Below, one piece after another: positions 1-37,125 of a stretch of DNA of 37,125 bases (position 1 is its first letter; the number at the start of each line of letters is the position of its first letter). The notes below the pieces were generated by a model. That model ran no database searches. It saw only the letters and a program-made list of their open reading frames with translations, and had not been told where the DNA came from. The DNA lies in IMG/VR virus record IMGVR_UViG_3300031463_000549, positions 1 to 37,125 of that record. One strand, written 5' to 3'. Made by a program: the position numbers and the translations under genes. The stretch is from a virus.

Positions 1-1611
1 TTACTCCTTAATTTTAAGTAAGACAAAGTTCAGTTTGATAAAAATTACCCGTTGCTGTAGCAACGAAACGAACTTCTTGCTCTCAAACAGGAGTTCGTGA
101 GATGTCCATAATGCTCCACCATTCAAGACAGCTCCCGAACTTTCTGCACGGGTAGCTATCAATGCAAAAGGTGAATTGAGTTCCATATCAACTATTGTTC
201 CGTCCTCTATATTCAATCGTTTGATCACTGTTTCGCAGAGTAAACGCTTCTCATCAAAGTTGGCCTTGTCATAGAGGAAGTCGAATTCAGTTGCGAGCTG
301 CAGCGCCACTTCAAAATCAGCTTTGATCAGATTCTGCTGCTGGCTAATCACGTCAATCGTATTCTTGAGCTTGGCTCTCTCTGCTTGAATGCGAGCTCTG
401 TGCTCTTTGTAATCGCTCTTGGAGATCTCTTCTTCAAGAAATAACTGCTGCAGGTTCTTCTCCATCTTCTCAAGCTTTAATAACCTGGCCTCCGTTCTTT
501 TAAGGTTGCCATCTGAATTCATCTCGTTCTTGAACCAGTTCTCAAGGTCTTTTCTCAGCTGCTTGCCTGCCTCTTTGGTGATGGTGATCTTCTTAAACAG
601 TCCGGGCAACTGATCATCGATTTGTTTGGTGTTGTAGAAGATGTGCTGGCCTTTCACCATGGCCTTGCTGCGGTAGTAGCTGACGCCCTTTTTGACGTGG
701 GTCTCAGCCCAGCAGCCGCTTTTGGCATCGTTGGAGTATAACAGCCCGCGCAACAGGTACTTATGATGCAGTGTACGCTGTCTGAACTTATCGTGCTCCT
801 TCAGCACTTCCTGTACCTTGTAGAAGGTTAACTCATCTACCAGAGGTGGATGAGCACCTTTTGTGGGCGTATCGCCTTTCTTGAGCCAGGTCTCGCCCAG
901 ATAGAAGCGGTTATGAAAGATATTGCTCCATTGTGTACCAGGTATGAATCCGCCCCGCTTGCTCTTGATGCCCAGTGAATCGGCATGCTCGGCCCAATCA
1001 TGCAGGGTCCACTTGCCGGTGGCCATCTCTCTGAAAGCCTCAGTGATAAAAGGTCCCTTTTCAGGGTCGACCTCTATCCAGGATGAAGTCTTATCCGAGA
1101 CGTTCTTATATCCAAGCGTAACGGGTTTGGGCCAGCCGCCGTTCTCAACCTTCTTCTGCATTCCCTTCTTGACTTCGATGGCCAGGTTCTTGGAGTACCA
1201 GGTGCTGATGATCTGCATCATCCTGCGGCTGATATATCCTGCAGGGGTCGATGCATCACCCGGCTCGCTCAAACTCTCAACTACTATGTCCAGGTCTTCC
1301 AGTTCCTTCTCGTAGACGACAAAGTCGTAATCGTTGCGGGCGAAGCGGTCGAACTTATGCACGAGGATAACGTCGAACTCTTTATTCCTGGCTGCAGATA
1401 TCATTCTCTGAAAATCGGGGCGCTTGTCGGTCCTGGCGCTCTCGCCAGCATCGACAAACTCCCTGACCACTTGCCAGCCCTTGCCCTGGGCATGATAGCG
1501 GCATCTCTCAAGCTGGAATGGGATGGAGAGATCACGCTCTGCCTGTTCTTCAGTCGATACCCTGGCATAGATGCAGCAGCGCAGGTGTTTATTGTTCATG
1601 TCTGTTGCCAT
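1..1611 (-). CDS. int: Large serine recombinase (phage integrase)
   Basis: Site-specific recombinase expected to integrate and, with a directionality factor, excise the phage. Numbering from the ATG at 1611 (about 536 aa), the resolvase domain has the nucleophile motif YARVST with Ser19, Arg60 and Arg64, and the DRFAR motif near residues 88-92. A recombinase domain follows, then a charged coiled coil around residues 375-435, the usual large-serine-integrase layout. The ATG at 1611 is preferred over the in-frame TTG at 1629 because GGAGA lies about 8 bases upstream. The central zinc-ribbon region (roughly residues 285-320) keeps the LLRGLLY-type entry but lacks the usual paired CxxC cysteines. 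It is the last gene of a leftward group with the ImmA-like and Xre genes. No excisionase was recognised. Confidence 0.93.
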   Translation of the reverse strand: MATDMNNKHLRCCIYARVSTEEQAERDLSIPFQLERCRYHAQGKGWQVVREFVDAGESARTDKRPDFQRMISAARNKEFDVILVHKFDRFARNDYDFVVYEKELEDLDIVVESLSEPGDASTPAGYISRRMMQIISTWYSKNLAIEVKKGMQKKVENGGWPKPVTLGYKNVSDKTSSWIEVDPEKGPFITEAFREMATGKWTLHDWAEHADSLGIKSKRGGFIPGTQWSNIFHNRFYLGETWLKKGDTPTKGAHPPLVDELTFYKVQEVLKEHDKFRQRTLHHKYLLRGLLYSNDAKSGCWAETHVKKGVSYYRSKAMVKGQHIFYNTKQIDDQLPGLFKKITITKEAGKQLRKDLENWFKNEMNSDGNLKRTEARLLKLEKMEKNLQQLFLEEEISKSDYKEHRARIQAERAKLKNTIDVISQQQNLIKADFEVALQLATEFDFLYDKANFDEKRLLCETVIKRLNIEDGTIVDMELNSPFALIATRAESSGAVLNGGALWTSHELLFESKKFVSLLQQRVIFIKLNFVLLKIKE

Positions 1612-1625
1612 GTTAGCTTCTCCGG

Positions 1626-2156
1626 TCAAACAAAGCTATTGTTTTGCCATCTTTCCGTCTCAGCTGCGGTAGCAAAGTCGCTCATTCTCTTTTGGCACAG
1701 ATCTTCGGGCACCCCGAAGTATTCAATGATTTCACACAGAGGAAGATTCTCGACCTTGATGAGTTCTTCTTCCGGCATGAGGATATGGGCTGCGCAGCAG
1801 TCAGCATTATTCTCCTGTTGGCGCAACGATGACTTCTGCCATGAACAGAAGGTCAACTGATTGCCGCAATGCATGAGGTGATGCCCCAGTGCATGGGCTA
1901 TCAGGAACCGACGCTCAGTTATATCCAATTCCAGGGCGATTCCTATCCATCTTCCCTGTTTAACCTCCTTAACGGGTTCGATAAATGGCCAGGTGATACA
2001 TTCACATCCCTCAACACTGGCCAGCCACTCCATATCCAGCGGGAAACTCAGGGCAGGATGGCGCAAATGCACCTGTTTAGCTTTCTTTATGGCAAGAATG
2101 CTCAATTCGTCCTCCGGCCGGTATGCGCGTTTACTTCTGTTTTTCTTCCAGTTCAC
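1626..2156 (-). CDS. ImmA/IrrE-like metallopeptidase-family protein, probably inactive
   Basis: The 176 aa protein matches the ImmA/IrrE family, whose members cleave Xre-type repressors to induce mobile elements. The family zinc motif HExxH appears here as HALGH (residues 88-92). Both histidines are present but the catalytic glutamate is alanine (GCA codon at 1890-1892). The downstream family motif is kept as ENNAD followed by AAHILMP near residues 115-128. The gene overlaps the end of the repressor gene and precedes the integrase, the usual arrangement of a repressor and anti-repressor pair. Fold assignment is firm. Loss of proteolysis is inferred from the missing residue, so it may act as a binding protein or be a decayed regulator. 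Confidence 0.82.
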   Translation of the reverse strand: MNWKKNRSKRAYRPEDELSILAIKKAKQVHLRHPALSFPLDMEWLASVEGCECITWPFIEPVKEVKQGRWIGIALELDITERRFLIAHALGHHLMHCGNQLTFCSWQKSSLRQQENNADCCAAHILMPEEELIKVENLPLCEIIEYFGVPEDLCQKRMSDFATAAETERWQNNSFV

Positions 2157-2541
2157 GCCTGCGTTTACGTCTCTCTTCTTCCAGCGTGAACTTGATAAAA
2201 GCCTTGACCCTCTCCCTGGCCTCTCCTTCTGTCAGCCTGTCCACCTGGCGGAACATCAGTTCAAGCTCGGGGTCTTTGAGGTCCAGATCACCGACCCTCT
2301 CCCAGGGATAGCTATTCAACGTCCCGGCCTCAGCCGAGTATATATCAGCAACCTCAATGTCGAGATATTTGGACAAGCCGGCCACGATTTCACCAGCGGG
2401 CTGCTTGTTACGCCCATTTTCAATAGAGGTGATGTTCTCCATGCTGGTGCCGGCCAGCTTGGCCAGCTGCCTCTGCGTCATATTTGCACGAAGCCTTGCT
2501 TCCCTAATCAGCTGCCCCAGACTTATTGGCAAGGATTTCAC
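2131..2541 (-). CDS. Xre-family phage repressor
   Basis: A 136 aa protein with an N-terminal helix-turn-helix of the Cro/C1 type at about residues 9-66 (motifs MTQRQLAKLAG and ITSIENGR), then an acidic linker and a very basic C-terminal helix (RKRRRE). It is the likely lysogeny repressor, dimerising on dyad operators in the control region just upstream. The open frame begins at GTG 2541, but GAGGGTGA runs into that codon. A TTG at 2532 would have better ribosome-binding spacing and gives a protein three residues shorter. It overlaps the ImmA-like gene by 26 bases, suggesting translational coupling. No LexA-type autoprotease domain is present, which fits control through the ImmA-like partner. 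Confidence 0.88.
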   Translation of the reverse strand: MKSLPISLGQLIREARLRANMTQRQLAKLAGTSMENITSIENGRNKQPAGEIVAGLSKYLDIEVADIYSAEAGTLNSYPWERVGDLDLKDPELELMFRQVDRLTEGEARERVKAFIKFTLEEERRKRRRELEEKQK

Positions 2542-2564
2542 CCTCTTTTAAATTTTTACGTTTT

Positions 2565-2579
2565 GGTAATAATATCACC
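2565..2579. promoter_or_regulatory. Candidate repressor operator 1
   Basis: GGTAATAATATCACC is a 15-bp imperfect dyad (GGTRATA, one base, TATYACC) covering the -10 of the leftward promoter. It shares its consensus with the dyads at 2665 and 2701. Confidence 0.6.
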
Positions 2580-2597
2580 AATATTAGTATCTGTCAA
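2569..2597 (-). promoter_or_regulatory. Leftward repressor/integrase promoter
   Basis: On the minus strand, TTGACA (2597-2592) is followed by exactly 17 bases and then TATTAT (2574-2569). The predicted start is about 20 bases upstream of the repressor gene. The -10 lies inside the dyad at 2565-2579, so the repressor probably controls its own promoter. Confidence 0.75.
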
Positions 2598-2664
2598 CAG
2601 GTTTTTGACCTGCCGAAATGAGCTGTTTTCAGCCGAATACAGATTGTATTTGAGCCTCCATCGT

Positions 2665-2679
2665 GGTGACAATCTCACC
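2665..2679. promoter_or_regulatory. Candidate repressor operator 2
   Basis: GGTGACAATCTCACC is a 15-bp dyad with arms GGTGA/TCACC, abutting the -35 (2680-2685) of the rightward promoter. It has the same length and end bases as operators 1 and 3. Confidence 0.55.
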
Positions 2680-2711
2680 TTGACAACATCAATATAGCAT
2701 AGTGATATTAT
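2680..2711 (+). promoter_or_regulatory. Rightward early promoter
   Basis: A perfect TTGACA at 2680-2685 precedes the early genes. The -10 is less clear: TGATAT at 2703 has 17-base spacing but poor sequence, while TATTAT at 2706-2711 has good sequence and a 20-base spacing. It lies between operators 2 and 3, as expected for a repressed early promoter. Confidence 0.5.
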
Positions 2712-2715
2712 AACT
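2701..2715. promoter_or_regulatory. Candidate repressor operator 3
   Basis: AGTGATATTATAACT is a 15-bp dyad, extendable to 19 bp as ATAGTGATA/TATAACTAT with one mismatch. It overlaps the -10 region of the rightward promoter and shares the RGTRAYA half-site. Confidence 0.6.
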
Positions 2716-2735
2716 ATACCACGGAGGACCGCAAC

Positions 2736-2939
2736 ATGAAAAGCAAACCGACAGTGGTTGGCAGAGATAAGGTTTCGATCAGGGTCCAGCTATCAAGGAA
2801 GGACTATGAGGATTTGTGCAAGGTAGCTGAAGATGACAGGACTGATCTTAGCAGCCTGATGAGGCGGGCTGCCGTCCGCTATTACCTGATAAACGGTGGC
2901 ATGAAAGGAGCACGGAGGTCTAAGCGTGAGCGGCATTAA
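2736..2939 (+). CDS. Small ribbon-helix-helix-like regulator
   Basis: First rightward early gene, 67 aa, with GGAGG about 9 bases before the ATG. Residues 10-50 have the pattern of a ribbon-helix-helix protein: a short strand (KVSIRVQLS) followed by two helices (YEDLCKVAEDD and DLSSLMRRAAVRYYL). The C-terminus is very basic. Its place as the first gene after the operators suggests a Cro-like or other early regulatory role. This is inference from fold and position, since such short proteins are hard to assign by eye. The next gene starts inside its last codons. Confidence 0.65.
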   Translation: MKSKPTVVGRDKVSIRVQLSRKDYEDLCKVAEDDRTDLSSLMRRAAVRYYLINGGMKGARRSKRERH

Positions 2940-3081
2940 GCTAAAGCCCCGCATTGAAGATCAACCAGAGATGACTCTGGATGCAGATCCGGCTGCGATG
3001 GGAAGGCTCAAGACGCTCGTGCAGCTGGCCATCACCATCGGCAGGCGAGAGGGATTGATCGGAAAAGAGGCATCTAAATGA
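2926..3081 (+). CDS. Small early protein of unknown function
   Basis: A 51 aa gene starting at GTG, with GGAGGT at 2914-2919 six bases upstream. It overlaps the end of the preceding gene by 14 bases and its stop codon is shared in an ATGA overlap with the next start (3078), a strong sign of coupled translation. The product has an acidic proline-containing first half and a probable amphipathic helix in the second half (LKTLVQLAITIGRREG). I recognise no family. Evidence for the gene is the ribosome-binding site and the coupling on both sides. Confidence 0.55.
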   Translation: MSGIKLKPRIEDQPEMTLDADPAAMGRLKTLVQLAITIGRREGLIGKEASK

Positions 3082-3266
3082 GCTTGAGGCCAACTACCAG
3101 GTGCAGGGAATACCGGGAAGGCCGCATCGGGCGTTACCGCTGGTACCTCTGCCGTCAATGTCATGCCAAGTTCAGAGTGTTTACGAGAGAGCCTCTACCT
3201 GAAAGAGAAAAGTTATGTAATAAATGTGCAGGAGGTCAGGATGTCCAAAGTATTAAGTGCACTTGA
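3078..3266 (+). CDS. Small zinc-finger-like protein
   Basis: A 62 aa basic protein with two cysteine pairs, CRQC near residue 25 and CNKC near residue 47, that could bind one zinc ion. An additional cysteine lies near each end. It starts in an ATGA overlap with the preceding gene and runs 26 bases into the next one. Such small zinc proteins are common in phage early operons and often bind nucleic acid, but I cannot name a family. The paired cysteines and coupled start support it as real. Confidence 0.55.
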   Translation: MSLRPTTRCREYREGRIGRYRWYLCRQCHAKFRVFTREPLPEREKLCNKCAGGQDVQSIKCT

Positions 3267-3819
3267 GAGCACTTCCAGGAATGGCAACAAATATATTGAA
3301 GTGGTCTGCGAGGGCGTTGAAAAGAAGATCATCGCCTTCAAGCCTTACAAGCCAGGCGATGATATCCCGGCCGACAAGCTGGAACTGAATGACCGGGGCG
3401 ATGCCTACATCATCAAATCTGACGGCAAAGGCGGCAAGAGCTACCAGCACAACGATGAGCTGATAGTCGCCCAGGTGGCCTACAAAGCTCTGGTCGACAT
3501 GGCTGTGGCCGGCAAGATCGATATGTTCGAGAAGAACGCCTACCGGCAGGAAGCTCTCACGGCACTGGGCACGCAGATGGCGCTCACCATCCAGAGCATA
3601 GCTGGATCGCTCAAAGGTAAGCCCAGTGACAGTCCAAAACATATTGTAAATGAGAAGCTGACTACAGTGGGACAGCTATTCACGCGGGCTAACGCCAGGT
3701 GGGACTTGTATCGTGCCGACGTGCTGAAAATTCTGGGCGTTTCAGACTCCAAAGAAATCACTGATCTGGATGCCGCCTGGAACAAAATTTCCGAGGCCAT
3801 GGAGCAGAAAGATGAATAG
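3241..3819 (+). CDS. Conserved early phage protein, possible OB-fold
   Basis: A 192 aa protein. The ATG at 3241 follows AGGAGGT by about 5 bases and is preferred over upstream in-frame starts that have no such signal. The first 60 residues are strand-rich (KYIEVVCEG and KKIIAFKPYKPGDDIP) and resemble a small OB-type or single-strand-binding fold. The remainder is helical, with an alanine-rich middle and an acidic C-terminus ending EQKDE. An acidic tail after an OB-like start is typical of single-strand DNA-binding proteins, so a role in early DNA replication or recombination is a reasonable guess. I do not recognise the family. Confidence 0.6.
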   Translation: MSKVLSALESTSRNGNKYIEVVCEGVEKKIIAFKPYKPGDDIPADKLELNDRGDAYIIKSDGKGGKSYQHNDELIVAQVAYKALVDMAVAGKIDMFEKNAYRQEALTALGTQMALTIQSIAGSLKGKPSDSPKHIVNEKLTTVGQLFTRANARWDLYRADVLKILGVSDSKEITDLDAAWNKISEAMEQKDE

Positions 3820-3967
3820 GCGGAATACGATGCAGACAACAAAGGAGGCGGACAATAACCGTCCCCTTTCAAAGGTTGCTACCAGAAGTGGACTCCCTGG
3901 TACAAAGGGTGGGTTTTCAAAACATACCATTGCGAATGCCACAGATAGCCATGGAGTTAAGAAATAG
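3812..3967 (+). CDS. Small ORF, possibly a duplicated leader of the BRO gene
   Basis: A 51 aa frame beginning at an ATG that overlaps the preceding stop (ATGAATAG). An internal ATG at 3830 lies in a context closely similar to the real start of the next gene: AGGNGNNATACGATGCA followed by ACAACAAAGG, compared with ATAACAAAGG. The first residues MQTTKE mirror MQITKE of the BRO protein at 3978. The rest is basic, glycine- and serine-rich and without recognisable motifs. It may be a short coupled gene or the remnant of a duplicated 5' end of the BRO gene. Confidence 0.35.
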   Translation: MNRRNTMQTTKEADNNRPLSKVATRSGLPGTKGGFSKHTIANATDSHGVKK

Positions 3968-3977
3968 GAGACATACG

Positions 3978-4844
3978 ATGCAAATAACAAAGGAACTGAC
4001 GGTTTTCAAGTTCAATGATCAGATAATCCGCAGAATACCTGGAACTAATGGCAAGATTCTTTATTGTGTCAATGACATCTGCGCTGCGATGGGTGTCGTC
4101 AATGTCGCCGATGTAATCAAGAGGCTCCAGAGCAAGGAGATAGATAATATCTATGACCCTGGCGCTAAGGAGATAGACAATATCTATGACCTCTGTAATA
4201 GCGACACCGATAATAACGATGTCGCTATTGGAGGCATCACGTGGATCGTTAGCCAAACCTCCGGCGGCGTACAGAAGATGGCCTATACGGATGAGGTCGG
4301 GTTGTATGACATCATCAGCAAATCCCGCAAGCCGCTGGCAAAAGTACTTTACCGCAAACTGATAGAGGCGGTGCCGGCCATGAGGGAGTCGACCGGCCGG
4401 TCTACCCCTGAGATTGCCTCGACAGATCAGGTAATCCTCGACACGCACAATATTGTCAAAGTCTTTGCATATAAAGTGGATGCACGGTTTAACCGCCTTG
4501 AACAAATGGTCTCTGTTATTCAGTCCAATCAGCAGCAAGAGGTCAAACTGCTTAAGGCAGGTACTCTGCCTGCGGTAAGTAACATTGATTGGCGCAGCAG
4601 GCTCAATAAGTACATAAGGAACATCTCCCGCAAATTCAACTGGCCGGAGTCCGATTGCTGGAACATGGTTTACTACGAGGACAAATATCGTAATCACCGC
4701 GATATCAAAGCCATAGCCAGGAATAGAGGATGCAGATCAATTCAAGTAGCCCAGGAAAATGGATGGTTACAGGATTTGTGTGCCATAGCTAAAGCCATTC
4801 TCTCGGGAGAGATCGTCAGCGTTTTCAAGCTGAACTTGGAGTAG
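3978..4844 (+). CDS. BRO-N domain antirepressor-like protein
   Basis: A 288 aa protein starting at the ATG after TAGGAG. The N-terminal 140 residues form a BRO-N domain: a strand-rich start, then GKILYCVNDICAAMGV, and the conserved region with DEVGLYDIISKSRKPLAKVLYRKLIEAVPAMR. BRO-N proteins in phages are DNA-binding and often serve as antirepressors. The domain is interrupted by a tandem repeat (KEIDNIYD twice). A short coiled coil (FNRLEQMVSVIQSNQQQEVKLLKAG) follows, then a C-terminal domain of about 85 residues (WRSRLNKYIRN and QVAQENGWLQDLCAIAKA) I cannot name. The modular plan fits phage Ant/KilA-type regulators. Confidence 0.83.
   Translation: MQITKELTVFKFNDQIIRRIPGTNGKILYCVNDICAAMGVVNVADVIKRLQSKEIDNIYDPGAKEIDNIYDLCNSDTDNNDVAIGGITWIVSQTSGGVQKMAYTDEVGLYDIISKSRKPLAKVLYRKLIEAVPAMRESTGRSTPEIASTDQVILDTHNIVKVFAYKVDARFNRLEQMVSVIQSNQQQEVKLLKAGTLPAVSNIDWRSRLNKYIRNISRKFNWPESDCWNMVYYEDKYRNHRDIKAIARNRGCRSIQVAQENGWLQDLCAIAKAILSGEIVSVFKLNLE
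4134..4199 (+). repeat. 33-bp tandem repeat inside the BRO gene
   Basis: Two units of 33 bases (4134-4166, 4167-4199). The first 24 or so bases are nearly identical (AAGGAGATAGAYAATATCTA, then TGAC), each encoding KEIDNIYD. The repeat keeps the reading frame and lies in a loop of the BRO-N domain. Confidence 0.85.
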
Positions 4845-4845
4845 T

Positions 4846-4982
4846 AGACAGGCCTGGTGTCCGGGATAAAACAACCATCGGTGTTTGACCCGGCGCAGAC
4901 AACCGAGCCAGGCTGCGCCTCCTCACAACCTAATATCGCCCGGCCTCAGTACCCAATGGGGCCGGGCACCTTAAAGTGAATT
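4846..4982 (+). other. Structured intergenic region before the replication genes
   Basis: A 137-base gap with several potential stems: GCCTGG (4852) with CCAGGC (4908), CCGGG (4861) with CCCGG (4889), a competing GCGCAG (4893) with CTGCGC (4913), and a perfect 8-bp hairpin GCCCGGCC/GGCCGGGC at 4938-4945 and 4960-4967. The last lacks a T-run, so it is a poor intrinsic terminator. It ends 15 bases before the Toprim gene. It may be an RNA control element or a transcription pause. Confidence 0.45.
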
Positions 4983-5720
4983 ATGGCAGACAAGATAGCC
5001 GAAATATACCAATACAGGGACCTGTCAGGAGTGGTAGTCCATGAGACCGTCCGTTTTACGCCCAAGCGTTTTACACAGCGCAGGCCGGATGGGAAGGGCG
5101 GCTACATCTACAACCTGCGGGATATTGAGCCTATCCTCTATCGCCTGCCCAAGATCATGGCAGCCAAGGCCACTACGTCGATCATCATTGTCGAGGGAGA
5201 GAAAGACGCTGACAACCTGGCAAGGCTGGGGTCCCAGGCCACTACCAGCCCAATGGGAGCAGGTAAGTGGCGGCTGTCCTATTCCATCTATCTGCAGGAC
5301 GCCACAATTGTCATCCTGCCCGATAACGACACGGCCGGTATCAAACACGCCGTGCAGGTGATGGAAAGCCTTTACTGGATAACGCAGGGCGTGAAGATCG
5401 TGCGTCTCCCCAGTGGCCACAAAGATGTGAGTGACTGGATTGCAGCCGGGGGCACGTCAGATCAACTGGAAGAGATCATGGACGCTGCACATTTCTCTGT
5501 GCCGTTGCATGTGCTCAGGGAATATGACTGCACTCTCAAGGCCATGAAGATGCAGGAGCTATTTGATGAAATCCAAAGCCTGCTGGCCAACTCTTTGCCG
5601 AGGGATGAATTCAAAGTCCAGCTGATTGAATGGCAGCTGCAGCGCTGGAAAGCAGCATTGGAATACGAAATACCAAAAAAGGGCGGGGTAGATTTGAGTT
5701 ATGCCACAGCCCGTACTTAG
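4983..5720 (+). CDS. Toprim-domain protein (primase-like)
   Basis: A 245 aa protein with a central Toprim fold: IIIVEGEKDAD with catalytic-type Glu71, and the acidic DND motif at residues 114-116, followed by HKDVSDWIAAGG near residue 147. This is the pattern of the Toprim domain in phage and plasmid primase/helicase proteins, including the preceding short domain with a tyrosine-rich substrate loop (YIYNLRDIEPILYRLPKI). It lacks a visible zinc finger and has no helicase of its own. The following gene, which overlaps it by 20 bases, supplies a RecA-fold ATPase. Together they probably form a split primase-helicase for phage replication. Confidence 0.85.
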   Translation: MADKIAEIYQYRDLSGVVVHETVRFTPKRFTQRRPDGKGGYIYNLRDIEPILYRLPKIMAAKATTSIIIVEGEKDADNLARLGSQATTSPMGAGKWRLSYSIYLQDATIVILPDNDTAGIKHAVQVMESLYWITQGVKIVRLPSGHKDVSDWIAAGGTSDQLEEIMDAAHFSVPLHVLREYDCTLKAMKMQELFDEIQSLLANSLPRDEFKVQLIEWQLQRWKAALEYEIPKKGGVDLSYATART

Positions 5721-6945
5721 TGATAAAGGATCGAACTATGAGTTCACCTGGACCGAGTATCAACTTACGGCCCATGTCGGGAAGCTGTCCGAAGGCAAGG
5801 ACGGCACGGTCAAAGGTGAGCTTCGCTTCACCACATCCAATCCTGATTATAACAGTCATTTACTTCAGCAGATATACAACTTCAGCAGTCCCATTGCACA
5901 GTCCAAGCTCAAGGCCGTCATGCAATTGCGCTATAAGTGCAAGGTCGATTGGGACAGCGTGCTGGAACAGATTTCCGTCATCACCCTTGAGAGGATGCGT
6001 CAAGGTGAGCCGGTCAATGAAATCTGGACAGACGATAAGATCAAACCGCCTGAGTATAAATTGTATCCCATCTTGCCGGAAGGCGAGCCGACCCTCCTGT
6101 ATGCGGACGGCGGAAGCGGGAAGTCTTACGTGAGTCTGTTTATAGCTACTTGTATTCAGTTACCCTGGGCGAATAACCCTCTGAGCTTTAAGCCCAGGTA
6201 CGGGAACGTCCTGGTCCTCGATTGGGAAAATGGAGGAGAGAAGGCTATCTTCAGGCTGGCACGTATAAAGGCGGGACACAATCTGCCGGAGTTCAGAATT
6301 TATCATCGCAAATGCCGCCTCCCGCTCGATAAAGAAATCGATAGCATCGTGAGCTATGTCAAAGAAAAAGAGGTCGACACGGTCATTATCGATTCTGCCT
6401 TTGGAGCTTGCAATGGAGATTTGAACGAAAATGCAACCGCCAAGGCCTTTTTCCAGGCAGTAGCGTATTTGCCGACCACCACTCTTATCCTGCACCACAC
6501 AGCCAAGGGGCTGAAAAGAACCGACGACAAGACAGCCTACGGATCGGCTTACTTCAACAACGCCGTGCGGTCAAGATGGGAAATAGTGCCTGACTCCGAG
6601 CCGGACAACCCCAAACTCAAACTGGCACTATTCAACCGCAAATCAAACGATTCCATGCTTCACAAGCCCATTGGCATAGAGATAGATTTTGTCGACCCAT
6701 ACGGCCCGGTTACCTTCAGGCCAACTGAGATAGCTGGCAATTCCACTTTCGAGGACAGGATGCCGGTCACCAAGCAGAGGATAGCCAGCATCCTCAAACG
6801 GGGCCCGATTACAACAAACGATATAGCCAGGGAATTGAACAAGAGCTATCACTCTGTGGCTACCAGGCTGAATGAAATGAGGAAAGAGGGCAAAGTCTTA
6901 AGGATGCCGGACGGATCCTGGGGGTTAATCCATGGCGGAAATTGA
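5701..6945 (+). CDS. RepA-type AAA ATPase/replicative helicase-like protein
   Basis: A 414 aa protein with a RecA-fold ATPase resembling the RepA/DnaB-like AAA_25 group. Walker A is GGSGKS at residues 137-142, followed by VLVLDWEN (170-177), Walker B DTVIID (226-231) and the sensor-like TLILHHTAKG (261-270). Residues 354-414 form a winged helix (TTNDIARELNKSYHSVATRL with a basic wing), probably for DNA binding. It starts 20 bases before the Toprim gene ends, so the two are coupled. An iteron-like array begins directly after its stop, which suits an origin-binding replication initiator or helicase. Confidence 0.85.
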   Translation: MPQPVLSDKGSNYEFTWTEYQLTAHVGKLSEGKDGTVKGELRFTTSNPDYNSHLLQQIYNFSSPIAQSKLKAVMQLRYKCKVDWDSVLEQISVITLERMRQGEPVNEIWTDDKIKPPEYKLYPILPEGEPTLLYADGGSGKSYVSLFIATCIQLPWANNPLSFKPRYGNVLVLDWENGGEKAIFRLARIKAGHNLPEFRIYHRKCRLPLDKEIDSIVSYVKEKEVDTVIIDSAFGACNGDLNENATAKAFFQAVAYLPTTTLILHHTAKGLKRTDDKTAYGSAYFNNAVRSRWEIVPDSEPDNPKLKLALFNRKSNDSMLHKPIGIEIDFVDPYGPVTFRPTEIAGNSTFEDRMPVTKQRIASILKRGPITTNDIARELNKSYHSVATRLNEMRKEGKVLRMPDGSWGLIHGGN

Positions 6946-6946
6946 A

Positions 6947-7078
6947 GGTTACGGGTTGGGGTTACGGGCTATGGTTACGGGTGGTTACGGCCGTAACTTT
7001 GGGGGTTACGGGTGCCGTAACCTTCTAAGGCTAAGCAGCTTCAGTTACGGGCGTAACCATTTACCCGTAACCCGTAAC
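6947..7078. repeat. Iteron-like array of GTTACGG motifs (candidate origin)
   Basis: Eleven copies of the core GTTACGG or its complement occur within 132 bases. Direct copies start at 6947, 6960, 6973, 6983, 7004 and 7044. Inverted copies start at 6991, 7015, 7052, 7064 and 7071; the copy at 7052 matches only the CGTAACC part. The first three are spaced exactly 13 bases. Copies at 6984-6997 form a perfect 14-bp palindrome, GTTACGGCCGTAAC. Placement right after the primase and ATPase genes and next to an AT-rich palindrome fits a phage replication origin. Confidence 0.7.
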
Positions 7079-7090
7079 TCGTGGGGAGTA

Positions 7091-7116
7091 TTAATAATAT
7101 CTTTAGATATTATTAA
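7091..7116. repeat. AT-rich perfect palindrome beside the iterons
   Basis: Two 12-base arms, TTAATAATATCT and AGATATTATTAA, are separated by two T residues. Only 2 of the 26 bases are G or C, in a GC-rich setting. It could be a DNA-unwinding element or a cruciform initiation site. Confidence 0.75.
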
Positions 7117-7136
7117 ATACCACGAAGGGGCGTAAC

Positions 7137-7364
7137 TTGGGATTGGGAAGTAATACTGACATATCACCGATCATTAGAGAGTTTGGAACTTGGGCAGTCA
7201 CCAGCTATGGAGTTGAGTGTTTAGTCCGTTATTACCCGATAGAGAAGGCCAGGCTAAACAAATGTTGGGTTGCACATATGTCTCAGAAAACATGGCTGTC
7301 GCCGGACGATTTATACGACCTTGAAAGTGCATTGAACTACGGGAGGACATATTTTCATAAATAG
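7137..7364 (+). CDS. Small conserved phage protein
   Basis: A 75 aa product starting at TTG, with AAGGGG about six bases upstream and directly after the origin-like region. It contains the segment TSYGVECLVRYYPIEKARLN followed by WVAHMSQKTW and a C-terminal helix. This general layout (YGxECL, YPIEK, then W..HM..K.W) is one I associate with small uncharacterised phage proteins near replication genes. No enzymatic motif is visible. No better start exists in the frame, so the TTG is accepted from the ribosome-binding site. Confidence 0.55.
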   Translation: MGLGSNTDISPIIREFGTWAVTSYGVECLVRYYPIEKARLNKCWVAHMSQKTWLSPDDLYDLESALNYGRTYFHK

Positions 7365-7396
7365 CTGTGATTGAAGCTAAAAGTTGAGGTCATAGA

Positions 7397-7606
7397 ATGA
7401 TTACCAGGAAACTACGACAAAAAGTGCTTGAAAGGGCCGGTGGCCTCTGTGAGGTCTGTCGTGGCCCTGGCGACTTCCGGGGACTGGCCATACATCACAA
7501 GGTTCTGAGATCACGCGGAGGCAAGGATGATCTGGATAATCTCATCCTGCTGTGCGGCCGGCACCATGCTGAGGCGCACGGAATACGGGAGGCCCTCGGT
7601 GCCTGA
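7397..7606 (+). CDS. Small HNH endonuclease
   Basis: A 69 aa protein that is essentially one HNH domain. Cysteines 18 and 21 (CEVC) pair with C53 and the HH at 56-57 to form the zinc-binding knuckle. The catalytic stretch is AIHHKVLRSRGG (His33/34), and Asn48 in DNLILLC completes the beta-beta-alpha metal fold. Many early-region phage HNH proteins are free nickases or homing-type enzymes. A packaging role is more likely for the other HNH gene at 12335. The next gene overlaps its stop codon. Confidence 0.85.
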   Translation: MITRKLRQKVLERAGGLCEVCRGPGDFRGLAIHHKVLRSRGGKDDLDNLILLCGRHHAEAHGIREALGA

Positions 7607-7793
7607 TTTCCTTTATTGCTGCAATGAGCCCAGCCGGGCCGTCTGGCTGAGGTTGATGAGTACGTGTGGAGTAAAGACGAGGTCAGGCGCTCAGAGGGGC
7701 ATTGTTCTCCGAGCCAGGCTTGAAAGCATAGAGGAAATAGCACGTTTGATGACTATGAAACCGAGGATGTATAAAAGAGATGAGCTACAGTAA
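7599..7793 (+). CDS. Small basic protein of unknown function
   Basis: A 64 aa gene starting at GTG in the overlap GTGCCTGA with the HNH stop, with GGGAGG at 7587-7592 exactly six bases upstream. Its stop overlaps the start of the next gene by 14 bases. The protein is basic with two cysteines near the start and a probable helix pair in the second half (RARLESIEEIARLMTM). The tail resembles a truncated helix-turn-helix, but I would not call it. Excellent initiation signals and coupling on both sides support translation. Confidence 0.5.
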   Translation: MPDFLYCCNEPSRAVWLRLMSTCGVKTRSGAQRGIVLRARLESIEEIARLMTMKPRMYKRDELQ

Positions 7794-8196
7794 CGAGCAG
7801 ATCAAGTTTATATTGGAGCACTACCTGGAGATAGCCTCCGGGAACATGCCGATTGACAGGGCCAAAGAATACTTGAAATCGTCTGGAAAGAAGAATCCTG
7901 CGGAGATTTTTATTATCTGGAAGGCTGATATAGACAGGGCTATTAGTGGTCTGTGCCCCAAAAATGACCTATGGTGCGATTTGTGCAGAGAAGTGACCGC
8001 GGAGATGCTTCGGTTCCATGCACGTAGCCTGTCCCAAATGCAAAGAGAAATTGTTATGGTACACATTATGAATGAATGGCCAGAAACGCCTTATTGCGAT
8101 GGGATTATTACAAGAATGCGCAAATTCCTTAATGGGAAGTTTGTGAACAAGAAATATATAATACAAATACCAATGATGACGCGAAATGATCGATAG
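7780..8196 (+). CDS. Hypothetical early phage protein
   Basis: A 138 aa, mostly helical protein beginning with an ATG inside the end of the preceding gene. It has one cysteine pair (CDLC near residue 67), a tryptophan-rich middle and a basic C-terminal segment (RMRKFLNGKFVNKKY). Position at the end of the early operon is where late-gene activators of the RinA/ArpU type often sit, but the sequence does not show their signature clearly. I leave function open. GC content drops sharply after this gene, which marks the boundary of the first cargo block. Confidence 0.5.
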   Translation: MSYSNEQIKFILEHYLEIASGNMPIDRAKEYLKSSGKKNPAEIFIIWKADIDRAISGLCPKNDLWCDLCREVTAEMLRFHARSLSQMQREIVMVHIMNEWPETPYCDGIITRMRKFLNGKFVNKKYIIQIPMMTRNDR

Positions 8197-8205
8197 GTAA
8201 TCTGA

Positions 8206-9031
8206 TTGAAAATGAAAAATAACAAGCATTCATTTGAGGTTCGAAATATTCGAGACGGTATTCAGGAAGTATCCTTGAATATTAAACAGCTTTATTCAGA
8301 TGAGATGGAACGTCGACAGTTAGACGAGAGGCTGGTTAAGTTCTTGGCTATAGATCAGCTTCATTCAAAAATATTTTCACTTCGAGGCGATTCGCTTGTT
8401 TATCTAACCGAGCATATTGTGCCTGAGAAAAACGACTTACGTCCTCCGCTCTTGATGCTTTTTGGCAATCCAGCACCGCAGTCTGTTGAATCCGAAATGT
8501 ACTTTGCTTCGCATTCAAATGGATCGGAGCATCGAATCTGGAGAGTCTTGCGCGAAGTAGGTTTTATCTCATTTGAACATGACGCTAATAACACGACAGA
8601 ACGTAATAGGTTGAGAAAACGAGCTCTTTATGAACTAACCTATCACTCACCATTTCGTATTGGCTTGGCAGTATTCTACTCGATGCCAAGTCCATCTAGT
8701 GGTCAATGGTCGGGAGTAGCAGGATTAAGGAGACTTTTTTGGAGCGAAGGCTTTCCGAGAATTGCGTGAATGTGAAAGATACCGAGTCGAGAAGGTGATT
8801 GATAATTTTGTATCTCCAAGTGGCGCCGTATTAGCTTTTCAGAAAGACGCATATTTAGGAGTAAAATCGACAGGAAGCCCTAATTACGTATTTGCGTTGG
8901 CTAAGCAAGGAAAGCTATTAGGTAGTTGTCAGTGTAATGATGAAATTAGACTCTTTTGCTGCCCTCCAACACGACTTATTCAAGCAAGGGAAACGATTGA
9001 GGTGCTTATGCTTTTTAAGCAGATTATCTAA
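8206..9031 (+). pseudogene. Frameshifted uracil-DNA-glycosylase-like gene
   Basis: Two frames, 8206-8769 and the frame ending at 9031, read as one protein if one T is removed from the T6 run at 8735-8740. The joined sequence passes from GVAGLRRLF into GAKAFRELRECERYRVEKV without loss of sense. The first part contains LLMLFGNPAPQSV, then a helix with EHRIWRVLREVGF, and MPSPSSGQWSG. The second part ends with CCPPTRLIQARE. The order of a GNP-type loop, a central segment and a late substrate loop resembles the uracil-DNA glycosylase superfamily. TTG 8206 has AGGT seven bases upstream, though ATG 8212 is possible. It is either a decayed gene, a sequencing error or a +1 frameshift. Confidence 0.5.
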
Positions 9032-9192
9032 TGGTAATGCCAAAAAGGATTAGAGCACTCAACCATATTGTTTTAGGATGCCTGTTGTTTCATGATGTTG
9101 ACTTACATAATAGTGAGGAGCATCATGTTTGAAATGGCATGATTGAAGAATTTCAGCCGTTAGTTGAAGTATTGTATAATTATGTCGCTTAA
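9031..9192 (+). pseudogene. Small ORF broken by an in-frame TGA before the methyltransferase
   Basis: A 54-codon frame starts in a TAATG overlap with the preceding stop. It is interrupted by TGA at 9130-9132 and continues in the same frame from the ATG at 9139 to a TAA directly touching the methyltransferase start (9193). The parts are 33 and 17 aa. No family is recognised. Position suggests either a decayed cargo gene or a leader whose translation is coupled to the methyltransferase. Confidence 0.35.
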
Positions 9193-10086
9193 ATGAATAC
9201 AAAATTGAAGATAACTGTACCTCCAATTAAGTGCCAAGGCATCAAGACAAAATTGATACCGTTTATCTTAGATTCGATAGATTGGAAAGGTAACGGTAAA
9301 TGGATTGAGCCGTTTTTAGGATCAGGAGTGGTGCTTTTCAATGTTAAGCCTAGGAAGGCTCTTGTCTCAGATACGAATGAGCATATAATAAGATTTTATC
9401 GAGATTTACAGGATGGGAGAATAAACGGGCTAGTCGTGCGAGAATATTTGGAGCATATGGGGAAAAAACTAAGTTCCGACGGAGAGGAATTCTACTATGC
9501 AACTAGGGATGAGTTCAATAAAAGCGGGTCTTCACTGGACTTATTATTCTTATCACGTTCGTGTTTTAATGGGATGATGAGATTCAGTTCTAAAGGTAAG
9601 TATAATGTCCCGTTTGGGCATAAGCCGGGGCGGTTCACAAAAGCATACATAACCAAAATAGTCAATCAAGTGGAGAAGGTCCGGGCAATAATGTATGAAA
9701 GGGATTGGGAATTCATATGTAGCGATTGGAAGGATACATTAGCAAAAGCCGATCATAATGACTTCGTTTATGTAGATCCCCCGTACATCGGACGGCATAC
9801 TGATTACTTCAATAAATGGCGAGATGAAGACTCATTTGAACTGGCAACTCACCTAAACAATCTCCACTGTGGCTTCGCTCTATCAATGTGGCTTGAGAAT
9901 CGCTATCGTAAAAATGAATATATTCAAAAGTACTTCAGCGATGCTGAAATCAAGACATTCAACCATTACTATCATGTTGGAGCCTCCGAAAATCAAAGAC
10001 ATGAAATGATAGAAGCACTGGTGATTAAAAAGGGATTCTCGCGTAATACTAAGATTGATAACCCCAACCAAAAACAACTTTTGTAA
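9193..10086 (+). CDS. EcoRV-type adenine-N6 DNA methyltransferase
   Basis: A 297 aa alpha-class (Dam/DpnM-like) DNA adenine methyltransferase. It is recognisable as an M.EcoRV homologue: the start PPIKCQGIKTKL, the AdoMet motif EPFLGSGVV (39-47), SRSCFNGMMRF (121-131), NVPFGHKPGRF, and the catalytic motif DPPYIGRH (195-202), then HYYHVGASE near the end. M.EcoRV modifies the first A of GATATC. It protects phage and lysogen DNA from the endonuclease encoded at 10448-11203. Start and stop touch the preceding small frame (TAAATG) and there is no clear Shine-Dalgarno sequence, so it may be translated by reinitiation. The gene is AT-rich relative to the structural genes. Confidence 0.93.
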   Translation: MNTKLKITVPPIKCQGIKTKLIPFILDSIDWKGNGKWIEPFLGSGVVLFNVKPRKALVSDTNEHIIRFYRDLQDGRINGLVVREYLEHMGKKLSSDGEEFYYATRDEFNKSGSSLDLLFLSRSCFNGMMRFSSKGKYNVPFGHKPGRFTKAYITKIVNQVEKVRAIMYERDWEFICSDWKDTLAKADHNDFVYVDPPYIGRHTDYFNKWRDEDSFELATHLNNLHCGFALSMWLENRYRKNEYIQKYFSDAEIKTFNHYYHVGASENQRHEMIEALVIKKGFSRNTKIDNPNQKQLL

Positions 10087-10182
10087 TACCTTGACATTCA
10101 GGTAGAGCAAGTCATATTTGCCTTAACCAATTGGATTCCTATGACAAGTATCTGATATACTCGAAATAATCAAACAAATACA

Positions 10183-10220
10183 AGCGATCAGTAATATGCA
10201 TAGCGATCAGTAATATGCAT
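10183..10220 (+). repeat. 19-bp perfect tandem repeat duplicating a start codon
   Basis: AGCGATCAGTAATATGCAT occurs twice without a gap (10183-10201, 10202-10220). Each copy carries the ATG of the next gene. In the first copy that ATG reads only four more codons before TAA, while the second copy holds the real start at 10215. Confidence 0.95.
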
Positions 10221-10451
10221 GAGGAGAAAGTATTAGTAGACTGCGGGTTATGTGGTGGAACAGGGAAATTCAAGCTGGGTACCGGCGCAACCCGAACATG
10301 TATTTCCTGCGATGGGAAAGGCAAATTACTTGTATCATCACTAGCAACCAAGTGCAAAAAGTGCCAGGGAACAGGTAGGATAGGTTGGCAGAGGAAGTGC
10401 GATGTTTGCGATCAAACTGGTTGGATAGGCGGTAAGAGAGTATCGAGCTAA
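10215..10451 (+). CDS. Free-standing DnaJ-type zinc-finger protein
   Basis: A 78 aa protein made almost wholly of four CxxCxGxG-like motifs: CGLCGGTG, CISCDGKG, CKKCQGTG and CDVCDQTG. This is the cysteine-rich module of DnaJ/Hsp40, which binds two zinc ions, but no J-domain or C-terminal substrate domain is present. It lies between the EcoRV-type methyltransferase (same strand) and endonuclease (opposite strand), and its last four bases overlap the endonuclease stop. Stand-alone modules of this kind occur in other small proteins, but a role beside this restriction system is unknown. It may assist folding, regulate, or merely be hitch-hiking. Confidence 0.85.
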   Translation: MHEEKVLVDCGLCGGTGKFKLGTGATRTCISCDGKGKLLVSSLATKCKKCQGTGRIGWQRKCDVCDQTGWIGGKRVSS

Positions 10452-11203
10452 GCTTTAACTCCAGTATTCTTTTTCCAACTTAAGTAGCCATCTAAATCAG
10501 TATATTTCCTTGGAGCATGCCAGTCGAAGTTCCTCCAGTAATCCTCAAATACCTCCTTACCTTTGTCCCCGAACTTTGTGAACACCCCCTTACCTTGTTT
10601 CAAGTCATTCAAGGAGTTTACAGATCCTATATTAGCTGTATTGCCACTACCAGGTTTATCTGAAGACAATTGCCACTTCTCGTGAACAAGAACTTCTACA
10701 TCATCTATAGCTGCTTTAACCTCGTGCAGTTTTTCAATCTTTGTTACTTCAGGTTTCTCGATGTCAGTAACTCGGCTATATATGTATCCTATTATCCAAT
10801 GCTCCCGATATTCCGTATATGGATAACTAATATTCTTTGTATATGGAGGGCGTATATATGCCGTATATGAACCAAGAGTAAAACCACCCCTATCTTCATC
10901 TCTACGAAATGTACTTTTAATGTCAATGGCTATCTTGTTGGGTATTTCACCTGGCAGTATCAGAGTGAGATCAGGATACACATTTTGTCTTTTTTCTATT
11001 TCCCATCTCTCTATATACGGTTCAACAGCCGGTATAATAATAGGGTAAGATACTAGCTCAAATATTTTAGAGATTAGTTTTGTATCATTCGAAATTGTGT
11101 ACAGTTGCCCTTTATCATCCACAACACCCTTAATGTGCCACTCAACACCGATTTCCTTAAAAGCGTTTATAATAATTGAGCGCAGATCAAAATCTTTGGC
11201 CAT
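10448..11203 (-). CDS. EcoRV-type type II restriction endonuclease
   Basis: A 251 aa protein clearly homologous to EcoRV, which cleaves GATATC in the centre. Active-site equivalents are all present: Glu49 in KIFELVSYPII, Asp78 in VYPDLTL, and Asp94/Lys96 in IAIDIKS. Further matches are GSYTAYIR, TKNISYP, EHWIIGYIYSRV, the recognition loop GSGNTAN (185-191; EcoRV has GSGNTTN), GKGVF and FEDYWRNF. Length is close to the 245 aa of EcoRV. It is transcribed toward the methyltransferase, so R and M are tail-to-tail with the DnaJ-type gene between. No frameshift or lost catalytic residue is seen, so it is probably active and specific for GATATC or a close relative. Confidence 0.93.
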   Translation of the reverse strand: MAKDFDLRSIIINAFKEIGVEWHIKGVVDDKGQLYTISNDTKLISKIFELVSYPIIIPAVEPYIERWEIEKRQNVYPDLTLILPGEIPNKIAIDIKSTFRRDEDRGGFTLGSYTAYIRPPYTKNISYPYTEYREHWIIGYIYSRVTDIEKPEVTKIEKLHEVKAAIDDVEVLVHEKWQLSSDKPGSGNTANIGSVNSLNDLKQGKGVFTKFGDKGKEVFEDYWRNFDWHAPRKYTDLDGYLSWKKNTGVKA

Positions 11204-11555
11204 ATAAATATCAGTCCGAATAATAAATAATTATATGTCGATTATCTCACGGCAGAGTTTTGTACGCAAACGCTCCATCTGGATTTATCGTGTTTGCAGT
11301 CTATAATGCTGGCTTGATGAATAATAATCCGCCCCAAGTTTATGAGATTGATGCTGTAATAATTAATGTGAGCCAAGTTTCCACGAAAGTATGGGAGGCT
11401 CAAGCTAACGCCTCAATCCCTATTGACATCACAGATACGAAATTAACGGGTTGACAAATACAAACGAACGTAAATATAATTGAGATAAGTTGGAAAAGTC
11501 CGCAGAGATGCGGGCTTTTTTATATTCACGTTTTATTTACTTTGGTAGTAACTAT
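11204..11555. other. AT-rich gap upstream of the endonuclease gene
   Basis: This 352-base stretch holds the likely promoter region of the minus-strand endonuclease and an intrinsic terminator at 11497. An open frame from about 11227 to 11454 on the plus strand has only a TTG start (11260) and no convincing ribosome-binding site. Its product contains IPIDITDTKLTG near the end and looks like a gene fragment. I do not call it as a gene. Confidence 0.5.
11497..11521 (+). terminator. Rho-independent terminator
   Basis: Arms AGTCCGCA (11497-11504) and TGCGGGCT (11509-11516) pair over eight positions with one G-T pair around a GAGA loop, followed by a run of T. On the other strand a shorter T-rich stretch follows the stem, so it may also end the gene at 11556. 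Confidence 0.85.
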
Positions 11556-12236
11556 TTATTCCTCCCAATGATTGAAAATGCCTGTGGTTTCAAGCAATTT
11601 GACGCCGGCCCATCTGCAAATAAAATATATAGCTAACGCGTCTGCCGGTGTATAACAATGCGCATCAGGCAAGATGTGTTCGACGGAGTGCTTGGATTTT
11701 CTGTACACGATCCAATTAAGCATATTCAGAAAATCAAGAAAGCTTGGTTCTAGGGTACTTCCGATAAATGCTCTGTGATTTAATAATATCCCCAATGAGG
11801 ATCTATCAGATTCGGGAATATTGAAACGATATTTTACTGAGTTCTCTATATGCAAGCATGAATCCAGAACAATACGGCGCGCATTCCAAAACAAATCACC
11901 GAAGCTAATCCACGCATAGACATACTGTATTGGCCGAAATAATGGCCGGAATTCTATTTTATAAGAGCCGGTTAACAGTTCACCCTCCTGTCGATTCACA
12001 TTGTGAAGACCGACTCCGCCTAATGATTGATCAATCGTAATTATTTGATGATATCCTTCCAATATATTCTTCTCAGTTGTTTCTGCCAATTTAATTATTT
12101 CCTGCGGTTGGACATTAAGGCCACTTTGATTCAACAAATCCTCTATATTTTGAGAAAGTGGTCTTTGAGAGAAGGCACTCTTTAACTTTGGCAATCTTTT
12201 TTTACAGAAGTTGCAAATAGAGAATATCTTCATCAT
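11556..12236 (-). CDS. Hypothetical protein in cargo block 1
   Basis: About 226 aa. The start is the ATG at 12236 (or the adjacent ATG at 12233) because GGAGG lies 4 to 7 bases upstream, whereas the longer frame to 12314 has no such signal. The protein begins with a short cysteine motif (CNFCKKR) and then shows mixed helices and strands: a QSLGGVGLHN segment, YAWISFGDLFWNARR, and a C-terminal YTPADALAIYFICRWAGVKLLE. I do not recognise the family. No membrane segment or signal peptide is evident. Low GC and opposite orientation mark it as cargo, and its neighbours make a defence or accessory role possible but unproven. Confidence 0.55.
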   Translation of the reverse strand: MMKIFSICNFCKKRLPKLKSAFSQRPLSQNIEDLLNQSGLNVQPQEIIKLAETTEKNILEGYHQIITIDQSLGGVGLHNVNRQEGELLTGSYKIEFRPLFRPIQYVYAWISFGDLFWNARRIVLDSCLHIENSVKYRFNIPESDRSSLGILLNHRAFIGSTLEPSFLDFLNMLNWIVYRKSKHSVEHILPDAHCYTPADALAIYFICRWAGVKLLETTGIFNHWEE

Positions 12237-12334
12237 CCTGCCTCCTAAAATATGTTCTACATTATTATAGCCCAAGATTAAGAGCCCCAATAGCTTTTCC
12301 ATAATAACACGCAATGGTTTAAAAACCTGGTGTC

Positions 12335-12685
12335 ATGCCCTATAAACCAGAAAGACCCTGCAACCGCTCCGACTGCCCCAATCTAACTCACAACCGCTCC
12401 GGCTACTGCGACCAGCATCAAAAAGGCTATCGCAAACAGCAAGACATCAATCGTGATACCAGCAATGGCCGTGGTTATACTTACCGCTGGCAGAAGGCAA
12501 GAAAGATTTTCTTAAATCAACATCCTCTGTGCGCAGTCTGCCAGTCCAACTGCCAGGTAACCGTAGCCTCTGTCGTCGACCATATCATCCCGCATAAGGG
12601 CAACCAGGACCTGTTCTGGGATGAATCCAACTGGCAACCACTGTGCAAGTTTCATCATGACCAGAAGACCGGCAGAGAGGGTTAG
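12335..12685 (+). CDS. HNH endonuclease of the packaging region
   Basis: A 116 aa HNH protein with two cysteine pairs (CNRSDC at 9-14 and C25 with H28), then CAVC at 66-69, the catalytic VDHIIPHKG at 81-89, Asn99, and CKFHHDQKT at 104-112. This is the architecture of the small HNH proteins encoded next to terminase genes in HK97-like phages. There, HNH activity is required for terminase to cut cos DNA (shown for HK97 gp74). The candidate cos element lies just downstream. Unusually, three modification or nuclease-type genes separate it from the terminase small subunit. Confidence 0.88.
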   Translation: MPYKPERPCNRSDCPNLTHNRSGYCDQHQKGYRKQQDINRDTSNGRGYTYRWQKARKIFLNQHPLCAVCQSNCQVTVASVVDHIIPHKGNQDLFWDESNWQPLCKFHHDQKTGREG

Positions 12686-12776
12686 ATAACCAATCAGAGC
12701 AGACCATCATAGCCTAGGCCTATCCAAATCTCTACAGATCTGCGCCGCCTAAACCGCACGGCCAGCGCCACGCGAA

Positions 12777-12815
12777 AATTCACAGAATTGGCATAGGGGG
12801 GTCTAAACGTGAATT
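12777..12815. other. Candidate cos (DNA packaging) site
   Basis: Between the packaging HNH gene and the terminases, a G6 run (12796-12801, then TCTAAA) is bracketed by the inverted pair AATTCAC (12777-12783) and GTGAATT (12809-12815). The stretch is non-coding. cos sites of HNH-encoding phages commonly lie beside the HNH gene in such asymmetric, G-rich non-coding DNA. This rests on position and base pattern only. Confidence 0.4.
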
Positions 12816-12871
12816 AGGTATAAATTTACTATACTAACTTAGGCTAAGGTTCAGCCGTTGCTCAATATGTT

Positions 12872-13564
12872 TTACGCTTCCAAATACTTTCGCTCCCCCT
12901 TCACCCAAGAAAAAAATAAATCGATGCGTCCGACTTTCTTACCATAAACAATGCTGTTCTCAGTTACATTATTTACACTGAACAAGGTTAAAAATTGCTT
13001 GTAATCGGAAAATGCCTGCGGATCATCACCAAAAGAATGTATGAGCACAAGCGCCACTGTCGCGTTAAATTTATCAGCTTCAATAACTGCACTCGCAGTC
13101 CTGTGTAGAAGTTGATATTTACAGGGTCCAAAATCAACCGACTTCAGTGATAATAAATTAAGCAGGTAATCCAGCCTAGTAATTTTCCCTGAGCTTTTAT
13201 TTGCCAGCCATTCATTTACGGTATCGCCAAATCCTTCTAACGCCTTACCTTCGACCACTATGGATACAAGTCTGCCATCACTCCTGGCCAATATAAAGAT
13301 GTCACTTTGAGATGGACGTCCTCCGACCGGTGGTAAAAAGGTTTTGTACTCGGGGAAGGCCATCAGCATTTTGATGTTTTGAAACGTATTGTTGCCCGAT
13401 GATTTGAATACTTTTAGTACCGAGTGAGGAAAATTCCTATTAGCAGAATGCCAGCAATAAGCTAGTGATTTTGCAGAATATCCAGTTTTCCAATGTTTAT
13501 GGGGTTCAGCAAGTAATGGTTTCCAATCTTCAGCCGACAATGCTGGTACAAAAAACACACTCAT
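12872..13564 (-). CDS. Probable PD-(D/E)XK-type nuclease (DUF6946-like)
   Basis: A 230 aa protein with GGAGG about 7 bases before the ATG. The region GGRPSQSDIFILAR (81-94), followed by LVSIVVEGKALEGFG (99-113), gives Asp88, Glu105 and Lys107. These fit the D...(D/E)xK core of restriction-endonuclease-like folds, with the GGxPSQxDI approach I associate with DUF6946. Downstream are KITRLDYLLNLL and VALVLIHSF, a typical core strand. It is on the opposite strand to the packaging genes and lies between HNH and the ParB-methyltransferase. A restriction or defence role, possibly paired with that methyltransferase, is inferred. The fold assignment is moderately sure. Confidence 0.6.
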   Translation of the reverse strand: MSVFFVPALSAEDWKPLLAEPHKHWKTGYSAKSLAYCWHSANRNFPHSVLKVFKSSGNNTFQNIKMLMAFPEYKTFLPPVGGRPSQSDIFILARSDGRLVSIVVEGKALEGFGDTVNEWLANKSSGKITRLDYLLNLLSLKSVDFGPCKYQLLHRTASAVIEADKFNATVALVLIHSFGDDPQAFSDYKQFLTLFSVNNVTENSIVYGKKVGRIDLFFSWVKGERKYLEA

Positions 13565-13653
13565 GCCAAGACCTCCTCGTTATTTGAATACTCTAATTAT
13601 ATCAATTAATTGGACGATTTTGTTCTTATAGGATAACACGATGGTGATCTGAA

Positions 13654-14859
13654 ATGAAGCTAAAAACCGTCAAAATAGCAGAGCTAAAACCGCATCCTAA
13701 GAACCCTCGCCAGCACCCTGACAGCGCCATCGCCAAATTGACCAGATCAATCCAGGAGTTCGGCTGGACCAACCCGGTGCTCGTTTCCAAGGATGGCGTT
13801 GTCCTGGCCGGGCATGCCAGGCTAAAGGCAGCGGAGAAGGCCGGCATCACCGATATACCCGCCATCTACCTTGATCTGGAGGGCGCCAAGGCCGATGCCT
13901 ATCTGATCGCAGACAACAAGACCCAGGACTTGACCGACTGGGATCTGCCGTTACTTAAAGACCTGCTGCAGGAACTGGACACCGGCGAGTTCGACCTGAC
14001 CGTTACAGGCTTCGATGAAGACGAGATCGAAGGCCTGATGACGCAATTACACGTGCCGGAGGAAGGATTGACCGATGACGATGAGATACCGGAGGATGTT
14101 GAATCTGTCTGCAAATCCGGTGATCTCTGGCAGCTGGACGTGCACAGGCTATTGTGCGGCGATTCAACTTCGATGAGCGATATCGAGAGGCTGACCAAAG
14201 GGGAGAAGGTCGATCTTGTCTTTACCGATCCGCCCTATAACGTGAACTGGGAATATCGCGGCAAGATGCACGGCGAGAGGTTCAACGGCATCCTCAATGA
14301 CAACCTCAACCCGGCGGAGTGGACCGAGTTCTGCGGCAAGTTCATCGCCAATATATCGGCCGTCTTGAAGGAAGGGCATGCCTATTATATATGCTCCGGC
14401 TGGAACTCCTTTGGAGAGTTCGAGAGAAACCTGAAGCAGAATAAATGCGAGTTCAGGCAGCTGATCGTCTGGGCCAAGAACCAGTTTGTGCTGGGCAAGT
14501 TCAACACGGATTACAACCGCCAGCACGAGCAGATACTCTACGGCTGGAAGGAGGGTAAGGCGCACCGCTGGTTCGGAGGGCATTCAGAGACCGACCTCTG
14601 GCAGATCGACAAGGTTCACAATACCAAGATGGTGCACAGCACCGAGAAGCCGGTAGGACTGGCAGAACGGGCCATCAAGAACAGTAGCCAGCTCAACGAT
14701 CTGGTCTTGGATCTATTTACAGGCTCGGGGTCGACGCTGATAGCCTGTGAGAAGATGGGGCGCAGGTTCTGCGGCCTGGAGCTCGACCCCAAGTACTGCG
14801 ATGTCATCATCAACCGCTGGCAGAACTTCACCGGCAAGCAGGCATCAAAGATTGAATAA
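13654..14859 (+). CDS. ParB-domain DNA methyltransferase fusion
   Basis: A 401 aa protein with an N-terminal ParB/Srx-like domain (PHPKNPRQHP, IQEFGWTNPVLV, GHARLKAA at 53-60, IADNKTQD), a short acidic linker, and a C-terminal beta-class N4/N6 DNA methyltransferase. The catalytic motif TDPPYNV is at 191-197 and the AdoMet motif LDLFTGSGSTLIACE lies near the end, so the order is IV then I. Such fusions are common in phages near terminase genes and modify phage DNA, often to escape host restriction. It may also couple modification to packaging. The ATG follows GGTGATCT at normal spacing. It ends opposite a RAMA-like reader on the other strand. Confidence 0.9.
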   Translation: MKLKTVKIAELKPHPKNPRQHPDSAIAKLTRSIQEFGWTNPVLVSKDGVVLAGHARLKAAEKAGITDIPAIYLDLEGAKADAYLIADNKTQDLTDWDLPLLKDLLQELDTGEFDLTVTGFDEDEIEGLMTQLHVPEEGLTDDDEIPEDVESVCKSGDLWQLDVHRLLCGDSTSMSDIERLTKGEKVDLVFTDPPYNVNWEYRGKMHGERFNGILNDNLNPAEWTEFCGKFIANISAVLKEGHAYYICSGWNSFGEFERNLKQNKCEFRQLIVWAKNQFVLGKFNTDYNRQHEQILYGWKEGKAHRWFGGHSETDLWQIDKVHNTKMVHSTEKPVGLAERAIKNSSQLNDLVLDLFTGSGSTLIACEKMGRRFCGLELDPKYCDVIINRWQNFTGKQASKIE

Positions 14860-14877
14860 GCTATCGCGCATAAGCAA

Positions 14878-14902
14878 AACAGGCCCCGATCTGGAGCCTG
14901 TT
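14878..14902. terminator. Hairpin between convergent genes
   Basis: AACAGGC (14878-14884) pairs with GCCTGTT (14896-14902) between the ends of two converging genes. There is no clear T-run, so termination is possible but not strong. Confidence 0.45.
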
Positions 14903-14923
14903 CGCTGATTATTATCGGTCTAT

Positions 14924-15361
14924 TTATTTGACCGGGTGACCGGGGCATCCTGAGGGAATCTGACCCGCAGGAAGCAAGAAGCTGGTGCGGCAGGCATAGC
15001 AGTACCAGCGAACCTGCCCCGCCGGCACACCTTTCTGATTGGGATTCCTGCGGCAGACATTCTTCTTGTCCACATCCGCCTCGTTTGCTCCAGTTTCGGT
15101 GGCCTCTGCAGGCGCTTCCTTTTGGGCGTCTGTCTGTGCCGGTTGTGAGTCTGAAGCGAGCTCGCTCCAGAAGGCCCATCCGTTGCAAGCCTGGCCGGTT
15201 ACGGCGCTTCCAGCCGCCGAGATGCTGTTGAATACGTCACCGTCGTCGACCCGGAAGCAAAGCTTGCCGTCATGTTCCACCACCTCGCACGTGTGTTCCA
15301 CCTTGTGATAGCGGCCGGTCAAGACAGTCCCGGCTTTGAGTTCCCTGTTTTTGATAGCCAT
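14924..15361 (-). CDS. RAMA-like modified-DNA reader with cysteine-rich tail
   Basis: A 145 aa protein with GGAGGT seven bases before the ATG. Residues 7-67 (LKAGTVLTGRY, GKLCFRVDDGDVFNSISAAGSAVTG, CNGWAFWSEL) match the pattern of RAMA or closely related small domains: a hydrophobic strand pair, then S.SAAG.AVTG and NGW.FW. RAMA domains are predicted readers of modified DNA and occur in restriction and methylase proteins. An acidic alanine-rich linker follows, then a four-cysteine C-terminal module (CRRN...CYAC...CPGH) that may bind zinc. It converges on the ParB-methyltransferase, suggesting that the two work on the same mark. That link is inference. Confidence 0.6.
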   Translation of the reverse strand: MAIKNRELKAGTVLTGRYHKVEHTCEVVEHDGKLCFRVDDGDVFNSISAAGSAVTGQACNGWAFWSELASDSQPAQTDAQKEAPAEATETGANEADVDKKNVCRRNPNQKGVPAGQVRWYCYACRTSFLLPAGQIPSGCPGHPVK

Positions 15362-15453
15362 GTAGTACCTCCTATTTTTAAGTTACTCACATTCATCACT
15401 CACTCTGCAGAGGAAGTCAATAGGTTTGCTCAGCAAATTGAAAGGAAAAACTC

Positions 15454-15933
15454 TTGAAAGGACGCAAGCCTCGCCCCACCAAGATCAAGATACTGGAGGG
15501 CGAGAAGAATAAAAACCGAATAAACCGTCGTGAACCTAAGCCGCATCCCGGACGTCCCACCTGTCCGGACCATCTCAGCCCGGCTGCCAAGTCCGAGTGG
15601 AAGCGCATCGTGCCCCAGCTTGAGGATATGGGTTTGCTTTCCAAGATCGACCGCACCGAGCTGGCCTTCTACTGCCAGGCCTATGCCAGGTGGAAGAAGG
15701 CCGAGGCTGTGCTCAATGAGAAGGGCGAGCTGTATAAGACACAGAGCGGCAACGTGATCATCTCACCGATGCTGTGGGTGGCCAACAGAGCCATGGAGCA
15801 GTGCCACAAGTTTCTGATCGAGTTCGGCATGACGCCTGCCAGCCGCGGGCGGATCAGCGTTAGCAGGCCTGGCGAAGATGACGGCTGGAATAAACTGCTC
15901 GATTTCTGCAAAGAAACGACAAATGTGCAATGA
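15454..15933 (+). CDS. terS: Terminase small subunit (P27 family)
   Basis: A 159 aa protein beginning at TTG after AAAGG. It has the classic basic start of the P27 family (MKGRKPRPTKIKILEG), then the proline-rich HPGRPTCPDHLSPAAKSEW, IDRTELAFYCQAYARWKKAE, and the terminal segment SRGRISV. The small subunit recognises the packaging site and loads DNA onto the large subunit. It overlaps the next gene by four bases (ATGA) and begins the head operon. The candidate cos site is about 2.6 kb upstream rather than adjacent, presumably because accessory genes have been inserted between them. Confidence 0.92.
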   Translation: MKGRKPRPTKIKILEGEKNKNRINRREPKPHPGRPTCPDHLSPAAKSEWKRIVPQLEDMGLLSKIDRTELAFYCQAYARWKKAEAVLNEKGELYKTQSGNVIISPMLWVANRAMEQCHKFLIEFGMTPASRGRISVSRPGEDDGWNKLLDFCKETTNVQ

Positions 15934-17483
15934 GAAAGAATTTCAGCGAAGCACGCGCACGGAGGGCCGTCGAATTCATCCAGCGGCTCAGGCATACCAA
16001 GGGACAGTGGGCAGGGCAGAACTTCATCCTGCAGGACTGGCAGCGCGAGAAGATCATCCGCCCGTTGTTCGGCACGGTGAATCCAGACGGCAGCCGCCAG
16101 TACCGCACCTGTTATGTGGAGCTGCCGCGCAAGAACGGCAAGACGACTGTCGCCTCTGCTATCGCGCTCTACTTGCTTTATGCGGACAGCGAGGCCGGCT
16201 GCGAAATCTACAGTGCCGCCAACGACAGGCCCCAGGCCGCACTGGTCTTCAATGAGGCAGCAGCCATGGTACGACAGGAGCCTAATCTGTTTAACATCTC
16301 CAAGATCGTCGATAGCCAGAAGCGTATCGTATATCGCAGATTCAACTCCTTCTACTGCGCCATCTCTGCTGAGGCCTTCACCAAGTGGGGCATCAACGCC
16401 CACGGGATTATTTACGATGAATTGCACGCTGCGCCCGACCGCGATCTGTGGGACACCCTGACGACCTCGACCGGCTCACGGCGCCAGCCTCTGACACTGG
16501 TGATCACCACGGCGGGTTACGATAGAAATTCGATCTGCTGGGAGCAGCATGATTACGCCCTGAAAGTGCAGAACGGCATCATTGAGGACCCGACCTTTCT
16601 GCCGGTAATATTTTCCGCACCCGAGGATGCGGACTGGAAGGACGAGAGGGTCTGGGCAAAGTGCAATCCGGCGCTGGGCAGCTTCCGCAGCATCGGGGAG
16701 ATGCGCACTCTCTGCAACAAGGCGATGGAAACACCGGCCCTGGAGATGGCCTTCAGACGGCTGTATCTCAATCAGTGGGTGAACTCGGTCGAGCGCTGGC
16801 TGCCCATGGACGCCTGGGATGCCTGCAGCGGCAAGGTCGATGCGGAGAAATTAAACGGCCGCACCTGTTATGCGGGACTTGACCTGTCCGCCACGACCGA
16901 CCTCACCGCCCTGGCGCTGGTCTTCGCTGCCGATGATGGAAGCTACGATGTAATGATGCACTTCTGGATACCGGGCGATACCGCAGTGGACAAGGAGAAA
17001 AGGGACCGGGTGCCCTATCGAGCATGGGCTAATGAAGGCCTGATCACTCTCACACATGGCAACGTCATCGATTACCAGTACATTCGCCATACCCTGCATG
17101 AGCTGAGAGAGAAATACGACATTGCCGAGATCGCCTTTGACCGCTGGGGAGCGACCAAGCTGAGCCAGGATTTGACCGACGACGGCTTCCTGATGGTGCC
17201 CTTCGGCCAGGGCTTCGCCTCCATGAGCGCTCCTACCAAGGAATTGATGAACCTGGTGCTGAGCAAGAAGATCAGGCACGGCGGGCATCCTATTTTGAGA
17301 TGGAACGCTGACAACCTCGTCGTGCGCATGGACCCGGCCGGCAACCTCAAGCCTGACAAGGAGAAATCGACCCAAAAGATAGACGGCATGGTGGCGCTCA
17401 TCATGGCCATCGACCGGGCCAGCCGGCACAGCAACCTGATCGATACATCGATCTATGAAACACAGGGACTCACAGTCATATGA
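15930..17483 (+). CDS. terL: Terminase large subunit
   Basis: A 517 aa packaging motor of the Terminase_1/HK97-like group. The ATPase half has Walker A PRKNGKT (66-72), an adenine-binding QDWQREKIIRPLFG, and Walker B GIIYDELH (159-166), with the coupling motif VITTAG. The nuclease half begins with YAGLDLSATTDLTALAL near residue 313, whose first Asp is a metal ligand, followed by FDRWGATKL and KKIRHGGHPILRW. Length is normal for the family. It is coupled by four-base overlaps to both neighbours (ATGA at each junction). Confidence 0.95.
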   Translation: MRKNFSEARARRAVEFIQRLRHTKGQWAGQNFILQDWQREKIIRPLFGTVNPDGSRQYRTCYVELPRKNGKTTVASAIALYLLYADSEAGCEIYSAANDRPQAALVFNEAAAMVRQEPNLFNISKIVDSQKRIVYRRFNSFYCAISAEAFTKWGINAHGIIYDELHAAPDRDLWDTLTTSTGSRRQPLTLVITTAGYDRNSICWEQHDYALKVQNGIIEDPTFLPVIFSAPEDADWKDERVWAKCNPALGSFRSIGEMRTLCNKAMETPALEMAFRRLYLNQWVNSVERWLPMDAWDACSGKVDAEKLNGRTCYAGLDLSATTDLTALALVFAADDGSYDVMMHFWIPGDTAVDKEKRDRVPYRAWANEGLITLTHGNVIDYQYIRHTLHELREKYDIAEIAFDRWGATKLSQDLTDDGFLMVPFGQGFASMSAPTKELMNLVLSKKIRHGGHPILRWNADNLVVRMDPAGNLKPDKEKSTQKIDGMVALIMAIDRASRHSNLIDTSIYETQGLTVI

Positions 17484-18709
17484 AGATACCGTTCTTAAAG
17501 AAGCTGATAGGTAAGACAACGGGCAATTCCCTCAGCCGGGTGGATGACCCTTTAAACCTGTTCTGGCGAAGGAGCAACACAGGAACCAATGTCACGGAGA
17601 CAACTGCCCTCACCACCGTGGCCGTTTATGCCTGCGTTCGCATCCTGTCTGAGACGCTGGCATCGCTCCCTTTAATACTCTACAAGCGCCTGGGACGCGG
17701 AAAAGAAAGGGCAACCGAGCATCCTCTTTACCAGCTACTGCACGATGTGCCCAATCCTGAGATGAACAGCTTTACCTTCCGCGAGACGCTGATGGCACAT
17801 CTGGTTACCTGGGGCAACGCCTATGCCGAGATTGAATGGGACAACTACACAAAAGTTAAGGCGCTCTGGCCACTGCGGCCTGACCGTATGCAGGTCTGGC
17901 GCGAGAACGGCGAGATAGTCTATAAATATCTTTTACCTAACTCGGCCGGTATAGCAGTGCTGCCAGCCTACCGCGTCTGGCATATCCCGGGCCTGGGCTT
18001 TGATGGTCTGGTTGGCTATTCTCCGATCACTCTGGCCAGAGAAGCAATCGGTTTGTCTTTGGCCACGGAGGAGTTCGGGGCCCGGTTCTTCAGCAACGGC
18101 GCCGCTCCCGGTGGAGTGCTGGAGCATCCCGCCAAGTTATCGAAGGAAGCGCAGGACAACCTGAGAAAGTCCTGGAACGAGATGCACGCTGGTCTGTCCA
18201 ACCAGCATCGCATCGCCATCCTGGAGGAGGGCATGAAGTGGAGCAAGGTCGGCATGCCGCTTAACGACGCGCAGTTCCTGGACACGCGCAAGTTCCAGCG
18301 CAATGAGATAGCGTCGTTCTTCCACATCCCGCCGCATATGATCGGCGATCTTGAGCGGGCTACCTTCTCCAACATTGAGGAGCAGGCACTGGAATTCGTG
18401 GTCTACACCATGCGTCCCTGGCTGGTCCGCTGGGAGCAGTCGATCAACCAGAAGCTGCTCAACCCTGATGAGAGGGCAGACTATTTTGCCGAATTCTTAG
18501 TCGATGGATTACTCAGAGGGAATATTCAGGCACGCTATCAGGCTTATGCCACGGGCCGTCAATGGGGATGGTTGTCGGCAAATGATATCAGAGAGTTGGA
18601 AAACCAGAACCCTCTGCCTAGTAATGAAGGCGATATTTATTTGAACCCTTTAAATATGGTACCGGCTTTGCAATTATTAAGAACAAACGAACAAAAGGAG
18701 TATAAGTGA
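17480..18709 (+). CDS. Portal protein (HK97 family)
   Basis: A 409 aa portal of the HK97 (phage_portal) family. Identifying segments are ALTTVAVYACVRILSETLASLPL (divided about residues 41-63), HPLYQLLHDVPNPEMNSF, MAHLVTWGNAYAEI, the helix with GLSLATEEFGARFFSNGAAPGGVL, and FHIPPHMIGDLERATFSNIEEQ in the crown-forming half. The dodecameric portal sits at the capsid vertex, binds terminase and passes DNA. Normally the prohead protease follows directly. Here about 2.1 kb of AT-rich cargo is inserted after the portal stop. Confidence 0.95.
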   Translation: MKIPFLKKLIGKTTGNSLSRVDDPLNLFWRRSNTGTNVTETTALTTVAVYACVRILSETLASLPLILYKRLGRGKERATEHPLYQLLHDVPNPEMNSFTFRETLMAHLVTWGNAYAEIEWDNYTKVKALWPLRPDRMQVWRENGEIVYKYLLPNSAGIAVLPAYRVWHIPGLGFDGLVGYSPITLAREAIGLSLATEEFGARFFSNGAAPGGVLEHPAKLSKEAQDNLRKSWNEMHAGLSNQHRIAILEEGMKWSKVGMPLNDAQFLDTRKFQRNEIASFFHIPPHMIGDLERATFSNIEEQALEFVVYTMRPWLVRWEQSINQKLLNPDERADYFAEFLVDGLLRGNIQARYQAYATGRQWGWLSANDIRELENQNPLPSNEGDIYLNPLNMVPALQLLRTNEQKEYK

Positions 18710-18752
18710 CCCTGCTAGGCTGAAAATGGATCAATTGATACGGAATCGAAAC

Positions 18753-18819
18753 ACACCACAAAAGTTGGCTCTCAGGTTCAATATGTTCGCTACCAAGTGC
18801 ATTTTCTATTTTGTGGTGT
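18753..18819. repeat. 11-bp inverted repeat after the portal gene
   Basis: ACACCACAAAA (18753-18763) and TTTTGTGGTGT (18809-18819) are perfect inverted copies 45 bases apart, about 70 bases upstream of the cargo promoter. They could form a stem, end the head transcript, or be a relic of the insertion event. Also nearby, TACTAGAAC occurs at 18862 and 18882, exactly 20 bases apart. Confidence 0.7.
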
Positions 18820-18890
18820 AGTGACCAGCATATCATAACTAACGATATGTTGGAAGCACTATACTAGAACGCAAAATCCTCTACTAGAAC

Positions 18891-18919
18891 TTCACATTTA
18901 TTGACTGCTCATCTATAAT
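18891..18919 (+). promoter_or_regulatory. Cargo-block promoter
   Basis: TTCACA (18891-18896), a 17-base spacer and a perfect TATAAT (18914-18919). It is the best promoter on the plus strand of the window. The direct repeat TACTAGAAC (18862 and 18882) ends right at the -35, so an activator or repressor could bind two turns of helix there. Confidence 0.75.
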
Positions 18920-18965
18920 GTTTTTGTTCGAAATAATAAAGGCAGATGGAAAGGAAGAGGTTTTA

Positions 18966-19670
18966 ATGCAGCATTGGTATCAGTGTCCTTATTGCGGTAA
19001 CAATGTAGCCTATGGTCAGCCGGGATGTTCCCGTTGTGGCAATAAATTACAGTGGCAACAACCACAACCAGTACAGCCTTCACACTATCAGTCAACACCA
19101 CAGTACCAGCAGCAGTATCAAAAGCCAGACCAAGCTCCTCAACAATTCCAACAACAGCCTCCTCGGTTTCCGCAAGAACCCGAAAAACCAAAGTCAAACA
19201 CAGGGAAAATTGTATTTGGCATTATTGCAGGTGGATTACTTCTATGTATAGGTTCTTGCGCCATTTGTATAAACTCCGGTTCGAAATCGTCCACGTCTAA
19301 CCCATCTCAAACTCCAACTACGTCCAGTCCAAATGTTCCTAAGACTCCGACAGCCCAGGCAATTCAAGTGAGTGCTGGCGCTTTATACAAAGCCTATGAA
19401 GCTAACCAAGTGGCAGCTGATGTGCAATACGAAGGTAAAATCCTATTGGTCACTGGCGTCGTTAGTTCAATTGGTAAAGATATATTGAGCAACCCCTATG
19501 TTGTTATCGGCGATGGTGGGGAATATTCACTCGTGGGAGTGCAGTGTTTCTTTGACAAAGGAGCTGAGTCAGAATTAGCCAAATTGTCCAAGGGGCAAAC
19601 TGTGACAATACAAGGCAAACAGAGCGGTTATTTTATGAATGTTACTTTATCAGGATGTTCGCTCAAATAA
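18966..19670 (+). CDS. Zinc-ribbon membrane protein with tRNA_anti-like OB domain
   Basis: A 234 aa protein. The ATG at 18966 is chosen over 18918 because AGGAAGAGG lies upstream and because it matches the paralogue at 19754. Residues 7-24 form a zinc ribbon (CPYC and CSRC). A glutamine/proline/tyrosine-rich linker of about 50 residues follows, then one membrane segment (82-101, VFGIIAGGLLLCIGSCAICI) and a serine/threonine/proline stretch. The outside domain (about 130-234; SAGALYKAYEANQVAAD and GKILLVTGVVSSIGKDI) resembles the tRNA_anti-like OB-fold family. The zinc ribbon is probably cytoplasmic. Expressed from the cargo promoter, it may alter the lysogen envelope. Function unknown. Confidence 0.72.
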   Translation: MQHWYQCPYCGNNVAYGQPGCSRCGNKLQWQQPQPVQPSHYQSTPQYQQQYQKPDQAPQQFQQQPPRFPQEPEKPKSNTGKIVFGIIAGGLLLCIGSCAICINSGSKSSTSNPSQTPTTSSPNVPKTPTAQAIQVSAGALYKAYEANQVAADVQYEGKILLVTGVVSSIGKDILSNPYVVIGDGGEYSLVGVQCFFDKGAESELAKLSKGQTVTIQGKQSGYFMNVTLSGCSLK

Positions 19671-19746
19671 CTTCGCAGATAACCGTCATGATAATTATTC
19701 GACCGTAGTGAAGATATGCCAGAGGAAGTGGTCATGATAGACAGGG

Positions 19747-19852
19747 GGTTTTAATGCAGCATTGGTATCAGTGTCCTTATTGCGGTAACAATGTAGCCTA
19801 TGGTCAGCCGGGATGTTCCCGTTGTGGCAATGGATTACAGTGGCAACAACCA
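19747..19852 (+). repeat. Duplicated 5' gene segment (copy of 18959-19064)
   Basis: About 105 bases beginning GGTTTTAATGCAGCATTGG are repeated with only three or so differences. The first 85 are identical, including all third-codon positions. The copy spans the region just before the start codon and the zinc-ribbon coding part. This indicates recent duplication or gene conversion rather than old paralogy. Confidence 0.9.
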
Positions 19853-20305
19853 CAGCCACCACCTCCAACTTCACAGTATCAGTCACCACCACAGTATCAA
19901 CAGCAGTTTCAGCAACCATTCCAAGCTCCGCAACAACAGACATATCAAAATCATATAAAAACCAGAGGAAACAGTGGTCTTAAAATAGCTGCGTTAATAT
20001 TAGGCATTATAGGTGGACTTGCCGGTTTTATGGGAGCAATCTTTGCATTAGTCGTTGGTGGGATAGGAAGCGCTTTTAAAGCCAGTGGCGCAGAAACTGT
20101 AGTGGGGTTGGGCTGGGCAGCTATTCCAATTTCGCTTGTTGGAATAATTGGAGGAGCGATGGCTATGGCAAAGCCTAAAATAGCAGGCATCATTATGCTT
20201 CTAAGTGGAATAGCCGGATTCATTGCCATCTCAGGGGGTTATCTTTTGGGAGGTCCACTGTTAATAGTGGGAGGCGTCCTCGCACTAGTAGCCTCTAGAA
20301 AATGA
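19754..20305 (+). CDS. Paralogous zinc-ribbon membrane protein with C-terminal helices
   Basis: A 183 aa protein whose first 35 residues are almost identical to those of the preceding gene: the same CPYC/CSRC ribbon, followed by a similar glutamine/proline-rich linker. The second half differs: about four hydrophobic segments between residues 75 and 183 (IAALILGIIGGLAGFMGAI, AAIPISLVGIIGGAMAM, IAGIIMLLSGIAGFIAI and LLGGPLLIVGGVLALVA), like small DUF4064-type membrane proteins. The shared ribbon with different membrane domains suggests that the ribbon is a common partner-binding tag. It is likely cotranscribed with 18966 and ended by the terminator at 20816. Confidence 0.7.
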   Translation: MQHWYQCPYCGNNVAYGQPGCSRCGNGLQWQQPQPPPPTSQYQSPPQYQQQFQQPFQAPQQQTYQNHIKTRGNSGLKIAALILGIIGGLAGFMGAIFALVVGGIGSAFKASGAETVVGLGWAAIPISLVGIIGGAMAMAKPKIAGIIMLLSGIAGFIAISGGYLLGGPLLIVGGVLALVASRK

Positions 20306-20397
20306 TCTATGCTGTCTATTAACTGCTTTGTTATTCGTTCTTGTCCGACAATCGTTGTTAACATCTAGATACTGCTTCCTAAATGGCCAGATTAGGT

Positions 20398-20796
20398 CTA
20401 TGCGTAATGCTCGCTCTTTAGGGTGACTTTCTTGCATTTTGGGCACCTCAAGATCTCAACTTCATCACCCTGAAGTATCATGCGGCTACTACCACAGGAA
20501 GGACATTTTGGGGTTGTCCCATCTTTGTAATCATCCTTGGGTTCCCAACGGCCACTCCATACCAGCGACGGTATGTCCTCGGGATGCATAAACTCCACTA
20601 TTCTGACTACACTGTTAGTGGCACAATCGGTGCATTACATATTTGCGCTAAGCCCAAATATATTGGCACTGTCAATATCAACCGGATGCATCAATTGGAC
20701 AAAGTCACCTTTCTCCTTGCGAGAGAATTCATTAGAGCCATCTGTATAAACAGTATGGTCGCAGACATCACATTTGTGTAAATAAAGGTCAGCCAT
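20398..20796 (-). pseudogene. Zinc-ribbon protein gene interrupted by an in-frame TAA
   Basis: From ATG 20796 to TAG 20398 the frame is continuous (133 codons) except for one TAA at 20635-20637, codon 54. The first part carries CDVC (9-12) and ends just before CTDC. The second part carries CPSC and CPKC. If the stop were a sense codon the protein would have two complete zinc ribbons (CDVC with CTDC, CPSC with CPKC), and the stop lies within the first. A GTG at 20598 could start the second half alone. No ribosome-binding site is obvious before 20796. It is most simply a nonsense-mutated gene. Confidence 0.65.
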
Positions 20797-20815
20797 ATCT
20801 TATAAACATACCACG

Positions 20816-20842
20816 AAGGCGCTCGATGTGAGCGCCTTTTTT
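20816..20842 (+). terminator. Strong terminator just before the prohead protease
   Basis: AAGGCGCTC (20816-20824) and GAGCGCCTT (20830-20838) form a perfect 9-bp stem with a 5-base loop and a T-run to 20842. The protease ribosome-binding site (GGAGG, 20846-20850) begins four bases later. It would end transcripts from the cargo block and also hinder late transcription into the capsid genes. Confidence 0.9.
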
Positions 20843-20854
20843 ATTGGAGGCCAC

Positions 20855-21580
20855 ATGGAACACAAATCGATAAAAATACAGTTCAAAGAGGCACAGGAAG
20901 GGGCTTTTACCGCCCAGATCGCCACGCTCAACGTGGTTGACAGCGACGGCGACCTCACTAAATCCGGCGCCTTCCCTACCGGTAAGGAACTCCTCATCTC
21001 TGCCTATCAGCACGGCTCATGGCAAGGCGCCCTCCCTGTGGGCAAGGCTGTAATCAAAGAGATCGGCGATGCCGTGATCGCGGAAGGCCAGTTCAATCTT
21101 AATTCCGCTTCCGGCCGTGAGCACTATGAGGCGGTCAAATTCACCGGCAGCCTGCAGGAATGGAGCTACGGCTTCTGGCCGGTCAAATGGAACATGGAGG
21201 AGATCGACGGCAAACAGGTGAGGATCCTGGAATCTGTCGACCCTGTTGAGATATCGCCAGTATTAAAGGGCGCCGGCGTAGGAACGGCTACCCTGGCTAT
21301 CAAAGAAGACGACGGTGCTACCTTCGCTCAGCATTTCGAGACGGCGCTTGCTGCTGTCGTTGGAGTGGTTGAGCGCTCAAAATCGCTTGCCGATCTTAGG
21401 CGCAAGGAAGGCCGCACCTTATCCCAGGCTAACCGCAATCGGATTAAAGACCTGCAGTCTCAGTTAAATACCCTGTCTGCCGAATTGCAGACGCTACTGG
21501 ACGAGACTGATACGGCCAGCAAATCCGTAGTCGGCAGCCTGTACCTGGCATTTTCCAGGACATTACGCAATCTGAATTAA
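20855..21580 (+). CDS. Prohead serine protease (HK97 family)
   Basis: A 241 aa protein. The ATG at 20855 (MEHKS) follows GGAGG by four bases and is preferred over the upstream in-frame ATG at 20828, which lies inside the terminator. The protease core includes AQIATLNVVDSDGDLTKSGAF, the histidine region ISAYQHGSW, and the serine region GSLQEWSYGFWPVKW, then SVDPVEISPVLKGAG, typical of the HK97 gp4-like S78 family. The C-terminal 70 residues are helical (RRKEGRTLSQANRNRIKDLQ), as in proteases with a scaffold-like tail. It matures the capsid and clips the capsid protein N-terminus. Confidence 0.93.
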   Translation: MEHKSIKIQFKEAQEGAFTAQIATLNVVDSDGDLTKSGAFPTGKELLISAYQHGSWQGALPVGKAVIKEIGDAVIAEGQFNLNSASGREHYEAVKFTGSLQEWSYGFWPVKWNMEEIDGKQVRILESVDPVEISPVLKGAGVGTATLAIKEDDGATFAQHFETALAAVVGVVERSKSLADLRRKEGRTLSQANRNRIKDLQSQLNTLSAELQTLLDETDTASKSVVGSLYLAFSRTLRNLN

Positions 21581-21594
21581 ACGGAGGTCAACAA

Positions 21595-22785
21595 TTGAAC
21601 CTTAAAGAGCTTAACGAGGCTATCGTAGCCAAATCCAAAGCCCTCCACGATATCTTCGAGGAGGCCGGTCCGGACATGGATATGTCCAAGGTCAAATCCT
21701 TGAGCGGCGATACCGCTGCCAAGGTCGAGGCCATCAAGGCCATGAACGCTGAGCTGGACGACCTGGGCAAGAAGCGCGACCAGGCCAATCAGCTAATCGA
21801 GAGCCGCAAACGCGCCGATGAGATGGCCAACGCGCAGCCCATACCCAAGGCTGACCCGTCGCCGGCAGCCCGTAAGTCCCTGGGTGAGATGGTGATGCAG
21901 AGCGCGGCCCTTAAAAGCAAGGGCCAGACGTCCAGCTTGGACGTAGACCTCAAGACCCTTTTCGAGCGCACAGCCGGCTTCGCTCCGGAGAGCGTGCGCA
22001 TCCCCAGGGTAGAGCAGTACGCTGTGCGGCCGCTGATGGTGGCCGACCTGCTGCCCGTGCTTCCCACTTCACAGGCCGCTATCAAGTACATGGAGGAGAC
22101 CACCTTCACCAACAACGCCGCTGAGACTGCTGAGGCTGGGACATATGGCGAGGCAGCGCTGGCCTTCACCGAGCGCAGCGTGCCCGTCGAGAAGATCGCC
22201 GTCTGGCTGCCCGTCACCGATGAGCAGTTAGAGGACGTCCCCAGCATGGCCGCCTACATCAATAACCGCCTGGCCTACATGCTGGAAGCCAGGCTCGATT
22301 CCCAGATACTCAACGGCAACGGCACGCCACCCAACCTGATGGGTACCCTCAACGTATCCGGCATACAGACCCAGGCCAAGGGCGCCGACCCGACGCCAGA
22401 TGCCTTTTATAAGGCCTTCACACTGGTCCGCACCGTTGGCTTCGCCGAACCAGACGTCGTTTTCATGAACCCGGCTGACTGGCAGGACATACGCCTGCTG
22501 AGGACTTCCGACGGTATCTACATCTTCGGCAGCCCGCTGGACCCAGGCATCGAAAGGATGTGGGGCATCCGAGTCGTGCTGTCCATGGCCGTGGTGGCCA
22601 ACACTGGCATCGTGGGAGCCTATGGCCAGTATTCCGCGCTGTATATGAGGCGCGGACTGGACATCAAGGTCTCCGATAGCCATGACACCTACTTCATCGC
22701 CGGCAAGCAGGCCATCCGCGCAGACATGCGCTGCACGGTAGTGCACTTCAGGCCCAAGGCCTTCTGCAAAGTGACCGGCATCTAA
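21595..22785 (+). CDS. Major capsid protein (HK97 fold)
   Basis: A 396 aa protein starting at TTG with GGAGG seven bases upstream. The first 80 residues are a charged coiled coil (delta domain; LNEAIVAKSKALHDIFEEAG, LDDLGKKRDQANQLIESRK) that serves as an internal scaffold and is removed by the protease. The mature shell region has YAVRPLMVADLLPVLPTSQAAIKYMEE in its N-arm area, then FTERSVPVEKIAVWLPVTDEQLED, YMLEARLDSQILNGNGTPPNLMG and VVFMNPADWQDIRLLRTSDG, all classical for Phage_capsid. Size and position after the protease are normal. Confidence 0.96.
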   Translation: MNLKELNEAIVAKSKALHDIFEEAGPDMDMSKVKSLSGDTAAKVEAIKAMNAELDDLGKKRDQANQLIESRKRADEMANAQPIPKADPSPAARKSLGEMVMQSAALKSKGQTSSLDVDLKTLFERTAGFAPESVRIPRVEQYAVRPLMVADLLPVLPTSQAAIKYMEETTFTNNAAETAEAGTYGEAALAFTERSVPVEKIAVWLPVTDEQLEDVPSMAAYINNRLAYMLEARLDSQILNGNGTPPNLMGTLNVSGIQTQAKGADPTPDAFYKAFTLVRTVGFAEPDVVFMNPADWQDIRLLRTSDGIYIFGSPLDPGIERMWGIRVVLSMAVVANTGIVGAYGQYSALYMRRGLDIKVSDSHDTYFIAGKQAIRADMRCTVVHFRPKAFCKVTGI

Positions 22786-22791
22786 ACCATA

Positions 22792-22814
22792 TGGGCGGGC
22801 CCGGTGCCCGCCCA
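22792..22814 (+). terminator. GC-rich hairpin after the capsid gene
   Basis: TGGGCGGG (22792-22799) pairs perfectly with CCCGCCCA (22807-22814) seven bases after the capsid stop. No T-run follows, so it probably stabilises the abundant capsid mRNA or gives partial termination. Confidence 0.6.
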
Positions 22815-22836
22815 ACTCTTATTCAGGAGGAAAAAT

Positions 22837-23532
22837 ATGCCCATCATACAAGGCGGCAATGTGATCGAGGGCGCCACCAAGCGTCCCTGGATGAATAACG
22901 GCATCCCTACGAGCGGCACTTCCGGCACACTGGCCGGGGTGGCCGACCCTGGAGATCTGCTCATCGATTACGCCAACGGCAACCTTTATCAGAACACTAA
23001 CACCAAGCTCTCGCCTACCTGGACCAAATACACCACCGAAGCTGAGCCAACCCAGCATCTGTGGACCAATGCCGGCGCTCCCACGGATGGCACCGAGGGG
23101 ACGTTGGCCGGATCTGCCGAGCCTGGTGATCTGCTGATCGATACCAGCAACAAGAAGGTCTACCAGAACACCAACACCAAGGCCTCACCGACCTGGAACT
23201 CCGTGCGCGATATTGTGGAGTCCGAGATCGGCACCGGCGCCGTCACCGAGACCAAGATAGGCGCGGCTGCTGTATCCAAGGGAAAGCTGGCCGGCGGCTT
23301 CCTCAAGGTTAACTGGATTGCCGGCGGAGCTGCCGGAGACCATACCGTAACCGGGATAACTGCCGGTGACCAGCTGGTATCCGTCCTGCATTTTGTAGCT
23401 GACGGCCACCTGGATGACATGACCGACCTCACCAGCGAGTTCACGGCCGGGGCGGGCAAGATCAATAACGCCGAGGGAACGGACACCACGGGAGATAAAT
23501 TGCTGGTGATCTGGCTGGACATCACAGCATGA
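22837..23532 (+). CDS. Repeat-containing virion protein, possible capsid decoration
   Basis: A 231 aa protein. The ATG at 22837 follows CAGGAGG by six bases. It holds two copies of a 45-residue unit (about 19-64 and 76-121) with shared pieces NxGxPTxGTxGTLAG, PGDLLID and YQNTNTKxSPTW. A linker with GAVTETKIGAAAVSKGKLAG follows, of a kind seen in fibre and surface proteins, then a C-terminal beta-rich domain ending LLVIWLDITA. Its place just after the capsid gene fits a head decoration or fibre protein. The family is not recognised. Confidence 0.6.
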   Translation: MPIIQGGNVIEGATKRPWMNNGIPTSGTSGTLAGVADPGDLLIDYANGNLYQNTNTKLSPTWTKYTTEAEPTQHLWTNAGAPTDGTEGTLAGSAEPGDLLIDTSNKKVYQNTNTKASPTWNSVRDIVESEIGTGAVTETKIGAAAVSKGKLAGGFLKVNWIAGGAAGDHTVTGITAGDQLVSVLHFVADGHLDDMTDLTSEFTAGAGKINNAEGTDTTGDKLLVIWLDITA

Positions 23533-23765
23533 GCACGGATAAAGAGCGCGAGCAGACCCGCGAGAGGGTGCGGCGTTACCGTGACAAACATAAGGGCGAG
23601 GGCGTTACAGCTTCAAATGTAACGCCCGTAACGCCCAACAAGTCGGTCTGCAAGTGTAAATACTATCGGCAATGTAACGGTCAGCTGGTATGCATCCAAT
23701 GCGGCCGTCCGGCGCCGCCCAGGCCGGTCGAGGACAAGCTCAGACGGGGGATACACATCAAATGA
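23529..23765 (+). CDS. Small cysteine-rich head-region protein
   Basis: A 78 aa protein with an ATGA overlap at its start. It begins with a highly charged helix (DKEREQTRERVRRYRDKHKG), then a VT-rich stretch (GVTASNVTPVTP) encoded by repeated GTAACGCC-like words, then five cysteines (CKCKYYRQC and CIQCGRP) that could bind zinc. The charged helix plus VT-rich linker is a layout I have seen in small phage proteins of unknown role. Its stop overlaps the next start. Confidence 0.55.
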   Translation: MSTDKEREQTRERVRRYRDKHKGEGVTASNVTPVTPNKSVCKCKYYRQCNGQLVCIQCGRPAPPRPVEDKLRRGIHIK

Positions 23766-23950
23766 TCATCAAATACAAAAGCATCATCATCGACGGCAGA
23801 GACAGGTCTGGCCAGGTTGAAGACCTGCCCGACGTCCTGGCGCTGAGGCTGATCAAGCAGGGCTACGCTGAGCTGGTGGCAGCCCCATCAATTCAGCCGC
23901 AGGATCCTGTTGATGATAAACCCAAGAAGAGGAACAGGCCATGGGCTTAA
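23762..23950 (+). CDS. Small protein preceding the head-tail connector
   Basis: A 62 aa product. The ATG at 23762 overlaps the previous stop (ATGA). It has a strand-rich first half (IIKYKSIIIDGRD), a leucine-rich helix ending LIKQGYAELVA, and a proline/lysine tail. The segment LPDVLALRLIKQGYAEL resembles small head-associated phage proteins in which a mature residue pair 'L...G.AE' ends a helix. No function can be given. Its end overlaps the next gene by 10 bases. Confidence 0.55.
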   Translation: MIIKYKSIIIDGRDRSGQVEDLPDVLALRLIKQGYAELVAAPSIQPQDPVDDKPKKRNRPWA

Positions 23951-24516
23951 ACCAAACGTCGGCGCCGGCCATCGAGCCGGTCAGCCTTGAGGAGATCAAG
24001 CTGCACCTGCGCCTGGACAGCGGTATAACTGAGGACGCCCTGCTCTCATCACTTATCACGGCGGCCCGCCAGTATTGCGAGGGCTTCCAGCGGCGAGCTT
24101 ATATCACGCAGACCTGGCAGATGTGGCTGGACAGGTTCCCGGTCATAGATAACATCTACCTCCCCTGGCCGCCGCTGCAGTCCGTGTCCTCGATCAAGTA
24201 TTACGATACGGAGGGCGTCGAGAGCACGCTGCACGACAGCAACTATTACGTGGACACCCAGTCCCAGCCTGGCCGCCTCTCCCTCAACTACGGCAGGTAC
24301 TGGCCTACGACAGCCCTGCGGCCCACCAACGGCGTCTGCGTCACCTTCGTCTGCGGCTACGGGGACAGCGCTGAGGATGTGCCCGTTAAAGTCCTGTACG
24401 CGATTAAGCTGCTGGTCGGGCATTTCTACGAGAACAGGGAGGCCATCTCTCAGAGCCAGCTCTACCCGGCGCCCATAAGCGTGGACGCACTGCTCTGGCA
24501 GGACAGGTGCTTCTAA
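23941..24516 (+). CDS. Head-tail connector protein (HK97 gp6-like)
   Basis: A 191 aa protein with the opening PVSLEEIKLHLRLDSGITEDALLSSLI, split as a short strand and two helices, then ARQYCEGFQRRAYITQTW. These are hallmarks of the phage connector family of HK97 gp6 that forms a ring beneath the portal. The middle is strand-rich (YLPWPPLQSVSSIKYYD) and the C-terminal helix contains VLYAIKLLVGHFYENREA, also family-typical. It lies in the standard order between capsid genes and head-closure protein. Length is slightly greater than HK97 gp6, because of the beta-rich middle. Confidence 0.88.
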   Translation: MGLNQTSAPAIEPVSLEEIKLHLRLDSGITEDALLSSLITAARQYCEGFQRRAYITQTWQMWLDRFPVIDNIYLPWPPLQSVSSIKYYDTEGVESTLHDSNYYVDTQSQPGRLSLNYGRYWPTTALRPTNGVCVTFVCGYGDSAEDVPVKVLYAIKLLVGHFYENREAISQSQLYPAPISVDALLWQDRCF

Positions 24517-24837
24517 ATGAAGGCTGGGCAATTAAAACACCGCATCGTCATCGAGCAACAGACCCAGACCAAGAATGCCATCGATGAGATTATCTTAACC
24601 TGGAGTACCTTTTGCACGGTCTGGGCAGCCATCGAGCCTGCCACCGGTCAGACCTATTACGCGGCCAATCAGCTGGAATCAAAGGTAGATGGCCGGGTGA
24701 GAATACGTTACCGGGATGATATTGAACCTACGATGCGCATCAAGTTCGGCGACAGGATACTCAACATCGTATCCATCGTGCATCCGCAGGAGAACCGCAG
24801 AGAGCTGCATTTGATGTACTCAGAAGGACTGGACTGA
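24517..24837 (+). CDS. Head closure protein (SPP1 gp16/HK97 adaptor-like)
   Basis: A 106 aa beta-barrel protein with the family start GQLKHRIVIEQ, followed by WSTFCTVWAAIEPATGQTYY, VRIRYRDDIEPTMRIKFGDRILNIVSI and the C-terminal NRRELHLMYSEGL. This pattern is characteristic of the phage head-tail joining family that closes the connector and binds the tail. Start follows the previous stop directly and its last base is the first base of the next start codon, so the genes are tightly coupled. Confidence 0.9.
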   Translation: MKAGQLKHRIVIEQQTQTKNAIDEIILTWSTFCTVWAAIEPATGQTYYAANQLESKVDGRVRIRYRDDIEPTMRIKFGDRILNIVSIVHPQENRRELHLMYSEGLD

Positions 24838-25271
24838 TGGACACATTCACCGTCGAGATAGAAGGCAAGAAGGAGTTTGAGGCCACGCTGCGCAACCTGG
24901 TCAATGCACTGCCCAACGAGAAGGTCGAGCCTGTCATGATGGAGGGAGCCAAGACAGTTGCTGCAGCAGCCAAAGCCAAGGCACCGCGGGGCCCGACCGG
25001 CAACCTCAAGAAAGCGGTCAAAGCCAAGCAACTGAAACAGATCAGCAATTATCCGCGCTCGGCGGCTGCTGTCGTAGACAGGAAAGTAGCTCCTCACGCC
25101 AATATCATCGAATATGGCACCAAGCCGCGCCATCAGAAGTCGGGACGCTATACCGGCAGCGGGCCGGCTCGGCCGTTCTTCCGCCCTGCCGTCGATACCA
25201 ACGTGGGCCGCATCTACACCCAGATCAAGGACAAGTTCCTGGATATGATCCTGGAAGCCGCACGAAAATAA
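24837..25271 (+). CDS. HK97 gp10-family tail component
   Basis: A 144 aa protein of the HK97-gp10_like family: a first strand-helix unit (EIEGKKEFEATLRNL), MEGAKTVAAAAKAKAPRGPTGNLKKAV with the family-defining AP.G.TG.L...., then HANIIEYGTKPRHQ and ARPFFRPAVDTN. These proteins lie at the neck and join head completion to tail assembly. Overlaps at both ends are one base, as usual in compact head-tail operons. Confidence 0.92.
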   Translation: MDTFTVEIEGKKEFEATLRNLVNALPNEKVEPVMMEGAKTVAAAAKAKAPRGPTGNLKKAVKAKQLKQISNYPRSAAAVVDRKVAPHANIIEYGTKPRHQKSGRYTGSGPARPFFRPAVDTNVGRIYTQIKDKFLDMILEAARK

Positions 25272-25669
25272 TGTACGTTGAACATGCTCTCCTGAAACAC
25301 CTGCAATCTCAGACGGCTTTGGCCGCCCTCGTTGGCGAGAGAATCTACTATGTCAATGCCCCGCAGGACGTCCAGACGCCCTATATCGTGTTCTTCAAGG
25401 TTTCAGCGACAAGGGGGCGGTCATTAACCGCCTCCTCTCATTTTGTTAACTCCCGCTTCCAGTTCTCCATCTTCTCTGAAACCTATTACGAGGCCAAGCA
25501 GATCGCCGAGCAAATCCAGTTGGCCCTGCAGGACAAAAACAACGAAATCATCGGCGGGGAAAACGGTGTGAGGGTCAGCATCCAGTATGACAATGAGCAG
25601 GATTTATACGAGTCCGAATCGGGGCTCTATCACATACCTGTGGAATATCTAATCGATTACAACGAATAG
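25271..25669 (+). CDS. Tail completion protein (DUF3168-like)
   Basis: A 132 aa protein with ALLKHLQSQTALAALVGERIYYVNAPQDVQTPYIVF (as consecutive helix and strands), SHFVNSRFQFSIFSETYYEAKQIAEQIQLAL, and a C-terminal strand YHIPVEYLIDY. This is the DUF3168/tail-terminator pattern (lambda gpU-like fold) that caps the tail tube end. It overlaps the preceding gene by one base and is followed eight bases later by the tube protein, the usual order. Confidence 0.9.
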   Translation: MYVEHALLKHLQSQTALAALVGERIYYVNAPQDVQTPYIVFFKVSATRGRSLTASSHFVNSRFQFSIFSETYYEAKQIAEQIQLALQDKNNEIIGGENGVRVSIQYDNEQDLYESESGLYHIPVEYLIDYNE

Positions 25670-25677
25670 GAGGAACT

Positions 25678-26394
25678 ATGAGCAATGCTATTGCAGCCAA
25701 GGGCGCAACGCTGGCCAGGGCCGGACATACCATTGCCGAGATCACCAAGATCGGCGGTATCGAGATCAATCTGGAGACGCTGGACGTCACCACGCTGACC
25801 TCGCCCGATAGCTTCAAGGAATTCATCGGCACATGGTTTGATACCAGCGAAGTGCCAATCGAAGGCAATTTTATTGCAGGAGATGCTAACGGGCAGATCG
25901 CCTTAATGGCCGATCAGCTGGCCATGACGGTGCAGTCCTTTGTCCTCACGCTTCCCACAGCCATCACAGCTACGTGGTCTTTCACGGCGCTGGTTATCAA
26001 GTTCAAGGTCGGCGACTACGCCGTGGGCGGCAAGATCGACTTCTCCGCCTCTTTGAAGATATCGGGAAAGCCGACGCTGGCCATCGGCGCTGCAACCGGC
26101 TTGACCACGCCCTTCTTCGAGATCAGCGAGAGTGCGGTCATCGTTCCATCGCCTGCAGGCAATGTCTATGACTACGTGGCCACGGTTGCCACTGGCATCA
26201 GTTCAGTCACGGTCACACCAACCGCTTCGGCCGGCGTTATCACCGTCAACGGCAACGTGGTGGACAGCGGCGAGGCCTCCGGTTCAATCGCGCTGGGAGC
26301 TGCAGGCAGTATCACGACCATTACCATCGTTGTGACCGAGACCGGCAAGGTTGCCAAGACCTACACCATCAGGGTGGCCCGGGCGGCCAGCTAA
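25678..26394 (+). CDS. Major tail tube protein with cadherin-like C-terminal domain
   Basis: A 238 aa protein with GGAGG before the start. The first 160 residues form a tail-tube fold (ITKIGGIEINLETLDVTTL, PDSFKEFIGTWFDTSEVPIEGNF, WSFTALVIKFKVGDYAVGGKIDFSASLKISGKP). The last 75 residues are a separate beta-sandwich with the ending ITTITIVVTETGKVAKTYTIRVARA, typical of small cadherin-like/Ig domains displayed on tubes. It should be the most abundant tail protein. The Ig-like domain may bind host-surface sugars. Confidence 0.93.
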   Translation: MSNAIAAKGATLARAGHTIAEITKIGGIEINLETLDVTTLTSPDSFKEFIGTWFDTSEVPIEGNFIAGDANGQIALMADQLAMTVQSFVLTLPTAITATWSFTALVIKFKVGDYAVGGKIDFSASLKISGKPTLAIGAATGLTTPFFEISESAVIVPSPAGNVYDYVATVATGISSVTVTPTASAGVITVNGNVVDSGEASGSIALGAAGSITTITIVVTETGKVAKTYTIRVARAAS

Positions 26395-26404
26395 GTGAGG
26401 AACC

Positions 26405-26677
26405 ATGTTCATCGTAAAACTGGATAAAGAACGACATGCCAAGGTGACACGCAAGGCGCTTAGCATGTTTCAGGAGAAAACGGGGAAGGACATCCTGAAC
26501 CTCAAAGAAGGAGAGGCGCTGGACCTGGCAGATGTGGAGACGCTGCTCTGGCTGTGCCTGCTCAAGGAGGACCCCACATTGACGCTGGAACAGGTGCAGG
26601 ACGAGGTGGAGCTGCATCAACTCAAGCAGTTCACCAATTACATACTGGAGGGCAAGCAGAGCGCAAACCCTACCTGA
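26405..26677 (+). CDS. Tail assembly chaperone, upstream frame (gpG-like)
   Basis: A 90 aa protein between tube and tape-measure genes, the fixed position of tail assembly chaperones. It is helical and acidic (LSMFQEKTGKDILNLKEGEALDLADVETLLWLCLL, in pieces) with an aromatic core, as usual in gpG-type proteins. Its end carries the slippery heptamer A-AAC-CCT three codons from the stop (the CCT codon, then ACC, then TGA). A minus-one shift there joins it to the downstream frame, producing the longer GT-type chaperone in a minority of ribosomes. Confidence 0.85.
   Translation: MFIVKLDKERHAKVTRKALSMFQEKTGKDILNLKEGEALDLADVETLLWLCLLKEDPTLTLEQVQDEVELHQLKQFTNYILEGKQSANPT
26665..26671 (+). promoter_or_regulatory. 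Programmed -1 frameshift site
   Basis: The heptamer A AAC CCT is in the correct phase (X XXY YYZ) relative to frame 26405. The upstream frame ends six bases after it (26677). In the -1 frame reading continues as KPYLTTPWMEMWAF into the downstream frame ending at 26991. Confidence 0.85.
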
Positions 26678-26688
26678 CCACTCCCTGG

Positions 26689-26991
26689 ATGGAGATGTGG
26701 GCCTTCGCCATATATGACCTGAGGCTATCGGAAGACGGCTTTTGGAAGCTCACCATCAAGCGATTCAAGGCGCTGGCCGAGCGCTATCACCTTTCTATCG
26801 AGCGCCAACAATACCACGCAGCCCTGATCTGTGCCGTGCTGGCCAACATACACCGCGATCCCAAAAAGTCTCAACCCTTCAGTCCGGCTGATTTCATGCC
26901 AGGCTATCGCAAGAAAGAAACCCAGACGCCGGACCAGATGCTTAATGTCATTCAGATGTATCAGCGCTATTTCGAGGTAAAAGATGGCTGA
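26689..26991 (+). CDS. Tail assembly chaperone, downstream frame (gpGT-like extension)
   Basis: The segment is read in the -1 frame after the slippery site at 26665-26671, giving a fusion of about 87 plus 107 residues. The first ATG in this frame is 26689, but it has no good ribosome-binding site, so translation is expected mainly by frameshifting. The extension is helical with WKLTIKRFKALAERYHL, an HAALICAVLANIHRD segment and MPGYRKKETQTPDQMLNVI. In lambda-like phages this extension binds the tape measure, and the gene for that begins eight bases before its stop. Confidence 0.85.
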   Translation: MEMWAFAIYDLRLSEDGFWKLTIKRFKALAERYHLSIERQQYHAALICAVLANIHRDPKKSQPFSPADFMPGYRKKETQTPDQMLNVIQMYQRYFEVKDG

Positions 26992-28357
26992 CGCCGAACG
27001 CTCTTTGCTTTTTGTCATACGTGCAAATATCGAGGACTTCAACCGCAAGCTGGGCAAGGCAGAGCGCGACTTCAAGAAATCCTTCGGCAATATCAAGACT
27101 GCCGTTGATAGCACGGCCAACACCTTCATGGGACTGGGCGCTGCACTGGCCGGTGCCTTTGTAGGTTCTACGGTTAACTTTGCCAGTACAGCCGATGCCC
27201 TCAGTGAGCTGTCGGTCAAGACCGGCATAGGCGTTGAGGAACTGCAGAGGCTGCAGTACGCGGCCAGGGTGAGCGGCAGCGACCTGGGAGGGCTGGAGGT
27301 CGCCGTCAAAAAGATGCAGCAGGCCGTCTACAGTAGCTCTGATGCCTTCGCTGAGCTGGGCTTGAATATTGACCAGCTCAAATTGATGGACACCTCCCAG
27401 CAGTTCGATGCCATCATGCGGGCGCTGGCTGCCATCCCCAACGCCGGAACACGTGCTGCTTTGGCTGTGAAGATCTTCGGCAAGTCCGGCACCGATATGC
27501 TTCCCATGCTGGAGAACGGCGCTGCAGGATTCGAAAGACTGAAGCAGAAGGCCGACGAGCTGGGCATCGTCTTCTCCGAGAAAACCGTCAAAGCAGCCGC
27601 CGACCTTAACGACAAGCTGGACACGCTCAAGATGGTATTCGGAGCGGCCATCAACAAGATCGCCCAAACGGATGCCTTCAAGAACCTGGTTGATTGGCTT
27701 ATCAAGGTCATTGGACACATTGGAGAGTGGATCGATAAGAACCCCCAACTGGTGCGTGTATTGGCTGAAGCGGGTGCTGGCATCCTGGCCGTCGGTTTGG
27801 CGCTCAAGGGGGCAGCCATCGCCATGGCCATCCTGCAGGCTCTCTCTGGTCCCAAAGGCTGGATTCAGCTGGCAGTCGGTGCCGCCGCTGCTGCCGGTGC
27901 CATCGCCCTCATCGAGACCGAGCTGAACAAGGTCAACAATGAGAAAGGCGGCGTCGACACGCCCAATAGCTCGGTGGAGAACCTGGTCAACAATCTCGAC
28001 GAGGCCAGCTCCAAGGTGGACAAGCTCAATCACAAGGCTGTGGTTTTCGGAGGAGGCGGTACCGGAGGCTACGGGGTCAGCGGTGCCTGGGCAGAGGGCG
28101 GTATCTTTACCCGCCCGACCTTCGGACTGATCGGTGAGGCGGGCCCTGAAGCGGTCATCCCGCTGGACAAAATCAGCGGAATGGGCGCAGGCACACAGGT
28201 CACCAACATCAATCTATCTGTGGGCAACTACATGGGCGACGATATCTCCAAGCGTGCCCTGGTGCGCGATATCCAGCGGATACTCAACGAGGAGGACCGG
28301 CGGCGGGTTTACCGGCCAACCGAGACTCAATTCTATTCTGTGGGCGGCCATCTATGA
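26984..28357 (+). CDS. Tail tape measure protein
   Basis: A 457 aa protein, short for a tape measure, implying a short tail. N-terminal half is coiled-coil (LLFVIRANIEDFNRKLGKAERDFKK, then SFGNIKTAVDSTANTFMGLG) with the phage-tail-measure core LSELSVKTGIGVEELQRLQYAARVSGS (in pieces) and KIFGKSGTDMLPML. Two hydrophobic stretches follow near residues 262-310. The C-terminus shows AEGGIFTRPTFGLIGEAGPEAVIPLDKI (in segments), the familiar ending of many tape measures. It determines tail length and may cross the host membrane during infection. Confidence 0.94.
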   Translation: MADAERSLLFVIRANIEDFNRKLGKAERDFKKSFGNIKTAVDSTANTFMGLGAALAGAFVGSTVNFASTADALSELSVKTGIGVEELQRLQYAARVSGSDLGGLEVAVKKMQQAVYSSSDAFAELGLNIDQLKLMDTSQQFDAIMRALAAIPNAGTRAALAVKIFGKSGTDMLPMLENGAAGFERLKQKADELGIVFSEKTVKAAADLNDKLDTLKMVFGAAINKIAQTDAFKNLVDWLIKVIGHIGEWIDKNPQLVRVLAEAGAGILAVGLALKGAAIAMAILQALSGPKGWIQLAVGAAAAAGAIALIETELNKVNNEKGGVDTPNSSVENLVNNLDEASSKVDKLNHKAVVFGGGGTGGYGVSGAWAEGGIFTRPTFGLIGEAGPEAVIPLDKISGMGAGTQVTNINLSVGNYMGDDISKRALVRDIQRILNEEDRRRVYRPTETQFYSVGGHL

Positions 28358-29142
28358 CTTTACCTAGCTACAAGGTTTATGTGGACTGGGACTGCCAGAA
28401 CTGGGCGGGCCAGCACGATTTTAGTCAGGATATCGACGACATCACCGCTGACGTGCAGCATCTGCGCATCTCCCGTGGCAAGGATCGTGATGCCAATACC
28501 TATCCGGCGGCCACGCTGGAGATGATACTGGAGAACTCCTCCGGCAGGTACTATCCCACGGCTGTGGCCGGCGACCTGGTCGGCAAGGTGCGTCTGTGGC
28601 TGCCGGTCAAGGTGCAGGCCACCTTCAATAGCATCACCTACACGCTCTTTTACGGCTACATCAATCGCATCACGTCCTACCCGATCAGGTCAAAGCAGAA
28701 TATCTATTTCTATGCCACCGACAGCATTGACCTGCTCACCAAGACAATCGTGGTGCAGGACATGGACCACAAAACGGTTATGTGCGACGGCGAGGCCATC
28801 CACCAGGTGCTCAACGCTGCTGGCTGGACCATGGCGGGTCAATCCTGCACCATGCAGAACTCCGGCGACACGGTGACCAAGAGCAATCACGGATTATTGG
28901 GAGGAGACAGGGTCATGTTCAAAGGCTCGTCCCTGCCGGCCGAGATCGATAAGCTGGCGCTCTATTACGTGGTCAATCCCACAACCAACACCTTCCAAAT
29001 ATCTTTGACTGAATCCGGAGCAATCGTGAATTTCAACTCGGACGGGTCAGGATACTATTTTCAGGTGCTGCGCCGATCGGTAGACGTCGACGGCGGTGAT
29101 ATCACCAACTTCCCCGATACATTTGAATTTACCAAGTCGTGA
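28354..29142 (+). CDS. Tail hub/baseplate protein, N-terminal part
   Basis: A 262 aa protein starting in an ATGA overlap with the tape measure. The first 150 residues are like the first domains of phage tail-hub proteins: DITADVQHLRISRGKDRDANTYPAATLEMILEN, FYGYINRITSYPI and CDGEAIHQVLNAAGWT. Then an inserted beta-domain (SGDTVTKSNHGLLGGDRVMF, YYVVNPTTNTFQISLT) and the ending DITNFPDTFEF. The stop TGA is followed in the same frame six bases later by the start of the gene at 29149, which has the missing C-terminal module. It is probably one ancestral gene split by a stop codon. Confidence 0.7.
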   Translation: MTLPSYKVYVDWDCQNWAGQHDFSQDIDDITADVQHLRISRGKDRDANTYPAATLEMILENSSGRYYPTAVAGDLVGKVRLWLPVKVQATFNSITYTLFYGYINRITSYPIRSKQNIYFYATDSIDLLTKTIVVQDMDHKTVMCDGEAIHQVLNAAGWTMAGQSCTMQNSGDTVTKSNHGLLGGDRVMFKGSSLPAEIDKLALYYVVNPTTNTFQISLTESGAIVNFNSDGSGYYFQVLRRSVDVDGGDITNFPDTFEFTKS

Positions 29143-29148
29143 GGATAT

Positions 29149-29334
29149 ATGGCTTACATATGGGTAACCGTTGCCAGCGCATTTCACAAGGACGAGACGC
29201 ATCCTGAGGGCTATGACTATTCAACAGCCGACTCCTTGCTGAAGAACGTTGCTGAGGCGGCCGTCGGCCGTGTCTACATGGATGCCAGCGGCAACCTGGT
29301 CTACGAGAGCCGTTTTCACAGGGAAAGCGTCTGA
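29149..29334 (+). CDS. Tail hub C-terminal module (split fragment)
   Basis: A 61 aa frame in the same phase as the preceding gene, starting at ATG after GAGG. It carries the module STADSLLKNVAEAAVGRVYMD followed by GNLVYESRFHRE, which in phage tail-hub proteins normally sits inside one long protein. The same module ends the next gene (VADDVSKLAVGRYYMT, ILQYESRFHRE). It may be a reinitiated part of a split hub or a separate small gene left by duplication. Confidence 0.6.
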   Translation: MAYIWVTVASAFHKDETHPEGYDYSTADSLLKNVAEAAVGRVYMDASGNLVYESRFHRESV

Positions 29335-30680
29335 TGGCCGGGCAATACGTCGTCATGGTTACTCCGCAGAAGAGGACCAAAGGCCTGACCGTGCTCAACG
29401 CCGGAGGCTTCATCTACCAGCAGAACGGGGTCTGGCCCAGCGCTTATGCGGCCTGCTCACAGGCTCTGGTTGGAGCCATGGCCATGTGCACAGCCACAGT
29501 ATGGAGCGGCTGGGTTTCGGGAAACTCCGGCCAGAAATGCTGGAGCGCCACGCTAAGGTGGGTTTACACCGGCCTCTGGCCCTACCAGAACGCCTGCTAT
29601 GCCCGGGCGGACTGCTCGTTAAGAGACGTTCAGTTCCGGTATAACATCCCGGAAGCTCCCTCCGGAACGACTTTAAAGTATGCCTATCTCAGCGAGACCC
29701 TGGCTTATGCAGGGATAGGTGTTCCCAGGCTGGTCAATGTGGCTATCACGCCAGGCAGCTCCTACATTCACCAAGGCAGTTACACGCCGGGGATTGCGAT
29801 TAACTCCACGGGCTGGCAGGAGCCATGGTGGCCCATGAGCGGGGGAACATCGCGCTCGGTCTCCAGCACTTATGGCGACATGAACTGGACTTTAACCGTG
29901 GGCGATCTGGTATTGATATATGAGTATGACGAAGACCCAGATTACGATGAGGAAGTATCAGAGGTTGAAGATGACAGCGCCAAGCTGAAGGCCTACAACT
30001 ATTGCGAGGAGGCCTGGTTTGAATATGATGAAGTGGCTCACGGCTACGATAACCCTCATTCCACCGCTCATACCACACAGAAGGGATGGGTTGAGTTTGA
30101 TATCACCGATCTCAAGCCGGACACCTGGTACTGGTACCGCTTTGTCATGCTCTGCAAGGGCGTGCGCAAGGTCGGCAAAATCTATTATTTCAAGACCAAA
30201 AAGGTCAACGATTGGGCAGCCTATATCAAGACGCTGCCCGCCACCGAGGTCTGGGCCACCGGAGCAATCATCCATGGCGAACTCGATTATAGGGGCGACA
30301 GCGATCCCTATTTGTATCTCGGCTTCCAGTGGGGCCTCAATAGCGACAACCTGGAAAATGAACCTATCCGCTGGCTCTATTCAGGCACCTATCACACGGG
30401 AAGATATCCCATCCAGTCCACCATATCCGGCCTCTATCCCGATCGCACCTACTATTATCGGGCAACACTGCACGTAGGCACGCCGCCTTTCAGCCAGAAC
30501 AACTACTTCGGCGAGACGCTGAGCTTCGGCGGGCCGGAGTCGATCTTCGGTGAAGGTAGAGAATTTGTGACGGCTAGGAAAGTAGCCGATGACGTCTCGA
30601 AGCTGGCCGTGGGCCGGTATTATATGACACATGATGGCATCCTGCAGTACGAGAGCCGTTTTCACCGCGAGGAATCATGA
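29334..30680 (+). CDS. Tail protein with fibronectin-like domains and hub module
   Basis: A 448 aa protein overlapping the previous stop by one base. Residues 1-200 are glycine-, tryptophan- and cysteine-rich. The middle has fibronectin-type features (VEFDITDLKPDTWYWYRFVM, WATGAIIHGELDYRGDS, TISGLYPDRTYYYRATL), then a C-terminal hub module ending ILQYESRFHREES. The fibronectin-like domains probably bind carbohydrate. The C-terminal module is a second copy of that at 29149, so the gene looks like a host-range insertion within a tail hub. Confidence 0.65.
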   Translation: MAGQYVVMVTPQKRTKGLTVLNAGGFIYQQNGVWPSAYAACSQALVGAMAMCTATVWSGWVSGNSGQKCWSATLRWVYTGLWPYQNACYARADCSLRDVQFRYNIPEAPSGTTLKYAYLSETLAYAGIGVPRLVNVAITPGSSYIHQGSYTPGIAINSTGWQEPWWPMSGGTSRSVSSTYGDMNWTLTVGDLVLIYEYDEDPDYDEEVSEVEDDSAKLKAYNYCEEAWFEYDEVAHGYDNPHSTAHTTQKGWVEFDITDLKPDTWYWYRFVMLCKGVRKVGKIYYFKTKKVNDWAAYIKTLPATEVWATGAIIHGELDYRGDSDPYLYLGFQWGLNSDNLENEPIRWLYSGTYHTGRYPIQSTISGLYPDRTYYYRATLHVGTPPFSQNNYFGETLSFGGPESIFGEGREFVTARKVADDVSKLAVGRYYMTHDGILQYESRFHREES

Positions 30681-31153
30681 CGGTAGCTTTAACAGACGTG
30701 GACTATATCGACTTCAGCTATGAGCTGAACGATTGCGAGATAGTCAATGACGTCCTCTGCATCGTCGGAGCAGCAGGATCCGAGGAACTGGTGAGGGGAT
30801 ATGATGCCAGCTCCATCGCCAAGTACGGGAGGAGATCATACCGCCTGGACCGGGCAATCGTCGACAACACTGCTCCCAACTACGCCACACCCAAAGCGCA
30901 GGCAACCGATATCCTCGATCGCAACATCGAGCCTTATGCCATCGTCAGTATCCTGATCAGGTCGAAGACGGAAGCTTTGACAGCGACCATCCTCGGCCTG
31001 GCCATCAGCGAGCTGGTGACGATCACACAAACCACCTGCGGACTGGCAGCGGCCTATTTTATCGTCGAGAGCATCGACCTGAGCATAGATATAAGTGGAC
31101 AAATTGAAGCTGCTGTTCGTCTGGTCCAGGCGAGGGCATCTGAGCATCCATGA
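30677..31153 (+). CDS. Tail hub segment A
   Basis: A 158 aa protein coupled to the preceding gene by an ATGA overlap. It contains DYIDFSYELNDCEIVNDVLCIVG, DASSIAKYGRRSYRLDR and TDILDRNIEPYAIVSILIR, then a C-terminal helix-strand with DLSIDISGQIEAAVRLVQA. It resembles the domain that follows the ESRFHR module in undivided tail-hub proteins, and is related to the next gene (shared S(I/V).KYGRR...L). It is probably part of a fragmented hub. Confidence 0.55.
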   Translation: MTVALTDVDYIDFSYELNDCEIVNDVLCIVGAAGSEELVRGYDASSIAKYGRRSYRLDRAIVDNTAPNYATPKAQATDILDRNIEPYAIVSILIRSKTEALTATILGLAISELVTITQTTCGLAAAYFIVESIDLSIDISGQIEAAVRLVQARASEHP

Positions 31154-31698
31154 CAACGCTGAACGAAGAGAACTTCGCTGATTTGAAGATAGACCTGGAC
31201 ATCGCCCAGGTCTGGAACGATATCAGAGTCCTGCTGCCCAGCTATTCATACACGCTGGAGCTGCAGGGCAGCACCTGGATAAAAATACCAGACGACTACT
31301 CGCAGAGATATGTTGAAGGTGCCTCGGTCAACAAATACGGCCGCCGCACCAGGACGCTCAACAAGCATGTCATCGACCGCTCCTTTGGCGAGGAATACTG
31401 CCATAGCGAGGCCGACAAATCATGTGAACCTCTCAATCGGCTGGATATCAAACTGGTGGGCAAAGACCCCGAGAACATAGCCATATGCTTGCTTTTGGCA
31501 GCCAGTCTTTCATCGCAGGTCTCATACATGCATGAGGCCATCGGACTGGATAACACCGGCATGATCGAGAAGGTCGACCTGGATATCGATTTGGATAGGA
31601 TACCGAGATTGAATATGACTATGAGCGAAATCCAGCCTCAGATAAGCGACTGGCTGATTGTCGATTCCGGCCATGTTGATGGAGAGATCATAGGATGA
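31150..31698 (+). CDS. Tail hub segment B, related to segment A
   Basis: A 182 aa protein with ATGA start overlap. It has DLKIDLDIAQVWNDIRVLLPSY, ASVNKYGRRTRTLNKHVID (corresponding to ASSIAKYGRRSYRLDRAIVD of the preceding gene), and the ending DLDIDLDRIPRLNMTMSEIQPQ. Gene order and similarity show a duplication of one tail module. It may be a host-contact or connector domain of the tail tip. Overlaps the next gene by four bases. Confidence 0.55.
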   Translation: MTTLNEENFADLKIDLDIAQVWNDIRVLLPSYSYTLELQGSTWIKIPDDYSQRYVEGASVNKYGRRTRTLNKHVIDRSFGEEYCHSEADKSCEPLNRLDIKLVGKDPENIAICLLLAASLSSQVSYMHEAIGLDNTGMIEKVDLDIDLDRIPRLNMTMSEIQPQISDWLIVDSGHVDGEIIG

Positions 31699-32579
31699 GC
31701 TGGACCACACCGCGAACATGGATTACCGGGGAAGTTCTGTCCAAGGCGCTACTGGACCAGCAGCTTAGGGATAACCTGGCCTATCTCAAGGTCAATATCG
31801 GCCTGGAAGCGGCCGTAGAGCTGACCATTTCAGGTGGCGCCGTTACCAAGACCTGCGCACATCACAAGATCGACACCGAGGAGGATGATGCCAGTGACGA
31901 CCTGGACACCATCAGCGGCGGGATAGAGGGCGAGGCGCTCTTTATCCGACCTGCCAATGGCAGCCGGACCGTGGTTGTGAAGCACAATGTCGGGAATATC
32001 TGGAACCCAGCAGGCAGCGATATCGAGATGGACGAAGCGGATGACTACTGCTTGCTCATCTACTCCGGCAGTAAATGGACGGTCATAGGAGGGGGCGGAG
32101 GGTCATTCACCAACCTGATAGATGCTCCGTCAGATTATACAGATCAGGGAGGCAAGGCGGTTGCGGTCAAGGTTGATGAGTCCGGCCTCGAATTTATTGA
32201 CTTCCCGGCTGGATATACAGACGAAGATGCGGTCGCTGCTGCAAAAGCCGACACAGACATAGCGGATGCTATCGACAAGAAACATTCCAATAGCCTCGAC
32301 CATGCGCAAGGCACAGACCAAGTGCTGGACGATGGCGGGGAGAACGAGGTTGGCGTAGTAGACATCAAGAGCGCCGTCGACCTTAAACACGCTCAGGCTC
32401 ACAAATTGAATAGCCATGACAATCCGGACGGGGCTGTGGCGTTCGCCGGGCAGCAGGCTACAAATCTGGTGGTGCATAGCGTGGCGGACTCGATTGCAAG
32501 GGAAGCTCTAACTAAGGTCGCCGGGAAGCTGTGCTTTCAGAGCGACAGCGGGGAACTCTACATCTGTAAAAACGAATAG
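31695..32579 (+). CDS. Tail fibre-like protein
   Basis: A 294 aa protein of fibre type. The N-terminus SWTTPRTWITGEVLSKALLDQQLRDNLAYLK (in pieces) is typical of tail-fibre proteins that start with an attachment helix. A beta-rich domain (TISGGIEGEALFIRP, YCLLIYSGSKWTVIGGGGG) follows, then a segment with repeated acidic patterns (HSNSLDHAQGTDQVLDDGGEN, AVDLKHAQAHKLNSHDNPDG) and a C-terminal GKLCFQSDSGELYICKNE. Such proteins trimerise and recognise host surfaces. Specific ligand unknown. Confidence 0.75.
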   Translation: MSWTTPRTWITGEVLSKALLDQQLRDNLAYLKVNIGLEAAVELTISGGAVTKTCAHHKIDTEEDDASDDLDTISGGIEGEALFIRPANGSRTVVVKHNVGNIWNPAGSDIEMDEADDYCLLIYSGSKWTVIGGGGGSFTNLIDAPSDYTDQGGKAVAVKVDESGLEFIDFPAGYTDEDAVAAAKADTDIADAIDKKHSNSLDHAQGTDQVLDDGGENEVGVVDIKSAVDLKHAQAHKLNSHDNPDGAVAFAGQQATNLVVHSVADSIAREALTKVAGKLCFQSDSGELYICKNE

Positions 32580-32588
32580 AGGAAAAAC

Positions 32589-33233
32589 ATGAACGAGATT
32601 GACATTCGGAAGCTCATCGCTTGCAGGCAGGCCATCACGGACTGCAAAACGGAGAAGACCGAGGCGCGGATGGTTGCCAAGGGCATTCTTTCCGGCAAGT
32701 CGGACGACAAGGAATATGTGGAGCTGCAAAAGCAGCTTACAGAGGCCATCGAGAAGCGGGATGCGACTCTCCGCATGTACGGCTTCAACTTCATTAATGA
32801 CTTCTTTGTTTTCAATGAGAAGATGTGCCTCGGACTTGTGAAAGAGCTGCGGACAATGCATGGCGAGTGCGATGACTGCAAGGGATATGAAGGGACTCCA
32901 CCGTGCCGCACACTGTTTAATGAATACTCCTGCCAGGGATTAACGGAGGAAGAGTGGAGAGAAAAGACGAAAATGGATGATGCCACGAAGGAGAAGTATT
33001 ACGGCTGGATATTAGAGGGCATGCGGTTCGGCATCAAGGTAACGAAGGCTCAACGGGAAGCCGGAGGAGGTATCGACCTACCTTCACAGGTTCAGACAAT
33101 CCGCCATACTAAGGCCTATTTTGACCCTATTAATAAGACGCTTCGCTTAGCGTGTCCACCGGGGCATGGATACTACCATGATTGCTCAGTACCACAGGAG
33201 GATTTTCCATTCCCGGTCAGATGGATTCCGTAA
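32589..33233 (+). CDS. Hypothetical tail-region protein
   Basis: A 214 aa protein with AGGAAAAAC before the ATG. The first 70 residues are a charged helix (CKTEKTEARMVAKGILSGK, VELQKQLTEAIEKRD). A cysteine cluster follows (HGECDDCKGYEGTPPC, then YSCQGLTEEEW), and a second half with TIRHTKAYFDPINKTLRLACPPGHGYYHDC. The even spacing of cysteines suggests a metal site or disulphides. No family is recognised. Its base composition is like the tail genes around it. The next gene starts directly at its stop. Confidence 0.5.
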   Translation: MNEIDIRKLIACRQAITDCKTEKTEARMVAKGILSGKSDDKEYVELQKQLTEAIEKRDATLRMYGFNFINDFFVFNEKMCLGLVKELRTMHGECDDCKGYEGTPPCRTLFNEYSCQGLTEEEWREKTKMDDATKEKYYGWILEGMRFGIKVTKAQREAGGGIDLPSQVQTIRHTKAYFDPINKTLRLACPPGHGYYHDCSVPQEDFPFPVRWIP

Positions 33234-34637
33234 ATGGGAGTAGACCTTGTTCTCAGGCCCAATGCAGACTCCTCAGTACAGCTCTCCCGCAGTACCGGAT
33301 CATATAACTATGCCAATATAGACGAGGCCACGAAGGACGAGGGGGATTATAACTATACCCCGGCGAATGCAAGTAATAACGTCTACATCGACAAGTACGG
33401 CCTGCCCGATCATAGCGTTCTGCTGAACGGAAAAATCAACTCTGTCACTATTTACGCTTATGTGAAGGTCAACGGCTCAACGTTGAACGCTTACCTCGGA
33501 GTGAATGACAGCTACGCTTCAGCTCATGCCATCAGTTCGACCTCCTATACCCAAATATCAGACGCGTGGGCTACAAACCCGGCAACGAGCGCAGCGTGGA
33601 CATGGGCAAACGTAGATGCACTGGTAGCTGACCTCAAACTGGCTACAGGATACACTTCGGACGGTAAGGGCGGATATACATATTACCAGCTTTACTGCTG
33701 TCAGTTTTGGGTGGTAGTCAACTATTCGCAGCCAACCGTGACCACCTCAGCTGCATCCAGTGTGGAGGTCACGACTGCAACCGGGAACGGCAATATCACT
33801 AATCTGAACGGCGGAAGCAATTGCACTGTCCGGGGCTTCAAGTGGGATACCGTCAGCAGATCGAACCCGGCTGACTATGCAAACTCGTCTTCAGACTCCG
33901 GGTCATATAGCACAGGCGCTTATACCAAATCCATCACGAGCTTGCCGTCAGGGACGACCGTGTACTGCCGAGCGTATGCAACTAACCCGGATGGCACAGG
34001 TTACGGTGACGAGGTCAGCTTCCTGACAAAGCCCGCAGCTCCGATTGGGGTCTATGCTGCCACGGTTTTTAACAGCCTCTCGATTAACTGGACGAAATCC
34101 ACCGGGGCGACCGGGTATAGAGTCTACCGCAACGGCTCAGACATATCAGGATTGCTTGGAGACGTGGCAACCTACAACGATACTACCGCAGATCCGCCAA
34201 CACTCCACGCAGGCGCAGCCGCGGCCTCAGACGGCACTTATAGACTGTACGTCGACCTCATTGTGGATGGCTGCTACTTTAACAACGGAACGACATATAC
34301 CTATAAAGTGGTAGCGGTTAATGCAACTGGGAATAGCCCTGATAGCTCTGAGATACAGGGATACAAAACTGGGCAGCTTCCCGCTGGAGCAGGGATTGTC
34401 CAGACATGGTATAGGAGCGCTGGGGACAGTGACGGAAGCTATTCGACTATTGACCCCACACCTTCCTTTCCTTATCCACCATTCACAGAATGGTATGACT
34501 ACATGGCTCCGTCAGGAGGGCATGGCCGATACTATAAAGCGCTCGTAGGTTACGGCGGAATAATGGGATACTGCACCACCGACCGTGGATATAGGCCGCA
34601 GATAACATCGAGGATGCCAGTATTTTTTAGATGGTAA
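33234..34637 (+). CDS. Fibronectin type III tail protein
   Basis: A 467 aa protein starting on the base after the preceding stop. The first 165 residues form a beta domain (RPNADSSVQLSRSTGSYNYANIDEATKDE, broken as LRPNADSSVQL and YNYANIDEATKD). Two fibronectin type III domains follow: TVTTSAASSVEVTTATGNGNITNLNGG to TVYCRAYATNPDGTGYGDEVSF, and PAAPIGVYAATVFNSLSINWTKSTGATGYRVYRNG (pieces) to GTTYTYKVVAVNATGNSPDSSE. The C-terminus has WYRSAGDSDGSYSTIDPTPSFP. Such proteins line tail fibres and tips and help adhere to cell surfaces. Confidence 0.75.
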   Translation: MGVDLVLRPNADSSVQLSRSTGSYNYANIDEATKDEGDYNYTPANASNNVYIDKYGLPDHSVLLNGKINSVTIYAYVKVNGSTLNAYLGVNDSYASAHAISSTSYTQISDAWATNPATSAAWTWANVDALVADLKLATGYTSDGKGGYTYYQLYCCQFWVVVNYSQPTVTTSAASSVEVTTATGNGNITNLNGGSNCTVRGFKWDTVSRSNPADYANSSSDSGSYSTGAYTKSITSLPSGTTVYCRAYATNPDGTGYGDEVSFLTKPAAPIGVYAATVFNSLSINWTKSTGATGYRVYRNGSDISGLLGDVATYNDTTADPPTLHAGAAAASDGTYRLYVDLIVDGCYFNNGTTYTYKVVAVNATGNSPDSSEIQGYKTGQLPAGAGIVQTWYRSAGDSDGSYSTIDPTPSFPYPPFTEWYDYMAPSGGHGRYYKALVGYGGIMGYCTTDRGYRPQITSRMPVFFRW

Positions 34638-34644
34638 GTTAAAT

Positions 34645-35460
34645 ATGACTCTAACCTGGAAAGAAGTGGCAACAATCGCAGATATCGTCAACTATACGTG
34701 GAAAGGCCAATGGCTCACATCGATGGCCTATGTAGCCTATGACTGCGTTTACAATGATGCGGGCGGGTATGTTTGCAAATTGGGGCATGCCTCAGGTGCA
34801 ACGGACGAGCCCGGGACGGGCGCAAACTGGACAACCTATTGGGATAAGATGGTCCAGGGCTTCGAGCTGGATGACACCGCAGGCGGAACGGATGGGGAGA
34901 CACTTAAACCACCGACCTCGAACGCCTTCTATGACCACTGCATTGATGCAGCAAAGCATCTAAACGTACTGACAGAGCGGGGGTCAATCATCTACCGTGG
35001 TGCAGCAGCTCCAACAGAGCTGCTGCATGGAACAAGTGGTCAGTCTCTCGTTTCCGGAGGCCATGGCGCAGATGTCAGCTGGGCTGACCGGGCTAAAATC
35101 ACCTTCTGTGACACGAATAAATTTAGTACCACTATACCATGGGGAGCATGGACTGACCTCGACCTATCCAGCGTTATCGGGGCTAAATCATCGCTCGTAG
35201 CATTGAGAGTCATAATCACGTCCACAATCTCAAATGCTGACCAATTTCTATATAAATTCCGCACGAATGGAGACTTGAACGACATCAATCGCGGCCAGAG
35301 CGTCATTTATATTCCGGGCAGTGGGAGTGTGAACAGGTGCTATATATGGGTCAAGACTGACAGCTCAGGCATTATCGAGCATGGTGTACCTGATTACAAC
35401 GGTTCCGGCTGGACCGTTAGCTCATCTATCGATGTAATCGCATATATCCAGAACGGATAG
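34645..35460 (+). CDS. Tail fibre with carbohydrate-binding-like module
   Basis: A 271 aa protein. Residues 18-68 (YTWKGQWLTSMAYVAYDCVY, GGYVCKLGHAS, GTGANWTTYWDKM) have the W/Y-rich pattern of small carbohydrate-binding modules, often found in phage fibres (WxGxW...Y..yD.V...G..Y.c...). Next is the linker AGGTDGETLKPPTSNAFYDH, and a C-terminal beta-rich half (KITFCDTNKFSTTIPWGAWTDLDLSS and CYIWVKTDSSGIIEHGVPD, in parts) that could be the receptor-binding head. It likely contacts surface sugars. Confidence 0.65.
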   Translation: MTLTWKEVATIADIVNYTWKGQWLTSMAYVAYDCVYNDAGGYVCKLGHASGATDEPGTGANWTTYWDKMVQGFELDDTAGGTDGETLKPPTSNAFYDHCIDAAKHLNVLTERGSIIYRGAAAPTELLHGTSGQSLVSGGHGADVSWADRAKITFCDTNKFSTTIPWGAWTDLDLSSVIGAKSSLVALRVIITSTISNADQFLYKFRTNGDLNDINRGQSVIYIPGSGSVNRCYIWVKTDSSGIIEHGVPDYNGSGWTVSSSIDVIAYIQNG

Positions 35461-35529
35461 TTATAACAGCGAAAGAGACGGCGGATGCCGTTACAGGAGA
35501 TTCAGAATTTAAATGATAGGAGAAATTAT

Positions 35530-35679
35530 ATGGAAACCAATTTGTGCCGACTGCGCCTAAAACAAAAAGAATATGGGGGTGATAAAGATAGATGGTACAA
35601 AATGATCTTGTCGTTGGCGTTATTGCAAGCCTTGTTACAGCTCTGGGTGTTCTTGGGCTTGTTATTAAGTCTTTTATAG
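35530..35679 (+). CDS. Short membrane peptide overlapping the next gene
   Basis: A 49 aa frame with an excellent start (AGGAG, 7-base spacer, ATG). A charged N-terminus (LRLKQKEYGGDKDRWYK) is followed by a strongly hydrophobic end (MILSLALLQALLQLWVF and GLLLSLL). It overlaps the following gene by 88 bases in a different frame, and that gene also has its membrane segment there. A holin-like pair is possible, but the hydrophobic run could be an accident of overlap. Confidence 0.4.
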   Translation: METNLCRLRLKQKEYGGDKDRWYKMILSLALLQALLQLWVFLGLLLSLL

Positions 35680-35888
35680 GTGATAGGAAGCCTTCTAACG
35701 GCAACGGCACCGTAAAGCTCGCCGATATAGAAGAGATGCTTAACACTGCCATCAGCGGGTTCAGGGAAGCACACATCGAGAACAAGATGCGCCAGGAAGA
35801 TATCATTAAGACGTTGTCTCGAATCGAGACAGCGTTAATCACCTGCTCAGATATATTAAAGACAATGCCCAAACGTAGTACTGACTGA
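35592..35888 (+). CDS. Small membrane protein, holin-like
   Basis: A 98 aa protein with one N-terminal membrane segment (VVGVIASLVTALGVLGLVI, residues 7-25), a short basic stretch, then an amphipathic helical tail (ADIEEMLNTAISGFREAHI, then KTLSRIETALITCSDIL). The extended GGGGGTGAT before the start resembles a long Shine-Dalgarno. The layout is like small single-span phage holins or holin-like anchors, though the soluble tail is long. It is followed by a strong terminator at 35913, so it ends the late operon. Confidence 0.6.
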   Translation: MVQNDLVVGVIASLVTALGVLGLVIKSFIGDRKPSNGNGTVKLADIEEMLNTAISGFREAHIENKMRQEDIIKTLSRIETALITCSDILKTMPKRSTD

Positions 35889-35912
35889 TACTAGTCAATC
35901 GTTCACGTAATT

Positions 35913-35950
35913 AACCGTCACGGAATCTTAACGTGACGGTTTTTCTTTTT
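35913..35950 (+). terminator. Rho-independent terminator of the late operon
   Basis: AACCGTCACG (35913-35922) and CGTGACGGTT (35932-35941) form a perfect 10-bp stem with a nine-base loop, followed by TTTCTTTTT. It lies between the holin-like gene and the next one. Confidence 0.93.
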
Positions 35951-35963
35951 CATGGAGGTTTAA

Positions 35964-36794
35964 ATGGACACATCCGTACTCGATGGTTACAAGAAGCTCA
36001 TTGTAACCTTCTGCACTCTGCTGGGAGCCATCGTCAGCGTATTTGTGACAGACCCGGCCAAGGCTCAGACCATTGGAGCATTCATCACGTCTACGCTGCC
36101 CACAATCGTCATAACCCTGGTTGGCATCGTCTACACCATTGTTCAGGGCAACATCGACAAGGAAAAGGCCAAGACGGCCGCTACCGAGGCCAAGGCGCAG
36201 GCTATTATGGCCCAGGAAGCATCCCCAAAAGCTGATAGTGCTCCGGCCGAGCAGCCTGCCGTAGCACAGGCTGTCCAGGCTGCGCCGGTTGAGACCTATA
36301 AGCCGATCGACCTTGATGCCTATGTTGCCACGGCAGAAAGGGCGGCTAAGGCGGACGGTTTGGTTGTTGACCCTCTTAACCGGGCAACCTATTTCTGGCC
36401 TTGCATGACCAATTTTGACCTACGTGAAGTGCCTAGGCAATACCGTGTCAGCGAATCTAAGCGACTGGTGCAGAAAGCGCTCGACCTGCTCACCGAAGCA
36501 TTCAAGTGGTACACCAAGCTGGAGCCTATCCCGACACCAGCTCAGGCTGCCAACCGGAATGCCTTCATGCTTGATCTCAAGAAGGCCTATGAGAAAGCAA
36601 ACAATATGCTGTGCTCCAATAAGACCTTCGAGGAGCTGCGCTACATGGTCGGCGATTTCAATGACCTGTATACAGCTCTTGATGGTCTGAATCAGCTTGA
36701 GGGCAGAACCATCGACTGGTCCATCTACGGCGAGGCCGGCAATGCCGGCTATGGTCCGCTGCAGGTCGGTTGGGACTATGCCAAACTGCTATAA
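35964..36794 (+). CDS. Two-span membrane protein with soluble C-terminal domain
   Basis: A 276 aa protein with GGAGG nine bases before the ATG. Two hydrophobic helices lie at about 11-29 (KLIVTFCTLLGAIVSVFV) and 37-59 (IGAFITSTLPTIVITLVGIVYTIV), like a two-span holin. An alanine/glutamate-rich linker (KEKAKTAATEAKAQAIMAQEA) and a proline/valine segment lead to a helical domain of about 170 residues (YVATAERAAKADGLVVD, LVQKALDLLTEAFKWYTKL, NQLEGRTIDWSIYGE). The combination is a holin-like anchor on a separate domain I do not recognise. It could take part in lysis or in lysogen membrane changes. Confidence 0.6.
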   Translation: MDTSVLDGYKKLIVTFCTLLGAIVSVFVTDPAKAQTIGAFITSTLPTIVITLVGIVYTIVQGNIDKEKAKTAATEAKAQAIMAQEASPKADSAPAEQPAVAQAVQAAPVETYKPIDLDAYVATAERAAKADGLVVDPLNRATYFWPCMTNFDLREVPRQYRVSESKRLVQKALDLLTEAFKWYTKLEPIPTPAQAANRNAFMLDLKKAYEKANNMLCSNKTFEELRYMVGDFNDLYTALDGLNQLEGRTIDWSIYGEAGNAGYGPLQVGWDYAKLL

Positions 36795-37125
36795 ATCAAT
36801 CCCATGGAGGTTGCTGCGACTTGCGGCGGCCTCCATGCTTTTTCTTTTCTTTGCCTGCCAGTCCCCGCTGCAGATCACGGATATCAAGGTCAACGATAGC
36901 TGTGATAAGTTATGCCTATCCTGGACGACAAATTACGAGGCTAAGTGCAAATTGACTTTTTGCGATTCAACTCAGTGCTACGCAACTGACGAGGAGCCCG
37001 AGTGGGGCATATTACATAGTAATACTATTCCAAAGGGTGTCCATAATATACAAATATTTGCTGAAAGCAAAGATAAGCAGGAGCTCCTATGTAGCATACC
37101 AATTCAAGGTGAAAATGATAGATAG
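36778..37125 (+). CDS. Lipoprotein with fibronectin-like domain
   Basis: A 115 aa protein. The ATG at 36778 (MPNCYKS) is chosen for giving a standard lipoprotein signal: basic RLLR near residue 12, hydrophobic AAASMLFLFF, and lipobox FFAC with Cys27. The mature part (LQITDIKVNDSCDKLCLSWTTNYEAKC in pieces) looks like one fibronectin type III or purple-acid-phosphatase-N-type domain with four extra cysteines. It overlaps the end of the preceding gene by 17 bases. Surface lipoproteins at prophage ends often act in superinfection exclusion or lysogenic conversion, but that role is inferred. Confidence 0.62.
   Translation: MPNCYKSIPWRLLRLAAASMLFLFFACQSPLQITDIKVNDSCDKLCLSWTTNYEAKCKLTFCDSTQCYATDEEPEWGILHSNTIPKGVHNIQIFAESKDKQELLCSIPIQGENDR

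Follow-up and report, generated by a model that had tools for sequence, protein, structure and literature searches.

An EcoRV-type restriction-modification pair as putative defence cargo in a variable slot of a predicted temperate phage

Introduction

A known relative of the gene pair analysed here is the EcoRV system of the E. coli plasmid pLG13 (NC_005019), in which the endonuclease (R) and methylase (M) genes are divergent and a helix-turn-helix regulator overlaps R. The recognition elements of EcoRV are the R-loop and the Q-loop, and its Asp74 is catalytic (PMC4081073). Restriction-modification (R-M) systems are rare in phages, those of prophages being enriched in Type II (PMC4176335), and carriage of a Type II system by a temperate phage is already on record for EcoT38I, borne by a P2 prophage (cited in PMC4176335), although this is a different R-M system on a different phage from the one considered here. 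A virus-encoded EcoRV homologue, annotated as such, is also present in Halovirus HGTV-1 as gp181 (KC292026). Prophage hotspots, in which 1-5 kb of variable DNA lies between conserved genes, are likewise an established pattern (PMC9122126).

The window, meaning the whole stretch of 37,125 bases that was analysed, is a complete IMG/VR virus record and carries both an R and an M gene. The pair resembles the pLG13 system in R (40% identity), in M (49%) and in the catalytic and R-loop residues, and differs from it in being phage-borne and convergent, in having no adjacent regulator and in the small zinc-type open reading frame (ORF) that lies between the genes. Among the matches listed, the closest two-part relative is a convergent pair in the Chloroflexi MAG L028 (R 66%, M 57%); unlike the window, it has housekeeping-type neighbours with no phage context seen, and its R and M genes abut without a zinc ORF. 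At 197 aa, HGTV-1 gp181 is shorter than the window R and only 28% identical to it, and the 8.5-kb stretch examined there contains no gene like that of M.EcoRV. The novelty implied by the original prediction, which was made from the window's letters, was overstated, given that HGTV-1 and further viral contigs have EcoRV homologues and that Type II R-M was already known from prophages: the enzyme pair is one more phage-borne member of a large, well-known family.

Results and discussion

A predicted temperate phage

The gene content of the window comprises a serine-recombinase integrase, a repressor-like gene, primase-type replication genes, an HNH gene, a terminase and a structural module, and the window is predicted to be a temperate phage. 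The record opens on a reverse-complemented stop codon and closes on a forward one, ends that would match a provirus trimmed computationally to its genes. The best named-phage matches of its TerL are phages of Clostridia and other Bacillota, at approximately 54%. A TerL search for the host gave nothing at E 1e-200 among 380 genomes of the class to which a Selenomonadaceae MAG belongs, and in 391 genomes from the class of a Clostridiales MAG no match exceeded 55% identity; the window's replication protein, used as a scan query, returned zero relatives.

The endonuclease and the methylase

Profile and homologue matches bear out the original prediction that the phage carries an EcoRV-type R-M pair, and both genes are intact. 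The R gene (10448-11203, minus strand) encodes 251 aa and matches Pfam PF09233 (Endonuc-EcoRV) over residues 20-227 with a score of 206 bits (cut-off 25), and the solved EcoRV chains with an E-value of 1e-49 across residues 6-243 (phmmer), a similarity that is enough to fix its fold. Alignment to EcoRV places Glu45, Asp74, Asp90 and Lys92 of that enzyme opposite Glu49, Asp78, Asp94 and Lys96 of the window R, the residues that had been named as its active site; none is lost, and all four are invariant in the seven family members aligned. The recognition loop, predicted to be kept as GSGNTAN, is indeed present and differs from the GSGNTTN of EcoRV at T187A, a change shared with two other aligned members. 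Thus G182, S183, G184, N185, T186 and N188 of the R-loop are retained, as is Q69 of the Q-loop. Near the recognition loops the window R differs from EcoRV by Q68R, H71V, A181P and T187A, all at positions that vary across the EcoRV family; no literature naming Asn185 or Thr186 of EcoRV was found. Judged by its alignment, R is a full-length EcoRV-family endonuclease, apparently intact, and GATATC is the best guess at the specificity of the pair.

The M gene (9193-10086, plus strand) encodes 297 aa that score 143 bits against PF02086, 182 bits against TIGR00571 and 414 bits against the PADLOC profile MTase_II PDLC03264. The proposed alignment with M.EcoRV runs over the full length at 49% identity (274 aa), with DPPYIGRH and PPIK.QGIKTKL kept, and a homologue on a Geobacillus plasmid is 63.5% identical. 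By these matches M is a full-length M.EcoRV-type methylase of the D12/Dam family, a class with N6-adenine as its predicted target. Its ATG is immediately preceded by a stop codon and TATAAT stands at 9175-9180, 12 bases upstream of the start, so that the M transcript may be nearly leaderless.

GATATC occurs 23 times in the window, against about 19 sites expected from shorter words, and avoidance of the site by the phage was rejected on this count. Since the site is not avoided in its own DNA, the phage would need M. A further gene at 13654-14859, which joins a phage ParB domain to an N6/N4 methylase and is kept in sister phages, gives the phage a second methylase outside the stretch that holds the R-M pair.

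M and R are separated by an ORF of 78 aa with an uncertain start codon (10215-10451, plus strand), which the original prediction overlooked. Its CXXC motifs suggest a zinc-binding protein of DnaJ/anti-TRAP-like type, a reading made by eye and from sub-threshold Pfam matches (DnaJ_CXXCXGXG, 22.8 bits; Anti-TRAP, 21.1 bits). Just before this ORF, at 10185-10220, GCGATCAGTAATATGCAT is duplicated in tandem.

Upstream of M and of R no Shine-Dalgarno sequence can be seen, and none of the six ORFs at 8206-11454 has a Pfam match to a helix-turn-helix controller (C) gene, such as lies adjacent in the E. coli, Geobacillus, Acinetobacter and Leuconostoc relatives; the original prediction had likewise passed over this lack of a controller. 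Given these two absences, expression of R and M can only be inferred. It is conceivable that the pair no longer restricts, being a silent or decaying remnant, as might be indicated by the lack of visible ribosome-binding sites and of a controller gene, the additional ORF separating M from R and the residue changes close to the recognition loops. However, this is improbable for two reasons: first, both frames are full length and all examined catalytic and R-loop residues are kept except T187A; second, a decaying R would be expected to lose its active site or its frame.

Gene order and methylase partners in the EcoRV family

Relatives of the EcoRV endonuclease were found at no fewer than 533 genome loci, of which the genome scan kept 80. 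In IMG/VR a viral scan with an alignment as query recovered 17 EcoRV-type loci, whereas the window R alone as query gave no matches. When only M.EcoRV-like genes are taken as partners, the adjacent pairs among the matches listed, window included (n=82), comprise 49 in the order R-then-M, 15 convergent, 14 M-then-R and 4 divergent. R and M in the window do converge, as predicted; the implied novelty of this order does not hold, with approximately 15 of 82 adjacent pairs convergent and plasmid systems among them, and convergence was rejected as an unusual feature.

Of the five endonucleases closest to the window R among the matches listed, four converge with a D12-type methylase of another class (motif DTPY): L027 (66%), L029 (60%), L030 (50%) and L031 (48%). 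An M.EcoRV-type partner is found, unlike in these, at L028 (R 66%) and in the window. The other D12 class, DTPY where it was read, accompanies an EcoRV-type R at L027, L029, L032-L034, L036, L038, L040, L053, L058, L059, L069, L072, L084 and L106. When the M.EcoRV-type partner label is mapped onto a 99-endonuclease tree, 11 changes are required, of which well-supported branches force at least seven; partners missing on cut contigs may inflate this count. The nearest relative of the window M, that of the Geobacillus plasmid, is not the nearest of the window R among the matches listed, which fits separate histories for the two genes. On this tree the EcoRV-type endonuclease has switched methylase partner class several times, and such repeated change bears on how R-M pairs are assembled.

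Two of the convergent partners have an unusual architecture. At L031:5746-7515 (minus strand) a LexA DNA-binding domain and an S24 peptidase (Pfam) are joined to a D12 methylase that converges with an EcoRV-type R, and at L030:1135-2856 (minus strand) a similar fusion of a LexA-type repressor and a D12 methylase (blastp, 53%) is likewise convergent with an EcoRV-type R. Their domain content suggests that DNA damage may govern modification or expression; a search of the literature turned up no description of a LexA-methylase fusion with R-M.

A variable slot between conserved flanks

The pair was said to lie in an AT-rich block of a phage early region. The block is AT-rich, with a GC content of 38-40% against 46-60% over most of the remaining window; its placement was loose, in that it sits between the replication genes and the terminase and late genes. 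Four sister-phage contigs, L128, L115, L109 and L132, have a TerL 81-95% identical to that of the window, and comparison with them places the pair in a variable cargo slot at 8170-11391, which is visible only by such comparison and so could not have been seen in the original prediction. By blastn, homology to L128 ends at 8169 and restarts at 11392; on the right it restarts at 11392 in L115 and at 11396 in L109. To the left lies a conserved 138-aa phage ORF (7780-8196, plus strand), 75% identical as a protein in L128 and aligned in L115 too, with no family match and none in PHROGs. To the right lies a conserved 132-bp element (11392-11523, plus strand), 82-88% identical in all four sisters, the left part of which is probably the tail of an open frame; it continues with a promoter-like TTGACA-18-TATAAT at 11451-11480 (12/12 promoter match) and a terminator-like hairpin at approximately 11493-11520 (-16.8 kcal/mol, z -5.45).

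Between these flanks the window, L128, L115 and L109 share no nucleotide similarity. L128 carries a methylase with a DpnII-family endonuclease (PF04556, 254 bits), and in L115 a methylase (PDLC03363, 411 bits) converges with an MvaI/BcnI-family endonuclease (PF15515, 132 bits). In L109 a 746-aa N6_Mtase-like protein and a 199-aa ORF with PD...EGK are putatively an R-M pair, judged by these features, and an IS3-type transposase adjoins; this contig does not include the left flank, so that the left anchor is not visible, and L132 is too short for the slot to be read. All four readable slots, window included, thus contain R-M-type genes, each of a different type and three of them well supported, a pattern that rests on the small sample of four phages of one lineage. 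Inspection of more distant relatives (TerL 50-72%, or HNH 53-58%) found no obvious R-M at the matching place. The slot in the window also holds, at 8206-9031, two overlapping frames, 187 aa and 89 aa long, perhaps a single gene split by a frameshift; by eye the 187-aa frame resembles uracil-DNA-glycosylase-type proteins (GNPAP...W).

The locus has the form of a prophage hotspot, variable cargo between conserved sequences with edges at 8169 and 11392 and unrelated in three sisters. Like published defence hotspots it is a small, variable, defence-filled locus with conserved phage genes on either side; it differs from them in phage lineage and position, and in that four of four members here are R-M-type. 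From these comparisons the slot looks like a prophage defence slot that exchanges whole R-M cassettes.

A role for the slot in defence

It is suggested, with a probability of roughly 0.7, that the pair is a functional Type IIP EcoRV-type R-M serving as defence cargo of a temperate phage, in a lineage-specific slot where entire R-M cassettes are exchanged. Restriction at GATATC by the lysogen, as originally predicted, is plausible: M would methylate an adenine of this site and R would cleave incoming DNA unmethylated there, such that the pair would protect the lysogen and possibly stabilise the prophage. Recombination among related phages at the 138-aa ORF and the promoter-terminator element would trade cassettes of different specificity. 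In favour of this reading were counted the identity and residues of R and M, the sharp slot edges, the sister cargoes, the low GC, the integrase with the repressor-like gene, the GATATC sites that are not avoided, the stop-codon record ends and the published patterns of prophage hotspots and of Type II enrichment; against it, the lack of a Shine-Dalgarno sequence and of a controller, the substitutions Q68R, H71V, A181P and T187A, the four slots available, with a putative system in L109, the distant relatives without obvious R-M and the host searches that found no host.

The position of the slot could be read differently. A promoter with a terminator directly after it, as in the right anchor, recalls by analogy antitermination-controlled late promoters, and given that this conserved element and the early-late junction adjoin the slot, the pair might act in the lytic cycle, with R degrading host or superinfecting DNA and M shielding the phage genome, a role suggested for the R-M genes of archaeal tailed viruses (PMC8651126). 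There is little to recommend this scenario, as methylation of the lysogen genome by M would protect the host DNA, and R and M lie on opposite strands, with R running against the late operon. Nor is defence the only role open to an active system: its main function might be addiction, in which post-segregational killing stabilises the prophage or the slot and phage defence is secondary. Type II pairs are capable of this, it has been proposed for prophages (PMC4176335), and no other toxin-antitoxin genes were identified among the slot ORFs. This is unlikely, though somewhat less so than a lytic role; addiction by itself does not explain the differing specificities of the sisters, although mutual exclusion between R-M systems could.

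Returning to the reading as exchangeable defence cargo, a more specific and tentative extension, which we consider possible without favouring it, is that the slot is specialised for Type II R-M and that sisters recombine cassettes of differing specificity at the 138-aa ORF and the promoter-terminator element. Related prophages would then endow their hosts with mutually incompatible restriction barriers and form, in effect, restriction-type incompatibility groups. Sisters with common flanks and EcoRV-, DpnII- or MvaI/BcnI-type systems allow this diversification of prophage specificity for mutual exclusion to be tested.

Neighbouring insertions

A second, separate insertion at 12806-13651 (minus strand), absent from sister phages, holds a DUF6946 gene (12872-13564, minus strand; PF22187, 247 bits), possibly another defence gene; the 846-bp stretch is replaced by approximately 7 bp in L128, L109 and L132. 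Immediately right of the promoter-terminator element, 11524-12333 is a single-gene variable spot, which is occupied by a 252-aa protein in the window, a lipoprotein-like ORF in L128, an NYN-domain protein in L109 and another ORF in L115.

Follow-up and report, generated by a model that had tools for sequence, protein, structure and literature searches.

Why does the head gene cluster of a temperate phage harbour a 2,145-bp insert between the stop codon of the portal gene (18709) and the ATG of the prohead protease gene (20855)? The window analysed here is the whole 37,125-bp IMG/VR record IMGVR_UViG_3300031463_000549, which is a temperate phage by gene content: the lysogeny module at the left end is followed by an antirepressor gene, and the right half contains terminase, portal, protease, capsid and tail genes recognised by Pfam and PHROGs (Table 1). 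The closest terminase relatives belong to phages of Clostridia (about 54% identity); a search of the portal against bacterial genomes returned no match. A previous sequence-only reading proposed that the insert is a moron, expressed from the silent prophage and encoding two paralogous membrane proteins acting, for instance, in superinfection exclusion. The results presented below make it moderately probable that the insert is a lysogen-expressed superinfection-exclusion cassette of this kind, located in a hot spot between portal and protease.

Table 1. Features of the window discussed in the text
Feature	Position	Strand	Characteristics
Lysogeny module	1-2541		Left end; serine integrase, ImmA-type protease, HTH repressor
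D12-class adenine methylase	9193-10086	+	Type II restriction-modification pair
EcoRV-type endonuclease	10448-11203	-	PF09233, E 6e-61; solved EcoRV, E 1.3e-49
Orphan cargo-like gene	11556-12314	-	AT-rich DNA before methylase/terminase genes
DUF6946 protein, cargo-like	12872-13564	-	PF22187, E 1.3e-73; AT-rich DNA before methylase/terminase genes
ParB-N domain fused to N6/N4 DNA methylase	13654-14859	+	Upstream of terminase genes
Portal gene	17480-18709	+	PF04860, E 1.3e-124; left edge of variable slot
Inverted repeat in leader	18753-18819		Perfect, 11 nt, read directly: ACACCACAAAA (18753-18763) / TTTTGTGGTGT (18809-18819)
Direct repeat	18859-18890	+	CTATACTAGAAC / CTCTACTAGAAC, 20 bp apart; abuts -35
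Sigma-70-type promoter	18891-18919	+	TTCACA-17-TATAAT; 11/12 consensus bases
Duplicated 5' module, first copy	18959-19070	+	Zinc ribbon and start of linker
ZnOB (gene 1), 234 aa	18966-19670	+	Zinc ribbon, Gln/Pro-rich linker, TM, OB domain; Sie2009-related
Duplicated 5' module, second copy	19747-19858	+	97% identical to first copy (112 nt)
ZnTM (gene 2), 183 aa	19754-20305	+	Zinc-ribbon/Gln-rich module, then four-helix DUF4064 membrane domain
Zinc-finger ORFs, 66 aa (20398-20598) and 53 aa (20635-20796)	20398-20796	-	One frame, in-frame TAA between
Intrinsic terminator	20815-20839	+	-17.2 kcal/mol, z -5.0; right edge of slot
Prohead protease gene	20855-21580	+	PF04586, E 3.5e-6; phrog_80, E 3.5e-21

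The Portal–Protease Slot and Its Cargo

The GC content of the insert is 43.9% versus 55.5% in the late backbone, and its third-position GC is 0.33–0.37 as against 0.64–0.80. The slot was compared among relatives whose portal is at least 88% identical in protein. In the close relatives L009, L014, L015 and L022, the gap between portal and protease measures only 230–300 bp compared with 2.1 kb in the window, which bears out the description of the insert as AT-rich DNA splitting the usual gene order; the relatives part from the window sequence at the last ~10 codons of the portal gene. No clear gene is present in the approximately 240 bp of the L009 slot. The slot contains a plus-strand ORF of 74 aa without a terminator in L014 and L015, a minus-strand membrane ORF of 56 aa in L022, a single minus-strand ORF of 232 aa in L012, and a different zinc-ribbon, Gln-rich, membrane-anchored gene accompanied by minus-strand ORFs in L013. 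Since close relatives hold other cargo or nearly none in the same place, the portal–protease slot is a cargo hot spot in this phage clade, and this junction is a place to seek more prophage cargo. Minus-strand genes such as those found in the slot of relatives cannot be expressed by the rightward late operon.

Some details of the relatives' slots are worth recording. The near-empty slot of L009 (5653-5893) has short repeats (GTGTTGCAAGTGTTGCAAAACCGG and similar) in place of a clear gene. The membrane gene of L013 (slot 2653-4059) encodes an unassigned exported domain, and its ribbon is 40% identical to that of the window over 30 aa; a minus-strand ORF in the same slot has a GIY-YIG-like stretch, for which Pfam gave no match.

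The same insert is present in contigs of five metagenomes (3300028168, 3300028162, 3300013090, 3300022556 and 3300025279). Comparison of the window with L003 gives an identity of 99.6% for the insert as opposed to 85.7% for the portal and 88.3% for the terminase; for L005, the corresponding values are 97.5%, 82.2% and 85.8%. Because the identity of the insert is far above that of the portal and terminase, the cargo seems to have passed from one backbone to another independently of them. The proposal that the insert is a moron is supported by its own promoter and terminator, its deviant GC content, the fact that close relatives lack it or have other cargo in its place, and the minus-strand genes that occupy the slot elsewhere.

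Promoter, Leader Repeats and Terminator

The near-consensus promoter and the terminator, both named in the sequence-only reading, were confirmed at the sequence level (Table 1). Under an order-1 Markov model of the leader, the chance of a promoter match this good in its 256 nt is about 0.6% (0.006), and about 0.5 matches of this quality are expected in the whole window. Both hexamers are identical in all relatives that bear the insert, as is the 11-nt inverted repeat of the leader; the direct-repeat core ACTAGAAC is also invariant in them, and the direct repeat is a candidate pair of sites for a regulator. Downstream, a hairpin and T-run are found at the place of the terminator in L009, L012, L013 and L022, which carry other cargo or none, with different stems and loops. 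The terminator is therefore a feature of the slot rather than of this particular insert.

Two Membrane Genes with a Common 5' Module

In ZnOB, the zinc ribbon (aa 1–30) and the linker are followed by a TM helix (aa 79–97) and an OB domain (aa 130–234). The latter matches PF12869 with an E-value of 4.9e-24, and the protein matches phrog_8545 ("superinfection exclusion Sie-like") with an E-value of 4.5e-21. The OB domain was modelled with a pLDDT of about 97, and the best solved match was the Klebsiella OB lipoprotein 3f1z (Z 13.6, rmsd 3.2, 108 residues aligned), annotated only as a "putative nucleic acid-binding lipoprotein"; the OB domain filled the match list of the PDB fold searches, which are informative on this part of ZnOB alone. 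Translation probably starts at ATG 18966, since the -10 element overlaps the ATG at 18918 and the context of 18966 resembles that of the gene 2 start; the longer version beginning at 18918, inside the -10, was rejected. Assignment of ZnOB to PD-T4-6 (PADLOC, E 7.8e-6) was also rejected as a composition effect, the match covering residues 29–132, a mostly low-complexity Gln/Pro/Ser-rich part, and matches to GltJ and PknB (NCBIfam) were dismissed on the same grounds.

Scans of viral and bacterial contigs revealed about 90 further OB loci. Leaving L130, L131 and L136–L138 out of the tally, a TM helix is predicted ahead of the OB domain in nearly all of these relatives, and a CxxC-CxxC zinc ribbon precedes the TM helix in over a dozen. 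CI-type repressors (phrog_4) make up at least 11 of the 51 scanned genes located directly upstream of OB relatives, and a repressor has the same position in phages IFTN9 and Tuc2009; ZnOB itself lies far from the lysogeny module of the window (18966 versus 1-2541). One protein (L135, 5686-6444) contains a zinc ribbon together with several predicted TM helices and an OB domain, and may unite in one chain functions that the window divides between two genes.

The assignment of ZnTM to DUF4064 relies on a match to PF13273 (E 4.4e-7) whose score of 30.5 bits is just under the curated cut-off of 32.1, a match to phrog_6780 (E 2.2e-21), 44% identity to an annotated DUF4064 protein of Paenibacillus phage Bohemia, and four helices predicted for the membrane domain in the structure model. 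The zinc ribbon is absent from the DUF4064 proteins of 39 further viral loci. Among 50 neighbouring genes at 18 of these loci, 16 belong to phrog_806, i.e., DUF4352 lipoproteins, 12 to one transcriptional-regulator family, 4 to an integrase family and 3 to a metalloprotease family. Prophage lysogeny modules repeatedly contain pairs of DUF4064 and DUF4352-lipoprotein genes (L195–L233) next to CI, ImmA and integrase genes, and no description of them was found in the literature searched.

Such pairs resemble ZnOB and ZnTM in that a prophage encodes a polytopic DUF4064 protein and, next to it, an exported protein with a membrane anchor; however, their partner is a lipoprotein instead of an OB protein, zinc ribbons are missing, and they are located at repressor, ImmA and integrase genes rather than head genes. 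An exported anchored protein beside a DUF4064 protein thus appears to be a recurring prophage pair. The combination of OB and DUF4064 genes, for which a search in other genomes had been suggested, was found by tblastn and HMM in all loci gathered only in this clade. The lipoprotein encoded beside the DUF4064 gene in L231 was considered as an OB bridge between the two kinds of pair and discarded (profile comparison probability of 0.6%).

The sequence-only reading described two related, paralogous zinc-ribbon membrane genes. This holds for the N-terminal zinc-ribbon/Gln-rich module, while the C-terminal parts, a PF12869 OB domain and DUF4064, are unrelated, and the genes are not paralogous throughout. 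Since the 5' ends are 97% identical over 112 nt and the C-terminal halves unrelated, the identity is best explained by a module that was duplicated or converted recently and not by full paralogy of the genes. At codon 3 (CAT versus CAC), the window and its relatives differ in both copies at once, a joint change at a single site that hints at conversion.

In the relatives bearing the insert, the Gln-rich linkers vary in length only by in-frame changes. Compared with L005, 13 of the 29 changes in ZnOB and ZnTM are synonymous (binomial p 0.007, from 29 changes only and with transition bias ignored), and 52 synonymous and 15 nonsynonymous changes were counted in the protease gene. Both cassette genes accordingly show mild constraint, and their frames are open across several metagenome assemblies. 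The minus-strand zinc-finger ORFs, which the sequence-only reading had overlooked, showed one synonymous and seven nonsynonymous changes relative to L005, with no sign of purifying selection. Because the TAA between them is present in all copies of the insert and no constraint is detectable, the simplest reading is that they are probably a decayed gene.

Relationship to Known Exclusion Proteins

Relatives of the OB domain include orf2 of phages Tuc2009, LC3, r1t and 50101, annotated as "Sie protein" or "superinfection exclusion Sie-like". Over 102 aa, the OB part of ZnOB shares 36% of its residues with the Tuc2009/LC3 Sie protein (E 8e-9); the OB family profile matched the same protein over the TM and OB regions with an E-value of 2.7e-26, which is inflated by the presence of this protein among the 56 of the profile. 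The sie gene of LC3 is 100% identical to that of Tuc2009, and L. lactis 3107 overexpressing sieLC3 was completely resistant to every phage tested except TP901-1, which was reduced by 2 logs (PMC7693887). Expression of Sie2009 blocks DNA injection (PMC10714293). Like ZnOB, Sie2009/SieLC3 is encoded by temperate phages and has an N-terminal membrane anchor, a linker and an OB domain (phrog_8545, PF12869). It differs in being a single small protein that lacks a zinc ribbon and acts alone, whereas ZnOB has a zinc-ribbon/Gln-rich tail and a DUF4064 partner, and in the location of its gene between repressor and integrase instead of the head cluster. The statement that no system of this form had been described is not supported, Sie2009/SieLC3 being a precedent that the sequence-only reading did not name.

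Other systems are less similar. HK97 gp15, cited in PMC4737114 as the membrane product of a moron that keeps phage DNA from entering, can be likened by description only, and is a single gene as opposed to the two-gene cassette found here. Ltp of TP-J34 is a prophage-encoded, surface-exposed exclusion lipoprotein (PMC3952083); the ZnOB model matches BFVD protein A0A8S5U313, named "Host cell surface-exposed lipoprotein", and a search for the Ltp domain in the window proteins with Pfam and PHROGs gave no match. The cassette is not of the two-component SieF7/2AB type, composed of a membrane protein and a zinc-metalloprotease-like partner, the partner here belonging to DUF4064; a metalloprotease match was found in the window, but it is ImmA-like (1626-2156) and lies 17 kb from the cassette.

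Proposed Function and Alternative Explanations

Since one of its genes is related to a lactococcal-phage protein proven to exclude other phages, the cassette is probably a shield given to the host by the dormant phage. The suggestion of superinfection exclusion gains support from this homology and from the lysogeny-module contexts of relatives of both genes. The promoter would drive expression in the dormant prophage, with the terminator stopping its transcripts ahead of the head genes. With its N-terminus inside, ZnOB is predicted to expose the zinc ribbon to the cytoplasm and the OB domain to the outside of the membrane, ZnTM would span the membrane four times, and the near-identical zinc-ribbon/Gln-rich modules could join both proteins in one membrane complex. 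As with Sie2009, this complex might halt DNA injection by incoming phages and leave adsorption intact. The cassette links the proven exclusion protein Sie2009 to a broad anchored-OB family often found behind repressors in temperate phages, and makes DUF4064 proteins, both here and beside DUF4352 lipoproteins, candidate partners. The modest OB identity to the tested Sie protein (about 36%), the nature of Sie2009 as a lone, ribbon-less protein of the lysogeny module and the confinement of the OB and DUF4064 pair to this clade among the loci gathered count against exclusion, and the weakest link is the part played by ZnTM, because the DUF4064 family is without known function. A rather doubtful extension is a modular exclusion platform, in which one zinc-ribbon/Gln-rich cytoplasmic tail assembles interchangeable membrane effectors into one complex: the Sie2009-like OB protein, the DUF4064 protein and the third exported domain in the slot of L013. 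The polytopic protein could then be the base in the membrane, with the OB protein acting outside as sensor or plug.

Alternatively, the genes could serve lysogenic conversion of the host envelope, providing stress tolerance or a cell-surface change with no action on incoming phages. In the libraries searched, no role is assigned to DUF4064, DUF4352 or zinc-ribbon membrane proteins, and the annotation of 3f1z is equally unspecific; however, exclusion is proven for the characterised OB relative, OB relatives cluster behind repressors, and we consider an envelope function unlikely. An abortive-infection effector that senses infection and disturbs the membrane, as reported for the S. aureus prophage protein PdpSau, is less probable still. 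PdpSau halts phage DNA replication with changes in membrane potential (PMC10127798) and, likened by description, it is also membrane-anchored and prophage-encoded with a reported OB fold, but its C-terminal domain is cytoplasmic, while the OB domain of ZnOB is predicted outside the membrane.

That the insert is selfish or neutral cargo, decaying in a recombination hot spot with no current function, would agree with the broken, unconstrained minus-strand ORFs and with the variable slot content of close relatives. The open and mildly constrained frames of ZnOB and ZnTM and the strictly in-frame linker changes argue against it, making this explanation very improbable. The position of the genes within the head cluster and on the same strand could also indicate that they are late genes for head or lysis components, transcribed as part of the structural operon, which the sequence-only reading had named as a finding that would contradict a moron. 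This possibility is largely refuted and barely credible: L009, L012, L014 and L022 lack the cargo and keep the adjoining head genes, the insert has a promoter and terminator of its own, and relatives of ZnOB and ZnTM are located in lysogeny modules.

Other Cargo-Like Genes in the Window

The restriction-modification pair at 9193-11203 is likely a second defence cargo of the same phage. Two more cargo-like genes, one of them an orphan, precede the methylase and terminase genes (Table 1). Between the endonuclease and the orphan gene, an AT-rich stretch contains a perfect 12/12 sigma-70 consensus, TTGACA-18-TATAAT (11451-11480, plus strand), followed near 11500-11520 by a GC stem and T-run, possibly producing a short transcript.
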